In this document: one piece after another, positions 1 through 47,397 of the stretch | Layout of the letters: each line of letters begins with the position of its first letter | Numbering within the stretch: the first letter of the stretch is position 1 | Assembly (NCBI GenBank): GCA_031290885.1 | Contig: JAISLQ010000027.1 | Coordinates: forward strand, 1-47,397 | DNA: 47,397 nucleotides | Reading direction: 5' to 3' | From: Acidaminococcales bacterium | GTDB lineage: Bacteria; Bacillota; Negativicutes; Acidaminococcales; JAISLQ01 | Notes under the pieces: generated by a model | The model's database searches: none | Told to the model about the DNA's origin: nothing | Seen by the model: only the letters and a program-made list of their open reading frames with translations | Translations under genes and position numbers: made by a program

Positions 1-2
1 GG

Positions 3-652
3 TACAGATGCAACAAGTGCGGTTACAATTTCGTTGAAGGCGATGACAGGACGAATGAAAAGATTGCGGCAAAAAAGGCCATGTGCGTACTTTTGCATTC
101 CCTTGGCAAAGCCTCATTCAACATGTTGGCAAAGCTGTTTGACACATGGCCGTCGCTGGCATACCGTTGGATTGTGGAGGCCGGAGCCAAAACTCCCCAT
201 ACGGAGCTTACAGGCGAAATCCGGGAAATGGAGTTTGACGAAATGTGGCATTTCGTGGGTTCAAAAAAAACAGGCTTTGGGTCATCGAAGCCCTTGATCG
301 TGGCACACGGAGAACCGTGGCATGGGTACTCGGCGGTCGTGATACTGCAACGTTCCGGCGACTCTACGGCAAAGTGAAACACCTGAGGGGCTGTACGTTT
401 TACAAGGATGATTGGCGTGCTTTTTCCGAAGTTTTGCCGCCCGAACGCCATGTCGTCGGCAAGGCCCACACAATTGACATTGAGCACGACAACAGCAATA
501 CGCGCCATCACTTGGGAAGGTTCACGCGCCGTACAAAGGTGGTGTACAAAAAGGCGGAAATGGTTGCCGTCGCATTGAGGCTTTGGCGGATGTTGACTTC
601 CGAAGAAGGTTTCAGACATTACCAAGGCATAGCGTTATATATCTATACATGA
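3..652 (+). pseudogene. IS1-family transposase, 5' end outside window, two frames
   Basis: The reading frame open from base 3 encodes a CxxC zinc-finger remnant (YRCNKCGYNF) and a helix-turn-helix-like stretch, then DEMWHFVGSKK, which matches the first catalytic Asp region of IS1 transposases (DEQWGYVG). The protein continues in the -1 frame as NRLWVIEALDRGTRRTVAW, a second Asp in FYKDDW, and HTIDIEHDNSNTRHHL, which matches the IS1 RIERHNLNLRQHL segment. The two frames join at a run of eight A (263-270). IS1 makes its transposase by -1 slippage on an A-rich site, so the break may be programmed rather than a mutation. The C-terminus ends near HYQ as in IS1. The start lies beyond the window edge, so intactness cannot be judged. 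Confidence 0.82.
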
Positions 653-709
653 AAACTCTCGATATTTTATATCGTATACGGCATGGCTCGATTTTCTGTA
701 CTCCGGCAT
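635..709 (-). pseudogene. Truncated IS200/IS605-type tnpA, N-terminal remnant
   Basis: An ATG at 709-707 on the minus strand follows a strong AGAGGAG site (rc of 717-723). It encodes MPEYRKSSHAVYDIKYR, the characteristic N-terminus of IS200-type TnpA (Y-R-x-x-S-H-x-V-Y-x-x-K-Y). After that the similarity stops and the frame ends at 635. The loss of homology falls where the IS1-type transposase frame ends on the other strand. The simplest reading is that the IS1-like element inserted into, or recombined with, this tnpA. Only about 17 recognisable residues remain, so the gene is dead. Confidence 0.6.
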
Positions 710-779
710 GGGTGTTCTCCTCTGCCGCAATTATACCATGCCGCCGGTTTCAATGTCAGGGCAAGGCTGAAAGCGTATA

Positions 780-793
780 CCGTCTAAAGGCGG
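780..793. repeat. Small hairpin resembling an IS605-type terminal structure
   Basis: CCGTC-TAAA-GGCGG forms a five-pair stem (one G-T pair) with a four-base loop. It lies upstream of the truncated tnpA start. Read on the minus strand it resembles the CCGCCTTTAGGCGG hairpins found at IS200/IS605 element ends. I infer that it is a leftover element end. No tnpB is recognisable beside it. Confidence 0.3.
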
Positions 794-901
794 TGGGCTT
801 AGGCCACGCGGCAGAAGCTAAAAATCTTGCCCGGAGTTTACCGCCAGCGAGATGTTGCAAATGCTGTCCGTGTTGGCCGCTCCTATGCGCTTGTTATTAT
901 T

Positions 902-1195
902 TTATTGGCTTTCGGCAGCGCGTTTGGCGGCTTGCAGAACATCGTCGTATGTAAATTTTTTGTTTGTGCCGGCCGCTTCTTGCACCGCTTCTTGCAGTTT
1001 GGAATAGATTTCGTTTTCAAACCGTATGTCGTCGAAGTCTTTTATATCCGAGATGGCCGTATTTTCGTAATCGCCAACAGCCACAGTTTCACAGTCGTTT
1101 TCTTCAGAGAAACCAGGCGGTGCTACTTCGCGCTCGGCTTTCAGGATTTCCGCGAAATTGCTTTGCAAGTTCGACGTTGGTTTAATAAAGTTCAT
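902..1195 (-). CDS. Phd/YefM-like antitoxin, orphan
   Basis: This 97-residue protein begins MNFIKPTSNLQSNFAEILKAER, which matches the N-terminal DNA-binding fold of Phd/YefM antitoxins (I-K-P-x-S-x-L-x-x-N-F-x-E-I). The segment ETVAVGDYE corresponds to the usual VxVxxYE strand. A strong GGAGGGAG site precedes the ATG. In this family the C-terminal tail wraps a RelE/ParE or Doc toxin. No toxin gene follows on the minus strand; the next sequence downstream is the broken tnpA and IS1 remnants. It may be the survivor of a toxin-antitoxin pair. The family call rests on the N-terminus. Confidence 0.6.
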   Translation of the reverse strand: MNFIKPTSNLQSNFAEILKAEREVAPPGFSEENDCETVAVGDYENTAISDIKDFDDIRFENEIYSKLQEAVQEAAGTNKKFTYDDVLQAAKRAAESQ

Positions 1196-1283
1196 GTTGA
1201 CATCTCCCTCCTATTAATATTTCTTTATGGCATTTAGGCCAATAACTATAAAAAAATAAGTCAGGCCATGCGACAAACATAAT

Positions 1284-1749
1284 ATGGCCTACGATATAAA
1301 ACACAGGGACAGAACGATTGCATTCAAGAAAGCCGGACATGCCTTCGCCGAGCTGAAAGAAGCCTTCGGGATTACGGCGGCTACCTATTACGACTGGGGC
1401 AAGCGGCAAGATTGACCCGGAACAACTGCCGAGAGCGGTTGAGGAGAAGCCCGACATCTATCTGCGCGAGTTAGCCGCCAAATCCCGCTATGCGCTCCAA
1501 TCCATTGACTGCAGGCTAAGGAAACACAAGATCTCCCAAAAAAAGACGTTCGCGTATTCTGAAAAGATAGAGACGGATAGGGAAGGGTTTCTTGGGACGC
1601 TGGAAAAAGTTCCGAAAGGCGCGCGTGCGTACGTTGACGAAAGCGGCATAGACAAGTGCCTTGTCCCGAACATGGGCGCGCGCGGCGCGAAGGTCGAAGC
1701 GCCCACCTATTTTTTTGCGTTGTACCGGCCTTTATACATATTGGACTGA
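1284..1749 (+). pseudogene. IS630-family transposase remnant, frameshifted and truncated
   Basis: The ATG at 1284 encodes MAYDIKHRDRTIAFKKAGHAFAELKEAFGITAATYYDWGKR, the helix-turn-helix N-terminus typical of IS630 transposases. A TGA at 1413 ends this frame. A neighbouring frame continues the same protein as KIDPEQLPRAVEEKPDIYLRELA, QKKTFAYSEK and YVDESGID. The last holds the first Asp of the DDE triad. This frame stops at 1747-1749, before the remaining catalytic residues. One small indel and a lost C-terminal half make the gene nonfunctional. It lies among other IS remnants. Confidence 0.8.
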
Positions 1750-1834
1750 ATTACTATAGCGTGGCAAGTTTGCCGTAAAGACGCCAGTTTTTAACTTGCT
1801 AAAGGCAAGAGTCGCTATCCGCCAATTGGGAATT

Positions 1835-2395
1835 TCAACGAATTTTAAAATAAGTTACCTCGCCGGTTTTTATGTCGCCGGTTGCAGATGCCTCGTTGCG
1901 TTCGGCCTTGACCGTGGCAGAAAATTTGATATCGTCGGGATCGTTAAAATAGATCATAATTCCATCTGTTTTCAATTTCTCCATGCCTTTTTCCTTGGCC
2001 ATTTTCTCCACATTGGCATAAAAGACCGGAATGGCTTCCCAGTTTACCCTGTCGGCATTATAAATATTGTCCTCGAGTTTGCCTGCACCGGTCAGCCTGA
2101 CTGGAGTCGGCCCTTTCCAGCCGGTAGTGGCCGACCACATAAATTCATCCACATTGGCCGGTTTTTTCTGATCCTGGCGGATGAAGCGCACAAAATCCGA
2201 GTCGAGGTTGACATGTTGAAAAAGCATCAAAGGCGTGCCGCCACGAGCCTTCATCTCCGCCGCCATTTTCTTTGTCGCTTCTTTTTCGCGCATGATATCG
2301 CCGCCAAAGGCGCTTTTGGACGCGGACCCGCCGCACCCGGAAAGGAAGGCGACCGCCAATATAAGAGCCGCCGCTAAAAATAAACTTTTTTTCAA
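1835..2395 (-). CDS. Hypothetical lipoprotein
   Basis: The 186-residue product starts with a lipoprotein signal: KKSL, a hydrophobic stretch, then the lipobox LSGC around residues 18-21. It should be exported and lipid-anchored. The start is TTG at 2395-2393, chosen because GGGAGGT lies about nine bases upstream. The mature part is hydrophilic, has no cysteines beyond the lipobox, and includes WSATTGWKGPTPVRLTGAG and a C-terminal segment rich in charged residues. I do not recognise a family. It sits alone between IS remnants, so an accessory role is possible but unproven. Confidence 0.7.
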   Translation of the reverse strand: MKKSLFLAAALILAVAFLSGCGGSASKSAFGGDIMREKEATKKMAAEMKARGGTPLMLFQHVNLDSDFVRFIRQDQKKPANVDEFMWSATTGWKGPTPVRLTGAGKLEDNIYNADRVNWEAIPVFYANVEKMAKEKGMEKLKTDGIMIYFNDPDDIKFSATVKAERNEASATGDIKTGEVTYFKIR

Positions 2396-2552
2396 ATAAA
2401 TTTACCTCCCGTTTGGCATAATGATGTTTTGTGTAGGCAATTTAGAAATTACCCTGATAGCAACGACCAATTAAATTATATACAAAACAGCCTGTTTTTG
2501 CAACCTGAACTGAACCGGCAAAAAGACATTGCAAAAGAGCCTCCCGTCGTAG

Positions 2553-2804
2553 GATAATGAAACTACGATAGAAGGCAATTTTTATGAAAAGAAGTTGGGT
2601 AAATATCAAAGCGGCGGCAAAGCCTATGGTTGCCGACGCGTCCAAATTTGGCTGGAACGCAGAAAATCCTTGCGTTCCAGCCCCAAAACGATTCTTCGCA
2701 TCATGCATCAATATGGGTTGCTACCTGAGATGCGTCGTCGCAAGAAGTACAAGCAGATGGGGCTTTTTATTCTTTGTCCGTTCCCTCTGGGCGGTTCAAG
2801 GTAG
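2553..2804 (+). pseudogene. IS3-family orfB fragment
   Basis: An open frame from 2553 encodes KLGKYQSGGKAYGCRRVQIW, followed by KTILRIMHQYGLLPEMRRRKKYKQMG. This matches the segment of IS150/IS3 transposase orfB just before the DDE core (H-x-G-x-Y-G-x-R-R-I; N-H-K-x-V-x-R-L-M). The integrase catalytic core is absent and the sequence becomes unrelated after about 2762. There is no proper start. It is a small remnant of an insertion sequence. Confidence 0.65.
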
Positions 2805-2810
2805 CGAGAA

Positions 2811-2832
2811 AAGAGCCGTGCGGCTCTTTTTG
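2811..2832. terminator. Hairpin terminator, likely serving the HNH gene
   Basis: AGAGCCG-TG-CGGCTCT is a perfect seven-pair stem with T runs on both sides (TTTTT on the plus strand, TTTTC on the minus strand). It lies about 20 bases after the stop codon of the minus-strand HNH gene and could work in both directions. Confidence 0.6.
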
Positions 2833-2853
2833 GCTCACTTCGTCTTACTCTGC

Positions 2854-3423
2854 CTACAGGCAATGCATCTGTTCCTCCTTCGTGAGCCATATCAAATTGG
2901 TAACACTGTTATTATAAGAATTGTTGTCAATATGATAAACATTCTCTTTATGTTCGGGGTTTTCCAAGAAAGTTTTTGCGACTATTCTATGTAAGTCTTC
3001 TCTAACTTGGCCTACATCTACATGTAAACATATTTGGTATTTGCCGCTACGGTTGTCAGGAACAAAATTGCGTTCTCGAAGAAAGTCCTTTTTTTTGCGC
3101 CAGTCAGGTTTAGTAAAATATGCCTTTTTTATTCGGAAAAAATAGCCATCCTGCTCTTCAAGGATATCTCCAAAAACATCTTTAGCTTCAGCCAAAGTGA
3201 ATTTAGCGACATAACCGTAATTGCTGACCCAGATAATGTCTTTATAATGTTTCCACACTTCTTCTATCTGGCGCAATCCCATCTCTCCCATCCTGTCAAC
3301 AAAGTCAAAAGCACTTTCTTTCTCATCTATAGACCAAATTCTAACTGGTATTGCTATTGCTTCTTTTTTCTTTCTGTTTGCGCAAACCTTTAGCGGTATT
3401 ATAAACTTTTGCTCTACCTCCAC
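2854..3423 (-). CDS. HNH endonuclease, homing-type
   Basis: The C-terminal third reads LHRIVAKTFLENPEHKENV, then YHIDNNSYNNSVTNLIWLT. This is the HNH_3 pattern of phage and intron-type homing endonucleases (H-R-L-V-A-x-x-F, then N-H-x-D-x-x-x-x-N-x-x-x-N-L-x-W). A NUMOD4-like segment, WVSNYGYVAKF, lies upstream in the protein. The 189-residue length fits a free-standing enzyme that nicks or cuts DNA. The GTG start at 3423 follows GGAGGT by seven bases. The gene is AT-richer than the neighbouring metabolic genes and sits among IS remnants, which suggests acquisition. No split host gene or intron is visible around it. Confidence 0.75.
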   Translation of the reverse strand: MEVEQKFIIPLKVCANRKKKEAIAIPVRIWSIDEKESAFDFVDRMGEMGLRQIEEVWKHYKDIIWVSNYGYVAKFTLAEAKDVFGDILEEQDGYFFRIKKAYFTKPDWRKKKDFLRERNFVPDNRSGKYQICLHVDVGQVREDLHRIVAKTFLENPEHKENVYHIDNNSYNNSVTNLIWLTKEEQMHCL

Positions 3424-3463
3424 AACATTACCTCCTTAATTTACAATAGACTTCCTGCGCAAC

Positions 3464-4286
3464 CTAAACGGCTCTGTCAAAGTTACACAACCCACAAATC
3501 AAGCTAAAGCGGAGAGCAAAGCGTTTCCTGCGGTTGCGGTAGCGTTCAGCAACGATTCTGAACCGCTTGACAAAGCAAATCACCTGCTCGCTTAGCACAC
3601 GCCGGCTCGAAATGTCGTGATTGTGGAGCTTGTCCGCCTTGCTCAAAGGGCTTCGGCTGAAACGCTTCTTGGGCAGTACGCAATTGGAGTGGATCTTTGC
3701 CATCCCTTGGTACCCTGTGCCGGCCTCAAGTACGGTTCCCGATTTTGCGTGCACGCCGCCTTGAAAAGACGCAAATCTGCCCGTTTCCCGTTGGCAAACG
3801 CAAGGCAGAGAACCTTGCCGTCCGCTTTGTTGACTATGGCTCGTGTTTTCAAAGCATGCCGCCTTTTCTTGCCTGAATAGTGCCGGCGCTGTTTTTTGGG
3901 GGGCGTTCAATCGGCGACTCTGTGGCGTCCACAAGGACCGCCTCGAACTCGGCACCATTTTTGAGCATCGCTTTGCGCCCGGGCAACGAAAATGTCCCGT
4001 CCTTTATCAAGACGTCTTCCACCCACCGGCTTATGCGAAGGGCACTAGTCTCGTGTATCCCGAAGCCTTGGGCAATGTGAAAATATGTACGGTATTCGCG
4101 CAGATGTTCCAGCGAGAGAAGAAGTTTGTCCTCAATTGGCAGTTTGCTTTTGTGGCCGCCTGTGCGCCGCTTTTCCGCTTCTGAAACAGATAGGATCTCC
4201 ACCATTTTCGCAAATGTCGTACGCTTTGCCCCTGTTAGACGCCAAAAATCCTGATTGGATAGTTTGACTGTTTCTTCGTATTTCAT
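3464..4286 (-). pseudogene. IS5-family transposase, two frame changes
   Basis: Three minus-strand frames together encode one IS5-type transposase of about 270 residues. The N-terminal part (start 4286) runs through LVDATESPIERP, which contains the first catalytic Asp. The middle part is QRRHYSGKKRRHALKTRAIV and on to FANGKRADLRLFK. The last part is LEAGTGYQGMAKIHSN through RRRVLSEQ-type sequence to FVKRFRIVAERYRNRRKRF, the conserved C-terminus. The first change is at CCCCCCAAAAAAC (rc of about 3891-3903). It reads exactly as a -1 shift on an A AAA AAC slippery heptamer and may be programmed. The second change (about 3755-3765) looks like an inactivating indel. Confidence 0.82.
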
Positions 4287-4509
4287 ATAATGAGCATATC
4301 AAATTTTTGCTTGCGCAGGAAGTCTAATCTATCTGCTGTATTCTTTTGCCAAGCTGCATTTTCCATGTGGCCGTTTTTTCTTGCCTTTCAGCCGGCGACA
4401 TTGTCCGTTGGTTTTAAACTTACGCCCGGCCAGTTGACGTTTTGGCGGGGCGCATCTTGCCGAAACGCCCTGTTATGCCCGAAAGTGTCCCGAAAGGGAC
4501 GGGCTTTCC

Positions 4510-4538
4510 TTTACATTTTTTTTCATAAATGATAGTAT
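4510..4538 (+). promoter_or_regulatory. Sigma-A promoter for purB-purA
   Basis: TTTACA (4510-4515), a 17-base spacer that is mostly T, and TAGTAT (4533-4538) lie about 65 bases before the purB start. The rest of the 4287-4604 gap shows no gene that I can support and no recognisable purine riboswitch. Confidence 0.6.
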
Positions 4539-4604
4539 TATTATTGTAGGCGGCACGGGGCGCTGCCGCCGCGCCGTGAAATTTCGGGAAAGGGGCGACA
4601 ATGT

Positions 4605-5897
4605 GTGATCAAACGCTACAGCACTCCCCAAATGGCGAAGTTGTGGACGGATGACAATGAGTTTCGCACCATGCTGAAAATAGAGATATTGGCTGCGGAA
4701 GCCATGTCCGAGCTGGGGCAGGTCCCTGAAGGTGCTTTGCGCGCAATCAAGGAAAAGGCGGACTTTACGGTGGAGCGGATACGCGAGATCGAGAAGGTTA
4801 CCAATCATGACATCCTGGCTTTTTTGACGGCGGTGGCGGAGCGGGTAGGCGACGCCTCCAAATATATACACATGGGCCTTACGTCAAGCGACGTCAAGGA
4901 TACGGCGCTGGCGTGCCTTATGCGGGACGCCGCGGACATTATTGTCGGGCGCCTCGAGAACTTGGCCGTTGTTTTGCGGCGGCGGGCGGCCGAGCACAAG
5001 CATACGCCGATGGTCGGGCGCACACACGGCATACACGCCGAACCCATGACGCTCGGGCTAAAGTTCGCCCTTTGGCTGGACGAGAACGAGCGCAACCTTG
5101 CGCGCATGAAAGCCGCCCGCGCGGCGGTGGCGGTGGGGAAGCTGTCCGGCGCGGTCGGGACTTATTCCAATATAGACCCTTTAGTGGAAAAATATGTATG
5201 CGAAAAACTTGGCATTCGGCCGGCGCGCATTGCCACGCAGGTAATACAGCGCGACATTCACGCTGAATTTATTGCCGCTATGGCGATCGTTGGCTCGTCG
5301 CTCGATAAGTACGCGACCGAGCTCAGGAACTTGCAGAGGACGGATATCCGGGAAACGGAGGAATATTTCACGCCGGGGCAGAAAGGTTCTTCCGCCATGC
5401 CCCACAAGCGCAATCCCATTACCTGCGAAAGGATCAGCGGCCTGGCCCGCATATTGCGCGCCAACGCGCAGGCGGCGCTGGAAAATGTCGCTCTCTGGCA
5501 TGAACGGGACATTTCCCATTCTTCGGTGGAAAGGGTGATCCTGCCCGACAGTTCCCAACTGCTCGATTACATGCTGGAGAAAATTACCGGCGTCATAGAC
5601 CGTCTGCTGGTTTATCCTGACGCCATGCTGGCCAACCTCAACAAAACCGGCGGCCTTGTTTTCAGCCAAAGGGTAATGCTCGCCCTGGTAGGCAAAGGCG
5701 CCCTGCGGGAGGACGCTTATTTGTGGGTGCAGAGAAACGCTATGGCGCGCTGGCTGGAAGGGGCGGATTTTAAGGACAATATCGCGAAAGATCCTGACAT
5801 CGCCAAATTCCTTACGGAGGACGAGATAAAAGAATGTTTCGACCCGGCTTATATGTTGAGGAATGTCGATCTCATCCTGGCGCGTTTTGAAATCTGA
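4605..5897 (+). CDS. purB: Adenylosuccinate lyase
   Basis: The 430-residue enzyme matches PurB of the fumarase/aspartase superfamily over its full length. It splits SAICAR to AICAR plus fumarate, and adenylosuccinate to AMP plus fumarate, in the cytosol. Visible landmarks are MGLTSSDVKDTAL near residue 90, the TH of VGRTHGIHAEP, and the superfamily signature GSSAMPHKRNP near residue 265. The start is GTG at 4605, giving VIKRYSTPQM, the usual PurB N-terminus, after an AAAGGGG site. purA follows 17 bases later with its own ribosome site, so the pair is very likely one operon for the AMP branch. Confidence 0.97.
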   Translation: MIKRYSTPQMAKLWTDDNEFRTMLKIEILAAEAMSELGQVPEGALRAIKEKADFTVERIREIEKVTNHDILAFLTAVAERVGDASKYIHMGLTSSDVKDTALACLMRDAADIIVGRLENLAVVLRRRAAEHKHTPMVGRTHGIHAEPMTLGLKFALWLDENERNLARMKAARAAVAVGKLSGAVGTYSNIDPLVEKYVCEKLGIRPARIATQVIQRDIHAEFIAAMAIVGSSLDKYATELRNLQRTDIRETEEYFTPGQKGSSAMPHKRNPITCERISGLARILRANAQAALENVALWHERDISHSSVERVILPDSSQLLDYMLEKITGVIDRLLVYPDAMLANLNKTGGLVFSQRVMLALVGKGALREDAYLWVQRNAMARWLEGADFKDNIAKDPDIAKFLTEDEIKECFDPAYMLRNVDLILARFEI

Positions 5898-5914
5898 CAA
5901 AGGAGTTGATTGTT

Positions 5915-7198
5915 ATGCCGTCTGTTGTAGTTGTAGGCGCCCAATGGGGCGATGAGGGAAAAGGCAAGATCGTCGATTATCTCGCGGAAAAATCCGATAT
6001 AGTCGTGCGTTATTCAGGCGGGTCAAACGCCGGGCATACGGTGGTCGTAGCGGGCGAGGAATATAAACTGAGGCTTCTGCCTTCAGGCATACTGCACCCC
6101 GGCAAGCTCTGCGTCCTGGCCAACGGCGTCGCCTTGGACGCCAAGGTCATTTTGGGCGAGATTGAAGCGATAAACCGCCGGGGAATAGACACCGGCAATC
6201 TGCGCGTTTCCGACCGGGCGCATGTGATCATGCCTTATCATCAGGCGCTGGACAAACTGCAGGAAGAATATAAGGGCGCCGGCAAAATCGGCACTACCCA
6301 GAGCGGGATCGGCCCCTGTTACGCGGACAAAATGGCGCGGACCGGCATAAGGGTGTGCGATTTGATGGACGAGGAGATTTTCGCCGCGAAATTAAAAAAT
6401 TGCCTTGCGGAGAAAAATCTCTTGCTTGACAAGATTTACGGCGCGCCGGGCTATGATTTCGCGCAAGTGTTCGCCGAATACATGGAATACGCCAGAAAGC
6501 TGCGCCCTTATGTGGTGGATACCGGCTTTCTTTTGGCCAGGGCGATGGAAGGCGACAAAAAAATAATGTACGAAGGCGCACAGGCAACCTTTTTGGACAT
6601 CGATCACGGCTCTTATCCTTATGTTACCAGTTCCAACCCGATCGCGGGCGGCGTATGCACGGGCGCGGGGGTAGGGCCTAAATCCATCGGCACGGTGGTG
6701 GGCGTGGTGAAAGCCTATTCCACCCGCGTGGGCGAAGGGCCTTTCGTTACCGAGCTTTCAGATGAAATCGGCAGCCATATCCGCGACCGTGGGCAAGAAT
6801 ACGGCACCGTTACCAAACGGCCGCGCCGCTGCGGCTGGGTAGACGCCGCAGTGGTAAGGTACGCCGCGCAGCTCAGCGGCATGGACTATTTGGCGATTAC
6901 CCGCCTCGACATACTGGATCAGCTGCCCAAGGTGAAAATCTGCACAGGTTACTCCTACAAAGGCCGGCGCATTGACTACATGCCGGCCAGCCTGAAAGAG
7001 CTGGCCAAATGCCAGCCGCTGTATGAGGAACTGCCCGGTTGGCAGGCCGACATCTCCTCCGCCGAAAAATACGGCGATCTGCCCGCCAACGCCCGCCGCT
7101 ACGTGGAAAGGCTTTCCGAACTGTCCGGCGCGCCGCTTGGCATAGTGTCCGTCGGCCCCGGACGGACGCAGACGATCGTCCTTGCGGATCTTTTGTGA
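5915..7198 (+). CDS. purA: Adenylosuccinate synthetase
   Basis: PurA joins IMP and aspartate using GTP to form adenylosuccinate, the step before PurB acts a second time. The 427-residue protein shows the GAQWGDEGKGK nucleotide loop near the N-terminus, NAGHTVV, and the conserved KPRRCGW-like segment TKRPRRCGWVDAAVVRY. The ATG at 5915 is chosen because AGGAG at 5901-5905 lies nine bases upstream; a TTG at 5906 would abut that site. It is the second gene of the purB-purA pair and converges with the iclR-type gene, with only 16 bases between the stops. Confidence 0.97.
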   Translation: MPSVVVVGAQWGDEGKGKIVDYLAEKSDIVVRYSGGSNAGHTVVVAGEEYKLRLLPSGILHPGKLCVLANGVALDAKVILGEIEAINRRGIDTGNLRVSDRAHVIMPYHQALDKLQEEYKGAGKIGTTQSGIGPCYADKMARTGIRVCDLMDEEIFAAKLKNCLAEKNLLLDKIYGAPGYDFAQVFAEYMEYARKLRPYVVDTGFLLARAMEGDKKIMYEGAQATFLDIDHGSYPYVTSSNPIAGGVCTGAGVGPKSIGTVVGVVKAYSTRVGEGPFVTELSDEIGSHIRDRGQEYGTVTKRPRRCGWVDAAVVRYAAQLSGMDYLAITRLDILDQLPKVKICTGYSYKGRRIDYMPASLKELAKCQPLYEELPGWQADISSAEKYGDLPANARRYVERLSELSGAPLGIVSVGPGRTQTIVLADLL

Positions 7199-7214
7199 CA
7201 AAACGGAAGCGCCC

Positions 7215-8015
7215 TTAGCGAAGATCCGAGGAAAAGGCGCCGGCAAGCCCGACTCTTTTGGCGATTGCCGCCGCCGCCCGGCGCATGTCGCTTATAGCCT
7301 CCGCCGGCAGATTGTCGATTATCGAGCTGAAGGCGGTTACGCTTATTGTGCCAAAAAGAGCGCCCCTGAATATTAAGATAGGAACGGCTATGCCGCAGAC
7401 GCCCCGCCCGATTTCTTCGTCTTCGGTTGAGTAGCCCCGCGCCTCTATCTGCTCAAGCTCGCGGCGCAGCAGGTTTTTGTCGACAATGGTCTTGGGCGTG
7501 AAACTTTTAAAAACAAGCCGGTCTATGACGGCTTGTTTTTGTCCTTCCGGCAGGTAGTGCAAAAAAAGTTTGCCCGATGCCGTCGCGTAAAGCGGAAAAG
7601 CTTGGTACATCTTTGTAAAAATTATATAGTGGGCATTGTCGGGGTTCACCGTTTCAACAGTAAATATATTGTTGTTGGAAACCAGCTGGAGCCTGGCGCT
7701 GGCCTCGTACTTTTGCGCGATTTTGTCCAGGTACGGCCGGGCGAAGGGGCGGATGCCCTCCATTTGCGCGCTGTTGACAAGATCCGCCTTGCTTAGGTAT
7801 GCAAGCCCAAGGGAGTAGCCGTTTTGGGCGCTGTTTTGCTCCAGGTAGCCATTGCTGAGCAAAGTATTGACAATGCCCCGCGCCGTATTGATGTTCAAGC
7901 CAAGCGCACAGCTTATCTCCGATAGGGTCAGGCGCGAATTTCTCCCCCCGTCGAAACAGTTTATAATGTCAAAGGCCCTTTGGATGGACTGGATGACGCG
8001 CACCGGTTTTTTCAT
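7215..8015 (-). CDS. IclR-family transcriptional regulator
   Basis: The 266-residue protein has a winged helix-turn-helix at about residues 10-75 (LTLSEISCALGLNINTARGIVNTLLSNGYLEQ) followed by the IclR effector-binding domain. The latter ends in the typical EDEEIGRGVCGIAVPI and FGTISVTAFSS segments. IclR proteins act as dimers or tetramers, usually repressing or activating a divergent catabolic operon in response to a small molecule. It is divergent from livJ, and the 222-base region between them holds a strong livJ promoter and two inverted repeats. It is therefore the likely local regulator of the liv/hydrolase operon. Its effector is unknown. Confidence 0.93.
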   Translation of the reverse strand: MKKPVRVIQSIQRAFDIINCFDGGRNSRLTLSEISCALGLNINTARGIVNTLLSNGYLEQNSAQNGYSLGLAYLSKADLVNSAQMEGIRPFARPYLDKIAQKYEASARLQLVSNNNIFTVETVNPDNAHYIIFTKMYQAFPLYATASGKLFLHYLPEGQKQAVIDRLVFKSFTPKTIVDKNLLRRELEQIEARGYSTEDEEIGRGVCGIAVPILIFRGALFGTISVTAFSSIIDNLPAEAISDMRRAAAAIAKRVGLAGAFSSDLR

Positions 8016-8063
8016 AAGATAAAGCCGCCTTAATGAATAATTTCAGTTGCGTGGCTTTCGTTC

Positions 8064-8081
8064 ATAATAAGTCATTATTAT
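8064..8081. promoter_or_regulatory. Inverted repeat abutting the livJ -35, candidate IclR operator
   Basis: ATAATAA-GTCA-TTATTAT is a perfect seven-base inverted repeat with a four-base centre. It ends one base before the livJ -35 element. This position suits a bound IclR-type regulator, but binding is inferred. Confidence 0.45.
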
Positions 8082-8082
8082 A

Positions 8083-8112
8083 TTGACAAGTATGCCGCCG
8101 GCATGGTATAAA
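8083..8112 (+). promoter_or_regulatory. Sigma-A promoter of the liv operon
   Basis: TTGACA (8083-8088), an 18-base spacer, and TATAAA (8107-8112) form a near-consensus promoter directed at livJ. The expected leader is about 115 bases long before the ATG at 8238. Confidence 0.7.
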
Positions 8113-8126
8113 AAGACAATATAGTT

Positions 8127-8184
8127 TTATTGACTACATTGTCGTTTATTTGATGTTATATCAATAAGCAAAAATAGTCAATAA
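8127..8184. promoter_or_regulatory. Nested inverted repeats in the livJ leader
   Basis: TTATTGACTA (8127-8136) and TAGTCAATAA (8175-8184) are a perfect ten-base inverted repeat. Between them TTGAT-GTTAT-ATCAA (8150-8164) forms a second, almost concentric one. The arrangement lies downstream of the promoter. It could be a second operator or an RNA stem in the leader. Confidence 0.4.
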
Positions 8185-8237
8185 TGTTGAAGGGTAAAAT
8201 TGCTTTGCCGACTAAGAAATAATGGAGGAGATTGACG

Positions 8238-9371
8238 ATGAAGAACCGAAAATCCTTACCGGCGCTCATGGCGGGGCTGCTTTTGTCCGCTGCCTTGCTG
8301 GGCGGCTGCGGCACAGACAAGAAAGCCGACGATGCCGTCAAGATCGGCTTGGCCATCCCGCTCACCGGCTCGTCGGCTCAGGACGGCGAAACGATCAAAA
8401 ACGGCGTCCAGCTCGCGATCGATGAAGTTAACGGACAGGGCGGCATTAAAGGGAAAAAAGTCCTGCTTGACGTCCAGGACGACAAGTCTGACCCGAAAGA
8501 GGCGGCCATCGTCGCCAACAAACTGGCCGGCGACAAAAGCGTGCTGGCGGTAGTGGGCCATTTCAACAGTTCGGCCACGCTCGCCGGCGCCCCTATCTAT
8601 AACAAAGCCGGCCTTGTGGAGATTTCCCCCGGCTCCAGTTCGCCGGCCGTAACCAAGGCGGGCGACTATACTTTCCGCGTAATTACAACCGACGCTTTCC
8701 AGGCTGACTATGTCGCCAAATGGGCCGTCAAGGATCTCGGCTATAAAAAGATTGCCGTAATTTATGAAAATAACGACTATGGCAAAGGCCTTGCCGATGT
8801 TTTTGACGAAAAGGCAAAGGGGCAGGGCGCGGCAATTGTTTCCAGCGATTCTTATCTTGCCGGCGAAACCAAGGATTTCAGCGCCATTTTGACCAAAATA
8901 AAAGCGGCGGGGCCGGACATGCTTTTCATCGGCGGCCTCTACAATGAAACGGCCCTTATTGCCAAACAGGCGAAAAACATAGGCCTGAACGCGCCGATCA
9001 TGGGCGTTGACGCTATCTATTCCAACGCCTTGATAGACCTCGGCGGGAAAAGCGTCGAGGGCGTGCTGCTCCCCGGCTTTTTCCATGAAGGCACGGACAA
9101 TCCCGTGGCGCAAAAGTTTATCAAAGCCTACAAAGCAAAATACAAACAGGATCCCGCGACCTATGCGGCCTATGGTTACGATGCCGCCAAAATAGTGCTG
9201 GACGCGATTGCCAACGCGGGCACGGACAGAAAAGCTATCCGCGACTATATAGCAAAAGTTAAGGGGTTCCAGGGTGCCACGGGCATCAATACGTTTGACG
9301 AAAACGGCGACGTTATGAAAGATCCGCTGCGCCTTGTCATCAAGGAAAGCAAGTTCCAGGTGGTAAAATAG
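8238..9371 (+). CDS. Branched-chain-amino-acid-type substrate-binding lipoprotein (LivJ-like)
   Basis: The 377-residue protein has a lipoprotein signal ending in the lipobox LLGGC near residue 21. The mature part is a Peripla_BP_6 (LivJ/AmiC/UrtA-type) binding fold, with KIGLAIPLTGSSAQDGE, GHFNSSATLAGAPIYNKAGL and AVIYENNDYGKG. It should capture substrate outside the membrane for the LivHMGF transporter that follows. The ATG at 8238 follows GGAGGA by eight bases. This family binds amino acids, urea, short amides and aromatic acids, so the substrate cannot be read from the fold. The downstream C-N hydrolases suggest a nitrogen compound. Confidence 0.92.
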   Translation: MKNRKSLPALMAGLLLSAALLGGCGTDKKADDAVKIGLAIPLTGSSAQDGETIKNGVQLAIDEVNGQGGIKGKKVLLDVQDDKSDPKEAAIVANKLAGDKSVLAVVGHFNSSATLAGAPIYNKAGLVEISPGSSSPAVTKAGDYTFRVITTDAFQADYVAKWAVKDLGYKKIAVIYENNDYGKGLADVFDEKAKGQGAAIVSSDSYLAGETKDFSAILTKIKAAGPDMLFIGGLYNETALIAKQAKNIGLNAPIMGVDAIYSNALIDLGGKSVEGVLLPGFFHEGTDNPVAQKFIKAYKAKYKQDPATYAAYGYDAAKIVLDAIANAGTDRKAIRDYIAKVKGFQGATGINTFDENGDVMKDPLRLVIKESKFQVVK

Positions 9372-9387
9372 TTTTGCCGCTGCCTAC

Positions 9388-9415
9388 GGCAGGCACGGCG
9401 GCCGCCGTGCCTGCC
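9388..9415. repeat. Perfect 28-base palindrome between livJ and livH
   Basis: The 14-base arm GGCAGGCACGGCGG is followed directly by its complement, giving a very stable hairpin 16 bases after the livJ stop. There is no U tract. It most likely protects the livJ message end or attenuates transcription into livH, which would give more binding protein than permease. Confidence 0.6.
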
Positions 9416-9457
9416 CCGGGTTTGGCCGGTGCCTGACTGAGGGGAGGTCATGCGCGC

Positions 9458-10330
9458 GTGTTTTTTCAACAGCTGTTAAACGGCCTGACCATCGGCGGCA
9501 TTTATGCCCTCATAGCGCTTGGCTATACTATGGTTTACGGCATACTGCAAATAGTGAACTTTGCCCACGGCGACATTTTCATGCTTGGCGCCTTCTTCGG
9601 CCTTTATCTGACAAGGGCGGCGGGAATGCCTTTTTTTATCGCCCTTCCCCTTGCCGCCGCCTTGACGACCTTGGCCGGGACGATTGTTGAGCGGCTGGCC
9701 TACAGGCCCATACGCGTCGCCGACAAATTGGCGGTTTTAATAAGCGCCCTCGGCATGTCAATGTTTCTGCAAAACCTTGCCATGCTGATTTGGGGGACGG
9801 AAACCCATCCTTTTAACATAGATGTGCCCATACGGACTTATACTTTCAGTTCCATAACAATATCCAACATTCAACTGAGCGTCATAGTTTTTTCCTGTTT
9901 GCTGATGACAGTCCTTTATTTTATTGTCAACCGGACAAAAATAGGCTTGGCGATGCGGGCCACTTCCCATAATCTCAACAACGCCCGCCTTATGGGCATA
10001 AATACCGACAGAATCATCTCCTTTACTTTCGGCGTTGGTTCAGGGCTTGCCTGCGTGGCGGGCATTTTTGTCGGCGTATACTATGACGCGGTATATCCCA
10101 TGATGGGCTACTCGGCCGGCCTCAAAGCCTTTGCCGCCGCGATTTTAGGCGGCATTGGCAGCATACCCGGCGCCATGCTGGGGGGATTTGTCATCGGGCT
10201 GGTGGAAAACCTTGGCGCGGCTTATATCTCTTCAGGCTATCGGGACGCTTTTGCCTTCGGCATTCTCATTGTTGTGCTTATTTTCCGTCCTTCGGGCATA
10301 CTCGGCAAGAAGACCCTTGAAAAGGTATAG
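9458..10330 (+). CDS. livH: Branched-chain-amino-acid-type ABC permease LivH
   Basis: This 290-residue membrane protein is one of the two channel subunits of a LivHM-type ABC importer. It starts FFQQLLNGLTIGGIYALIAL and carries GYTMVYGILQIVNFAHGD, the family hallmark, and the GIGSIPGAMLGG loop near residue 235, which docks on the ATPases. About eight membrane segments are visible. The GTG at 9458 follows GGGGAGGT; an in-frame ATG is not available. livM starts 11 bases after its stop. Confidence 0.94.
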   Translation: MFFQQLLNGLTIGGIYALIALGYTMVYGILQIVNFAHGDIFMLGAFFGLYLTRAAGMPFFIALPLAAALTTLAGTIVERLAYRPIRVADKLAVLISALGMSMFLQNLAMLIWGTETHPFNIDVPIRTYTFSSITISNIQLSVIVFSCLLMTVLYFIVNRTKIGLAMRATSHNLNNARLMGINTDRIISFTFGVGSGLACVAGIFVGVYYDAVYPMMGYSAGLKAFAAAILGGIGSIPGAMLGGFVIGLVENLGAAYISSGYRDAFAFGILIVVLIFRPSGILGKKTLEKV

Positions 10331-10341
10331 GGGGCAATGCC

Positions 10342-11310
10342 ATGTACTTATTTTTAAGCAGCAGGAAATTTCTGTTCCTGTTGCTCCTTGTTCTTTTGCT
10401 CTTGCCTTTTTTTATAACAAACAGCTATTTTTTGCATATTCTCATTTCCATCGGGCTATATGTCATCCTTGCCCTTAGCCTCAACCTCGTGACGGGCTTT
10501 GCCGGGCAGCTTTCCCTTGGCCATGTGGCCTTTTACGGCATAGGCGCCTATACGTCGGCATTGCTCATGCTCAACTTCGCTTTGAATTTTTGGCTTGCCG
10601 CCATTGCCAGCGCCCTTTCCGCCGGTATTTTCGGGTTTCTGCTGGGCCTGCCTACGCTAAGGCTGAAAGGCGACTACCTTGCCATAGTTACGCTTGGCTT
10701 TGCGGAAATAATCCGGCTCGTGCTTGTCAACTGGGATAGCCTGACCCGCGGCCCCATGGGGCTTCCCGGCATTCCCCCGCCGGAAATGTTCGGCTACGTT
10801 TTTTCCTCAAGGGAGTCTTTTTATTATCTTGTATTGCTTTTTGCCGTTTTCACCATCGTTTTTATGGCCAGGCTGACAAATTCGGGCGTAGGCATGGCCA
10901 TGGAAACAGTCAAGGCGGATGAGATCGCGGCCGAATCCATCGGCATCTACCCAATCAAATACAAACTCCTGGCCTTTGTCATTTCCGCCGGGTTTGCGGG
11001 GGTGGCGGGCAGTTTTTACGCCAGCTATATTTCTTTTGTCAGCCCCGACACTTTTGTCTATAACGATTCATGCACTATACTGGCCATGGCGGTGCTGGGG
11101 GGGCTTGGCAGCGTTCCGGGGTCGGTCGCCGGCGCGGCCGCGCTTACGCTCATCCCTGAAATGCTGCGCTTTTTAAGCAGCTATCGGATGCTTATTTTTG
11201 GCTTTCTCATGGTCTTTATGATGATCTACCGGCCATCCGGTTTTTGGGGGGCGGACAAGCGGACGCTCAATGTTTACAAAATAAACGCCGAGGAAAACAA
11301 ACATGGCTGA
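10342..11310 (+). CDS. livM: Branched-chain-amino-acid-type ABC permease LivM
   Basis: The 322-residue second channel subunit pairs with LivH. It has a very hydrophobic N-terminus and the LivM hallmarks LSLNLVTGFAGQLSLGHVAF, GLPTLRLKGDYLAIVTLGFAEI and GGLGSVPGSVAGA (ATPase-docking loop). About eight to ten membrane segments are visible. Its 3' end overlaps the livG start by eight bases, indicating translational coupling. Confidence 0.94.
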   Translation: MYLFLSSRKFLFLLLLVLLLLPFFITNSYFLHILISIGLYVILALSLNLVTGFAGQLSLGHVAFYGIGAYTSALLMLNFALNFWLAAIASALSAGIFGFLLGLPTLRLKGDYLAIVTLGFAEIIRLVLVNWDSLTRGPMGLPGIPPPEMFGYVFSSRESFYYLVLLFAVFTIVFMARLTNSGVGMAMETVKADEIAAESIGIYPIKYKLLAFVISAGFAGVAGSFYASYISFVSPDTFVYNDSCTILAMAVLGGLGSVPGSVAGAAALTLIPEMLRFLSSYRMLIFGFLMVFMMIYRPSGFWGADKRTLNVYKINAEENKHG

Positions 11311-12100
11311 GATACTTAACGTCAAAGGCGCCACGATCCGCTTTGGCGCCCTCGCGGCGGTAAACAAAGTCAGCATGGCGCAAAACGACGGGGACATAAT
11401 ATCGCTTATCGGGCCGAACGGCGCCGGCAAGACGACCCTTTTCAACTTGCTGACGGGCATTTACCAGCCGGACGAGGGCGAAATTTTTTTCCACGGCGAA
11501 AACATAACTTCGCTCAAGCCCCATCAGCGGGTACAAAAAGGCATCTCCCGCACCTTCCAAAACATCAGGCTGTTCGCCGCCATGACGGTGCTGGAAAACC
11601 TGCTTGTGGCCAACGCCGGGTGCAGCGGCGAAGGCGTTTTTCGGGCCGTGCTGGGCGGAAAAGGCCTTGCCCGGCAAAGGCGGGAGATTGTTGAGCAATG
11701 CGAAAACATCCTGGAGACAGTCGGCCTTGAAGACAAGGCGGGCGAGATGGCGACAAGCCTGCCCTATGGCAAGCAAAGGCTGCTGGAAATCGGCCGCGCC
11801 CTTTCCACCGGCCCCAAACTCGTGCTCCTGGACGAGCCGGGCGCGGGCATGAACGGCGCGGAGAAAGAAGAGTTGACAAAACTCATCTACCACATAAAAG
11901 ACAAGATGAAAAAGAACGTGCTCTTGATTGAGCACGACATGAAATTTGTCATGAATATATCGCACCACATTGTCGTGCTCGACCACGGCGAAAAAATTGC
12001 CGAGGGCTTGCCTTGCGCGATACAAAAAAACCGGCAGGTGATAGAGGCATATTTGGGCCGCGCGGCGTTCACCTTTGACGAGGAGGCGCAAAATGCTTAA
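11303..12100 (+). CDS. livG: ABC transporter ATP-binding protein LivG
   Basis: The 265-residue ATPase powers the LivHM channel. It shows Walker A GPNGAGKTTLFNLL, the Q-loop region GISRTFQNIRLF, an ABC signature in variant form (LPYGKQRLLEIGRAL) and Walker B LVLLDEPGAGMN, the usual LivG pattern. The switch His lies in LLIEHDMKFV. It overlaps livM at its start and livF at its end by eight bases each. Confidence 0.95.
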   Translation: MAEILNVKGATIRFGALAAVNKVSMAQNDGDIISLIGPNGAGKTTLFNLLTGIYQPDEGEIFFHGENITSLKPHQRVQKGISRTFQNIRLFAAMTVLENLLVANAGCSGEGVFRAVLGGKGLARQRREIVEQCENILETVGLEDKAGEMATSLPYGKQRLLEIGRALSTGPKLVLLDEPGAGMNGAEKEELTKLIYHIKDKMKKNVLLIEHDMKFVMNISHHIVVLDHGEKIAEGLPCAIQKNRQVIEAYLGRAAFTFDEEAQNA

Positions 12101-12800
12101 AGCGGAATGCCTCCACGTGAAATACGGAGTGATACCGGCGCTTAAAGGCATATCTTTCCATGTGGGGCAAGGGGAGATAGTGGCGCTCATAGGCGCAAAC
12201 GGCGCGGGCAAGACAACGGCGCTAAATTGCGTCTGCGGCCTTGTCAAAGCGGAGCGGGGCGGCATAACCTTCAACGGCCAAAACATCGCCAATATGCCTA
12301 CCCACAAAATCGTTGCGCTTGGCGTTTCACAGGCGCCTGAGGGGCGCGGCGTATTCCCCAATCTCACCGTCCGGGAAAATCTTTCCCTTGGGGCTTACCT
12401 GCGCGATGACAAAAATGAAATTGAAAGCGACAGGGAAATGGTTTACCAAATATTTCCCCGGCTGAAAGAAAGGCAAAAGCAGTCGGGGGGGACACTCTCC
12501 GGCGGCGAACAGCAAATGCTGGCCATCGGCAGGGCGCTTATGTCCAGGCCAAAGCTGCTCTTGCTTGACGAACCGTCCATGGGGCTTGCGCCAATTATTG
12601 TTGAAGACATCTTCAGGACCATCAGGAACATAAACAAGCAAAACAAAACCACCATTTTGCTTGTGGAGCAAAACGCCCACATGGCGCTTATGCTTTCCAA
12701 CCGGGCCTATGTGCTGGAAACCGGCGAAATAATTGCCGCAGGAAAATCAAGGGACCTTGCGGGCAACGACCAGATTAAAAAATCCTATCTCGGCTTATAA
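12093..12800 (+). CDS. livF: ABC transporter ATP-binding protein LivF
   Basis: The 235-residue partner ATPase of LivG has Walker A GANGAGKTTALN, signature LSGGEQQMLAIGRAL, Walker B LLLLDEPSMGLAP and switch region LLVEQNAHMAL. The ATG at 12093 is chosen because AGGAGG lies six bases upstream, inside the livG coding end. An upstream ATG at 12075 lacks such a site. The ATC-hydrolase-like gene follows 12 bases after the stop. Confidence 0.95.
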   Translation: MLKAECLHVKYGVIPALKGISFHVGQGEIVALIGANGAGKTTALNCVCGLVKAERGGITFNGQNIANMPTHKIVALGVSQAPEGRGVFPNLTVRENLSLGAYLRDDKNEIESDREMVYQIFPRLKERQKQSGGTLSGGEQQMLAIGRALMSRPKLLLLDEPSMGLAPIIVEDIFRTIRNINKQNKTTILLVEQNAHMALMLSNRAYVLETGEIIAAGKSRDLAGNDQIKKSYLGL

Positions 12801-12812
12801 GGGGGAAGAAAA

Positions 12813-13298
12813 ATGTCGGATACATTGAGGCCGGTGTCCATCTATACTTTGTTTGCCCAACTCTTTTCTTCCGTGGCGCGGGAGGTTACAAAAGACTTTG
12901 GCGCGGCGGGCGCGGCGGCGCTAAAGCGCGGGGTGAGAAAGTACGGCGAAGCCCGCGGCCGTCATATCGCACAAAATGCCGCTTCGGACGGCAAACCAAA
13001 CACGCTCGAAAACTATCTGCCGTATTATGACATGGAACGCTCCGAGCTTTTTGTCTATGCCACGGCAACGGGCGAGAACCTGATAGACCAGAAGTTTTAC
13101 AAATGCCCCTTTGCCGAGGCATGGATAAAAGAGGGCGAGCAGGCGCTGGGGAAACTTTACTGCGATGAAATAGACCGCGCCATCGCCAAAGGCTTTAATC
13201 CCAACCTCGAACACGAAGAAATAACGCATCTGCTCGACGGCGCGCCAAGCTGCCACATGACTTTTCAGATGAAAAAAGGGGACGAAAATGCGAAATAA
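12813..13298 (+). CDS. L-2-amino-thiazoline-4-carboxylate hydrolase family protein
   Basis: The 161-residue protein matches the ATC_hydrolase family. The pattern includes RGVRKYGEARGRHIAQNA, ENYLPYYDM, a Cys in KFYKCPFAEAW, LGKLYCDEIDRAIAKGFNP and the terminal HLLDGAPSCHM. The founding enzyme opens the ring of the cyclic amidine-like L-ATC to N-carbamoyl-L-cysteine on the way to cysteine. Most relatives are uncharacterised, so this substrate should not be assumed. It sits between a Liv-type transporter and a ureohydrolase, with an 11-base overlap into the latter. This suggests a joint role in breaking C-N bonds of an imported compound. Confidence 0.8.
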   Translation: MSDTLRPVSIYTLFAQLFSSVAREVTKDFGAAGAAALKRGVRKYGEARGRHIAQNAASDGKPNTLENYLPYYDMERSELFVYATATGENLIDQKFYKCPFAEAWIKEGEQALGKLYCDEIDRAIAKGFNPNLEHEEITHLLDGAPSCHMTFQMKKGDENAK

Positions 13299-14274
13299 AC
13301 CTATTTGCTACGTCCCCGGCCGGCAAATCCCGGAAATATACGGCGGCGTGCCGACCTTTTTGGGCCTTCCCAAGATAGAAAACAAAGGCGACATCGCGGC
13401 CAACGATTTAATCGTCATGGGCGTCCCCTGGGAAGGGACTTGCACTTACGGCGGTTTTTCCGGCTGCGACCTTGCGCCCAAGTCCATCCGCGCCGCCTCC
13501 TTGCGCTACGGCGGGTACATGCCGGATTATGACATAGATGTGTTCGACCATTTGACGGGCGCCGATTATGGCGATACGCCGGTGCAAAACGGCAACCGGG
13601 AGTTTTCTTTTGCCGGCGTCAAAGAAAAGCTGAACGATATCCTTGCCTATGGCAAAATGCCGATAATTTTCGGCGGCGATCATTCCATTTCTTACCCTTT
13701 AATCAGCGAATTCGGCAAAAAACACGGGGGCAACATTGGCATAATCCACTTCGATGCCCACCTGGACAACGTGGCGGCCTTCGGCGACGAGCAATTTGCC
13801 CGCTGCTCGCCATTTTACCGCCTGTACGAAGATGCCGGCGTCAACCCCAAAAAGCTTGTGCATTTTGGCATAAGAGGGCCCAGGAACCATCCCGACGGGC
13901 TCAAATCAGCCAAAAAGTTCGGCGCGTCGGTGATTACGGCGCTGCAAATAAAGCTCATGGGCATTCAGGATGCCGTCAAAAAGGCGATCGGCATTGCCGC
14001 CGACGGCACGGCCGCCGTGTATATAACGATCTGCTCCGATGTCCTTGACGTGGCCCACAACCCGGCCGGCCCGCCGGACCCTTGCGGCCTGACGACTTTT
14101 GAGCTGGCGTATGCCCTTAATGAGTGCGGCAAAGTAAAAGCGGACGCTTTTGACTTTGTGGAAATATATCCGTCCAGGGACGCCAACAACGTATCTTCGC
14201 ATGTCGCGGTTTGGCTTGTCCTGCATTTGCTCGCGGGCATCGCGCAAAGGAAAGGGAAAACAGTTGCCGATTGA
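13288..14274 (+). CDS. Arginase/agmatinase-family ureohydrolase
   Basis: The 328-residue protein belongs to the Mn-dependent ureohydrolase superfamily, which removes urea from guanidino compounds. Metal-ligand motifs are GGDHS (His132) and DAHLD (Asp156, His158, Asp160). The third motif, normally S-x-D-x-D, reads ITICSDVLD. By eye, Cys249 replaces the first Asp and Asp251 keeps the second. The sequence NPAGPPDPCGLTTFEL follows where family members have the GTGTPEPGGL loop. It is translationally coupled to the ATC-hydrolase-like gene and ends the liv operon. The substrate is unknown; agmatine, guanidinobutyrate or a ring-opened guanidine are possibilities. Confidence 0.85.
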   Translation: MRNKPICYVPGRQIPEIYGGVPTFLGLPKIENKGDIAANDLIVMGVPWEGTCTYGGFSGCDLAPKSIRAASLRYGGYMPDYDIDVFDHLTGADYGDTPVQNGNREFSFAGVKEKLNDILAYGKMPIIFGGDHSISYPLISEFGKKHGGNIGIIHFDAHLDNVAAFGDEQFARCSPFYRLYEDAGVNPKKLVHFGIRGPRNHPDGLKSAKKFGASVITALQIKLMGIQDAVKKAIGIAADGTAAVYITICSDVLDVAHNPAGPPDPCGLTTFELAYALNECGKVKADAFDFVEIYPSRDANNVSSHVAVWLVLHLLAGIAQRKGKTVAD

Positions 14275-14305
14275 ATTTCCCATAAACTTGGGCGGGCGCC
14301 AAAAG

Positions 14306-15595
14306 CTAAAACCAATTTTCCCAATCATCCGCAAACTTTTCCCACAAATCCGGCAGTATTTTTCGGATACGTATTTGCTGCTCTCTTTCAGTGCCGGTAA
14401 AAATGCCCGCCTGATAGATGAGTTCGGGGTTGGCGCCTTTTTTGGCCGCGCCTTTGGCAATTTCCTCATTCACGTGATTGTCGTGCAATATGCCGAGAGC
14501 GTCCAGAAGGCGTTTCAGGCTCCGCATTACTTTGCTGTCGTCGCCGTAAGCCTTGCCTGACATGCTTTGCATTACGTAGCGCATTGACTTTGCCTTTATC
14601 CTGACCGCGTGCGCCGCGCCGTCGTCAGAAAAATCCGGGTACCGCCGGACGAGCGACTGCATGCGCCGGTACCAGCGGGCAAGCCGTTTGTTGGCTACTT
14701 TGCTGAGCGAAAGATCCTCCCGCTTCTCCCGTATGGGGCCGCCGGACACCCAGGCCATGAAAGCCACGAGCATGGGCGTTAAACGGGTCAACTCAAAAAA
14801 AGGCACTGTTTTGGATAGTTCCGCCGCGCGTTCCCGGCTTAAGAATTCCGACAGGCGATCGCTTTGTTTGGGATATTTTTTTTTGTGCGCGGCGTTGCCG
14901 CGCCAGTTGCTCAAGGCTATGTCCAGTTCCCGGAGGCGCGCGAGCTTTATGGTGAGGGCGCGCAGTTTCTCCCGCCATTTCATGGCGTCCGGCGCGAGGA
15001 TTTTTTCCAGCATGGCCAGCACCGATCTGAATTTTCTTATTTCCACCCGCAACCGCCGCACCGGCAGCCGATCGCCCGGATGCAGGGAAAACTCCGCCGA
15101 AGCCTGGCTTATGCCGCACAGATGCCACCAGGCAAGCTCAAAAAGCGATTCTTCCACCGTGCGGCCGGCGAATTCTTTGACATGGAAGCGGCCAAATTCC
15201 ACGCCTTTAATCGTGTCTTTGGCTCTTTGCTCATGGTTGCGGCTTTCCAGCGCGCAACGATACCTGCCGGACAGATTGGCCGCCTGGCGCAAAATATCGC
15301 CGTAGGGCCCGGACAGGCGGGTAAGGACAATTTCCTTGATCTCAACCGCCTGCCCGGCTACCATCATCTCCCCCTCCGAATAGGCAATTTTGACGCGGCT
15401 GGTGCCGCTGACCAACATGCCGCTGTGGAGTTTTACGTAGATACGGCCTTCGCTTTCTATTTCGTCGGCGTTTTTTGCGTCAACGACAATTTCTTCGTCC
15501 GTTGTGTCCAAAGGGAAGAAGTCTTTGCCCAGATGTTTGACGATATTGGACCAACCGGCTTTTTCCTGCAAAATGAGGACTATTTCCTTGTCCAC
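14306..15595 (-). CDS. CHAD-domain protein with possible degenerate CYTH-like N-terminus
   Basis: From about residue 175 the protein is a CHAD domain: helical, with VRRLRVEIRKFRSVLAMLE, LARLRELDIAL, HAVRIKAKSMRYVMQ and LGILHDNHV. Its conserved His and basic residues are known to bind polyphosphate. CHAD often follows a CYTH triphosphatase domain. Here the N-terminus VDKEIVLILQEKAGW resembles the CYTH start, but the ExExK metal motif is incomplete. The GTG at 15595 gives 429 residues and the most family-like start; an upstream ATG at 15664 would add 23 residues of low complexity. It converges with the ureohydrolase gene. Confidence 0.8.
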   Translation of the reverse strand: MDKEIVLILQEKAGWSNIVKHLGKDFFPLDTTDEEIVVDAKNADEIESEGRIYVKLHSGMLVSGTSRVKIAYSEGEMMVAGQAVEIKEIVLTRLSGPYGDILRQAANLSGRYRCALESRNHEQRAKDTIKGVEFGRFHVKEFAGRTVEESLFELAWWHLCGISQASAEFSLHPGDRLPVRRLRVEIRKFRSVLAMLEKILAPDAMKWREKLRALTIKLARLRELDIALSNWRGNAAHKKKYPKQSDRLSEFLSRERAAELSKTVPFFELTRLTPMLVAFMAWVSGGPIREKREDLSLSKVANKRLARWYRRMQSLVRRYPDFSDDGAAHAVRIKAKSMRYVMQSMSGKAYGDDSKVMRSLKRLLDALGILHDNHVNEEIAKGAAKKGANPELIYQAGIFTGTEREQQIRIRKILPDLWEKFADDWENWF

Positions 15596-15737
15596 CCCGA
15601 CCGCCCTTCCATACGCGCCGCCAAGGACGCGCCCACCGCCTGACGGCGGCGGGAAATGTTCCAATGCTGTCTTCGGATTAAAATCATGCTATCTTTCTTT
15701 CGGGATAATTTAAGGCAAATTTTCCGCTTCCTGAACT

Positions 15738-16715
15738 CTAAGTTATCAGGCGCCTCTCCAGTTCGCCGTTGACGCAGGAAGGCATTTTTCTTCCTTCCAG
15801 GGCGCAGATCAGGTTTTCAAGGGCCATAAGCGACATGGCATCGCGGGTCTCGCGCGCTTGTCCGCCAATGTGCGGAAATATCGCGACATTGTCAAAAGCC
15901 AGGAGGGGATGGTCGCCCGGCAGCGGCTCAGGATCGGTAACGTCAAAGGCGGCGTAAGCGATTCTTTGGTCATTAAGCGCCCGGCAGAGGGCGTCCGTGT
16001 CTACCAAGCCGCCGCGCCCGATATTGATGAAACGGGCGGTGGGCTTCATTTGGGCAAATTGCCTGTCCCCGAAGAATTTGCGCGTTTTTTCGTTGAGCGG
16101 CAAAGACAAAAGCACGAAATCAGCTTTGCCCAAAAGTTCGGCCAAAGGCAAATATTGCGCCCCTATCTCCGATGCCGCGGCGGAAGGCTTGCGGTTGTAG
16201 TAAGCTATGGACATGCCGCTGGCCCTGGCCCTTTGGGCGACGGCCAGGCCGACGTTGCCCAAGCCGATTATGCCGAGCAGTTTACCTTTAAGGTCCATCC
16301 CCATGGCAAAAGGCTTTTTCCGGCCCCATTCCCCGCTTTTGACATGCTCCCACGCTTTGTGCAGATAACGCGCGCTGCATAAAATAAGCCCGAAAGCGAT
16401 GTCGGCCGTCGCGTCGGTTACCACGCCCGGCGTATTGCCCACCAGCACGCCCCTTTGGCTGCAGGCCGCAACGTCTATATTGTCATAGCCGGCGGCAATT
16501 TGCGAAACAACCTTCACATTAGGCGCTTTGTCAAGCAGCTCCCCGTCTATTTTGGTCCGGCCGCCGGAACAGATGGCGTTGGCTTCCGCCAACCAGGCGA
16601 GCCATGTTTCTTTTGGCGTGTCCGCTTCCCTTATTTTCAAATCGAACATTTGCCGCATTTTTTCCACGCCGGACAAATGGAAGTTGTTGGTCAGGACGAC
16701 TTTATATTTTTTCAC
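15738..16715 (-). CDS. D-isomer-specific 2-hydroxyacid dehydrogenase
   Basis: The 325-residue cytosolic enzyme reduces a 2-keto acid with NAD(P)H, or does the reverse. It has the Rossmann motif GIIGLGNVGLAVAQRA near residue 150, catalytic Arg in NIGRGGLVDTDAL, Glu in TDPEPLPGDHP and His in FPHIGGQ. These are closest to the glyoxylate/hydroxypyruvate reductase group. The GTG at 16715 follows GAGGTGATTT, which also contains the stop of the VOC gene, so the two genes are coupled. The exact substrate cannot be told. Confidence 0.9.
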   Translation of the reverse strand: MKKYKVVLTNNFHLSGVEKMRQMFDLKIREADTPKETWLAWLAEANAICSGGRTKIDGELLDKAPNVKVVSQIAAGYDNIDVAACSQRGVLVGNTPGVVTDATADIAFGLILCSARYLHKAWEHVKSGEWGRKKPFAMGMDLKGKLLGIIGLGNVGLAVAQRARASGMSIAYYNRKPSAAASEIGAQYLPLAELLGKADFVLLSLPLNEKTRKFFGDRQFAQMKPTARFINIGRGGLVDTDALCRALNDQRIAYAAFDVTDPEPLPGDHPLLAFDNVAIFPHIGGQARETRDAMSLMALENLICALEGRKMPSCVNGELERRLIT

Positions 16716-16721
16716 GTCAAA

Positions 16722-17090
16722 TCACCTCGCCGGCACTATTTCCAGCCAGTAGCCGTCCGGGTCGCTTATGAAATATATGCCCATGTCATGGTTTTCATAA
16801 CAGATGCAGCCCATTTTTTCGTGCTTTTCATGCGCGGCGGCGTAATCGTCCGTGCTGAAAGCCAGATGGAACTCGTTGTCGCCGAGATTGTAATCTCTGT
16901 CCCAATCGCGCAGCCAGGTAAGTTCCAAAAGGTGCGGCACTTGCCCGTCCGACAGAAAAACTATTTCAAAAGCGCCGCTTTCCGGCTGTATGCGCCGTAC
17001 TTCTTTCAGGCCCAGCGCCTCCTCGTAAAAAGGCAGGCTTTTCTTTAAATCCCTCACGTTCAAATTGTTATGATAAAACTTAAACCGCAT
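16722..17090 (-). CDS. VOC-family protein, glyoxalase I-like
   Basis: The 122-residue protein has the two beta-alpha-beta-beta-beta modules of vicinal oxygen chelate enzymes. Probable metal ligands are His7 (YHNNLNV), Glu in LLELTW, His in NEFHLAF and Glu in YWLEIVP. This matches the lactoylglutathione lyase-like pattern, which isomerises methylglyoxal hemithioacetals. It is followed by the 2-hydroxyacid dehydrogenase gene after six bases. A run of ten G lies about seven bases before the ATG, where the ribosome site should be. Confidence 0.87.
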   Translation of the reverse strand: MRFKFYHNNLNVRDLKKSLPFYEEALGLKEVRRIQPESGAFEIVFLSDGQVPHLLELTWLRDWDRDYNLGDNEFHLAFSTDDYAAAHEKHEKMGCICYENHDMGIYFISDPDGYWLEIVPAR

Positions 17091-17097
17091 GGCAGCG

Positions 17098-17107
17098 CCC
17101 CCCCCCC
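17098..17107. repeat. C10 homopolymer (G10 on the coding strand) at the VOC ribosome site
   Basis: Ten consecutive C on the plus strand, followed by six T, lie just upstream of the minus-strand VOC gene. Length changes here would alter spacing between ribosome site and start. It may also be miscounted by sequencing. Confidence 0.7.
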
Positions 17108-17138
17108 TTTTTTGATTTTTCGCGGGAAGATCTCTCCT

Positions 17139-18359
17139 TTAGATGGAATAGCTTTCTATGGTCAGCCCCACAATTTTGTTAAGGTCGATAATCTCGCCGT
17201 CGCTCGTCCTTACTACCGGTTCCTTGTACGCCGTATGGCTCCAGACAATCTCCGCCAAACGTCCGTCGTCGAGCGTAACGCGGTTGCTCATGACAAAATC
17301 CTCTAAATATTTGGCTAAAACAGCGCACAGCCCCGGGTCGAAATGCAAAGCCCAAAACGGCAGTTCCTTAATGAGCTGCGGAATTTTTAACGCTTCCCGG
17401 CCGCTGTTCAAGGGATAAATCGCCCGGTCGACAGCATTGGCCAAAGCTACCACCCGTACGACGCCCGGCAGTTTGTCCGCTTTCAACCCAAGCGGGTAAC
17501 CGATGCCATCGAGCGTTTCATGGTGGCTGCCGATGATGAGCAGCACTTCCCGTGGCAGGAAACGTTGTTTTTTGATAATGTTCACGCCGGTGAGCACATG
17601 TCGTTTATAAAGCTTCTGCTCCTCAAGGGAGAACTTTTTGTTGAAATGGAGCATTTGTTCAGGCAACTCAGTGCAGCCGATATCGTGCAAGATGGCGCCG
17701 TAGGTTACCGTCATGATTTCACGGCTGTCCATGCCGGCCAGTTGCGCCAGCTTGGTGGCGATGATCGCCGTCCGCATGGAATGTTCGGTCAACACCGCAA
17801 CATCTACGCGGTATGGATAAAGACAATAACCGATCACTCCCGGCGTGCTTATGACAAACCGATTGAGTTTATTAACAAAAGTGCCGCAAACGTCGCCCAG
17901 AAACAAAGCCCGGCTGCGGGAATCGCTCACAAACAATTTGTTCAGCTCCTGCAGCATGGCGACGTAAACATCCAAGGTATTGCTATTTAGAAGGCTGGTG
18001 ATCTTGATTGCGCTGCCCGCCTTGCTGTCATGGACCTTGGAATAAAGATGCCGGTCGCCCTCGCCGCGCAGGATGGACTTGATGTTGGCCTCAAATATGC
18101 CCAATTCATTTTTCATCTGCTCCAGGGACATTTCCGGCTTTTCTTTAGCCAAGTCGTCGGCCAACTGCTTTTTGAGCGACTCGTCGGTATCGCCGGGTTC
18201 GCGCACCCTGATGAAATCAATATTCCATGTTTTCAATATCTCCGCGTGCGCTTTTGTTATTTCGGCATTAGCGTCCAAAAGGACATTGTTTTTCAGGTCG
18301 GCGATCGGCTCGGCAGTGATCATTCCATCTGTTATGTCGTTTCTTGCCACTCTTTTCAC
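17139..18359 (-). CDS. HD-GYP domain protein, putative cyclic-di-GMP phosphodiesterase
   Basis: The 406-residue protein has an N-terminal region of about 150 residues (DITDGMITAEPIADLKNNVLL, DUF3391-like) and an HD-GYP domain. Visible are GAILHDIGCTELP, KRHVLTGVNII, SHHETLDGIGYPLGLKADKLP and VVALANAVDRAI. The metal-binding His and Asp positions are kept, as is GYP. The usual Lys of HDIGK is Cys here. HD-GYP enzymes hydrolyse c-di-GMP to pGpG and GMP. The GTG at 18359 is chosen because GGAGGT lies ten bases upstream. No transmembrane segment is seen. Confidence 0.87.
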   Translation of the reverse strand: MKRVARNDITDGMITAEPIADLKNNVLLDANAEITKAHAEILKTWNIDFIRVREPGDTDESLKKQLADDLAKEKPEMSLEQMKNELGIFEANIKSILRGEGDRHLYSKVHDSKAGSAIKITSLLNSNTLDVYVAMLQELNKLFVSDSRSRALFLGDVCGTFVNKLNRFVISTPGVIGYCLYPYRVDVAVLTEHSMRTAIIATKLAQLAGMDSREIMTVTYGAILHDIGCTELPEQMLHFNKKFSLEEQKLYKRHVLTGVNIIKKQRFLPREVLLIIGSHHETLDGIGYPLGLKADKLPGVVRVVALANAVDRAIYPLNSGREALKIPQLIKELPFWALHFDPGLCAVLAKYLEDFVMSNRVTLDDGRLAEIVWSHTAYKEPVVRTSDGEIIDLNKIVGLTIESYSI

Positions 18360-18455
18360 AGAATCAATTACCTCCAAAAATTTGCTTGTCCGAACAGGCC
18401 CATAACAATTAATTTCGCTTCCTTTTTTTCAAATCCTCTTTATTTTGTCGCTAAA

Positions 18456-18485
18456 TTGACCGCGTATTTAGAGTTATGTTATAAT
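18456..18485 (+). promoter_or_regulatory. Sigma-A promoter of the metQ-like gene
   Basis: TTGACC (18456-18461), an 18-base spacer, and TATAAT (18480-18485) lie about 48 bases before the ATG at 18533. No S-box or Met T-box leader fits in the short leader. Confidence 0.65.
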
Positions 18486-18532
18486 TTAGAAAAAATAAAT
18501 ATTAGGGATTCCCTGAAGGCAAGGTGTCATTT

Positions 18533-19333
18533 ATGCGTAACTTGTTTATGCTGCTTGTTGCCGCCATTTTTTTGACGGCCGGTTGCGGCGGCCAATCCGC
18601 CCCGTCCTCTCCCGCCATTACAGTTAAGGTGGGCGCCAGCGTAACGCCCCACGCCGAAATCCTTGATTTCATCAAACCGATTTTGGCGAAGGATGGCGTA
18701 ATCCTGCAGGTGGTTGAAATGACCGACTATGTGCGGCCAAACATCGCCTTGGCGGAAAAGGAGCTTGACGCGAATTATTTTCAGCATGTGCCTTATCTGG
18801 AAAAATTCGCATCCGACCACAAACTGGCGATTGTTTCCATCGCCAAAGTCCATGTGGAACCTATGGGCATATACTCAAACAAAATAAAGTCTTTGGCCGC
18901 CCTCCCGCAAGGCGCGATCGTTGCCATACCCAACGACCCTACTAACAGCGGGCGAGCGCTCATGCTCCTGGAAAAAGCCGGAGTGATAAAATTAAAGCCC
19001 GGCGCCGACATCGCGGCCGTCCCCGGCGACATTGCCGAAAACCCGAAAAAAATCGTCATAAAAGAATTGGAAGCCGCGCAACTGCCGCGTTCGCTTGAAG
19101 ATGTCGCGCTGGCCGTTATAAACACCAATTACGCGCTGGACGCCAAACTGTCGCCGCTGAAAGACGCGCTTTTTATTGAAGCGGCCGACTCTCCCTACGT
19201 CAACATACTCGCAGTCAGAAAAGGCGACGAAAACAGGCCGGAACTTAAAAAACTTGCCGCCGCGCTCACTTCGCCCCAAACGAGAAAATTCATTGAGGAA
19301 AAACATAAAGGCGCGGTCATTCCCGCTTTTTGA
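18533..19333 (+). CDS. MetQ/NlpA-family substrate-binding lipoprotein, orphan
   Basis: The 266-residue lipoprotein has a signal ending in LTAGC and an NLPA fold: KVGASVTPHAEILDFIKP, LDANYFQHVPYLEKF, KVHVEPMGIYS and AIPNDPTNSGRALMLLEKAG. In the best-known cases this family binds methionine for MetNI transporters. No metN or metI lies nearby; instead a hotdog thioesterase follows after 11 bases. The ATG at 18533 follows AAGG by eight bases. It may serve a distant transporter or bind another ligand. Confidence 0.9.
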   Translation: MRNLFMLLVAAIFLTAGCGGQSAPSSPAITVKVGASVTPHAEILDFIKPILAKDGVILQVVEMTDYVRPNIALAEKELDANYFQHVPYLEKFASDHKLAIVSIAKVHVEPMGIYSNKIKSLAALPQGAIVAIPNDPTNSGRALMLLEKAGVIKLKPGADIAAVPGDIAENPKKIVIKELEAAQLPRSLEDVALAVINTNYALDAKLSPLKDALFIEAADSPYVNILAVRKGDENRPELKKLAAALTSPQTRKFIEEKHKGAVIPAF

Positions 19334-19344
19334 GGAGATTTCCA

Positions 19345-19737
19345 ATGGCTGACTTTGACCTGCCGGTTGGCGCCAAAGCGCGCAAAAGCGAACAAGTTAC
19401 GCCCGCCAATACCGCCAGGGCTTACGGCAGCGGCGCAATAGACGTTTACGCCACGCCGGCGATGATCGGCCTGATGGAAGGGGCCAGCCTCGGCGCCGTT
19501 GACCCTTTGCTTCCTGATGGCTTCGGCACGGTCGGACTGAAGGTAAACATTTCGCACATAGCCGCCGCCTTGCCCGGCGCGGAAGTGGCGGCCGAGGCCG
19601 AGCTTACGGCTGTGAACGGGAAAAAACTGTTTTTTAAAGTAGCCGCCTTCGCCGGCGAAAAAAAGATCGGCGAAGGGACGCATGAGCGCTATATTGTAAA
19701 CTTGGCCGAGTTTCTCGCCCGCACGAGCCAAAAATGA
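19345..19737 (+). CDS. Hotdog-fold thioesterase, FlK-like
   Basis: The 130-residue protein matches the thioesterase family that includes fluoroacetyl-CoA thioesterase FlK. It shows YATPAMIGLMEGAS, with Thr and Glu at catalytic-type positions, and VNISHIAAALPGAEV, with the catalytic-type His. Such enzymes hydrolyse short acyl-CoA esters in the cytosol. The ATG at 19345 follows GAGGAGA; an in-frame upstream TTG is less likely. It forms a two-gene unit with the MetQ-like gene, an unusual pairing. The acyl-CoA substrate is unknown. Confidence 0.78.
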   Translation: MADFDLPVGAKARKSEQVTPANTARAYGSGAIDVYATPAMIGLMEGASLGAVDPLLPDGFGTVGLKVNISHIAAALPGAEVAAEAELTAVNGKKLFFKVAAFAGEKKIGEGTHERYIVNLAEFLARTSQK

Positions 19738-19788
19738 CGGGGGGCGGCTGTTGCCCGGCAACTGTCCGCCGGTTGTTCTTCGCGGAGC

Positions 19789-21345
19789 TTAAGTGGCATT
19801 TTTAAGCACGACCGCCAGCTCAAACAGCCTGTTCCAGGGAAAGTCCACCGTTAGGCGGTAACGTCCGCTTTGGGGCAGATATGCGCGCGCGAGGGCGGTC
19901 ATTTTGGTTAAAGCCGCCGCCGCCAGCATCTCCTTATGTTTGTCCAGTTCAGAGCCGTCAAGACCGCGCGGCCATACTATATCGCGGTAAAGCGCGCCGC
20001 GCACGTTCGCTTGGTACGCCCAGTCGTCCATGTAGCGGACGGCAAGTAACCTTTCGCGGTCATTGTCCTCCATGTAAGGGGCGAGAAGGCCTTGCCCCAA
20101 AGCGTAGCCGATGGAATTGCCGGCCGTGTTCCAGCCGGCGTAGGCGTCTATCCGGCAAGACAGACCTTCCCGGCAAATTCCGGCGACTAAGGCGTTGGAC
20201 GCGCCGTTGCCGAATTCCACATCGGCGATGGCGGCTTTCTTGTTGGCGCGCATTTGCTTTTTTATCAGTTCGATAAAGCTTTGCGCATGTCCGTTTACGG
20301 CCGCCGTATTTTCCGGCGCGGCCGCCTCGAGCGTTGCGCCGCTTTGCGGCGTGTTTATGAAAAACGCCAGATCCGCCCGCTCCGCCGTCCGCACCGGCAT
20401 TCCGCCCACCGCGTAGATATGGTCGTTCACCGTCAGCCCCACCGGGGCGTCTTCATAGGAAGGGACAGTTTCCCGGCCGGCCCCCCCCGCATATTCCACA
20501 TAGACGAACGGTATATATTGCCGGCGATCCAGCACTGCCCTGGTCAAAAGCAAAAGGCCCAACTGGTCGGCGCCGGGGAAGGAGCGGTAATTGTAAAGCC
20601 GTGCGGCGGCGGATTCCTGGGCAAGCAGCCGCGCTTCTTTGCGCGATTGGGAAAAAGGGGCCGTATCGTCCCGGCCGAGGGCAAAATAGTCAAAAGCGCC
20701 TTCGGCTGCTGCGAGCAACAATTTGTTTACGCCGAAGTTCAAAGCGCGCCGGTTCAGCCAGTCGCCTCTGACCCGGGCCGGGATTTTCGCCAGCAATTCC
20801 CGTTTTTCCGCTTTTTCCCGGCGGCTCAGCCGCCGGATGCCTTCTTTGTCCTCTAAAGCGCTCAGGCGGAAAATATCGGCGCCCCACTCCTCGTAATAAG
20901 GCGGTTCCGTCCCCTTGGAAAAAGAGCGCGGCGTGCGCATGATTGTGCCGAACACATAAAGGTTGAAATAAACATAGCGATTTTTCAGCCCAATCAGCCG
21001 CTCCGCGCGCGCGTTCAATACGTCCGCCGCGTAATCGTGCGTCCGCGAGGCGACCAAGCCGCCGTAGATGAGCGCATCGGCCGCCACCACCGCCGACGAG
21101 GCGGTGCGCGACTGTTCTTCCAGCCAAGCCATCAACTTGTCCGGGTCGCCGGATTTATACCGGGAGGCCAGCAGTTCAGCGGGCGGTGAAACTATCTCCC
21201 AGCCGGCGCTTTTCAATATATCTTCCGCGTAAGACAGATTGACCGGCCGGTCGTCCATCGGCACAAAAATAATTTTTTCCGCCGCCGCCGCCGCCGCCGG
21301 CAACAGGAAAAAAATTAAAAGGGCTATGCGCAAAAAAACATTCAT
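19789..21345 (-). CDS. DUF4127 family exported protein
   Basis: The 518-residue protein starts with a Sec signal (NVFLRIALLIFFLLPAAAAAA). It continues with IIFVPMDDRPVNLSYAEDI, the hallmark of DUF4127, and VVAADALIYGGLVASRTHD. Further family-type blocks are FALGRDDTAPFSQSRKEA and IDAYAGWNTAGNSIGYAL. The function of the family is not established. The ATG at 21345 gives the best signal and follows AGGTG by nine bases. It is divergent from dapL, with an 86-base shared upstream region. Confidence 0.85.
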   Translation of the reverse strand: MNVFLRIALLIFFLLPAAAAAAEKIIFVPMDDRPVNLSYAEDILKSAGWEIVSPPAELLASRYKSGDPDKLMAWLEEQSRTASSAVVAADALIYGGLVASRTHDYAADVLNARAERLIGLKNRYVYFNLYVFGTIMRTPRSFSKGTEPPYYEEWGADIFRLSALEDKEGIRRLSRREKAEKRELLAKIPARVRGDWLNRRALNFGVNKLLLAAAEGAFDYFALGRDDTAPFSQSRKEARLLAQESAAARLYNYRSFPGADQLGLLLLTRAVLDRRQYIPFVYVEYAGGAGRETVPSYEDAPVGLTVNDHIYAVGGMPVRTAERADLAFFINTPQSGATLEAAAPENTAAVNGHAQSFIELIKKQMRANKKAAIADVEFGNGASNALVAGICREGLSCRIDAYAGWNTAGNSIGYALGQGLLAPYMEDNDRERLLAVRYMDDWAYQANVRGALYRDIVWPRGLDGSELDKHKEMLAAAALTKMTALARAYLPQSGRYRLTVDFPWNRLFELAVVLKNAT

Positions 21346-21360
21346 TGGCCATTTCACCTG

Positions 21361-21388
21361 TTGTCATATTCCCCGTTTATATTATAGA
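21361..21388 (+). promoter_or_regulatory. Candidate dapL promoter
   Basis: TTGTCA (21361-21366), 16 bases, and TATAGA (21383-21388) lie about 45 bases before the dapL start, in the region shared with the divergent DUF4127 gene. Confidence 0.4.
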
Positions 21389-21431
21389 ATTAAATTGTAC
21401 GATACGCAAATAATTTTAAGGAGTCGGTCCC

Positions 21432-22658
21432 ATGGCAAAAATCAACACCAACTATCTGAAACTGCCAGGCAGTTACCTGTTTGTCGAAACTAAAAAACGG
21501 GTCGCGGAGTTTAAGGAAAAACACCCCAACGCCGACATCATCAGCTTAGGTATCGGCGACGTTACCCAACCGCTGGCGCCGGCAGTCGTCAAAGCCATGC
21601 GCCAGGCGGTGGACGAAATGTCAAAAGCCGCCACTTTCCGGGGCTACGGACCGGAACAAGGTTATGATTTTCTGCTCAAAGCCATTGTCAAAGGCGACTA
21701 TCTGGCGCGCGGCATAAAAATAAGCGAAGAAGAAGTCTTTGTCGGCGACGGCGCCAAATGCGACGTCGGCAACATTCAGGAGATTTTTGACAAGGGCTGC
21801 ACCGTAGCCGTCCCCGACCCTGTATACCCGGTTTACCTTGACACCAACGTAATGGCCGGACGCACCGGAAAATTAAAAAAGAACGGCTACTTTAAAGGCA
21901 TCGTCTATCTCAAGGGCATGGCCGAAAACAACTTTTGCCCGGAACCGCCTTCGGAAAAGGCTGACCTCATATATCTTTGTTCGCCGAACAATCCTACCGG
22001 CGCGGCGTTTAACAAAAAACAGTTGAAAAGATGGGTGGAATACGCCCGCAAAAACGAGAGCGTCATAATATATGACTCCGCCTACGAGTCCTATATAACC
22101 GAACCTGACATACCGCACAGCATATATGAAATACCGGGCGCGCAGGAGTCGGCGATCGAAATACGTTCCTTCTCCAAGACCGCCGGTTTTACGGGAGTGC
22201 GCTGCGGCTATACGGTAGTGCCGCAAAAACTTGCCGTGCGCGCGGCCGGCGCGAAGATAAAACTCAATGGCCTATGGAGCCGCCGGCAAAGCACTAAGTT
22301 CAACGGCGTATCCTACATAACCCAAAGGGGCGCCGAAGCCGTCTACGGCGGGGAAGGCAGCGCACAGATCAAACAAATAATTGATTATTACATGGGGAAC
22401 GCGCAGGTAATCTGTTCCGGCTTCGCCAAGCTCGACCTTAATATGTACGGCGGCGTCAACGCGCCTTACATCTGGCTGAAAACGCCCAAAGGCATGTCTT
22501 CGTGGGAAATGTTCGACTACCTGTTGGCCAAGGCGCATGTAGTCGGTACGCCGGGCGTGGGCTTTGGGCCCGCCGGCGATGGTTATTTCCGCCTTACCGC
22601 GTTCGGCGACGCCGAGCGCACAAAAGAAGCGATTGAGCGGATCGGCAAAATTTTTTAG
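21432..22658 (+). CDS. dapL: LL-diaminopimelate aminotransferase
   Basis: DapL converts tetrahydrodipicolinate directly to LL-2,6-diaminopimelate using glutamate and PLP, a short route to meso-DAP and lysine. The 408-residue protein starts INTNYLKLPGSYLFVE, as DapL enzymes do, and has the substrate loop FRGYGPEQGYDFL. NNPTGAAF contains the PLP Asn, and SFSKTAGFTGVRCGY contains the Schiff-base Lys. AGGAG precedes the ATG. A strong terminator follows, so it is probably monocistronic. Confidence 0.96.
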   Translation: MAKINTNYLKLPGSYLFVETKKRVAEFKEKHPNADIISLGIGDVTQPLAPAVVKAMRQAVDEMSKAATFRGYGPEQGYDFLLKAIVKGDYLARGIKISEEEVFVGDGAKCDVGNIQEIFDKGCTVAVPDPVYPVYLDTNVMAGRTGKLKKNGYFKGIVYLKGMAENNFCPEPPSEKADLIYLCSPNNPTGAAFNKKQLKRWVEYARKNESVIIYDSAYESYITEPDIPHSIYEIPGAQESAIEIRSFSKTAGFTGVRCGYTVVPQKLAVRAAGAKIKLNGLWSRRQSTKFNGVSYITQRGAEAVYGGEGSAQIKQIIDYYMGNAQVICSGFAKLDLNMYGGVNAPYIWLKTPKGMSSWEMFDYLLAKAHVVGTPGVGFGPAGDGYFRLTAFGDAERTKEAIERIGKIF

Positions 22659-22722
22659 GGCATATTGGCGCTGCCGTTCAGATAGCGCCAATGCGCCTTT
22701 GCCCAACGATAGACATTTTCCC

Positions 22723-22758
22723 AAAAACCTGCGGCGGCATCCGCAGGTTTTGCTTTTC
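22723..22758 (+). terminator. Rho-independent terminator of dapL
   Basis: AACCTGCGG-CGGCAT-CCGCAGGTT forms a perfect stem, followed by TTGCTTTTC, about 65 bases after the dapL stop. Confidence 0.75.
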
Positions 22759-22871
22759 TCCCGCCGGCGAAGGGAAGCCCTGACAATTCATTGCAATGTT
22801 ACGCCGGAAAAGATATTTTAAACACAGCCTTGAACACCAAGCAATCCCGGCAGGAAGGCAAGAAAGAAATG

Positions 22872-22891
22872 AAAAGCCGCCCGTAGGCGGC
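22872..22891 (-). terminator. Terminator downstream of the metal ATPase
   Basis: On the minus strand GCCGCC-TACG-GGCGGC is followed by TTTT, about 80 bases after the ATPase stop at 22972. Confidence 0.55.
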
Positions 22892-22971
22892 CAAGTGGCG
22901 GACAAAATATTATTGCGCGGAAAGTATTTTCCGCGGAGGTTTTTGCAAAACAATCTCCCGGCAAAAGGGCG

Positions 22972-25092
22972 CTAAACGCGCAGAGCGCGCAAAGCGTTGA
23001 AAATCGCGAGCAAGGACACGCCCACATCGCTGAAAACCGCCGCCCACATGTTGGCGAGCCCTAAGGCGCCCATGGCCAAAACCACCGCTTTTACGCCAAG
23101 AGCCAGAACTATGTTCTGCCAAACAATTTTTTTGGTTTTGCGGGCGATATTGATCGCGGTGAGGATTTTGGACGGTTCGTCCGTCATGATCACTATGTCA
23201 GCCGCTTCGATTGCCGCGTCCGAACCCAGGCCGCCCATCGCCACGCCGGCGTCCGCCCGCACGAGCGCCGGCGCGTCGTTTATGCCGTCGCCCACAAATA
23301 TCAGGACGCCGCCGTTTGTTTTTTCTCCTTCCAACTTCTCAATGATCGCAATTTTTTCATGCGGCAAAAGTTGGGCGTAGACCTGATCCAGGCCGAGAGC
23401 GTCCGCCACGTGTCCGGCAGCTGCCCGGCTGTCGCCGGTCAGCATGACCGCCCGCCGCACTCCCAGCGATTTCAGCCCGGCGACCGCCTGCGCGCTGTCG
23501 GGTTTTAATTCGTCGGCTATTTCGATATGGCCGGCGAATTTCCCGTCAACCGCGACGTATACGACCGTTCCCGGGCTTTCCGCTTCTTTGTATGTTACCC
23601 CGGCGGATTTCATCAGCTTGTCGTTGCCCGCCAGCACGGAAAGGCCGGCAACGCGCACGCTTACGCCTTGCCCGGCGATTTCGCGCGCTTCGGTTACATT
23701 TTCCGCTTCCGGGGCGTTTTTGCAGGCTTTCCGTATCGACAAGGCGATCGGGTGCGTGGAATGGCTTTCCGCGCCCGCCGCGTAAAACAGGAGGCCATCT
23801 TTTGCCAGATCGCCGGAGGGCGTAACGGAAATTACATTAAATACGCCTTTGGTAAGCGTCCCCGTCTTGTCGAACACGACCGTGTCCACCCGGCTTAAAG
23901 CGTCAAGATAATTGCCGCCCTTGATCAATATGCCCTGGCGCGACGCGCCGCCGATGCCGCCGAAAAAACTGAGCGGCACGGATATGACGAGCGCGCAGGG
24001 ACAAGAGATCACCAAGAATACCAAGGCGCGTTCCGCCCATTCCGCGAAAACGGCGCCCGGCCAGACAAGGGGGGGGACGAACGCCAAGAGCGCGGCGGCG
24101 AAAACAACGCAGGGCGTATAATGGCGGGAAAATTTTGTGATGAAATTTTCCGCGGGCGCTTTTTTTTCGCTGGCGCTTTCTACCAGATCAAGTATTTTTT
24201 TCACGGTGGATTCACCGAACTCCCGGGCAACTTCGACGGTCAGCAGCCCGTTCAGGTTGATGGCGCCGGAAAGCACGGCGCTGCCCGGCCCCACGTCACG
24301 GGGCAAAGATTCGCCGGTCAGCGCGGAAGCGTCGAAAGCGGAAAAGCCCTCCACGACCACGCCGTCCAGCGGAGCTTTTTCGCCCGGCCTGATGACGATA
24401 AGATCTCCCGGCTTTACTTCTTCGGGCGTTACCCTTTTTACGCCGCCCGGCGTCTTTAAATTGGCAAAATCCGGCCGTATGTCCATCAGGGCCGCGATCG
24501 AGCCGCGCGCGCGCTCCACCGCTTTGCGCTGGCAAAATTCACCGACCTGATAAAAAAGCATGACCGCCACGCCCTCCGGATATTCCCCAATAACAAAGGC
24601 GCCGATGGTCGCCGCGCTCATGAGAAAATTTTCGTCCAGCACCTCGCCGCGGGCCAAGTTCCGCGCCGCCCGCAGCAGCACGTCGCCGCCCACCAGAAGG
24701 TAGCTTGCCAGAAAAACCGCCAGGTTGGCTGGATAGGAAAGGTCAAGCGCCAAGGCGCCCGCGAACATCGCCGCGCCGGCCGCGAGCAAGGCGGCGCGTG
24801 CGCGGCCTGTTTCGTCGCCGCTTTTTTGCGCGCCGCTTTTGTTTTTATAGTCGGAAACCTTTACGTCAGGTTCCGCCGCCGCTATAAGTTCCTTCACCCG
24901 AAAAAGCAGTTCCGGCCAACTTGCTTCGTCCGCCACGCCCAGCGTCAGCTTTTGCCCGGCGAAATCCACACGGGCGAAACTGACGCCCGGCAAGGCCCGC
25001 AAGCCGTATTCTATCTTGCGCGCGCAAAACGCGCAGTCCAGCCCTTGCAAATAAAATGTCTTCGGCATTAATTTGTCGTTTGTTTCCCGCAT
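22972..25092 (-). CDS. cadA: Heavy-metal-transporting P1B-type ATPase, CadA-like
   Basis: The 706-residue membrane pump exports divalent soft metals using ATP. In order it has a heavy-metal-associated domain with GLDCAFCARKIEYGL near residue 20, a cytosolic linker, and membrane helices with the transport motif SCPCALVISVPLSFFGG. It then has DKTGTLTKGVF with the phosphorylated Asp, the HP motif STHPIALSI, and the ATP-hinge GDGINDAPALVRADAG. CPC plus this helix sequence fits the Zn/Cd/Pb group. The ATG at 25092 follows AAAGGAGGAG; the frame stays open upstream, but that extension is not credible. The CadC-like regulator gene precedes it. Confidence 0.92.
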   Translation of the reverse strand: MRETNDKLMPKTFYLQGLDCAFCARKIEYGLRALPGVSFARVDFAGQKLTLGVADEASWPELLFRVKELIAAAEPDVKVSDYKNKSGAQKSGDETGRARAALLAAGAAMFAGALALDLSYPANLAVFLASYLLVGGDVLLRAARNLARGEVLDENFLMSAATIGAFVIGEYPEGVAVMLFYQVGEFCQRKAVERARGSIAALMDIRPDFANLKTPGGVKRVTPEEVKPGDLIVIRPGEKAPLDGVVVEGFSAFDASALTGESLPRDVGPGSAVLSGAINLNGLLTVEVAREFGESTVKKILDLVESASEKKAPAENFITKFSRHYTPCVVFAAALLAFVPPLVWPGAVFAEWAERALVFLVISCPCALVISVPLSFFGGIGGASRQGILIKGGNYLDALSRVDTVVFDKTGTLTKGVFNVISVTPSGDLAKDGLLFYAAGAESHSTHPIALSIRKACKNAPEAENVTEAREIAGQGVSVRVAGLSVLAGNDKLMKSAGVTYKEAESPGTVVYVAVDGKFAGHIEIADELKPDSAQAVAGLKSLGVRRAVMLTGDSRAAAGHVADALGLDQVYAQLLPHEKIAIIEKLEGEKTNGGVLIFVGDGINDAPALVRADAGVAMGGLGSDAAIEAADIVIMTDEPSKILTAINIARKTKKIVWQNIVLALGVKAVVLAMGALGLANMWAAVFSDVGVSLLAIFNALRALRV

Positions 25093-25149
25093 GATAAGCT
25101 CTCCTCCTTTTCTTTGGACATAGCGGCAGCTTCCCCGCCGCCGCGCCCC

Positions 25150-25167
25150 CCCGGACAGTTGTCCGGG
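25150..25167. repeat. GC-rich hairpin between cadC and cadA
   Basis: CCCGGACA-GT-TGTCCGGG is a perfect eight-base inverted repeat about 60 bases before the cadA start. It has no T tract, so a role in attenuation or message stability is only a guess. Confidence 0.4.
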
Positions 25168-25190
25168 CGACCTTGCAAACGGTTGATAGA

Positions 25191-25206
25191 TTGAACATAT
25201 GTTCAA
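25191..25206. promoter_or_regulatory. Palindrome before cadA, candidate CadC operator
   Basis: TTGAACATATGTTCAA is a perfect 16-base palindrome in the 194-base gap between cadC and cadA. Its half site TTGAA/TTCAA also occurs in the inverted repeat upstream of cadC, so the same regulator may bind both. Confidence 0.55.
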
Positions 25207-25286
25207 CTGTAATTTTAAAAGCCAAAGCCCCGGCAACCGCCTGCGGATACTGCGACGCCACGGATTATCAGAAGTTCCGCAGCGGT

Positions 25287-25655
25287 TCAACCTTCGGTAA
25301 CATGGGCAAACCCCTGGTCAAATACGGTTTTCACATGGTCGTCGGCCAACGAATAATAGACTACTTTGCCATCGCGCCGGTACTTTACCAGTTTGGTTTG
25401 TTTGAGCACCCGGAGTTGGTGGGAAACGGACGACTTGGTCATGCCGAGGATCACGGCAATGTCGCACACGCACATTTCCGCCCGAAAAAGGGCGCAGAGG
25501 ATTTTTACCCTCGTGGAGTCGCTGAACACCTTAAAAAGGTCGGCCAAGTCAAGCAAATACTCATCCGCCGGCATACTGCCCCTTACCCTGTTGACCACTT
25601 CTTCGTGTATGGTATGGCAATCGCATCTTGCCGCATCGGCCGCACTTTTTCGCAT
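25287..25655 (-). CDS. cadC: ArsR/SmtB-family metal sensor, CadC-like
   Basis: The 122-residue winged-helix repressor has an N-terminal CDCHTIHEE, then LADLFKVFSDSTRVKILCAL, MCVCDIAVILGMTKSSVSHQLRVLK and the wing YRRDGKVVYYSL. The Cys in MCVCDIA and the N-terminal Cys match the alpha-3 cadmium/lead site of CadC. ADDHVKTVFDQGFAHVTE at the end matches the alpha-5 zinc site. When metal binds, such proteins leave the DNA and allow pump expression. It precedes the P1B ATPase on the same strand. An inverted repeat overlaps its upstream region. Confidence 0.92.
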   Translation of the reverse strand: MRKSAADAARCDCHTIHEEVVNRVRGSMPADEYLLDLADLFKVFSDSTRVKILCALFRAEMCVCDIAVILGMTKSSVSHQLRVLKQTKLVKYRRDGKVVYYSLADDHVKTVFDQGFAHVTEG

Positions 25656-25673
25656 TGGTCTCTCCCTGTCGAT

Positions 25674-25697
25674 ATAGTTGAACGATTATTCAACTAT
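25674..25697. promoter_or_regulatory. Inverted repeat upstream of cadC, candidate operator
   Basis: ATAGTTGAA-CGATTA-TTCAACTAT is a perfect nine-base inverted repeat 18 bases before the cadC start. Its shape is typical of ArsR/SmtB operators. The remaining gap to 26056 shows no gene I can support. Confidence 0.6.
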
Positions 25698-25998
25698 TAT
25701 TATAAATGCGGAAAGGTTAATTGTCAACCATAAATATTTTTTCGGTCAAGCCGTGTTTGAAAAATCATTTTCGGTATATTTTCAAGAATTTTTCGTTATG
25801 CAAGAAAACGCCTACGACGCATACCGAAAAAAGTCCGCCAGGAAACGCCGTAGCAACGGAACGGAAAATCATCCGCAAAGAGGCCAGAAGCTTTCAAGCG
25901 CGGCCCAAAGCGGATTCTGTCCGCGCCGCCCACGTAAGCCGATATACTTTTTCAAGATGCCCAATCCGCCCTTTATTTGTACTGTTCTCAGATTAGGG

Positions 25999-26022
25999 CT
26001 TGTTTAAAAATGAGTTTTGTAA
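25999..26022. repeat. Short dispersed repeat, copy 1
   Basis: CTTGTTTAAAAATGAG plus TTTTGTAA recurs with two mismatches at 47083-47106. It could be the end of a lost insertion element. Copy 1 lies just beyond the mnmA stop codon. Confidence 0.35.
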
Positions 26023-26056
26023 AATAACGGCATGCAATTGCGCCGCCGAAATACTT

Positions 26057-27157
26057 TCAGGGCGATTTACGGTTTTCGGAATGCAGCGCGATGGTCCCGC
26101 CGCCCACAACTATGTCTCCGTCATAAAAGACAACCGCCTGCCCGCCGGCTACGGCCCTTTGCGGCCGCTCAAAGTCCACCCGCGCCTTTTCGCCGTCGAT
26201 TTGTTCAACAGTTGCCCATTCCTCGGGCTGCCGATACCTGACCTTCACTTTGACGCGCAGCGGCCGGCTCAGTCCCGCGCAGGCTATCCAGTTTACCCCT
26301 TCGGCTACGAGCGATTGGGAGTAAAGATCATTTGCCGGCGCCAGCGTAACCGTATTGTCCGCCGGGCATTTGCCCGCAACGTACATGGCTTGCGGGAAAG
26401 CGATGCCGATTCCCCGGCGCTGGCCAATGGTGTAACGGATAAATCCTTTGTGCCGGCCGAGGATGTTGCCGGCTTTGTCAACAAAGTCGCCGGCGGCGCA
26501 ATATTTGCCCGTATACCGTTCAATAAAGGCCGCGTAGTCGCCGGCAGGGACAAAACATATATCCTGGCTCTCGCGCTTTTTGGCGTTGACAAAGCCCTGC
26601 GCGGCGGCCATTAAGCGCGTTTCTTCTTTGGAAAGGCCGCCCAGCGGGAAAAGGGAGCGCGAAAGTTGTTCTTGCGTCATGGCGTAAAGAAAATAGCTCT
26701 GGTCTTTCTTGGTGTCAACCGCTTTTCTTAAAAGCAGCCGGCCGCTTGCCGCATCCCGTTCAATCCTCGCATAGTGCCCTGTCGCCAGAAAATCGCAGGA
26801 AAGTTCGTGGGCGCGCCCAAGCAAAAGGCCGAATTTGACGTACCGGTTGCAATCCACGCAGGGATTGGGGGTGCCGCCTCTTTCATAAGTATGTATGAAA
26901 CGCTCAATTACCTGCCGTTTGAAATCGCCCGCCAAGTTGAGGACATAAAAGGGAATGTCCAGCCGGTTCGCCACACTGCGTGCGTCTTCCACGTCGTCCA
27001 GCGAACAGCAGCTTTTTTGGCGGCTTTCGCCTATGTCGGCATTGGCGAACAGTTTCATGGTAGCGCCGATACAGGAAAACCCGCGCTCTTTTGCCAAATA
27101 AGCCGCCACTGAACTGTCCACGCCGCCGCTCATGGCGACTAGTGCCCTCTTTGCCAT
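26057..27157 (-). CDS. mnmA: tRNA-specific 2-thiouridylase
   Basis: MnmA puts sulfur on U34 of tRNA Lys, Glu and Gln, using ATP and sulfur passed from a cysteine desulfurase. The 366-residue protein has the PP-loop AMSGGVDSSVAAYLA near the N-terminus. It has a catalytic Cys in TPNPCVDCNRYVKFG, a second in ESQDICFVPAGDY, and the DQSYFLYA and GQRRGIGI blocks. Length and order are normal for the family. No iscS-type gene lies beside it. Gaps of 343 bases upstream and about 400 downstream isolate it. Confidence 0.96.
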   Translation of the reverse strand: MAKRALVAMSGGVDSSVAAYLAKERGFSCIGATMKLFANADIGESRQKSCCSLDDVEDARSVANRLDIPFYVLNLAGDFKRQVIERFIHTYERGGTPNPCVDCNRYVKFGLLLGRAHELSCDFLATGHYARIERDAASGRLLLRKAVDTKKDQSYFLYAMTQEQLSRSLFPLGGLSKEETRLMAAAQGFVNAKKRESQDICFVPAGDYAAFIERYTGKYCAAGDFVDKAGNILGRHKGFIRYTIGQRRGIGIAFPQAMYVAGKCPADNTVTLAPANDLYSQSLVAEGVNWIACAGLSRPLRVKVKVRYRQPEEWATVEQIDGEKARVDFERPQRAVAGGQAVVFYDGDIVVGGGTIALHSENRKSP

Positions 27158-27265
27158 ACCGCCTCCGGCCTTGGCGCGCTTGCCGCGCGGAAAAGCTACG
27201 GCGCTGCCATATAGGCCCTTTGTACTGTTGCCGGATTAAAACACGCCTTGAAATTTGCGAAACAA

Positions 27266-27286
27266 TTCGCCGCCTTGCGCGGCGAA
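27266..27286. terminator. Hairpin between the transporter operon and mnmA
   Basis: TTCGCCGC-CTTGC-GCGGCGAA is a perfect eight-base stem in the 343-base gap. On the minus strand it is followed by TTGTTT, so it could end the long transporter transcript or lie in the mnmA leader. A second small stem, CGAACC-CGTA-GGTTCG, follows at about 27296-27311. I see no gene in this gap. Confidence 0.4.
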
Positions 27287-27394
27287 AAACGCCGGCGAAC
27301 CCGTAGGTTCGGCGGGGGCTTAGGGCAAGGCAGGGCGGTAAATTGGCCGCAAAGATAGACAGTAGGATTTTAATCTGGAAACAGCATTGGCTAA

Positions 27395-27425
27395 ATTATA
27401 AACCATAAACCGCAGGTTGCGCCAA
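27395..27425 (-). promoter_or_regulatory. Weak candidate promoter for mnmA
   Basis: On the minus strand TTGGCG and a TATAAT box are separated by 19 bases, which is longer than ideal. The leader to mnmA would be about 230 bases. The TATAAT match is good and the rest is weak. Confidence 0.25.
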
Positions 27426-27500
27426 TTTTTCTTGCGGGAACCTCTGGCAAGCCATTGCGATGCGGCTCCGAATCTTTTCCAGCGCGGCATATTTTCCGCG

Positions 27501-28469
27501 TCAAGCAAAATGGCAGGCGACTTTGTGCCCGCCGTCAGCGCCGGCAAGCTCCGGGCTCTCTTTTGCGCAGACGCTTGCCCTGCGCGGGCAGCGCGTATGG
27601 AAAACGCAGCCGGCCAAAGGGGCGGAAACGCCGGCGGCGTCGCCTTCCAAGATGATTTTGTTTTTGCCGCCGGGGCGCAAACTGGGGGCGGCCGCCAGCA
27701 ATGCCTGCGTATAAGGGTGCAGCGGATTTGCAAACAGTTCCTTTTTGTCGGCAAATTCCATCATCCGGCCAAGGTACATTACCCCCACTTTGTTGCTGAC
27801 GCGTTTGATTACGGACAGGTCATGGGAGATAAAAAGATAGGTAAGGGCAAATTCCTGCTGCAAGTCCTGCAAAAGGTTCAATATTTGCGCCTGTATGGAC
27901 ACGTCAAGCGCGGAAACCGCCTCATCGGCGACAATAAGGTCAGGATGGGTAACCAGCGCCCGGGCTATGGCGATGCGCTGCCGCTGCCCGCCGGAAAATT
28001 CATGCGGGTAGTAATCGGCGTGGCGCCGGTCAAGCCCTACGGTAGCAAGCAAGGCGGCGATTGTTTCCCAATGCTCCGCGCTGTTGCCTATGCCATGAAT
28101 AATGAGCGGCTCTTGCAAAGCGGCGCCGACGGTCATGCGCGGGTTGAGCGAGGCGTAAGGGTCTTGAAAGACAAACTGCATGCGCCGCCTCATTTTGCGC
28201 ATTTCCTGCTTGTTCAGGGCGGACAGGCTTTGCCAGTCAAAGATGACCTCCCCTTCCGTCGGTTCAAGCAGATTGACCAGCAGGCGCCCCATAGTGGACT
28301 TGCCGCAGCCGGATTCGCCGACTATGCCCAAGGTGTCGCCTTTATAAAGGTCAAAGGAGACGCCGTCAACAGCTTTGACATAGCCCAAATTCCTGGCGAA
28401 AAACCCCGTTGAGCGGATGGGGAAATATTTTTTGATATTTTTGGCGGATACCAGCAGATTGCCTTCCAT
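27501..28469 (-). CDS. Oligopeptide/dipeptide-type ABC ATPase, DppF-like
   Basis: The 322-residue ATPase has Walker [19 protein letters not shown]-loop [14 protein letters not shown], signature [15 protein letters not shown], Walker [13 protein letters not shown] and the switch His in FISHDLSVI. The C-terminal Oligo_HPY-type tail [14 protein letters not shown] is present, with [14 protein letters not shown], a Cys cluster known from this subfamily. The ATG at 28469 overlaps the TGA of the DppD-like gene (ATGA-type join). A longer open frame upstream is spurious. It is the last gene of the minus-strand run and, with DppD, powers the permeases. Confidence 0.94.
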
Positions 28470-29455
28470 CAGTTCATCATCCCTTCCGCTTGAAACCGCC
28501 AGCAACGCACCAGGCGATTTTCTCCAACCGTGAAAAGCGGCGGCTCCCGCCGCGCGCACTCGCTTTGTTTTTGGGCGCAGCGGGCGAAAAAACGGCATCC
28601 CTGCCTGATCGTGCCGGGCAAAGGCACGTTGCCCGGTATGCAGCGAAGCCTGTCGGCATCTTCGTTGTTTTCCGGCATGGAAGCCATGAGCCCTTGCGTA
28701 TAAGGATGCAAAGGTTCCCCCAACAGGCCGTTGATGTCCGCGTTTTCCACGATCTGGCCGGCGTACATGACGTAAACGGCCTGGCACATCTGCGCTATGA
28801 CGCCAAGGTCATGCGTGATCATGATTATGGCGGTTTTTTCCCTTTCTTTGAGTTCGTTCATCAAGTCAAGTATTTGCGCCTGCACCGTAACGTCGAGGGC
28901 GGTCGTGGGCTCGTCGGCGATCAGAAGTTCCGGCGAGCAGGCAAGCGCCATGGCGATCATGACTCTTTGCCGCATGCCGCCGGAAAGTTGATGCGGATAA
29001 TCTTTCATTATTTGTTCGGGGCGCGGTATTTTAACTTTGCCCAGCATTTGCAGGGCGTGTTCGTACGCTTCCCGCCTGCCGCAACTCAAATGCAGCTCAA
29101 TCCCTTCGGTTAGCTGCCGTCCGATGGTATAGACAGGATTGAGCGAAGTCATGGGATCCTGAAAAATCATGGCAATATCCTTGCCGCGCAATTTTTGCAT
29201 CTGCGCTTCGGTATATTGGGCAAGATCCTCTCCTTTAAAAAGAATTTCCCCTGCGGCAATGGCCGCGTTGTTTTCCGGCAAAAGGCGCATTACGGACAAA
29301 GAGGTTGCGCTTTTGCCGCAGCCTGACTCGCCGACTATGCCGACGGTTTCACGGGCGTGTATTGTTACGTCTATTCCGTCAACTGCGGGAATGATGCGTT
29401 CTTCGTTTTTAAATTGCGTTTTCAGCCCGCGGACGGACAAAATGATTTCCGGCAT
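28469..29455 (-). CDS. Oligopeptide/dipeptide-type ABC ATPase, DppD-like
   Basis: The 328-residue ATPase has Walker [20 protein letters not shown]-loop MIFQDPMTSLNPV, signature LSGGMRQRVMIAMAL, Walker B LLIADEPTTALD and switch MITHDLGVIAQ. The family C-terminus HPYTQGLMASMPE and CRFFARCAQKQSEC is complete. The ATG at 29455 is preferred over GTG at 29464, since GAGGTG lies six bases before the ATG. GGT is directly upstream, so peptide cleavage and uptake share one transcript. Confidence 0.94.
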   Translation of the reverse strand: MPEIILSVRGLKTQFKNEERIIPAVDGIDVTIHARETVGIVGESGCGKSATSLSVMRLLPENNAAIAAGEILFKGEDLAQYTEAQMQKLRGKDIAMIFQDPMTSLNPVYTIGRQLTEGIELHLSCGRREAYEHALQMLGKVKIPRPEQIMKDYPHQLSGGMRQRVMIAMALACSPELLIADEPTTALDVTVQAQILDLMNELKEREKTAIIMITHDLGVIAQMCQAVYVMYAGQIVENADINGLLGEPLHPYTQGLMASMPENNEDADRLRCIPGNVPLPGTIRQGCRFFARCAQKQSECARREPPLFTVGENRLVRCWRFQAEGMMN

Positions 29456-29485
29456 GTTTTTCACCTCAATAATTTTTCGGTTGCC

Positions 29486-31084
29486 CTACCAGGCGCATAC
29501 CGCCCCATCGGCGCGCGGTTCCGTTGCGCCCATGAGCGTCCCGCCGGCGTCCCGCCAGATGATTTGCCCCCTGCCCATGGCCTGCCCGTCAACCGTCCTG
29601 ACAATGTCATGTCCGCGGCGAGCCAGTGCCTGCGCTATATGGTCGGGGAACTGGGGCTCAACCTGGATGGTTTTGCCGCTTATCCACTGCCAGCGCGGGG
29701 CGTCAAGCGCCGCCTGCGGATTAAGGAGAAAGTCGGCGGTATTGACAACTACCTGCAAATGTCCCTGCGGCTGCATAAAAGCGCCCATAACGCCGAAAGG
29801 CCCGACCGGTTGGTTGTTTTTGGTCAGGAAACCGGGAATTATCGTATGATAAGGTTTTTTGCCGGGCGCAAAACAATTGGCGTCGCTATGCACAAGGGAG
29901 AAGTTGGCGCCCCGATCTTGCAGCGCTATGCCCGTTCCGGGCACGACCAAACCCGAACCGAACCCTTTGTAGTTGCTTTGAATATAAGAAACCATGTTCC
30001 CTTCGCCGTCGGCGGTGGCCAGATAGACCGTACCGCCGCCGCCGAATGTCCCGGTGGCGGGCGCCAAGGCCTCGTTGCCGATAAGTTTGCGGCGTTCGGC
30101 GGCGTAGCCGCCGGCTAAAAGTTCGGGCACGGAAACCTGCATGAACCGCGGGTCGCCGATGTATTTCAAACCGTCGGCAAATGCCAGCTTGATGGCTTCC
30201 ATCTGCCGGTGATAAGTATCCACGCTTTCTTTGGCGTCAAAGTCAAAGCCTTTGAGAATGTTGAGCGCCAGCAGAGTAACCAGGCCGTGCCCGTTGGGGG
30301 GTATCTCCCACACCTCGTAGCCGCGGTAATTTATGCCGATAGGGTCCACCCACTCCGGGGCAAATTCCGCCAAGTCGCGCAAACGCAGATAGCCGCCGGT
30401 TTTTTGGGCGAAATCAATGATTTTTTCCGCCAGTTCCCCCCGGTAAAAATCCTGCGCCCTGGATTGAGCGATCGCTTTTAAGGAGGCGGCGTGGCCAGGC
30501 AAACGTACTGTTTCGCCTGGCGTGGGCGCTTGCCCCGTTGGGGCGAAAGTCGAGAACCAAGGCAGGAATTCATCGCCGCTATACTGTTTGAAGCGCTCCA
30601 ACGCGCTTTTCCACAACCTGCTGACTACCGGCGAAACCGGATAGCCGTTTTGCGCGTATTCGATGGCCGGCTCAAAGAGGGCGGCAAAGGAAAGTTTGCC
30701 AAACCGCTCATGCAGGGCGGACCAGGCGGCGGGCGCCCCGGGCACGGTTACCGGCAGCCAGCCGCTGTCCGGCATCTGCGCAAGGCCTTTCCCTTTCAGC
30801 ATGTCATAGGTAAGGCCAAAAGGCGATGGCCCGCTGGCGTTCAAGCCATGCAACCGGCCTTTTGCCCAGACCAGCGCGAAAGCGTCGCCGCCGATGCCGT
30901 TAGACGTCGGTTCCACCACCGTCAGGCAGGCGGCGGCCGCCACGGCGGCGTCAACGGCATTGCCGCCCGCGCGCAGTGCGTGAAGCCCCGCCTGCGCCGC
31001 CAATAGCTGCGAAGTCGCAACCATGCCTTTATTGGCGAAAACGACCTGTCTTCTGGATGGGTAGGGATAGTAAAAGTGATCCAT
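29486..31084 (-). CDS. Gamma-glutamyltransferase family protein, probably cytoplasmic
   Basis: The 532-residue protein matches the Ntn-hydrolase GGT family, which cleaves gamma-glutamyl bonds after self-processing. The conserved N-terminal part shows GMVATSQLLAAQAGLHALRAGGNAVDAAVAA and NGIGGDAFALVW. The probable processing and nucleophile Thr is Thr352 in GGGGTVYLATADGEGNMVS, followed by the family block GFGSGLVVPGTGIALQDRG. It has no signal peptide (start MDHFYYPYPSRRQ), unlike secreted GGTs. It lies between the permease and ATPase genes of a Gsi/Dpp-type importer, which fits cleavage of an imported gamma-glutamyl compound inside the cell. Confidence 0.9.
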   Translation of the reverse strand: MDHFYYPYPSRRQVVFANKGMVATSQLLAAQAGLHALRAGGNAVDAAVAAAACLTVVEPTSNGIGGDAFALVWAKGRLHGLNASGPSPFGLTYDMLKGKGLAQMPDSGWLPVTVPGAPAAWSALHERFGKLSFAALFEPAIEYAQNGYPVSPVVSRLWKSALERFKQYSGDEFLPWFSTFAPTGQAPTPGETVRLPGHAASLKAIAQSRAQDFYRGELAEKIIDFAQKTGGYLRLRDLAEFAPEWVDPIGINYRGYEVWEIPPNGHGLVTLLALNILKGFDFDAKESVDTYHRQMEAIKLAFADGLKYIGDPRFMQVSVPELLAGGYAAERRKLIGNEALAPATGTFGGGGTVYLATADGEGNMVSYIQSNYKGFGSGLVVPGTGIALQDRGANFSLVHSDANCFAPGKKPYHTIIPGFLTKNNQPVGPFGVMGAFMQPQGHLQVVVNTADFLLNPQAALDAPRWQWISGKTIQVEPQFPDHIAQALARRGHDIVRTVDGQAMGRGQIIWRDAGGTLMGATEPRADGAVCAW

Positions 31085-31105
31085 GTTGGTTTATCATCTC
31101 TTTTT

Positions 31106-32014
31106 CTATTTATTGGCCTTGGGATCGAGCGCCTGGCGCAGGCCGTCCCCCAGCAGATTGAAACCGAGGACGACCATCGATATGGCAAGGCCGGGCCACA
31201 CCACCAGCCAGGGCTGCGTATTAAGGTAGCTTTGCGCGTTGCGCAGCATGGAACCCCAACTGGGCTGCTCCGGGCTCGCGCCAAGCCCGATATAGGAAAG
31301 CCCGGCTTCGGCGATAATTGCCGTGGCCATGGCCAAAGTCGTCTGTACCAGCAAAGTCGCGGTAATGTTAGGAAAGATATGAAAAAGCGCGATGCGTTTG
31401 TCGGTCGCGCCGATGGAACGCGCCGCCTGCACATATTCGAGGTTTTTTACCGCCAATGTCTGCGCGCGGGTAATCCTTATAAAGGCCGGCAGGAACCCTA
31501 TCCCGATGGCAATCATGGCGTTGGTGAACCCGCCGCCCAAAACGGCCGCCATCGCCAGCGCGAGGATAAGGGAAGGGAAAGCTTGCAAAGCGTCCACCAG
31601 CCTCATGATCACCCAATGGTCCAGCGCGCCGCCCACATATCCGGCAAAAAGCCCTATCGGGACGCCGACGACGAGCGCTATGGCCACAGGGATGACGGCC
31701 GCCAGCATGGTCAGCCTGGCGCCGTAAACAAGGCGCGAAAAAGTGTCGCGCCCCAAGTCGTCCGTTCCCAGCAAGTGTTTGCCGCCCGGATCTTTGAGGA
31801 TGGCCTCATAGTCCTGCGCGAAAACAGGATCGAACGGCGCCAGCAGATCCGCCAGCAAGGCGGCGGCGATCAAACCGGCGATGATTGCCAAGCCGAGCAT
31901 CGCCTGGTGATTTCTCCTAAACCGCCGCAGAACGTTTCCGATGAAAGATGCCCTGATCATTGGCACTTGCGGATCGGACGCGCCCGTTTCGCCTTCCGCA
32001 AACAATTCGCTCAT
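31106..32014 (-). CDS. Dipeptide/glutathione-type ABC permease, DppC/GsiD-like
   Basis: The 302-residue membrane subunit has the OppC N-terminal helix (RFRRNHQAMLGLAIIAGLIAA) and LLGTDDLGRDTFSRLVYGARLTM. The EAA-type ATPase-docking loop is YVQAARSIGATDKRIALFHIFPN, followed by LSYIGLGASPEQPSWGSML. About six membrane segments are visible. The ATG at 32014 follows AAGGAGAG inside the end of the upstream permease gene, whose stop lies one base before it. Confidence 0.94.
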   Translation of the reverse strand: MSELFAEGETGASDPQVPMIRASFIGNVLRRFRRNHQAMLGLAIIAGLIAAALLADLLAPFDPVFAQDYEAILKDPGGKHLLGTDDLGRDTFSRLVYGARLTMLAAVIPVAIALVVGVPIGLFAGYVGGALDHWVIMRLVDALQAFPSLILALAMAAVLGGGFTNAMIAIGIGFLPAFIRITRAQTLAVKNLEYVQAARSIGATDKRIALFHIFPNITATLLVQTTLAMATAIIAEAGLSYIGLGASPEQPSWGSMLRNAQSYLNTQPWLVVWPGLAISMVVLGFNLLGDGLRQALDPKANK

Positions 32015-32015
32015 T

Positions 32016-32969
32016 TCAGTTGCTCTCCTTGCCAAGTTTTATTCTCGGATCGATTAGCGTATAAAGCACATCGACAATAAAATTTATGCCTACGACAATG
32101 ACCGCCGAAATAAGGATCGCGCCCTGCACGGTCGTATAATCACGGCTGAAAATGGCGTCGATGATGAGTTTGCCGTAACCGGGTATGGAGAAAATGCTTT
32201 CGGTTATCACCAGGCCTCCCAACAGGCTCGCGACCATGATGCCGCTGGCGGTAACAACGGGTATGAGGGAATTTTTCAGGGCGTGCCCCAAAATCACCCT
32301 GCGCATGGGCAGGCCTTTGGCCCTGGCCGTCCTTATATAGTCAAGGCTCATTACTTCCAGCAGCGAACTTCTGATCATCCGCATAAGAATCGCCGATTCC
32401 CTGAACCCGGTAGCGACCATCGGCATGATCATGGCCATCAGGTTGGCTGCGGGATCCACGCTGAAAGGAACGTAGCCGGAAGCTGGAAACCAGCCAAGCC
32501 TGGCCGCGAAAAACATTATGAACATCATGCCCAGCCAAAAATGCGGTATGGACATGCCGATAAAGGATATGGCCGTCCCTATGTGATCCGCCGCCCGATT
32601 AGGCTTTGAGGCGGCAATTATGCCGCTGGGCAGGGCTATGGCCAGCGCGACCAAAAAAGAGCCGACAATAAGTTCGGCGGTCGCGGGCAACCGCTGCAAG
32701 ATCAATTCGGTTACAGGCGTTCGATCCAGCAGGGAGCGCCCCAAGTTGCCGTGAAACACTTTGCTTGCCCAGTCAAGGTATTGGGTGAGCAAAGGCTTGT
32801 CCAACCCCAGTTCCGCCCGCAGGGCCGCAATCGCTTCCGGCGTGGCCTCGTCGCCTAAAATGACGGTGGCCGGATCTCCGGGAAGCATATGCAGCATCAT
32901 AAAGACCATCACGCTGACCAGAAACAGGACCGGCAGCGCCGCTAGTAGCCTGCGAATAACAAAACCCAT
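32016..32969 (-). CDS. Dipeptide/glutathione-type ABC permease, DppB/GsiC-like
   Basis: The 317-residue partner permease starts MGFVIRRLLAALPVLFLVSVMVFMM and has the conserved LPGDPATVILG, GNLGRSLLDRTPV and the docking loop YIRTARAKGLPMRRVILGHALKNSLIP. About six membrane segments are visible. The ATG at 32969 follows GGGAGGGG; an earlier start adds six residues without a site. It follows the binding-protein gene by 25 bases. Confidence 0.94.
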   Translation of the reverse strand: MGFVIRRLLAALPVLFLVSVMVFMMLHMLPGDPATVILGDEATPEAIAALRAELGLDKPLLTQYLDWASKVFHGNLGRSLLDRTPVTELILQRLPATAELIVGSFLVALAIALPSGIIAASKPNRAADHIGTAISFIGMSIPHFWLGMMFIMFFAARLGWFPASGYVPFSVDPAANLMAMIMPMVATGFRESAILMRMIRSSLLEVMSLDYIRTARAKGLPMRRVILGHALKNSLIPVVTASGIMVASLLGGLVITESIFSIPGYGKLIIDAIFSRDYTTVQGAILISAVIVVGINFIVDVLYTLIDPRIKLGKESN

Positions 32970-32994
32970 ACAAAACCCCTCCCACAAACCAAAC

Positions 32995-34518
32995 TTATTG
33001 TTTGCTCAAATTAACTGTGCGGATCATGCCGTCAGCTACAGGCATAAATCCTGCCACCGTTTTGCCCATTCCAAAAAGATTGTGTTCATGGTATAAAAAT
33101 ATATAAGGCGATTCTTTTAACGCCAAAACAACGATCCGATCATAAAGCTCTCTGCGTTTGGCGGCATCGGTGTCTTTGCGGGCGGCGTCCAGCAGCCTGT
33201 CCATTTCGCGGTTGCTGTATTTTGCGTAATTTAACGGGCCGTTGGTGATAAACCGATCGTAAATGTTCTGATCCGGGTCTATGCGCCCGCTCCAGGGCAG
33301 GAAGCTGACGTCAAACTGCCCTTTGGCCAGGTTGTCAAGCACCGTGCCAAAATCGGCCTTTTCTATGCTGGCGTTTATGCCGGCCGGCTTGAGCATGCTT
33401 TGTACCATCTGCACCACTTGTTGGGCGGCCGGATCCATCTCTACCGCCAAAGCAAAGTTAAAGCCGCCCGGCAATCCGGCTTGCGCCAGCAACTGTTTGG
33501 CTTTTTCCAAATCCGGCTTCCGCGGCTTGTCCAGGTCGCTGTAAGCCATGTTCCCGGGCGAAAAAGGGGAACGGCCGGGCGTGCCAACGCCGCTTAGCGC
33601 TACTTTTACAATCGCTTCGCGATCGATCAGGGCTTCTATGGCCTGCCGGACAAGGACATTGGAAAAGGGCGCTTTGTCCGCGTTCAGATATATACCGCCA
33701 AAACCCGGGCTGGGAATGTTGACCAAGTTTATTTTAGAATCATTGGCATAATTGCCCGCCTCGTTGAAGGGGAAACGGTTGGTTATATCAAGCTGCCCGC
33801 TTTTTAAGTTGACCAAAGCCACATTGGCGTCCGGAATTATCTTGTAGACGATTTTTTCCGCTTTGGGAAAACCGGCCAGCCAGTAATTTTTGTTTTTCTC
33901 CAGCGTTATGGTCGCTCCGCGCACTCTTTCTTTATAGACAAAAGGGCCGGTGCCGACAGGCGCGTTCATAAAGTCCGCCCCCAATTTTTTCGCCGCGGCG
34001 GGCGAGACCATCATGCCGGAACGATCGGTAAGAATGGACATGAAAGGGGCAAAAGGATTTTTTAAATATACCTCGACTGTATTGTTGTCAATAGCGACGA
34101 CCCTGTCCACCTCTTTCAGCTCGTTGCGCCGAACCGAGCTTTCGCCCATGTTGCGCGCGAAATTGAATTTTACCGCTTCGGCGTTAAAATCAGTGCCGTC
34201 ATGAAATTTGACGTTTTTGCGCAAATGGAAAGTATATTTTTTGCCGTCAGGGGAAATGTCCCACCTTTCCGCCAGCATGGGCACAATCTCGCCTTTTTCG
34301 TTCAAGTCGGCGAGCTTGTCAAAAATACTTTGGAAAACGTGCCTTTCAATAAAAGCCGCCGATACCGTTGGGTCAAGTTTCGGCGGGTCTTGGTGCAGGG
34401 AAATGTTGATGGCCCCGTCACCTTTCGCAACGGACGGCCCGGCGCTTTGGCCGCCGCCGCAAGCCGCCGCCAGGATACACATTGCCGCAGTTGCGCATAC
34501 AACAAACGCTTTTCTCAT
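32995..34518 (-). CDS. Extracytoplasmic solute-binding lipoprotein 1, SBP_bac_5 family
   Basis: The 507-residue lipoprotein has a lipobox ILAAAC near residue 20 and the SBP_bac_5 fold of DppA, OppA and GsiB. Blocks include LDPTVSAAFIERHVFQSIFDKL, KFHDGTDFNAEAVKFN and PVGTGPFVYKERVRGATITL. It is directly upstream of the permeases and is the likely cognate receptor. It is closely related to two further binding proteins upstream in the same strand run. ATG at 34518 follows GGAGGATTT. The leader just before the gene resembles that of binding protein 2. Confidence 0.93.
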   Translation of the reverse strand: MRKAFVVCATAAMCILAAACGGGQSAGPSVAKGDGAINISLHQDPPKLDPTVSAAFIERHVFQSIFDKLADLNEKGEIVPMLAERWDISPDGKKYTFHLRKNVKFHDGTDFNAEAVKFNFARNMGESSVRRNELKEVDRVVAIDNNTVEVYLKNPFAPFMSILTDRSGMMVSPAAAKKLGADFMNAPVGTGPFVYKERVRGATITLEKNKNYWLAGFPKAEKIVYKIIPDANVALVNLKSGQLDITNRFPFNEAGNYANDSKINLVNIPSPGFGGIYLNADKAPFSNVLVRQAIEALIDREAIVKVALSGVGTPGRSPFSPGNMAYSDLDKPRKPDLEKAKQLLAQAGLPGGFNFALAVEMDPAAQQVVQMVQSMLKPAGINASIEKADFGTVLDNLAKGQFDVSFLPWSGRIDPDQNIYDRFITNGPLNYAKYSNREMDRLLDAARKDTDAAKRRELYDRIVVLALKESPYIFLYHEHNLFGMGKTVAGFMPVADGMIRTVNLSKQ

Positions 34519-34601
34519 TTTAAATCCTCCCCAATTATTATGCAACACGGCAATTTGAACCCTGAGTGCCTTAATCCATCCCATCCCCTATCCGTTCGCC
34601 G

Positions 34602-35789
34602 TCAAAACCACGGCATCATGTCCATTACTGCCCATACTATCGCTGTGGTAATTGCCATGGCCATCACGTTGGCTACAAAGATGTGAATGCCTTCGGGCAA
34701 TTTTTCCCCTAAGGAAGATGCTACCGGCGCGCCTAAAATCCCGGACAATACAGCAATAAAGATGACTTTCGGAAGTTCGGCTCCAAACGCAAGTACGCAC
34801 CAGGGAGCCGAACTCACAACGGGAACATAAGTGCCGTACCATCCGCCATTATCGAACTTGCGGGCGTACAAAAAAATGCCCACGCCGGCCGCAATGAACT
34901 GTGCCAGCAAGATTGCCGGCAGATATTCGCCCGCAAGGCCGCTGAGCCCATGTTCTTTATTGATGATCCAATCGATTACCGCGCCGCCCAAAATACATGC
35001 GCCGACAATTTCATTGCCGTAAAAATGAGGCTCGGAAAATTCCGCAAAGGCACGGCGAACCGCCCACACAGGCGAAAAGACATCTTCTTTTGCGCCGCTT
35101 TCAGGAATGGGTTTCGGCTCAACCTTTTTTATCCAAGGAAGCACCCGGCACACGGCCATGACCGCGAACCCTGACAAGGCCATGCTCAGCACGTTACAGA
35201 TGCCGCCCGGGATCTTAAGCATCGGGAGCAGCGTCTTGGACAGCCAGTAGGAGATAGGGGCCGCCATGGATGCCGGCAGGATAATGGCCGTGAGCAATGT
35301 AGGGACAGTAGGGCCATAAGTCAGCATTAAAGCTGACGGGACGCTGACCAAAACAATAAAAGTGGCAACCCAGCTAACGCCGTCACGCCCGAGAAGGAAC
35401 AGGTACCCAAACAGGTACATGTTAGTCAAAAGCGCTCCAACCTGCGCGGCTAAAACCCAGGGCCAAGTATGGCTTGATCCGTAGCAGATGGGAAAACCTC
35501 GTTTTACGGAACCCCTGACAGCAAGCTGCCAAGCAATTGCGCCCCCCACAATCACCATGGCGCTGGAGAAAACACCTGCGGTGAAGTCAGCTTCTGTCCA
35601 GTTAATCATAAACCACAAAAACTGCTTTGAGGCATCGGATCCAATTGAATCAATGATGTTTTTGTAAGCGAAATATGTTATGCCCATGCTGGGGATCAGC
35701 GGCAGCATGACGTAAAACGCGAACCCAATCGCCACCGTGAGCAAAAATCCGGCCGGCGATCCGTACTGGCGCTTATTGTGACCAGCCAT
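34602..35789 (-). CDS. Polytopic membrane protein, family not recognised
   Basis: The 395-residue protein has about nine or ten hydrophobic segments, the first at residues 13-35. Re-entrant-looking glycine and proline-rich parts include MLPLIPSMGITYFAYKN, YGPTVPTLLTAIILPASMAAPISYW and GAPVASSLGEKLPEGIHIF. A cytosolic loop near the middle is charged (KKVEPKPIPESGAKEDVF). It does not look like EutH, an ABC permease or an MFS protein. It lies between two amidohydrolases and a binding protein, so I infer a transporter for their substrate or product. ATG at 35789 follows a GGAGG site. Confidence 0.75.
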   Translation of the reverse strand: MAGHNKRQYGSPAGFLLTVAIGFAFYVMLPLIPSMGITYFAYKNIIDSIGSDASKQFLWFMINWTEADFTAGVFSSAMVIVGGAIAWQLAVRGSVKRGFPICYGSSHTWPWVLAAQVGALLTNMYLFGYLFLLGRDGVSWVATFIVLVSVPSALMLTYGPTVPTLLTAIILPASMAAPISYWLSKTLLPMLKIPGGICNVLSMALSGFAVMAVCRVLPWIKKVEPKPIPESGAKEDVFSPVWAVRRAFAEFSEPHFYGNEIVGACILGGAVIDWIINKEHGLSGLAGEYLPAILLAQFIAAGVGIFLYARKFDNGGWYGTYVPVVSSAPWCVLAFGAELPKVIFIAVLSGILGAPVASSLGEKLPEGIHIFVANVMAMAITTAIVWAVMDMMPWF

Positions 35790-36082
35790 ACAAAGCCCTC
35801 CTCCAAATTTACTGGAAGCCGCGCTACACGGGACTTTTCCATGCGCTTTCCCGCATATCCCCAATAAAGCCCGGCCATGGTCTGCGCCGCCCTTTATGCC
35901 TGCTTTGCCGCAACCGTAAAATACATTTTCTTTTTGGGTTGCGCTTAGCGGCGGATACTTCCACTTGGAACCATATTTTCATCAGGCAAAATATGGCCGC
36001 CCCTGGCGATGCTCCCCTTTCGCAGGGGCAGTCTATCCGAATCTTCAAGCCGAGCTGGAAAACTGTGATAGCAAAGTGGTGT

Positions 36083-37435
36083 TTATTCTCCGTATTTAAA
36101 CATCGCCATGTCGCCAATGCCGGTGTTGGCTATCATGCCATAGGTAGTTACGAGACGGCCGGCATCATAGGCACGGCGGACGGCACGGTTTTCGAAACCC
36201 GCAATCCTTCCGTTGACGAAGGTATAGGTCGCCAGTTTATCGAGGCGGTCAATGCAGGTAATGTTGGCATAAGCGCCCACGCCAATGTGCCCGATTTTGT
36301 CATGCCAAAATTCGGTGCGGCCAGTAACGTCGCCAAAGTGCTTGGCGACGTTCCACGTCATGGTGGCGACGGAATCTTTCAAGCTGAGAATCCCCTGGTC
36401 CGCAAGTTCAATGATGCAGGGAACATCGTCGCGCGTATCGCCCGCGCCCTTGAGGGTAGCATCGTTGGCGCCGTCTGAGACGAGAATCTTGACCTTGCTT
36501 TGATGAAGCGAGTCCAATGCTATTTTCTGTGAGGCTTCGGGCACATACATGCACTCGCGGCTGCCTCGCCCGGGGCGCAATTGGGATGTAACGAATTCCG
36601 CTGTAACGCCCGGCTTTTTAATAAGTTCCAAGATAGCCTGGATACTTTCCACCGGATCTCCGTGCGTGCCGCAACCGGCAAAATCGGCGTGCCCTAAGTG
36701 GACTTGTCGGCCTTTCCCTGCCGCAACCACATGTTCTGCGCGGTTAGGATCCTGAGTATGGCTCATGAACATCAGTTTAGCCTCGGTACAAATCCGGTAA
36801 ACTGCCTCAAGATGCGCATCGGAAAGCAAAAAGTGCCCCATGTGATCCTTAATGCCGACACAAAGTTGGCCAGTCGAATTCGAGAACGCGTTGCGGGTGA
36901 TTTTAGTAAAGGCGACGTCAGGATCAAGTTCGCCTTTGAAAAATGCGACCAGGTCTTCGGTAGCCGCCATGGTACTTAGTACATTAGAGGCCCCCAAGTA
37001 CACGCCCACATTCATGGGGACGCCGCGATCCACTTCCGCGCCAATCAAGCCGGGAGCGATAAAGGTGTTGCCGGCGCCGGGCGAGAGCCCCATGGTTACG
37101 CCATCGGCAACGCCACGAATAATAGGGTCGGAAGAAACTTCAAATAAGTCATGAAGGTGCAGGTGCATGTCGATCAATCCCGGGACTACAAGCAGATTGG
37201 AGCAATCGACAATGATATCTCCCTTTTCGGATTTGATTTCATCCGCCACTTCAACGATGGCATCGCCAATAATGGCAACATCTTTTATGGAATCAATGTC
37301 ATTTTTGGGATCAACGACATGGCCTCCCTTGAGGATAGTGCGCCCCGTTTTTTTCATATTGCCGATAGTGTCGATCAATTTCCCATTTTTAAAGATTGCC
37401 GTACTCGTTAGGTAATTCATTCTCATTTGTTCCAT
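36083..37435 (-). CDS. Amidohydrolase-superfamily protein 1
   Basis: The roughly 450-residue protein has the amidohydrolase plan: an N-terminal beta part (TILKGGHVVDPKNDIDSIKDV), then VPGLIDMHLHLHD with the HxH metal motif. A Lys in VGIKDHMGH could be a bridging ligand. Later candidates are His in MSHTQDP and VHLGHADFAG, and Asp in LVSDGANDAT. It resembles dihydroorotase/hydantoinase-type enzymes that open cyclic amides, but the exact family is not clear. It is a paralogue of the next gene upstream. The start may be ATG 37435 or 37426. The 293-base gap to the membrane protein gene holds no clear feature. Confidence 0.82.
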   Translation of the reverse strand: MEQMRMNYLTSTAIFKNGKLIDTIGNMKKTGRTILKGGHVVDPKNDIDSIKDVAIIGDAIVEVADEIKSEKGDIIVDCSNLLVVPGLIDMHLHLHDLFEVSSDPIIRGVADGVTMGLSPGAGNTFIAPGLIGAEVDRGVPMNVGVYLGASNVLSTMAATEDLVAFFKGELDPDVAFTKITRNAFSNSTGQLCVGIKDHMGHFLLSDAHLEAVYRICTEAKLMFMSHTQDPNRAEHVVAAGKGRQVHLGHADFAGCGTHGDPVESIQAILELIKKPGVTAEFVTSQLRPGRGSRECMYVPEASQKIALDSLHQSKVKILVSDGANDATLKGAGDTRDDVPCIIELADQGILSLKDSVATMTWNVAKHFGDVTGRTEFWHDKIGHIGVGAYANITCIDRLDKLATYTFVNGRIAGFENRAVRRAYDAGRLVTTYGMIANTGIGDMAMFKYGE

Positions 37436-37579
37436 CGTCCTTCATCGGCCCCTTTCGCAACATTGTCAAGATGTTTTCCCTATAGCGCCTACGGCAGTTC
37501 ATGCCGATCGCTATATCACGGCTTTCTTTTTGAAGCTATAAGCAATTTTTGTACGCACAGTTTGCTGAAATCAAGCCGT

Positions 37580-38929
37580 TTATCTTTGGCGAGAGAGCAT
37601 CGCAAGGTCTCCGACGCCGGTATTGCGCAGCATCCCAAACTTGGAGATCCATCCGCCCGCCGCATAGCCCTTGCGAACCGCACGACTTTCAAAGGCGACA
37701 ATATCGCCGTTGACAATGGTGTAGGCGGCACGTTTAACCTTGGGGTCGACAACGGTAACATTGGCGAGCGCGCCCACGCCCAGATGCCCGACTGTCCGCC
37801 AAAAATCGCAGCCGCTGCGCTTTCGGATAAGCTCCGCCGGATTGCAGGTCATGGCTGCGACTGAATCTTTAAGCGCCATGATTCCTTCCCCGGCAAGTTC
37901 CAGTATCGCGGGGATGTTGTCTCTTGTATCGCCAAACCCTTTCATGGTGGCGTCATTTTGTCCATCCGAGACAAGAATCTTCACTTTCCCGCTTGCAAGC
38001 GCGTCATAAGCGACCTGCTGCGCCACTTTTGGCATAATGAGGCCTTCCCGGCAGCCTCCGGCAGAGCGCATCATAGTGGCAACGAATTCAGCGGTAATGA
38101 TTTCACTGTCTACCATATTGACGATAGCCCGCATGCCTTCAGCTGCATCCGCATGAGTACCGCAACCGGCGGCGGTGGCATGAGCAAGATGCAGCGGCCG
38201 GCCTTTAGAAAGGGCAGCGAGGCGGACGGCATGTTCCGGATCTTGAGTATGGCTCATGAATACAAGCCCAGCCCCATCGGTAATCTTATAGATGCGCTCA
38301 ATGCTCTCGTTGGGCATAATGAAGTGGCCCATGTGGTCTTTGATGCCTACGCAAAGCATCGCCGTGGTGATCGCAATGCCGTTTCGGGACATCTTGGTGC
38401 TTAGTGTGCCAGAATCCATTTCGCCGCGGAACATTTTAATGAGTTCATCGTCCGACAGGCAAGTTCCCAGTACATTGAGCGCCCCAAGGTATACGCCGAG
38501 GTTCATAGGAAGCCCGCGGTCTATTTCCGCGCCGAGCAATGAAGGCTCAAGAAAGGAATTGCCAGCACCCGGAGAAAGGCCCATAGTTACGCCATCCGCT
38601 ACAGCGCCAATGATTGGATTGGTAGTTACCTCAAAGAGATCGCCCAGGTGAAGGTGCATATCTATCAGGCCGGGCAGCACCATCAGCCCTTCGCAGTTAA
38701 GGATGGCATCTCCCTTTTCCGGCTTAATGTCCGCTTCACATTGTACGATTTGCCCAGCGCGAATCGATAGATCGGTTACGCTGTCCAGATTATTCCGGGG
38801 ATCGATCACCCTGCCCGCCTTCAGAATAGTCCTGCCTGAATCCCCTGCGTCCCTGACAGTGTCAATTTGCCGGTTGTTTTTGCCTGTAGCTATGATGCCG
38901 CCCAAAAAATCCATTTTGTTTTTGTACAC
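37580..38929 (-). CDS. Amidohydrolase-superfamily protein 2
   Basis: The 449-residue protein is colinear with amidohydrolase 1 and very similar to it: VLPGLIDMHLHLGDLFEVTTNPIIGAVADGVTMG, VGIKDHMGHFIM, MSHTQDPEHAVRLA, LAHATAAGCGTHAD and ILVSDGQNDATMKGFGDTRDN. Both end in the same NTGVGDLAM / NTGIGDMAM motif. The two probably arose by tandem duplication and may act on related substrates. The GTG at 38929 follows AAGGGGATG; ATG 38914 is an alternative start. The family reaction class is hydrolysis of amides or cyclic imides; the substrate here is unknown. Confidence 0.82.
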   Translation of the reverse strand: MYKNKMDFLGGIIATGKNNRQIDTVRDAGDSGRTILKAGRVIDPRNNLDSVTDLSIRAGQIVQCEADIKPEKGDAILNCEGLMVLPGLIDMHLHLGDLFEVTTNPIIGAVADGVTMGLSPGAGNSFLEPSLLGAEIDRGLPMNLGVYLGALNVLGTCLSDDELIKMFRGEMDSGTLSTKMSRNGIAITTAMLCVGIKDHMGHFIMPNESIERIYKITDGAGLVFMSHTQDPEHAVRLAALSKGRPLHLAHATAAGCGTHADAAEGMRAIVNMVDSEIITAEFVATMMRSAGGCREGLIMPKVAQQVAYDALASGKVKILVSDGQNDATMKGFGDTRDNIPAILELAGEGIMALKDSVAAMTCNPAELIRKRSGCDFWRTVGHLGVGALANVTVVDPKVKRAAYTIVNGDIVAFESRAVRKGYAAGGWISKFGMLRNTGVGDLAMLSRQR

Positions 38930-39080
38930 TATTCCATCCCCTTGTTCTTGCCCATTTTACGTCCCCTGCCTTTCAAGATACTGCCTTCGCATTTTTTATC
39001 GGCATAAGTATATTGCTTTCGAACCTTTTTGACGCTGCTTGGGGCTTGAAGGGTTGCGCCTGCTGTTTATTTTGGCCCAA

Positions 39081-40607
39081 TCATTTGCTTAAACCAACCG
39101 TGCGAATCATCCCGTCAGGCACGGCCATAAAACCTTTAAGTTCTTTAACGGTGCCAAAAAGGTTGTTTTCATGGTAGAGAAAAATATAGGGCGCCTGTTC
39201 AATCGCCAGCAGGCTAACTTGATCGTACAAAACTTTGCGTTTGGCATCGTTCGTTTCCCGGCGGGCCTCGTTCAAAAGCCTGTTCATTTCGCTGTTGTCG
39301 TATTTCATGTAGTTAAAGGAACCGTTGGCGATAAAACGGTCGTAACTATTTTGGTCCGGATCGGACCGGCCGCTCCAAGTTATATAAATCATGTCGAAAT
39401 TGCCTTTGGCGGCTTTATCCAGAACCGTGCCGAAATCCACTTTTTCCAAAACGGCGTTTATGCCGGCCGGTTTAAGCATGTTTTGCAAAACCTGAATTAT
39501 CTGTTGGGCCACGGGGTTGATATCGGTCGTCAGCGTAAAGCTGAACCCGTCGGCGAGCCCGGCCTCCGCCAAAAGGCGTTTGGCTTTGGCTGGATCAGGT
39601 TTGGCCGGTTTGTCGATCTCACTGTTGTAAGCCAGATTGCCGGGTGAAAATGCCGATCTCCCCGGCGTACCTATGCCGCTCAACACCACTTTTACAATCG
39701 CCTCGCGGTCGATCAGCGCTTCCACCGCCTGCCGCACCAGAAGATTGTCAAACGGCTTGCGGACGGTGTTGAGGGCAATGCCGCCGAAACCCGGGCTGGG
39801 CAGATTGATCAGGGTAACTTTCGGATCGTTGGCGTAATTTGCCGCCTCGTTGAAGGGAAAACGGTTGGAAAGATCTACCTGCCCACTTTTCAGATTAACT
39901 AGGGCCACATTGGCGTCCGGGATGATCTTATACACGATTTTTTCCGCTTTAGGCGCGCCGGCCAGCCAGTAATTTTTATTTTTTTCCAGCGTTATGGTTG
40001 CGCCGCGCACTCTTTCTTTATAGACAAAAGGGCCGGTGCCGACAGGGGCGTTCATAAAGTCGGCGCCCAGTTTTTTTATCGCCGCCGGCGAGGCCATCAT
40101 GCCGGAACGATCAGTGAGGATGGACAGAAAGGGCGCGAACGGGCTTTTTAAAGTTATCTCCACAGTATGGCTGCCAGCGGCGGCGATTGTGGCTATCTGG
40201 CTCAGTTCATTTTTCCGAAGGGATGAACTGTCATTCCTGTACCGCTCCAAGTTAAAAATCGCCGCTTCGGCGTTAAAGTCAGTGCCGTCATGAAATTTGA
40301 CGTTTTTGCGCAAATAGAAAGTGTATTTTTTGCCATCGGGGGAAACATCCCATTTTTCCGCCAGCATGGGGACGATCTCGCCTTTTTCGTTTAAATCGGC
40401 GAGTTTGTCAAAAATACTTTGAAACACATGCCTTTCCACAAAAGCCCCTGACACCAAGGGATCAAGTTTAGGCGGGTCCTGGTAGAGCGAAATGTTGATG
40501 GCCCCATCCCACTTAGCGGCGGGCGGCCCGGCGCTTTGGCCGCCGCCGCAAGCCGCTGCAAGGATACACATTGCCACAACCGTGAATACAATAAGCGCTT
40601 TTTTCAT
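39081..40607 (-). CDS. Extracytoplasmic solute-binding lipoprotein 2, SBP_bac_5 family
   Basis: The 508-residue lipoprotein has lipobox ILAAAC and the same blocks as binding protein 1: FVERHVFQSIFDKLADLNEKGEI, KFHDGTDFNAEA, MNAPVGTGPFVYKERVRGA and LINLPSPGFGG. Differences cluster in the middle, for example RYRNDSSSLRKNELSQIATI in place of the RNMGESSVRRNELKEVDRV region. This could alter ligand choice. AGGAGGATTTAAA precedes the ATG exactly as in binding protein 1. No permease genes of its own are adjacent. Confidence 0.93.
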   Translation of the reverse strand: MKKALIVFTVVAMCILAAACGGGQSAGPPAAKWDGAINISLYQDPPKLDPLVSGAFVERHVFQSIFDKLADLNEKGEIVPMLAEKWDVSPDGKKYTFYLRKNVKFHDGTDFNAEAAIFNLERYRNDSSSLRKNELSQIATIAAAGSHTVEITLKSPFAPFLSILTDRSGMMASPAAIKKLGADFMNAPVGTGPFVYKERVRGATITLEKNKNYWLAGAPKAEKIVYKIIPDANVALVNLKSGQVDLSNRFPFNEAANYANDPKVTLINLPSPGFGGIALNTVRKPFDNLLVRQAVEALIDREAIVKVVLSGIGTPGRSAFSPGNLAYNSEIDKPAKPDPAKAKRLLAEAGLADGFSFTLTTDINPVAQQIIQVLQNMLKPAGINAVLEKVDFGTVLDKAAKGNFDMIYITWSGRSDPDQNSYDRFIANGSFNYMKYDNSEMNRLLNEARRETNDAKRKVLYDQVSLLAIEQAPYIFLYHENNLFGTVKELKGFMAVPDGMIRTVGLSK

Positions 40608-40687
40608 TTTAAATCCTCCTTACATTGCTATGCGGCACGGCAATCTGCATCCATACTTTCTTTACTATATTTCTGCATATTAAAGCA

Positions 40688-41614
40688 TTAAGGCAATTCA
40701 TAAGCCGCCTGCTCCAGTATGTCGAGCGATATCTCCATCCGCGCCGTTTTGAGCGGGTCTACCACCTGGCAGACGCATAGATTGCCTTCAATGGAAAGGA
40801 GCATAGCGGCGGCGGTTTTATCCATACCCAACGCATCGGTCAAAAAGCCCTGCATGTTGCGCGCGGCCAAAGACGCGGCTGCGTCCAGCGTCCCGGCGGA
40901 TGCGAGCGCCATTAGCGCTCCGCCTTCTACCAGGAGAGGCAAAGGCAGTTTCAAGTCTTTTATCACTTGGAAAGACACCGTTACTTGCCCGGGAATTTCC
41001 AAACCGCAAACCACTACTTCGCCATCGCCCATAAGCGCGTGCAAATCACCTAAAGCAAAAAGCGCGCCTTTGACAAAAACCGGCAGGTAAAGCACGGCGT
41101 TTTTAACAATGCGTTTGCAGTCCATGTTCCCGCCGTGCATACCCGGCGTTCCGGTAGGAACCGCCTCCGCCGGCGGCGCGACGCCTATAACGCCGATCAT
41201 TGGACGTATCGGGAGCGCGCGGCGCAGCAAGCCGCCAGCCCTCGGCCAAGCAAAGAGCGCGCGGCCGTCTTTTATCGGCACAATCCTGGTAACTTCACCG
41301 ACGCTGTCCGGCAAAGCGCCAAAGCCCGGCGCGCTGCCGATCACTCCCTTTTCCGCCACCTGTATGTCGAGGATATCCACCCGCAGAATATCGCCGGCTT
41401 GCGCCCCTTCGATAAATACCGGCCCGGTCGCCGGATTGATGTGTTCCCAACTAACGCTGGTAAAAGGGACGAGTTCGGTTTCCAGGCGGTTGCTGAAACA
41501 ATCCCTTGTTTCAAAACATACGGGCGTTCCTTGCTTCACCGTCGCCACCGGCGGCGCGTCCTTCGACAGGGACAGCACATAATTTTCTGCGGGCACAAAG
41601 GCCTTTTCCGTCAT
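40688..41614 (-). CDS. Acetamidase/formamidase family protein
   Basis: The 308-residue protein matches the FmdA/AmdA family, which hydrolyses short amides to the acid and ammonia. Features are an early SVSWEHINPATGPVFIEGA (the usual P-x-T-G-P-V-x-V-x-G-A segment) and GDILRVDILDI. GMHGGNMDCKRI matches the family GGN-D motif, and LFALGDLHALMGDGEVVVCGLE the metal-binding G-D-x-H-x-x-x-G-D-G-E. It follows eutA by 71 bases and precedes binding protein 2. It may release ammonia from an amide related to the ethanolamine pathway. Confidence 0.9.
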   Translation of the reverse strand: MTEKAFVPAENYVLSLSKDAPPVATVKQGTPVCFETRDCFSNRLETELVPFTSVSWEHINPATGPVFIEGAQAGDILRVDILDIQVAEKGVIGSAPGFGALPDSVGEVTRIVPIKDGRALFAWPRAGGLLRRALPIRPMIGVIGVAPPAEAVPTGTPGMHGGNMDCKRIVKNAVLYLPVFVKGALFALGDLHALMGDGEVVVCGLEIPGQVTVSFQVIKDLKLPLPLLVEGGALMALASAGTLDAAASLAARNMQGFLTDALGMDKTAAAMLLSIEGNLCVCQVVDPLKTARMEISLDILEQAAYELP

Positions 41615-41685
41615 TTTTCACAATCCCCCATTATTTTCCGTGGGCGTAAACCGCATCTAGTTCATGTTTTAACCGGGGAACGGCA

Positions 41686-43110
41686 TTAATGGTTAAAAAC
41701 CAGGGTTTTGATCACCACCGGCAAGACGCGCCCGCCGCCCACCGGCGCGCCGATGTCAACGTAATCCCCTTCGCTGGGGCTTATCCCGTCAATGCAGATA
41801 AGGCGGCATCCGGGCGCTTTCACGCGAATGGCGTTGCCTAGCGCCTGCGCTATGTCCCTTTCCAATATGACGGTCAGGGGAAATTCCGGCGAGAGCGCCT
41901 CCCGCATGGCGCTTAAAAGCAACGCCGCCAGTTTTTGTATCTCAAAAAAATGAAAATACCCGCCGCCGGAAAGGGCCAACGCAAAATGCGCAAAACCGTC
42001 GGGAGTTTTGTAAAAGGAAGCTTTTTTTCGGATTGCCTCCACGATCGACTCTTCGGCTTCCTCGGCGGCGGAAAGTTTTAAAACCGGGATGTCTTTGACC
42101 GGCAGCGCAGAGCTGTCAAAAGCAACCGTACTGCCGCTGATTCGAGTCGCGTACATGCCCGCGCCGGCAACCGTGGCGCGAATGGTTTCATCCGGGCAAA
42201 AAACGCGGAATTTGCCATAAAACAAGCTGTTTCTCATTTCCCGCGCCAGCAGCACGCCTATATCGCCGAAAGCAAACGGGTCGTCCGGCGCTTTTTGATA
42301 CATACATTCCGCCACGCCGCCGGAGAAAGTAACAATGTCCACCGGAAAAGCGCTTTGGATATCTTTCGCGCCGCCGGTAAACATCATGGGCAAAATAGCG
42401 TCCTGCGCGCGCAAACCAAACAACCCCTCCAACAAGCTGGCCATTATGGCGCATAATTCACGCAGCGCCGCCGCATCTGCCCTGGCGCCTTCTTTTACCG
42501 GCAGGGCGTATCTGTCGGCCAAAAACTGTATTTTGCTGTAGACATACGATATCCGGCCTTCGGTTACTTTAACCAGCCGCCCGCCGATATCAAGGCAGGT
42601 TACCGCCAGCAATTCCCCGTTGCGGAAAATTGAAATGTTAGTTGTGCCGCCGCCAATGTCCAAGTTAGCCACAGTCGCGCCCTCGCGCCCGCTCAGGCGG
42701 TCGGCGCCGGCGCCCCGGCCGGAAAGGATAGATTCAAGGCTAGGCCCGGCCGTTACGACGACAAATTCGCCGGCCAAATTGCCTATAAGCCGCAACACCT
42801 CGGCAGCGTTGCTCTTTCTGGCCGTATCGCCGGTAATGATGACCGCGCCGGTCGTTACGTCGCCGGCCTTTACGCCCGCTTTGCCATATTCCGCGCCGAT
42901 GATCCGGCAAAGGGCGGGCGCGTCTATTTCCGTGGGCGAAACCAGCGGCGTGAAATAAACGGCGCTTTTATAAATCAGCGTTTTTCCCACAATCTCAATT
43001 TGAGGAACGGAGAAAGCGGACGCCGCGTTGCCCAGCGTCAGCCTGCTGAAAACAAGTTGGGCGGTCGATGTGCCTATGTCTATTCCTACGCTTAAAATGT
43101 CTTCGGCCAA
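41686..43110 (-). CDS. eutA: Ethanolamine ammonia-lyase reactivating factor
   Basis: EutA is an ATP-dependent chaperone-like protein that swaps damaged cobalamin out of EutBC. The 474-residue protein has the actin-like phosphate loops SVGIDIGTSTAQLVFSRL near the N-terminus and NLDIGGGTTNISIF near residue 150. VTFSGGVAECMY follows in the middle. The start is TTG at 43110, with AAAGGAT about eight bases upstream. It lies 13 bases after eutC, so EutB, EutC and EutA are probably made together. Confidence 0.93.
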   Translation of the reverse strand: MAEDILSVGIDIGTSTAQLVFSRLTLGNAASAFSVPQIEIVGKTLIYKSAVYFTPLVSPTEIDAPALCRIIGAEYGKAGVKAGDVTTGAVIITGDTARKSNAAEVLRLIGNLAGEFVVVTAGPSLESILSGRGAGADRLSGREGATVANLDIGGGTTNISIFRNGELLAVTCLDIGGRLVKVTEGRISYVYSKIQFLADRYALPVKEGARADAAALRELCAIMASLLEGLFGLRAQDAILPMMFTGGAKDIQSAFPVDIVTFSGGVAECMYQKAPDDPFAFGDIGVLLAREMRNSLFYGKFRVFCPDETIRATVAGAGMYATRISGSTVAFDSSALPVKDIPVLKLSAAEEAEESIVEAIRKKASFYKTPDGFAHFALALSGGGYFHFFEIQKLAALLLSAMREALSPEFPLTVILERDIAQALGNAIRVKAPGCRLICIDGISPSEGDYVDIGAPVGGGRVLPVVIKTLVFNH

Positions 43111-43123
43111 GGTGGGGATCCTT

Positions 43124-43921
43124 TCACAGTTTCAAATCGTGCACGGACAAAACTTTTTGCTTGAGCATCCGATCCGCCACATGGGCGATATACGCCCCGG
43201 CTTCCACCGGCGGCGTGCCCGCCCGATGAATATTGGCAATAACTATGTTGTTGTTCTCCGGCATGCCCGGATAGCCCATATAAGAGATGTAGGCGCTCAT
43301 GGACTCGGCGGTGGCCAAGCCGGGCCTTTCGCCAATCAGGACGATTGTTACCTTGGCGTTTAGCGCTTCGGTTATTTCATCCATCGCCCTTACTCTGCCA
43401 TAGCGCACGAAAAAGGGCGTGCCGCAATCTATCCCGCCGGCTTTCAGCCCTTGCAGGGCGCCCTGCAGCGTATCTTCGGCGTTGGCCTCGATCGCCGCGC
43501 CAGACAGCCCGTCCGATATATAAATCTGCACCGACGGGGCGGGGCGGCATTTTCCCTGGATGAACGCAATGGTTTCGTCGGAGAATTTTCTCCCAAGGTA
43601 CGGTTTGGTCAGATATTCGTCCTTGGACCGGCAAAGGGTGGAGACGGCGAACAGGCCGCAACGGGTTAAAAATTCTGCGGGAACTTCGGTAAATACAGCA
43701 TCCATAGCCGCCGCGTGGTCGGCGCGAAAGCGCAGGAGAGTACCCGTCAGGCAGCGCGGCCCACAGCGCCAGCAGCCGAGGCGCGCCGGCGTATGCTTTT
43801 TGCGTCGCAGCAGTTCATCCCGGTTGGCGGGATGGGGAATCAATATTTCTTCGCGCAAGTTGACCGCCGCTATGTCGGCAAGGCAATCTTTTCCATTTTT
43901 CGCCGTATCGGTAACCGCCAT
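43124..43921 (-). CDS. eutC: Ethanolamine ammonia-lyase small subunit
   Basis: EutC forms the active, adenosylcobalamin-dependent lyase with EutB. The 265-residue protein has TLLRFRADHAAAMDAVF, AFIQGKCRPAPSVQIYISDGLS, RYGRVRAMDEI and VLIGERPGLATAESMSAYI, all typical of EutC, which lines the cobalamin site. The usual R-x-G-x-G-P-R region reads TPARLGCWRCGPRC, with Cys50, Cys53 and Cys57 at places where I recall small or Pro residues in relatives. It follows eutB by 17 bases. Confidence 0.93.
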   Translation of the reverse strand: MAVTDTAKNGKDCLADIAAVNLREEILIPHPANRDELLRRKKHTPARLGCWRCGPRCLTGTLLRFRADHAAAMDAVFTEVPAEFLTRCGLFAVSTLCRSKDEYLTKPYLGRKFSDETIAFIQGKCRPAPSVQIYISDGLSGAAIEANAEDTLQGALQGLKAGGIDCGTPFFVRYGRVRAMDEITEALNAKVTIVLIGERPGLATAESMSAYISYMGYPGMPENNNIVIANIHRAGTPPVEAGAYIAHVADRMLKQKVLSVHDLKL

Positions 43922-43938
43922 TTTCCGCGCCGCCCCTG

Positions 43939-45303
43939 TCAGAGAAAAATCGAGCCGTCGCCGGCCGCTTCGGTTAAAACACCGTTTTCATCCATCAAGC
44001 CGCGTTTCATCATCCACAGATGAAATTCCCGCGCCGGTTTGCGCCCGGTCAATTCTCTCAGGGCCGCGTTGTCATGAAAACTGGTATTTTGATAATTAAG
44101 CATTACATCGTCGCCCATCGGCACGCCCATATAATAGTTTGCGCCGGCCAGCGCCGTGAGCATTGTGGCCATTTCCTGATCGTCCTGCGTTATCTGCGTG
44201 TGATTTGTGTAACAGGGGTCAAGACCCATCGGCAGCCCCAGCAGTTTGCCCATAAAATGATCTTCCAGGTTGGCCCTTATCATCTCTTTTCCATCGTATA
44301 GCGTCTCCGGCCCGATAAACCCAGACACGTTGTTTACCAGAAACGGCTCAAAACAACGCGCGAAACCGTAGGTGCGCCCTTCCAGCGTCAGCTCGTCCGC
44401 GCCGCGGTCGGCGCCGATTGACACTTCTGAGCCCTGGCCGGTTTCAAAATACAAAAGATTGGGCCCGGCGGCGAAAGCTTTCCGGCGCGCCAGCGCATAC
44501 GCCGCTTCAATCAATTTTTTGTCCACCCCAAAATTGCTGTTGGCGGCCTCCGTGCCGGCAATCGACTGAAACACCATGGAAAGCGGCGCGCCTTCCTCCA
44601 GCGCCTTCATTTGCGTGGTGATGTGGGAAAGCACGGTAATTTGCGTAGGTATTTCATGCTTGCTGATAAAGCCGAAAATACCCTCCGCTATGCGGCGCGT
44701 GCTTTCCACGCTGTCATTCACCGGGTTTATGCCTATGCAGGCATCGCCGCAACCGTAGGACACTCCTTCCATGACGCCGGTTACGATGTCATCGACGTCG
44801 TCGGTGGCGCTGTTGGCCTGGCAGCGGAACGACAGGGTGCCGGGCTGCCCGATTTCCGTATTGCAACGGGTAACGCGGGAAATTTTCCGCGCGGCATACA
44901 CCAGATCCATCGTTGACATTATTTTCGCCGCCGCCGCCGCCACTTCGCCAGTAAAAGCCCGGGCGAATCGCTCTATTTCCCGGCCGGTCGTTTTATGATC
45001 CAAAATCCATTCGCGCAATTCGCCGATAGTTTTGTTTTTCATCGCCTTGTACAGCGGTTGGTTGAGGCTGTCGATATTGGCCCTTGTAACCTCGTCGTCC
45101 TCGTAGGGAAGCACGGGGTTTTCCGTCAAGTCCCCCACCGTCATGGCCGCCAGCGCGATTTTGGCGGCTACCCGCTCGGATGCGCTCCGCGCCGCGATAT
45201 TTTGCAGCCTGTCCGCTGATTTTGGCTCGTTGGCTTTGGCCAGGACATCGGCAAGATTGCGAAATTCATAAGTTTTTCCATGCAGCAACGTTTTTAACTT
45301 CAT
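43939..45303 (-). CDS. eutB: Ethanolamine ammonia-lyase large subunit
   Basis: EutB is the catalytic TIM-barrel subunit. EutBC turns ethanolamine into acetaldehyde and ammonia by a B12 radical route. The 454-residue protein is full length and shows CNTEIGQPGTLSFRCQAN, YGCGDACIGINPVNDS, ETGQGSEVSIGADRGADE, ARCFEPFLVNNVSGFIGPE and LGLPMGLDPCYTNH. Four bases separate it from the upstream binding-protein gene. No eutD, eutE, eutG, eutT or shell genes lie in the window, so the fate of acetaldehyde is not visible here. Confidence 0.97.
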   Translation of the reverse strand: MKLKTLLHGKTYEFRNLADVLAKANEPKSADRLQNIAARSASERVAAKIALAAMTVGDLTENPVLPYEDDEVTRANIDSLNQPLYKAMKNKTIGELREWILDHKTTGREIERFARAFTGEVAAAAAKIMSTMDLVYAARKISRVTRCNTEIGQPGTLSFRCQANSATDDVDDIVTGVMEGVSYGCGDACIGINPVNDSVESTRRIAEGIFGFISKHEIPTQITVLSHITTQMKALEEGAPLSMVFQSIAGTEAANSNFGVDKKLIEAAYALARRKAFAAGPNLLYFETGQGSEVSIGADRGADELTLEGRTYGFARCFEPFLVNNVSGFIGPETLYDGKEMIRANLEDHFMGKLLGLPMGLDPCYTNHTQITQDDQEMATMLTALAGANYYMGVPMGDDVMLNYQNTSFHDNAALRELTGRKPAREFHLWMMKRGLMDENGVLTEAAGDGSIFL

Positions 45304-45307
45304 CGTC

Positions 45308-46834
45308 TTATTTGCTGAGGTTGACCGTGCGGATCATGCCGTCCGAAACCGGAATGAACCCTTTGACCGTTTTCAGCGCGCCGAAAATGTTATGTTCGTG
45401 ATAGAAGAATATATAAGGGGAATCCTTGATCGCCAAGGCGACCACCTGGTCATAGAGCGCCTTGCGTTTGGCGGTGTCCGTTTCTTTACGGGACGCGTCC
45501 AGCAATTTGTCCATTTCCGGGTTGCTGTATTTCATGAAATTTACGGAACCGTTGGTCACAAAACGGTCATACGCGTTCTGGTCAGGGTCTATGCGGCCGC
45601 TCCAGTTAATGAACGAGGCATCGTCAAGGCCTTTGGTGGCGTTGTCCAGCATCGTGCCAAAATCGACTTTTTGCAGGCTGACGTTTATGCCCGCCGGTTT
45701 CAGCATGTTTTGCACCATTTGCGCCACCTGCGAGGATACCGGGTCGGTATCGGTAGTTATGGTGAAACTGAACCCCTTTTCCAAGCCGGCTTTGGCCAAT
45801 AGCTCCTTGGCCTTTGCCAAATCCGGTTTGCCCGGCTTGTCAAGGTCGCTGTAAGCCAGATTGGTCGGCGGGAAAGGCGAGCGCCCCGGCGTGCCTATGC
45901 CGTGCAAGGCGACTTTGACAATGGCATCCCGGTCAATGAGCGCCTCTATGGCCTGGCGCGCCAGCGGATTGGAAAGCGGGGCTTTGGTTACGTTGATCGA
46001 CATGCCCCGGAAACCCGGGCTGGGAATGTTTATGACAGTAATCTTGGGGTCGTTGGCGTAATTGTTCGCCTCGTTAAAAGGAAACCGGTTGGTAATGTCC
46101 AGTTGTCCGCTCTTTAAGTTGACCAAAGCCACGTTGGCGTCGGCAATTATCTTGTAAACTATCTTGTCCGCTTTGGGCGCGCCGGGCACCCAGTAATTTT
46201 TATTTTTCTCCAGCGTTATGGTCGAGCCTTTCACCCTTTCTTTGTACACGAACGGCCCTGTGCCGACTGGCCCGCTCATAAAATCCGGCCCCAGTTTGGT
46301 GGCCGCGGCCGGCGAAACCATCATGCCCGCGCGATCGGTCAGTATCGACAAAAAAGGCGCGAAAGCGTTTTTCAGGCTTATTTCGATGGTGCCGCTATTG
46401 ACGACGACAATCTTGTCTACTTCTTTGAGTTCGTTTTTCCTGATGGAACTTGGCGACATGTTGCGCTCAAAGTTGAATTTTACCGCTTCCGCGTTGAAAT
46501 CCGTACCGTCATGGAATTTTACGTTTTTGCGCAAATAGAAGGTGTATTTTTTGCCGTCAGGGGAAATTTCCCATTTTTCCGCCAGCATTGGTATGATCTC
46601 GCCTTTTTCGTTCAAATCGGCCAACTTGTCAAAAATACTCTGGAAAACGTGCCTTTCCACAAAAGCGTTGGATTGCGACGGGTCAAGTTTAGGCGGGTCC
46701 TGATGCAGGGAAATGTTGACCACGCCGTCCCACTTCGCCGCCGGCTGGCCGCCGCCCTGAGTGCCTCCCCCGCAGGCCGCAGCCAAAAAGCACAGCGCCA
46801 AAACCGCCAAAGCAAATATAAACCTTTTTTTCAT
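45308..46834 (-). CDS. Extracytoplasmic solute-binding lipoprotein 3, SBP_bac_5 family
   Basis: The 508-residue lipoprotein has signal RFIFALAVLALCFLAAAC and the SBP_bac_5 blocks shared with the other two: KLDPSQSNAFVERHVFQSIF, KFHDGTDFNAEAVKFNFERN and VGTGPFVYKERVKGSTITL. It is the first gene of the minus-strand run and is only four bases from eutB. It may therefore bind an ethanolamine-containing or -yielding ligand. It probably uses the distant DppBCDF-like subunits at the other end of the locus, since no other permeases are nearby. Confidence 0.93.
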   Translation of the reverse strand: MKKRFIFALAVLALCFLAAACGGGTQGGGQPAAKWDGVVNISLHQDPPKLDPSQSNAFVERHVFQSIFDKLADLNEKGEIIPMLAEKWEISPDGKKYTFYLRKNVKFHDGTDFNAEAVKFNFERNMSPSSIRKNELKEVDKIVVVNSGTIEISLKNAFAPFLSILTDRAGMMVSPAAATKLGPDFMSGPVGTGPFVYKERVKGSTITLEKNKNYWVPGAPKADKIVYKIIADANVALVNLKSGQLDITNRFPFNEANNYANDPKITVINIPSPGFRGMSINVTKAPLSNPLARQAIEALIDRDAIVKVALHGIGTPGRSPFPPTNLAYSDLDKPGKPDLAKAKELLAKAGLEKGFSFTITTDTDPVSSQVAQMVQNMLKPAGINVSLQKVDFGTMLDNATKGLDDASFINWSGRIDPDQNAYDRFVTNGSVNFMKYSNPEMDKLLDASRKETDTAKRKALYDQVVALAIKDSPYIFFYHEHNIFGALKTVKGFIPVSDGMIRTVNLSK

Positions 46835-46869
46835 GTTATCACTCCCGTCAAATTTTCAATAATGATATT

Positions 46870-46898
46870 ATGGTAACATGAAACCGGTCGGTTGGCAA
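46870..46898 (-). promoter_or_regulatory. Candidate promoter of the binding protein 3-eut genes
   Basis: On the minus strand TTGCCA, 17 bases, and TACCAT give a modest match. The leader would be about 30 bases, too short for a B12 riboswitch or a EutV-type antiterminator hairpin. Confidence 0.35.
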
Positions 46899-47082
46899 TA
46901 CATAAAAATAAAAAATCGCTAATATTTATCTATTCAAAAAACGTCTCTTCCTTCAATTCTAATGTGAAACTCAAACAAATCCGGTATATTTACGCATTTG
47001 ATGCGGGCATAGTTGGTTCAAGCATAGATGCCTTCCGCCTTCGCTATGCGTCCGCAACGCGTTGTCGCTCTCCCCGTTGGAT

Positions 47083-47106
47083 CTTGTTTAAAAACGAATT
47101 TTGTAA
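47083..47106. repeat. Short dispersed repeat, copy 2
   Basis: CTTGTTTAAAAACGAA plus TTTTGTAA matches 25999-26022 with two differences. It lies in the otherwise gene-free interval 46835-47158 between the eut run and the rRNA promoter. Confidence 0.35.
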
Positions 47107-47158
47107 TACTGCATAATAAACCGCCGGAAAAAAATATTTGGCGCAGGGAAAAAAGCGC

Positions 47159-47188
47159 TTGACAGCGCAAAAGGCGATGTGGTAATCT
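47159..47188 (+). promoter_or_regulatory. rRNA operon promoter
   Basis: TTGACA (47159-47164), an 18-base spacer and TAATCT (47183-47188) lie about 180 bases before the 16S start. The position and strength fit a ribosomal promoter. Confidence 0.7.
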
Positions 47189-47367
47189 AAGTAAGCACTC
47201 AAAAAGGCGGAGTGAAAAGTTCCTTGAAAACTGGACAATGGCAGGAAAAGAAGCCGGATGGGCGCGGGATTCCGCGCGCGGCCGCCATGCCGTAAAACTG
47301 GCGCTGGCCGGGCAAGCCCGGCCGAAAAGGGGCCAAGGGGCTTTGGCAAGAAAGGCCGAGAGGCCAA
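47189..47367 (+). other. 16S rRNA leader with processing and antitermination signals
   Basis: The leader contains TTCCTTGAAAACTGGACAA at 47219, a motif common in Firmicutes rRNA leaders. It also holds several strong stems: GCGCGG-GATT-CCGCGC (47262-47277) and GGCCGGGC-AA-GCCCGGCC (47306-47323). These likely take part in antitermination and RNase III processing. Confidence 0.55.
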
Positions 47368-47397
47368 AAGATATGCCGGAGAGTTTGATCCTGGCTC
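47368..47397 (+). rRNA. 16S rRNA, first bases only
   Basis: GGAGAGTTTGATCCTGGCTC at the window end is the universal start of bacterial 16S rRNA (primer 27F region). The gene continues outside the window; the exact mature 5' end is approximate. Confidence 0.93.

Follow-up and report, generated by a model that had tools for sequence, protein, structure and literature searches.

The 395-residue membrane protein encoded in the window (the whole 47,397-nucleotide stretch analyzed here) is predicted to adopt the fold of urea transporters (UTs), and the pairing of its gene family with genes for C-N hydrolases is strongly conserved. With moderate confidence, we propose that the protein is a channel of the UT fold that admits small neutral amides and is coupled to cytoplasmic hydrolases; we are more confident of the fold and the gene pairing than of the substrate. 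The protein would be a UT/SLC14-fold channel of a branch that has no Pfam or NCBIfam model. Small neutral compounds of the amide type (amides, ureides, and lactams) would diffuse through it into the cell, where enzymes encoded alongside would cut their C-N bonds to give usable nitrogen and carbon. In the window, the partners would be two amidohydrolases, which are dihydroorotase/hydantoinase-like enzymes with a binuclear metal site, and perhaps also the FmdA/AmdA protein encoded nearby. Most Firmicute relatives would instead pair the channel with one such amidohydrolase and an M20 deacylase, together with a PucR-type regulator. Both the UT-like predicted fold and the conserved pairing with C-N hydrolases support the suggestion of the first-pass annotation that the block encodes a transporter-hydrolase pair.

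The gene block and its setting

The block consists of the membrane protein gene and two amidohydrolase genes and, as had been noted from the sequence, separates two genes for solute-binding proteins (Table 1). The longest open reading frame of the membrane protein (34602-35864, minus strand) has a TTG start and would encode 420 residues. Translation almost certainly begins at the ATG at 35789 instead, because most relatives have 395 to 415 residues and, in a genome of the same genus, the equivalent ATG is closely preceded by a stop codon. The resulting 395-residue polytopic protein had been described as fitting no recognized transporter family, and this description stands: it matched no Pfam family (E ≤ 1) and no NCBIfam family (E ≤ 0.1), phmmer found no PDB sequence at E ≤ 10, a profile search of the PDB returned nothing of note, and a PHROGs search gave no identification. 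The 69 aligned family members gave stray matches only, with best E-values of 0.003 (Pfam) and 0.0024 (NCBIfam). Weak matches to ThrE (8 of 69 rows; best E-value, 0.003) were discounted, since the fold search led to another family. In the partial text that the literature search returned, we recognized no paper describing the family.

Table 1. Coordinates of the membrane protein gene, its amidohydrolase partners, and surrounding genes in the window
Feature	Position	Strand	Remarks
Membrane protein, 395 aa, predicted urea transporter fold	34602..35789	-	Two homologous halves and an N-terminal helix
Amidohydrolase A, 450 aa, dihydroorotase/hydantoinase-like	36083..37435	-	HxH, K196, H226, H249, and D321 present
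Amidohydrolase B, 449 aa, GTG start	37580..38929	-	Tandem duplicate of A with identical ligand set
Extracellular solute-binding protein family 5	39081..40607	-	Flanks the block; SBP_bac_5 by Pfam
Solute-binding protein paralogue, opposite flank of the block	32995..34584	-	Visible likeness of translation
FmdA/AmdA-type acetamidase/formamidase family protein, 308 aa	40688..41614	-	Pfam
Gamma-glutamyltranspeptidase family protein, within the array	29486..31084	-	Family scan
EutA, EutC, EutB (ethanolamine ammonia-lyase and reactivase)	41686..45303	-	Same strand, upstream; Pfam/NCBIfam

The block lies in a co-directional stretch that runs from a solute-binding protein through EutB, EutC, EutA, the FmdA/AmdA protein, a second solute-binding protein, and amidohydrolases B and A to the membrane protein, followed by a third solute-binding protein, two permease-like genes, the gamma-glutamyltranspeptidase, and two ATPase-like genes. 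Nine of these proteins, the membrane protein among them, were scanned against Pfam; the two other solute-binding proteins, the permeases, and the ATPases were named by eye. The array looks like a region for amide and amine scavenging, and the peptide-type ABC system of the window could be an alternative supplier of substrate to the hydrolases. A suspected difference in base composition did not materialize, as the GC content of five 1-kb bins over 34001-39000 (0.510 to 0.536) falls inside the range of the whole window (0.459 to 0.620). The view of the block as a self-contained module holds for many relatives, which have an operon of their own headed by a PucR gene; in the window, the three genes are embedded in a longer co-directional array, and the base composition is ordinary.

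The gene order is kept in a contig from the same genus (the only such genome found), which carries the first part of the membrane protein followed by amidohydrolases A and B, a solute-binding protein, FmdA, and EutA. Against this genome, dN/dS was 0.056 for amidohydrolase A and 0.102 for amidohydrolase B, and it was 0.164 for the N-terminal part (219 codons) and 0.047 for the C-terminal part (150 codons) of the membrane protein. The kept gene order and the low dN/dS values indicate three genuine genes, each maintained by purifying selection.

Predicted fold and relation to the urea transporter family

The AlphaFold model of the membrane protein, built from the 69-row alignment, reached a pLDDT of 90.3 and a pTM of 0.91. 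A Foldseek search of the PDB gave no match at E ≤ 0.001, and its four best matches were all UTs (probability, 1.00; E-values, 1.4e-3 to 7.2e-3; TM scores, 0.52 to 0.63). With VIA-align, the first 16 rows were all UTs, with Z scores of 22.7 to 24.1 over 282 to 307 residues, and the remaining matches listed were Amt/Rh/Mep2 proteins (Z, 12.3 to 14.8). Judged from this model, the protein has the UT fold across its whole length; residues 32 to 395 align to the UT entries, and residues 1 to 31, which form an extra N-terminal helix, fall outside the match. The predicted fold is of the passive channel type and not that of a secondary transporter. Structure prediction, one of the checks recommended in the first-pass annotation, matched the protein to a transport family, the urea channels, and gave no clear match to a non-transport family.

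The two halves of the protein are homologous (hhalign probability, 99.9%; E-value, 3e-33; maximum over 20 column shuffles, 1.75%), as are those of UTs in the identical test (99.6%). Each half carries an E-x-x-F motif, in which E66 is conserved in 66 of the 69 rows, F69 in 59 (with tyrosine in a further 7), E253 in 65 (with aspartate in the other 4), and F256 in 67. One histidine position stands out as conserved (H369; 61 of 69 rows), and it belongs to the second half only.

By sequence, the family stands apart from known UTs. The Pfam scan of the window protein gave no match to the UT family PF03253, which was also not among the matches listed for the 69 rows (25 of 26 families, E ≤ 1). Searching 33 genomes that hold the membrane protein yielded nine PF03253 matches, all at other loci; the genome of the window gave none. 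Profile comparison of the two families was marginal both with whole profiles (0.5%; E-value, 0.11) and with merged repeats (25.3%; E-value, 7.6e-4); in the control for the latter, none of 100 block shuffles scored as high, the best reaching 24.9%. This weak profile alignment registers the T/S-E-x-x-F of the membrane protein on the S/G-Q-V-x-F/L of UTs. Among the filter residues given in PMC4357013 are E187, V188, and F190 of dvUT, in one half, and Q67 and V68 of UT-A2, in the other. The sequence of dvUT reads GQVMF and GEVMF. The E-x-x-F of each half is a plausible equivalent of the urea-channel filter motif, in which case the two motifs would line the filter. The Sm threonines of UTs have no clear counterpart in the 69 rows when placed by eye; the likely place of dvUT T130/T294 holds mostly glycine or alanine followed by asparagine (positions 198-199), with N374 in the other half. 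Thus, although it lies outside the UT family by profile, the membrane protein plausibly works like a urea channel.

Distribution of the family and pairing with C-N hydrolases

A genome scan found relatives at 303 places, and six relatives are on plasmids. The best 80 of the 303, a cut that favors members similar to the window protein, span Firmicutes, Actinomycetota, and Pseudomonadota and include one archaeal assembly. When genomes were drawn evenly, the family was present in 7 of 298 genomes of the window's own phylum, a count that includes the window's own genome and one match that is a 59-residue fragment and not a full-length member (G099). Profile matches occurred in 5 of 198 Actinomycetota genomes, one of them the centre genome and two of them chance matches (L153 and L154), which were dropped because they cover 72 to 75 profile positions only and look by eye like iron-type ABC permeases. 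The single match in 200 Pseudomonadota genomes was the centre genome itself. The family is therefore sparse and patchy, being found in a few percent or less of the drawn genomes.

The strongest clue to function is the gene pairing. A C-N hydrolase gene lies within 1.5 kb of the membrane protein gene in 71 of 90 loci, a count that leaves out ten loci that duplicate others or hold short versions and that is not blind, because the clusters used to build the hydrolase HMMs came from the neighborhood of the membrane protein; the controls are the fall of the counts with distance and the genomes drawn evenly. With increasing distance between near edges, the number of hydrolase genes per kilobase falls from 112 to 22, 2, 1, 2, 0, and 0. 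Among the evenly drawn genomes, a hydrolase adjoins the membrane protein in five of the six full-length members from the window's phylum (window included) and in both new actinomycete members. In 70 of the 71 paired loci, the hydrolase is on the same strand. The pairing thus makes for a strongly conserved neighborhood, the lack of which would, according to the first-pass annotation, have refuted its reading.

All 130 neighboring enzymes were confirmed by Pfam, and they belong to seven unrelated families: 46 CN_hydrolase, 26 asparaginase, 19 amidase, 18 Amidohydro_1, 15 M20, 5 FmdA_AmdA, and 1 AAT. A quick 75-row tree with long branches requires at least 15 changes of partner class (counting "none" as one of the classes) and at least 5 switches between having and lacking a partner. 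The usual operon in Firmicutes comprises a PucR regulator, an amidohydrolase, an M20 deacylase, and the membrane protein. Pseudomonas has a nitrilase-type amidase, the membrane protein, and an asparaginase, and many Actinomycetota have a LacI regulator, an amidase, and a nitrilase-type amidase beside the membrane protein. An FmdA/AmdA formamidase-family enzyme is encoded directly beside it in four Firmicute loci (L035, L036, L040, and L042), and a C45 acyltransferase/hydrolase is the neighbor in one locus. Because the partner enzyme varies across the family, the substrate class would be "small amide" in general.

No such hydrolase lies within 2 kb in 17 of the 90 loci, which include the whole Mycobacterium/Actinoplanes and Arthrobacter clades; their neighbors are alpha/beta hydrolases, MOSC-type oxidoreductases, or nothing of that kind. 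These loci speak against the proposed coupling; in such clades, the partner was lost or else the membrane protein is used otherwise. In the window, neither an M20 nor a PucR gene occurs within 7 kb of the membrane protein, and five M20 genes lie elsewhere in the genome. On the 75-row tree, the window protein groups, in a set of three, with Lachnospiraceae members carrying the PucR-amidohydrolase-M20 operon. The simplest history would therefore have the lineage keep the channel and the amidohydrolase and duplicate the latter, with no M20 or PucR gene nearby.

Substrate, alternatives, and comparison with known systems

The first-pass annotation recognized amidohydrolases A and B as duplicates, and they share 53% identity over 447 columns (E-value, 4e-174). 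Both score above the Pfam cut-off for Amidohydro_1 and contain H91, H93, K196, H226, H249, and D321 (copy A numbering), which we take to be the full binuclear metal ligand set of amidohydrolases; all 17 family members aligned have these residues without exception. A profile search and a predicted model place dihydroorotase, dihydropyrimidinase, and allantoinase among the nearest solved structures. Because the pLDDT of this model is low (64.2), its Foldseek ranking of dihydroorotase, dihydropyrimidinase, allantoinase, and prolidase is a hint only. Both copies score far under every cut-off of the NCBIfam models for hydantoinase, dihydropyrimidinase, allantoinase, and dihydroorotase; they reached 29.5 and 33.2 bits against a D-hydantoinase cut-off of 393, and 26 to 34 bits against allantoinase cut-offs of 358 to 631. 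The earlier idea of a cyclic amide or imide as the substrate fits because the enzymes are dihydroorotase/dihydropyrimidinase-like, and for the pair in the window such a compound or a ureide is plausible, no more. In the relatives, the M20 deacylase would be a reasonable second step after the amidohydrolase.

M20 and C45 enzymes and some amidohydrolases act on charged substrates. These charged substrates count against an amide channel, because a urea-type pore is not expected to pass charge. It might instead be the product that passes the membrane, the protein letting out or equilibrating NH3 from the cytoplasmic hydrolases in the manner of Amt/Rh channels. Ammonia is a product shared by amidases, nitrilase-type amidases, asparaginases, and formamidases, and this would explain one membrane protein beside unrelated enzymes; Amt/Rh proteins are also the next-best structural matches. 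We nevertheless regard an ammonia channel as unlikely. The UT matches score about 8 to 9 Z units higher, no twin-His pattern was evident in the 69 rows, in which the conserved histidine occurs in one half only, and M20 and C45 partners are not expected to release ammonia.

A channel of the UT fold for urea itself, which would either arise when ureides are broken down or serve as another source of nitrogen, seems to us less likely again. Urea channels are the best structural matches, the weak amidohydrolase model matches enzymes acting on ureides and cyclic ureides, such as dihydropyrimidinase and allantoinase, and PucR takes its name from purine catabolism. However, none of the five plasmid loci with annotation shows a urease beside the membrane protein, an ordinary PF03253 urea transporter is encoded elsewhere in 9 of 33 host genomes, and, to our knowledge, the common partner enzymes do not release urea.

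The conservation of E-x-x-F in both halves looks like a pore that was retained and not one that decayed, which speaks against a protein of the UT/Amt fold that recruits or regulates the hydrolases as a sensor, scaffold, or chaperone in the membrane, as does the lack of a fused sensory domain in a family in which most rows have about 395 to 415 residues. We think such a role improbable, even though sensor Amt proteins are among the structural matches (6eu6 and 8qj3) and the clades without hydrolase neighbors could have another role. Least probable of all is chance co-occurrence of a mobile accessory protein with amide hydrolases in nitrogen-scavenging islands, for although the family is patchy and has members on plasmids, immediate adjacency on the same strand persists across at least 15 partner changes and recurs in the evenly drawn genomes of both phyla.

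We therefore return to the proposed inward-conducting channel for the small amides that the partner enzymes would cut. Rather tentatively, and with somewhat less confidence than in that proposal, we suggest that the family may form a third branch of the urea/ammonia-channel fold, comprising sparse cross-domain amide channels with paired E-x-x-F filters that select small amides over urea and that were recruited repeatedly by unrelated hydrolases. Urea channels have a small, well-studied fold with one main known solute. If our reading is correct, the new branch would show how one pore was retuned for other amides and provide a comparison set for the filter; it would also assign a function to a family without a Pfam or NCBIfam model in the copies used and help to name substrates for several amidases, nitrilases, and amidohydrolases of soil and gut bacteria that are now orphans.

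Several known systems share features with the one described here. The Firmicute operon, with a dihydroorotase/dihydropyrimidinase-like amidohydrolase followed by an M20 enzyme, resembles pairs of hydantoinase/dihydropyrimidinase and carbamoylase, but the window amidohydrolases are far below the cut-offs of the hydantoinase, allantoinase, and dihydroorotase models, and the M20 enzyme of the operon is of the ArgE/DapE deacylase type and not a named carbamoylase. Genes for the AmiS/UreI amide and urea channels also adjoin amidases, and in L010 and L014 such a gene shares a plasmid cluster with a member of the family. AmiS/UreI proteins have a different, shorter fold, their genes in these two loci measure about 650 bp compared with about 1.2 kb for the membrane protein, and no such model is among the Pfam matches listed for the 69 rows. 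Amt/Rh ammonia channels are the second-best structural matches, but they fall about 8 to 9 Z units below UTs, and no conserved histidine pair was noted in the membrane protein. The closest likeness is to the UT/SLC14 proteins (PF03253; dvUT, UT-A, and UT-B), with which the membrane protein shares the predicted fold over about 300 residues, two homologous halves, and an acidic or amide residue three places ahead of an aromatic one in each half. It differs from them in escaping PF03253, with marginal sequence likeness, in having a conserved glutamate and a TF(V/I)PxVS-type loop in both halves as well as the extra N-terminal helix, and in the pairing of its genes with those of amide hydrolases.

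The array around the membrane protein

The membrane protein, a predicted small-amide channel, is surrounded in the window by a co-directional array of EutBCA, FmdA/AmdA, binding-protein, permease, ATPase and gamma-glutamyltranspeptidase genes. The three binding proteins are paralogous, the permeases and ATPases are of the peptide type, and the gamma-glutamyltranspeptidase gene has the permease genes on one side and the ATPase genes on the other. The array may form a single pathway for scavenging gamma-glutamyl or ethanolamine compounds.

Coordinates of the array and of loci with relatives of the membrane protein (each in its own numbering)
Feature	Coordinates
Window array	27501-46834
L031, Bacillus timonensis cluster	3570-11114
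L036, FmdA/AmdA pair	4933-7340
L162, remnant (G099:C45)	4497-4652

Relatives in other genomes

On Prescottella and Rhodococcus plasmids (L010, L014), the family is clustered with an AmiS/UreI transporter gene, so these plasmids may carry predicted amide channels of two kinds side by side; the same clusters also encode a second amidase, together with a member of the glutamine-synthetase family. Amide hydrolases are absent near four mycobacterial members (L056, L063, L065, L080; about 6-11 kb), several of which instead have an upstream alpha/beta hydrolase and a downstream MOSC/ferredoxin-reductase-type gene. Another genome of the window's phylum carries a 59-residue remnant of the membrane protein (L162), probably a decayed copy.

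Combined and tandem partner enzymes

The B. timonensis cluster, ordered PucR, amidohydrolase, M20, membrane protein and then a pair of nitrilase-type ORFs of 295 aa and 245 aa, links the Firmicute and Pseudomonas partner types. At L036, a tandem pair of FmdA/AmdA genes follows the membrane protein, echoing the tandem amidohydrolases of the window.
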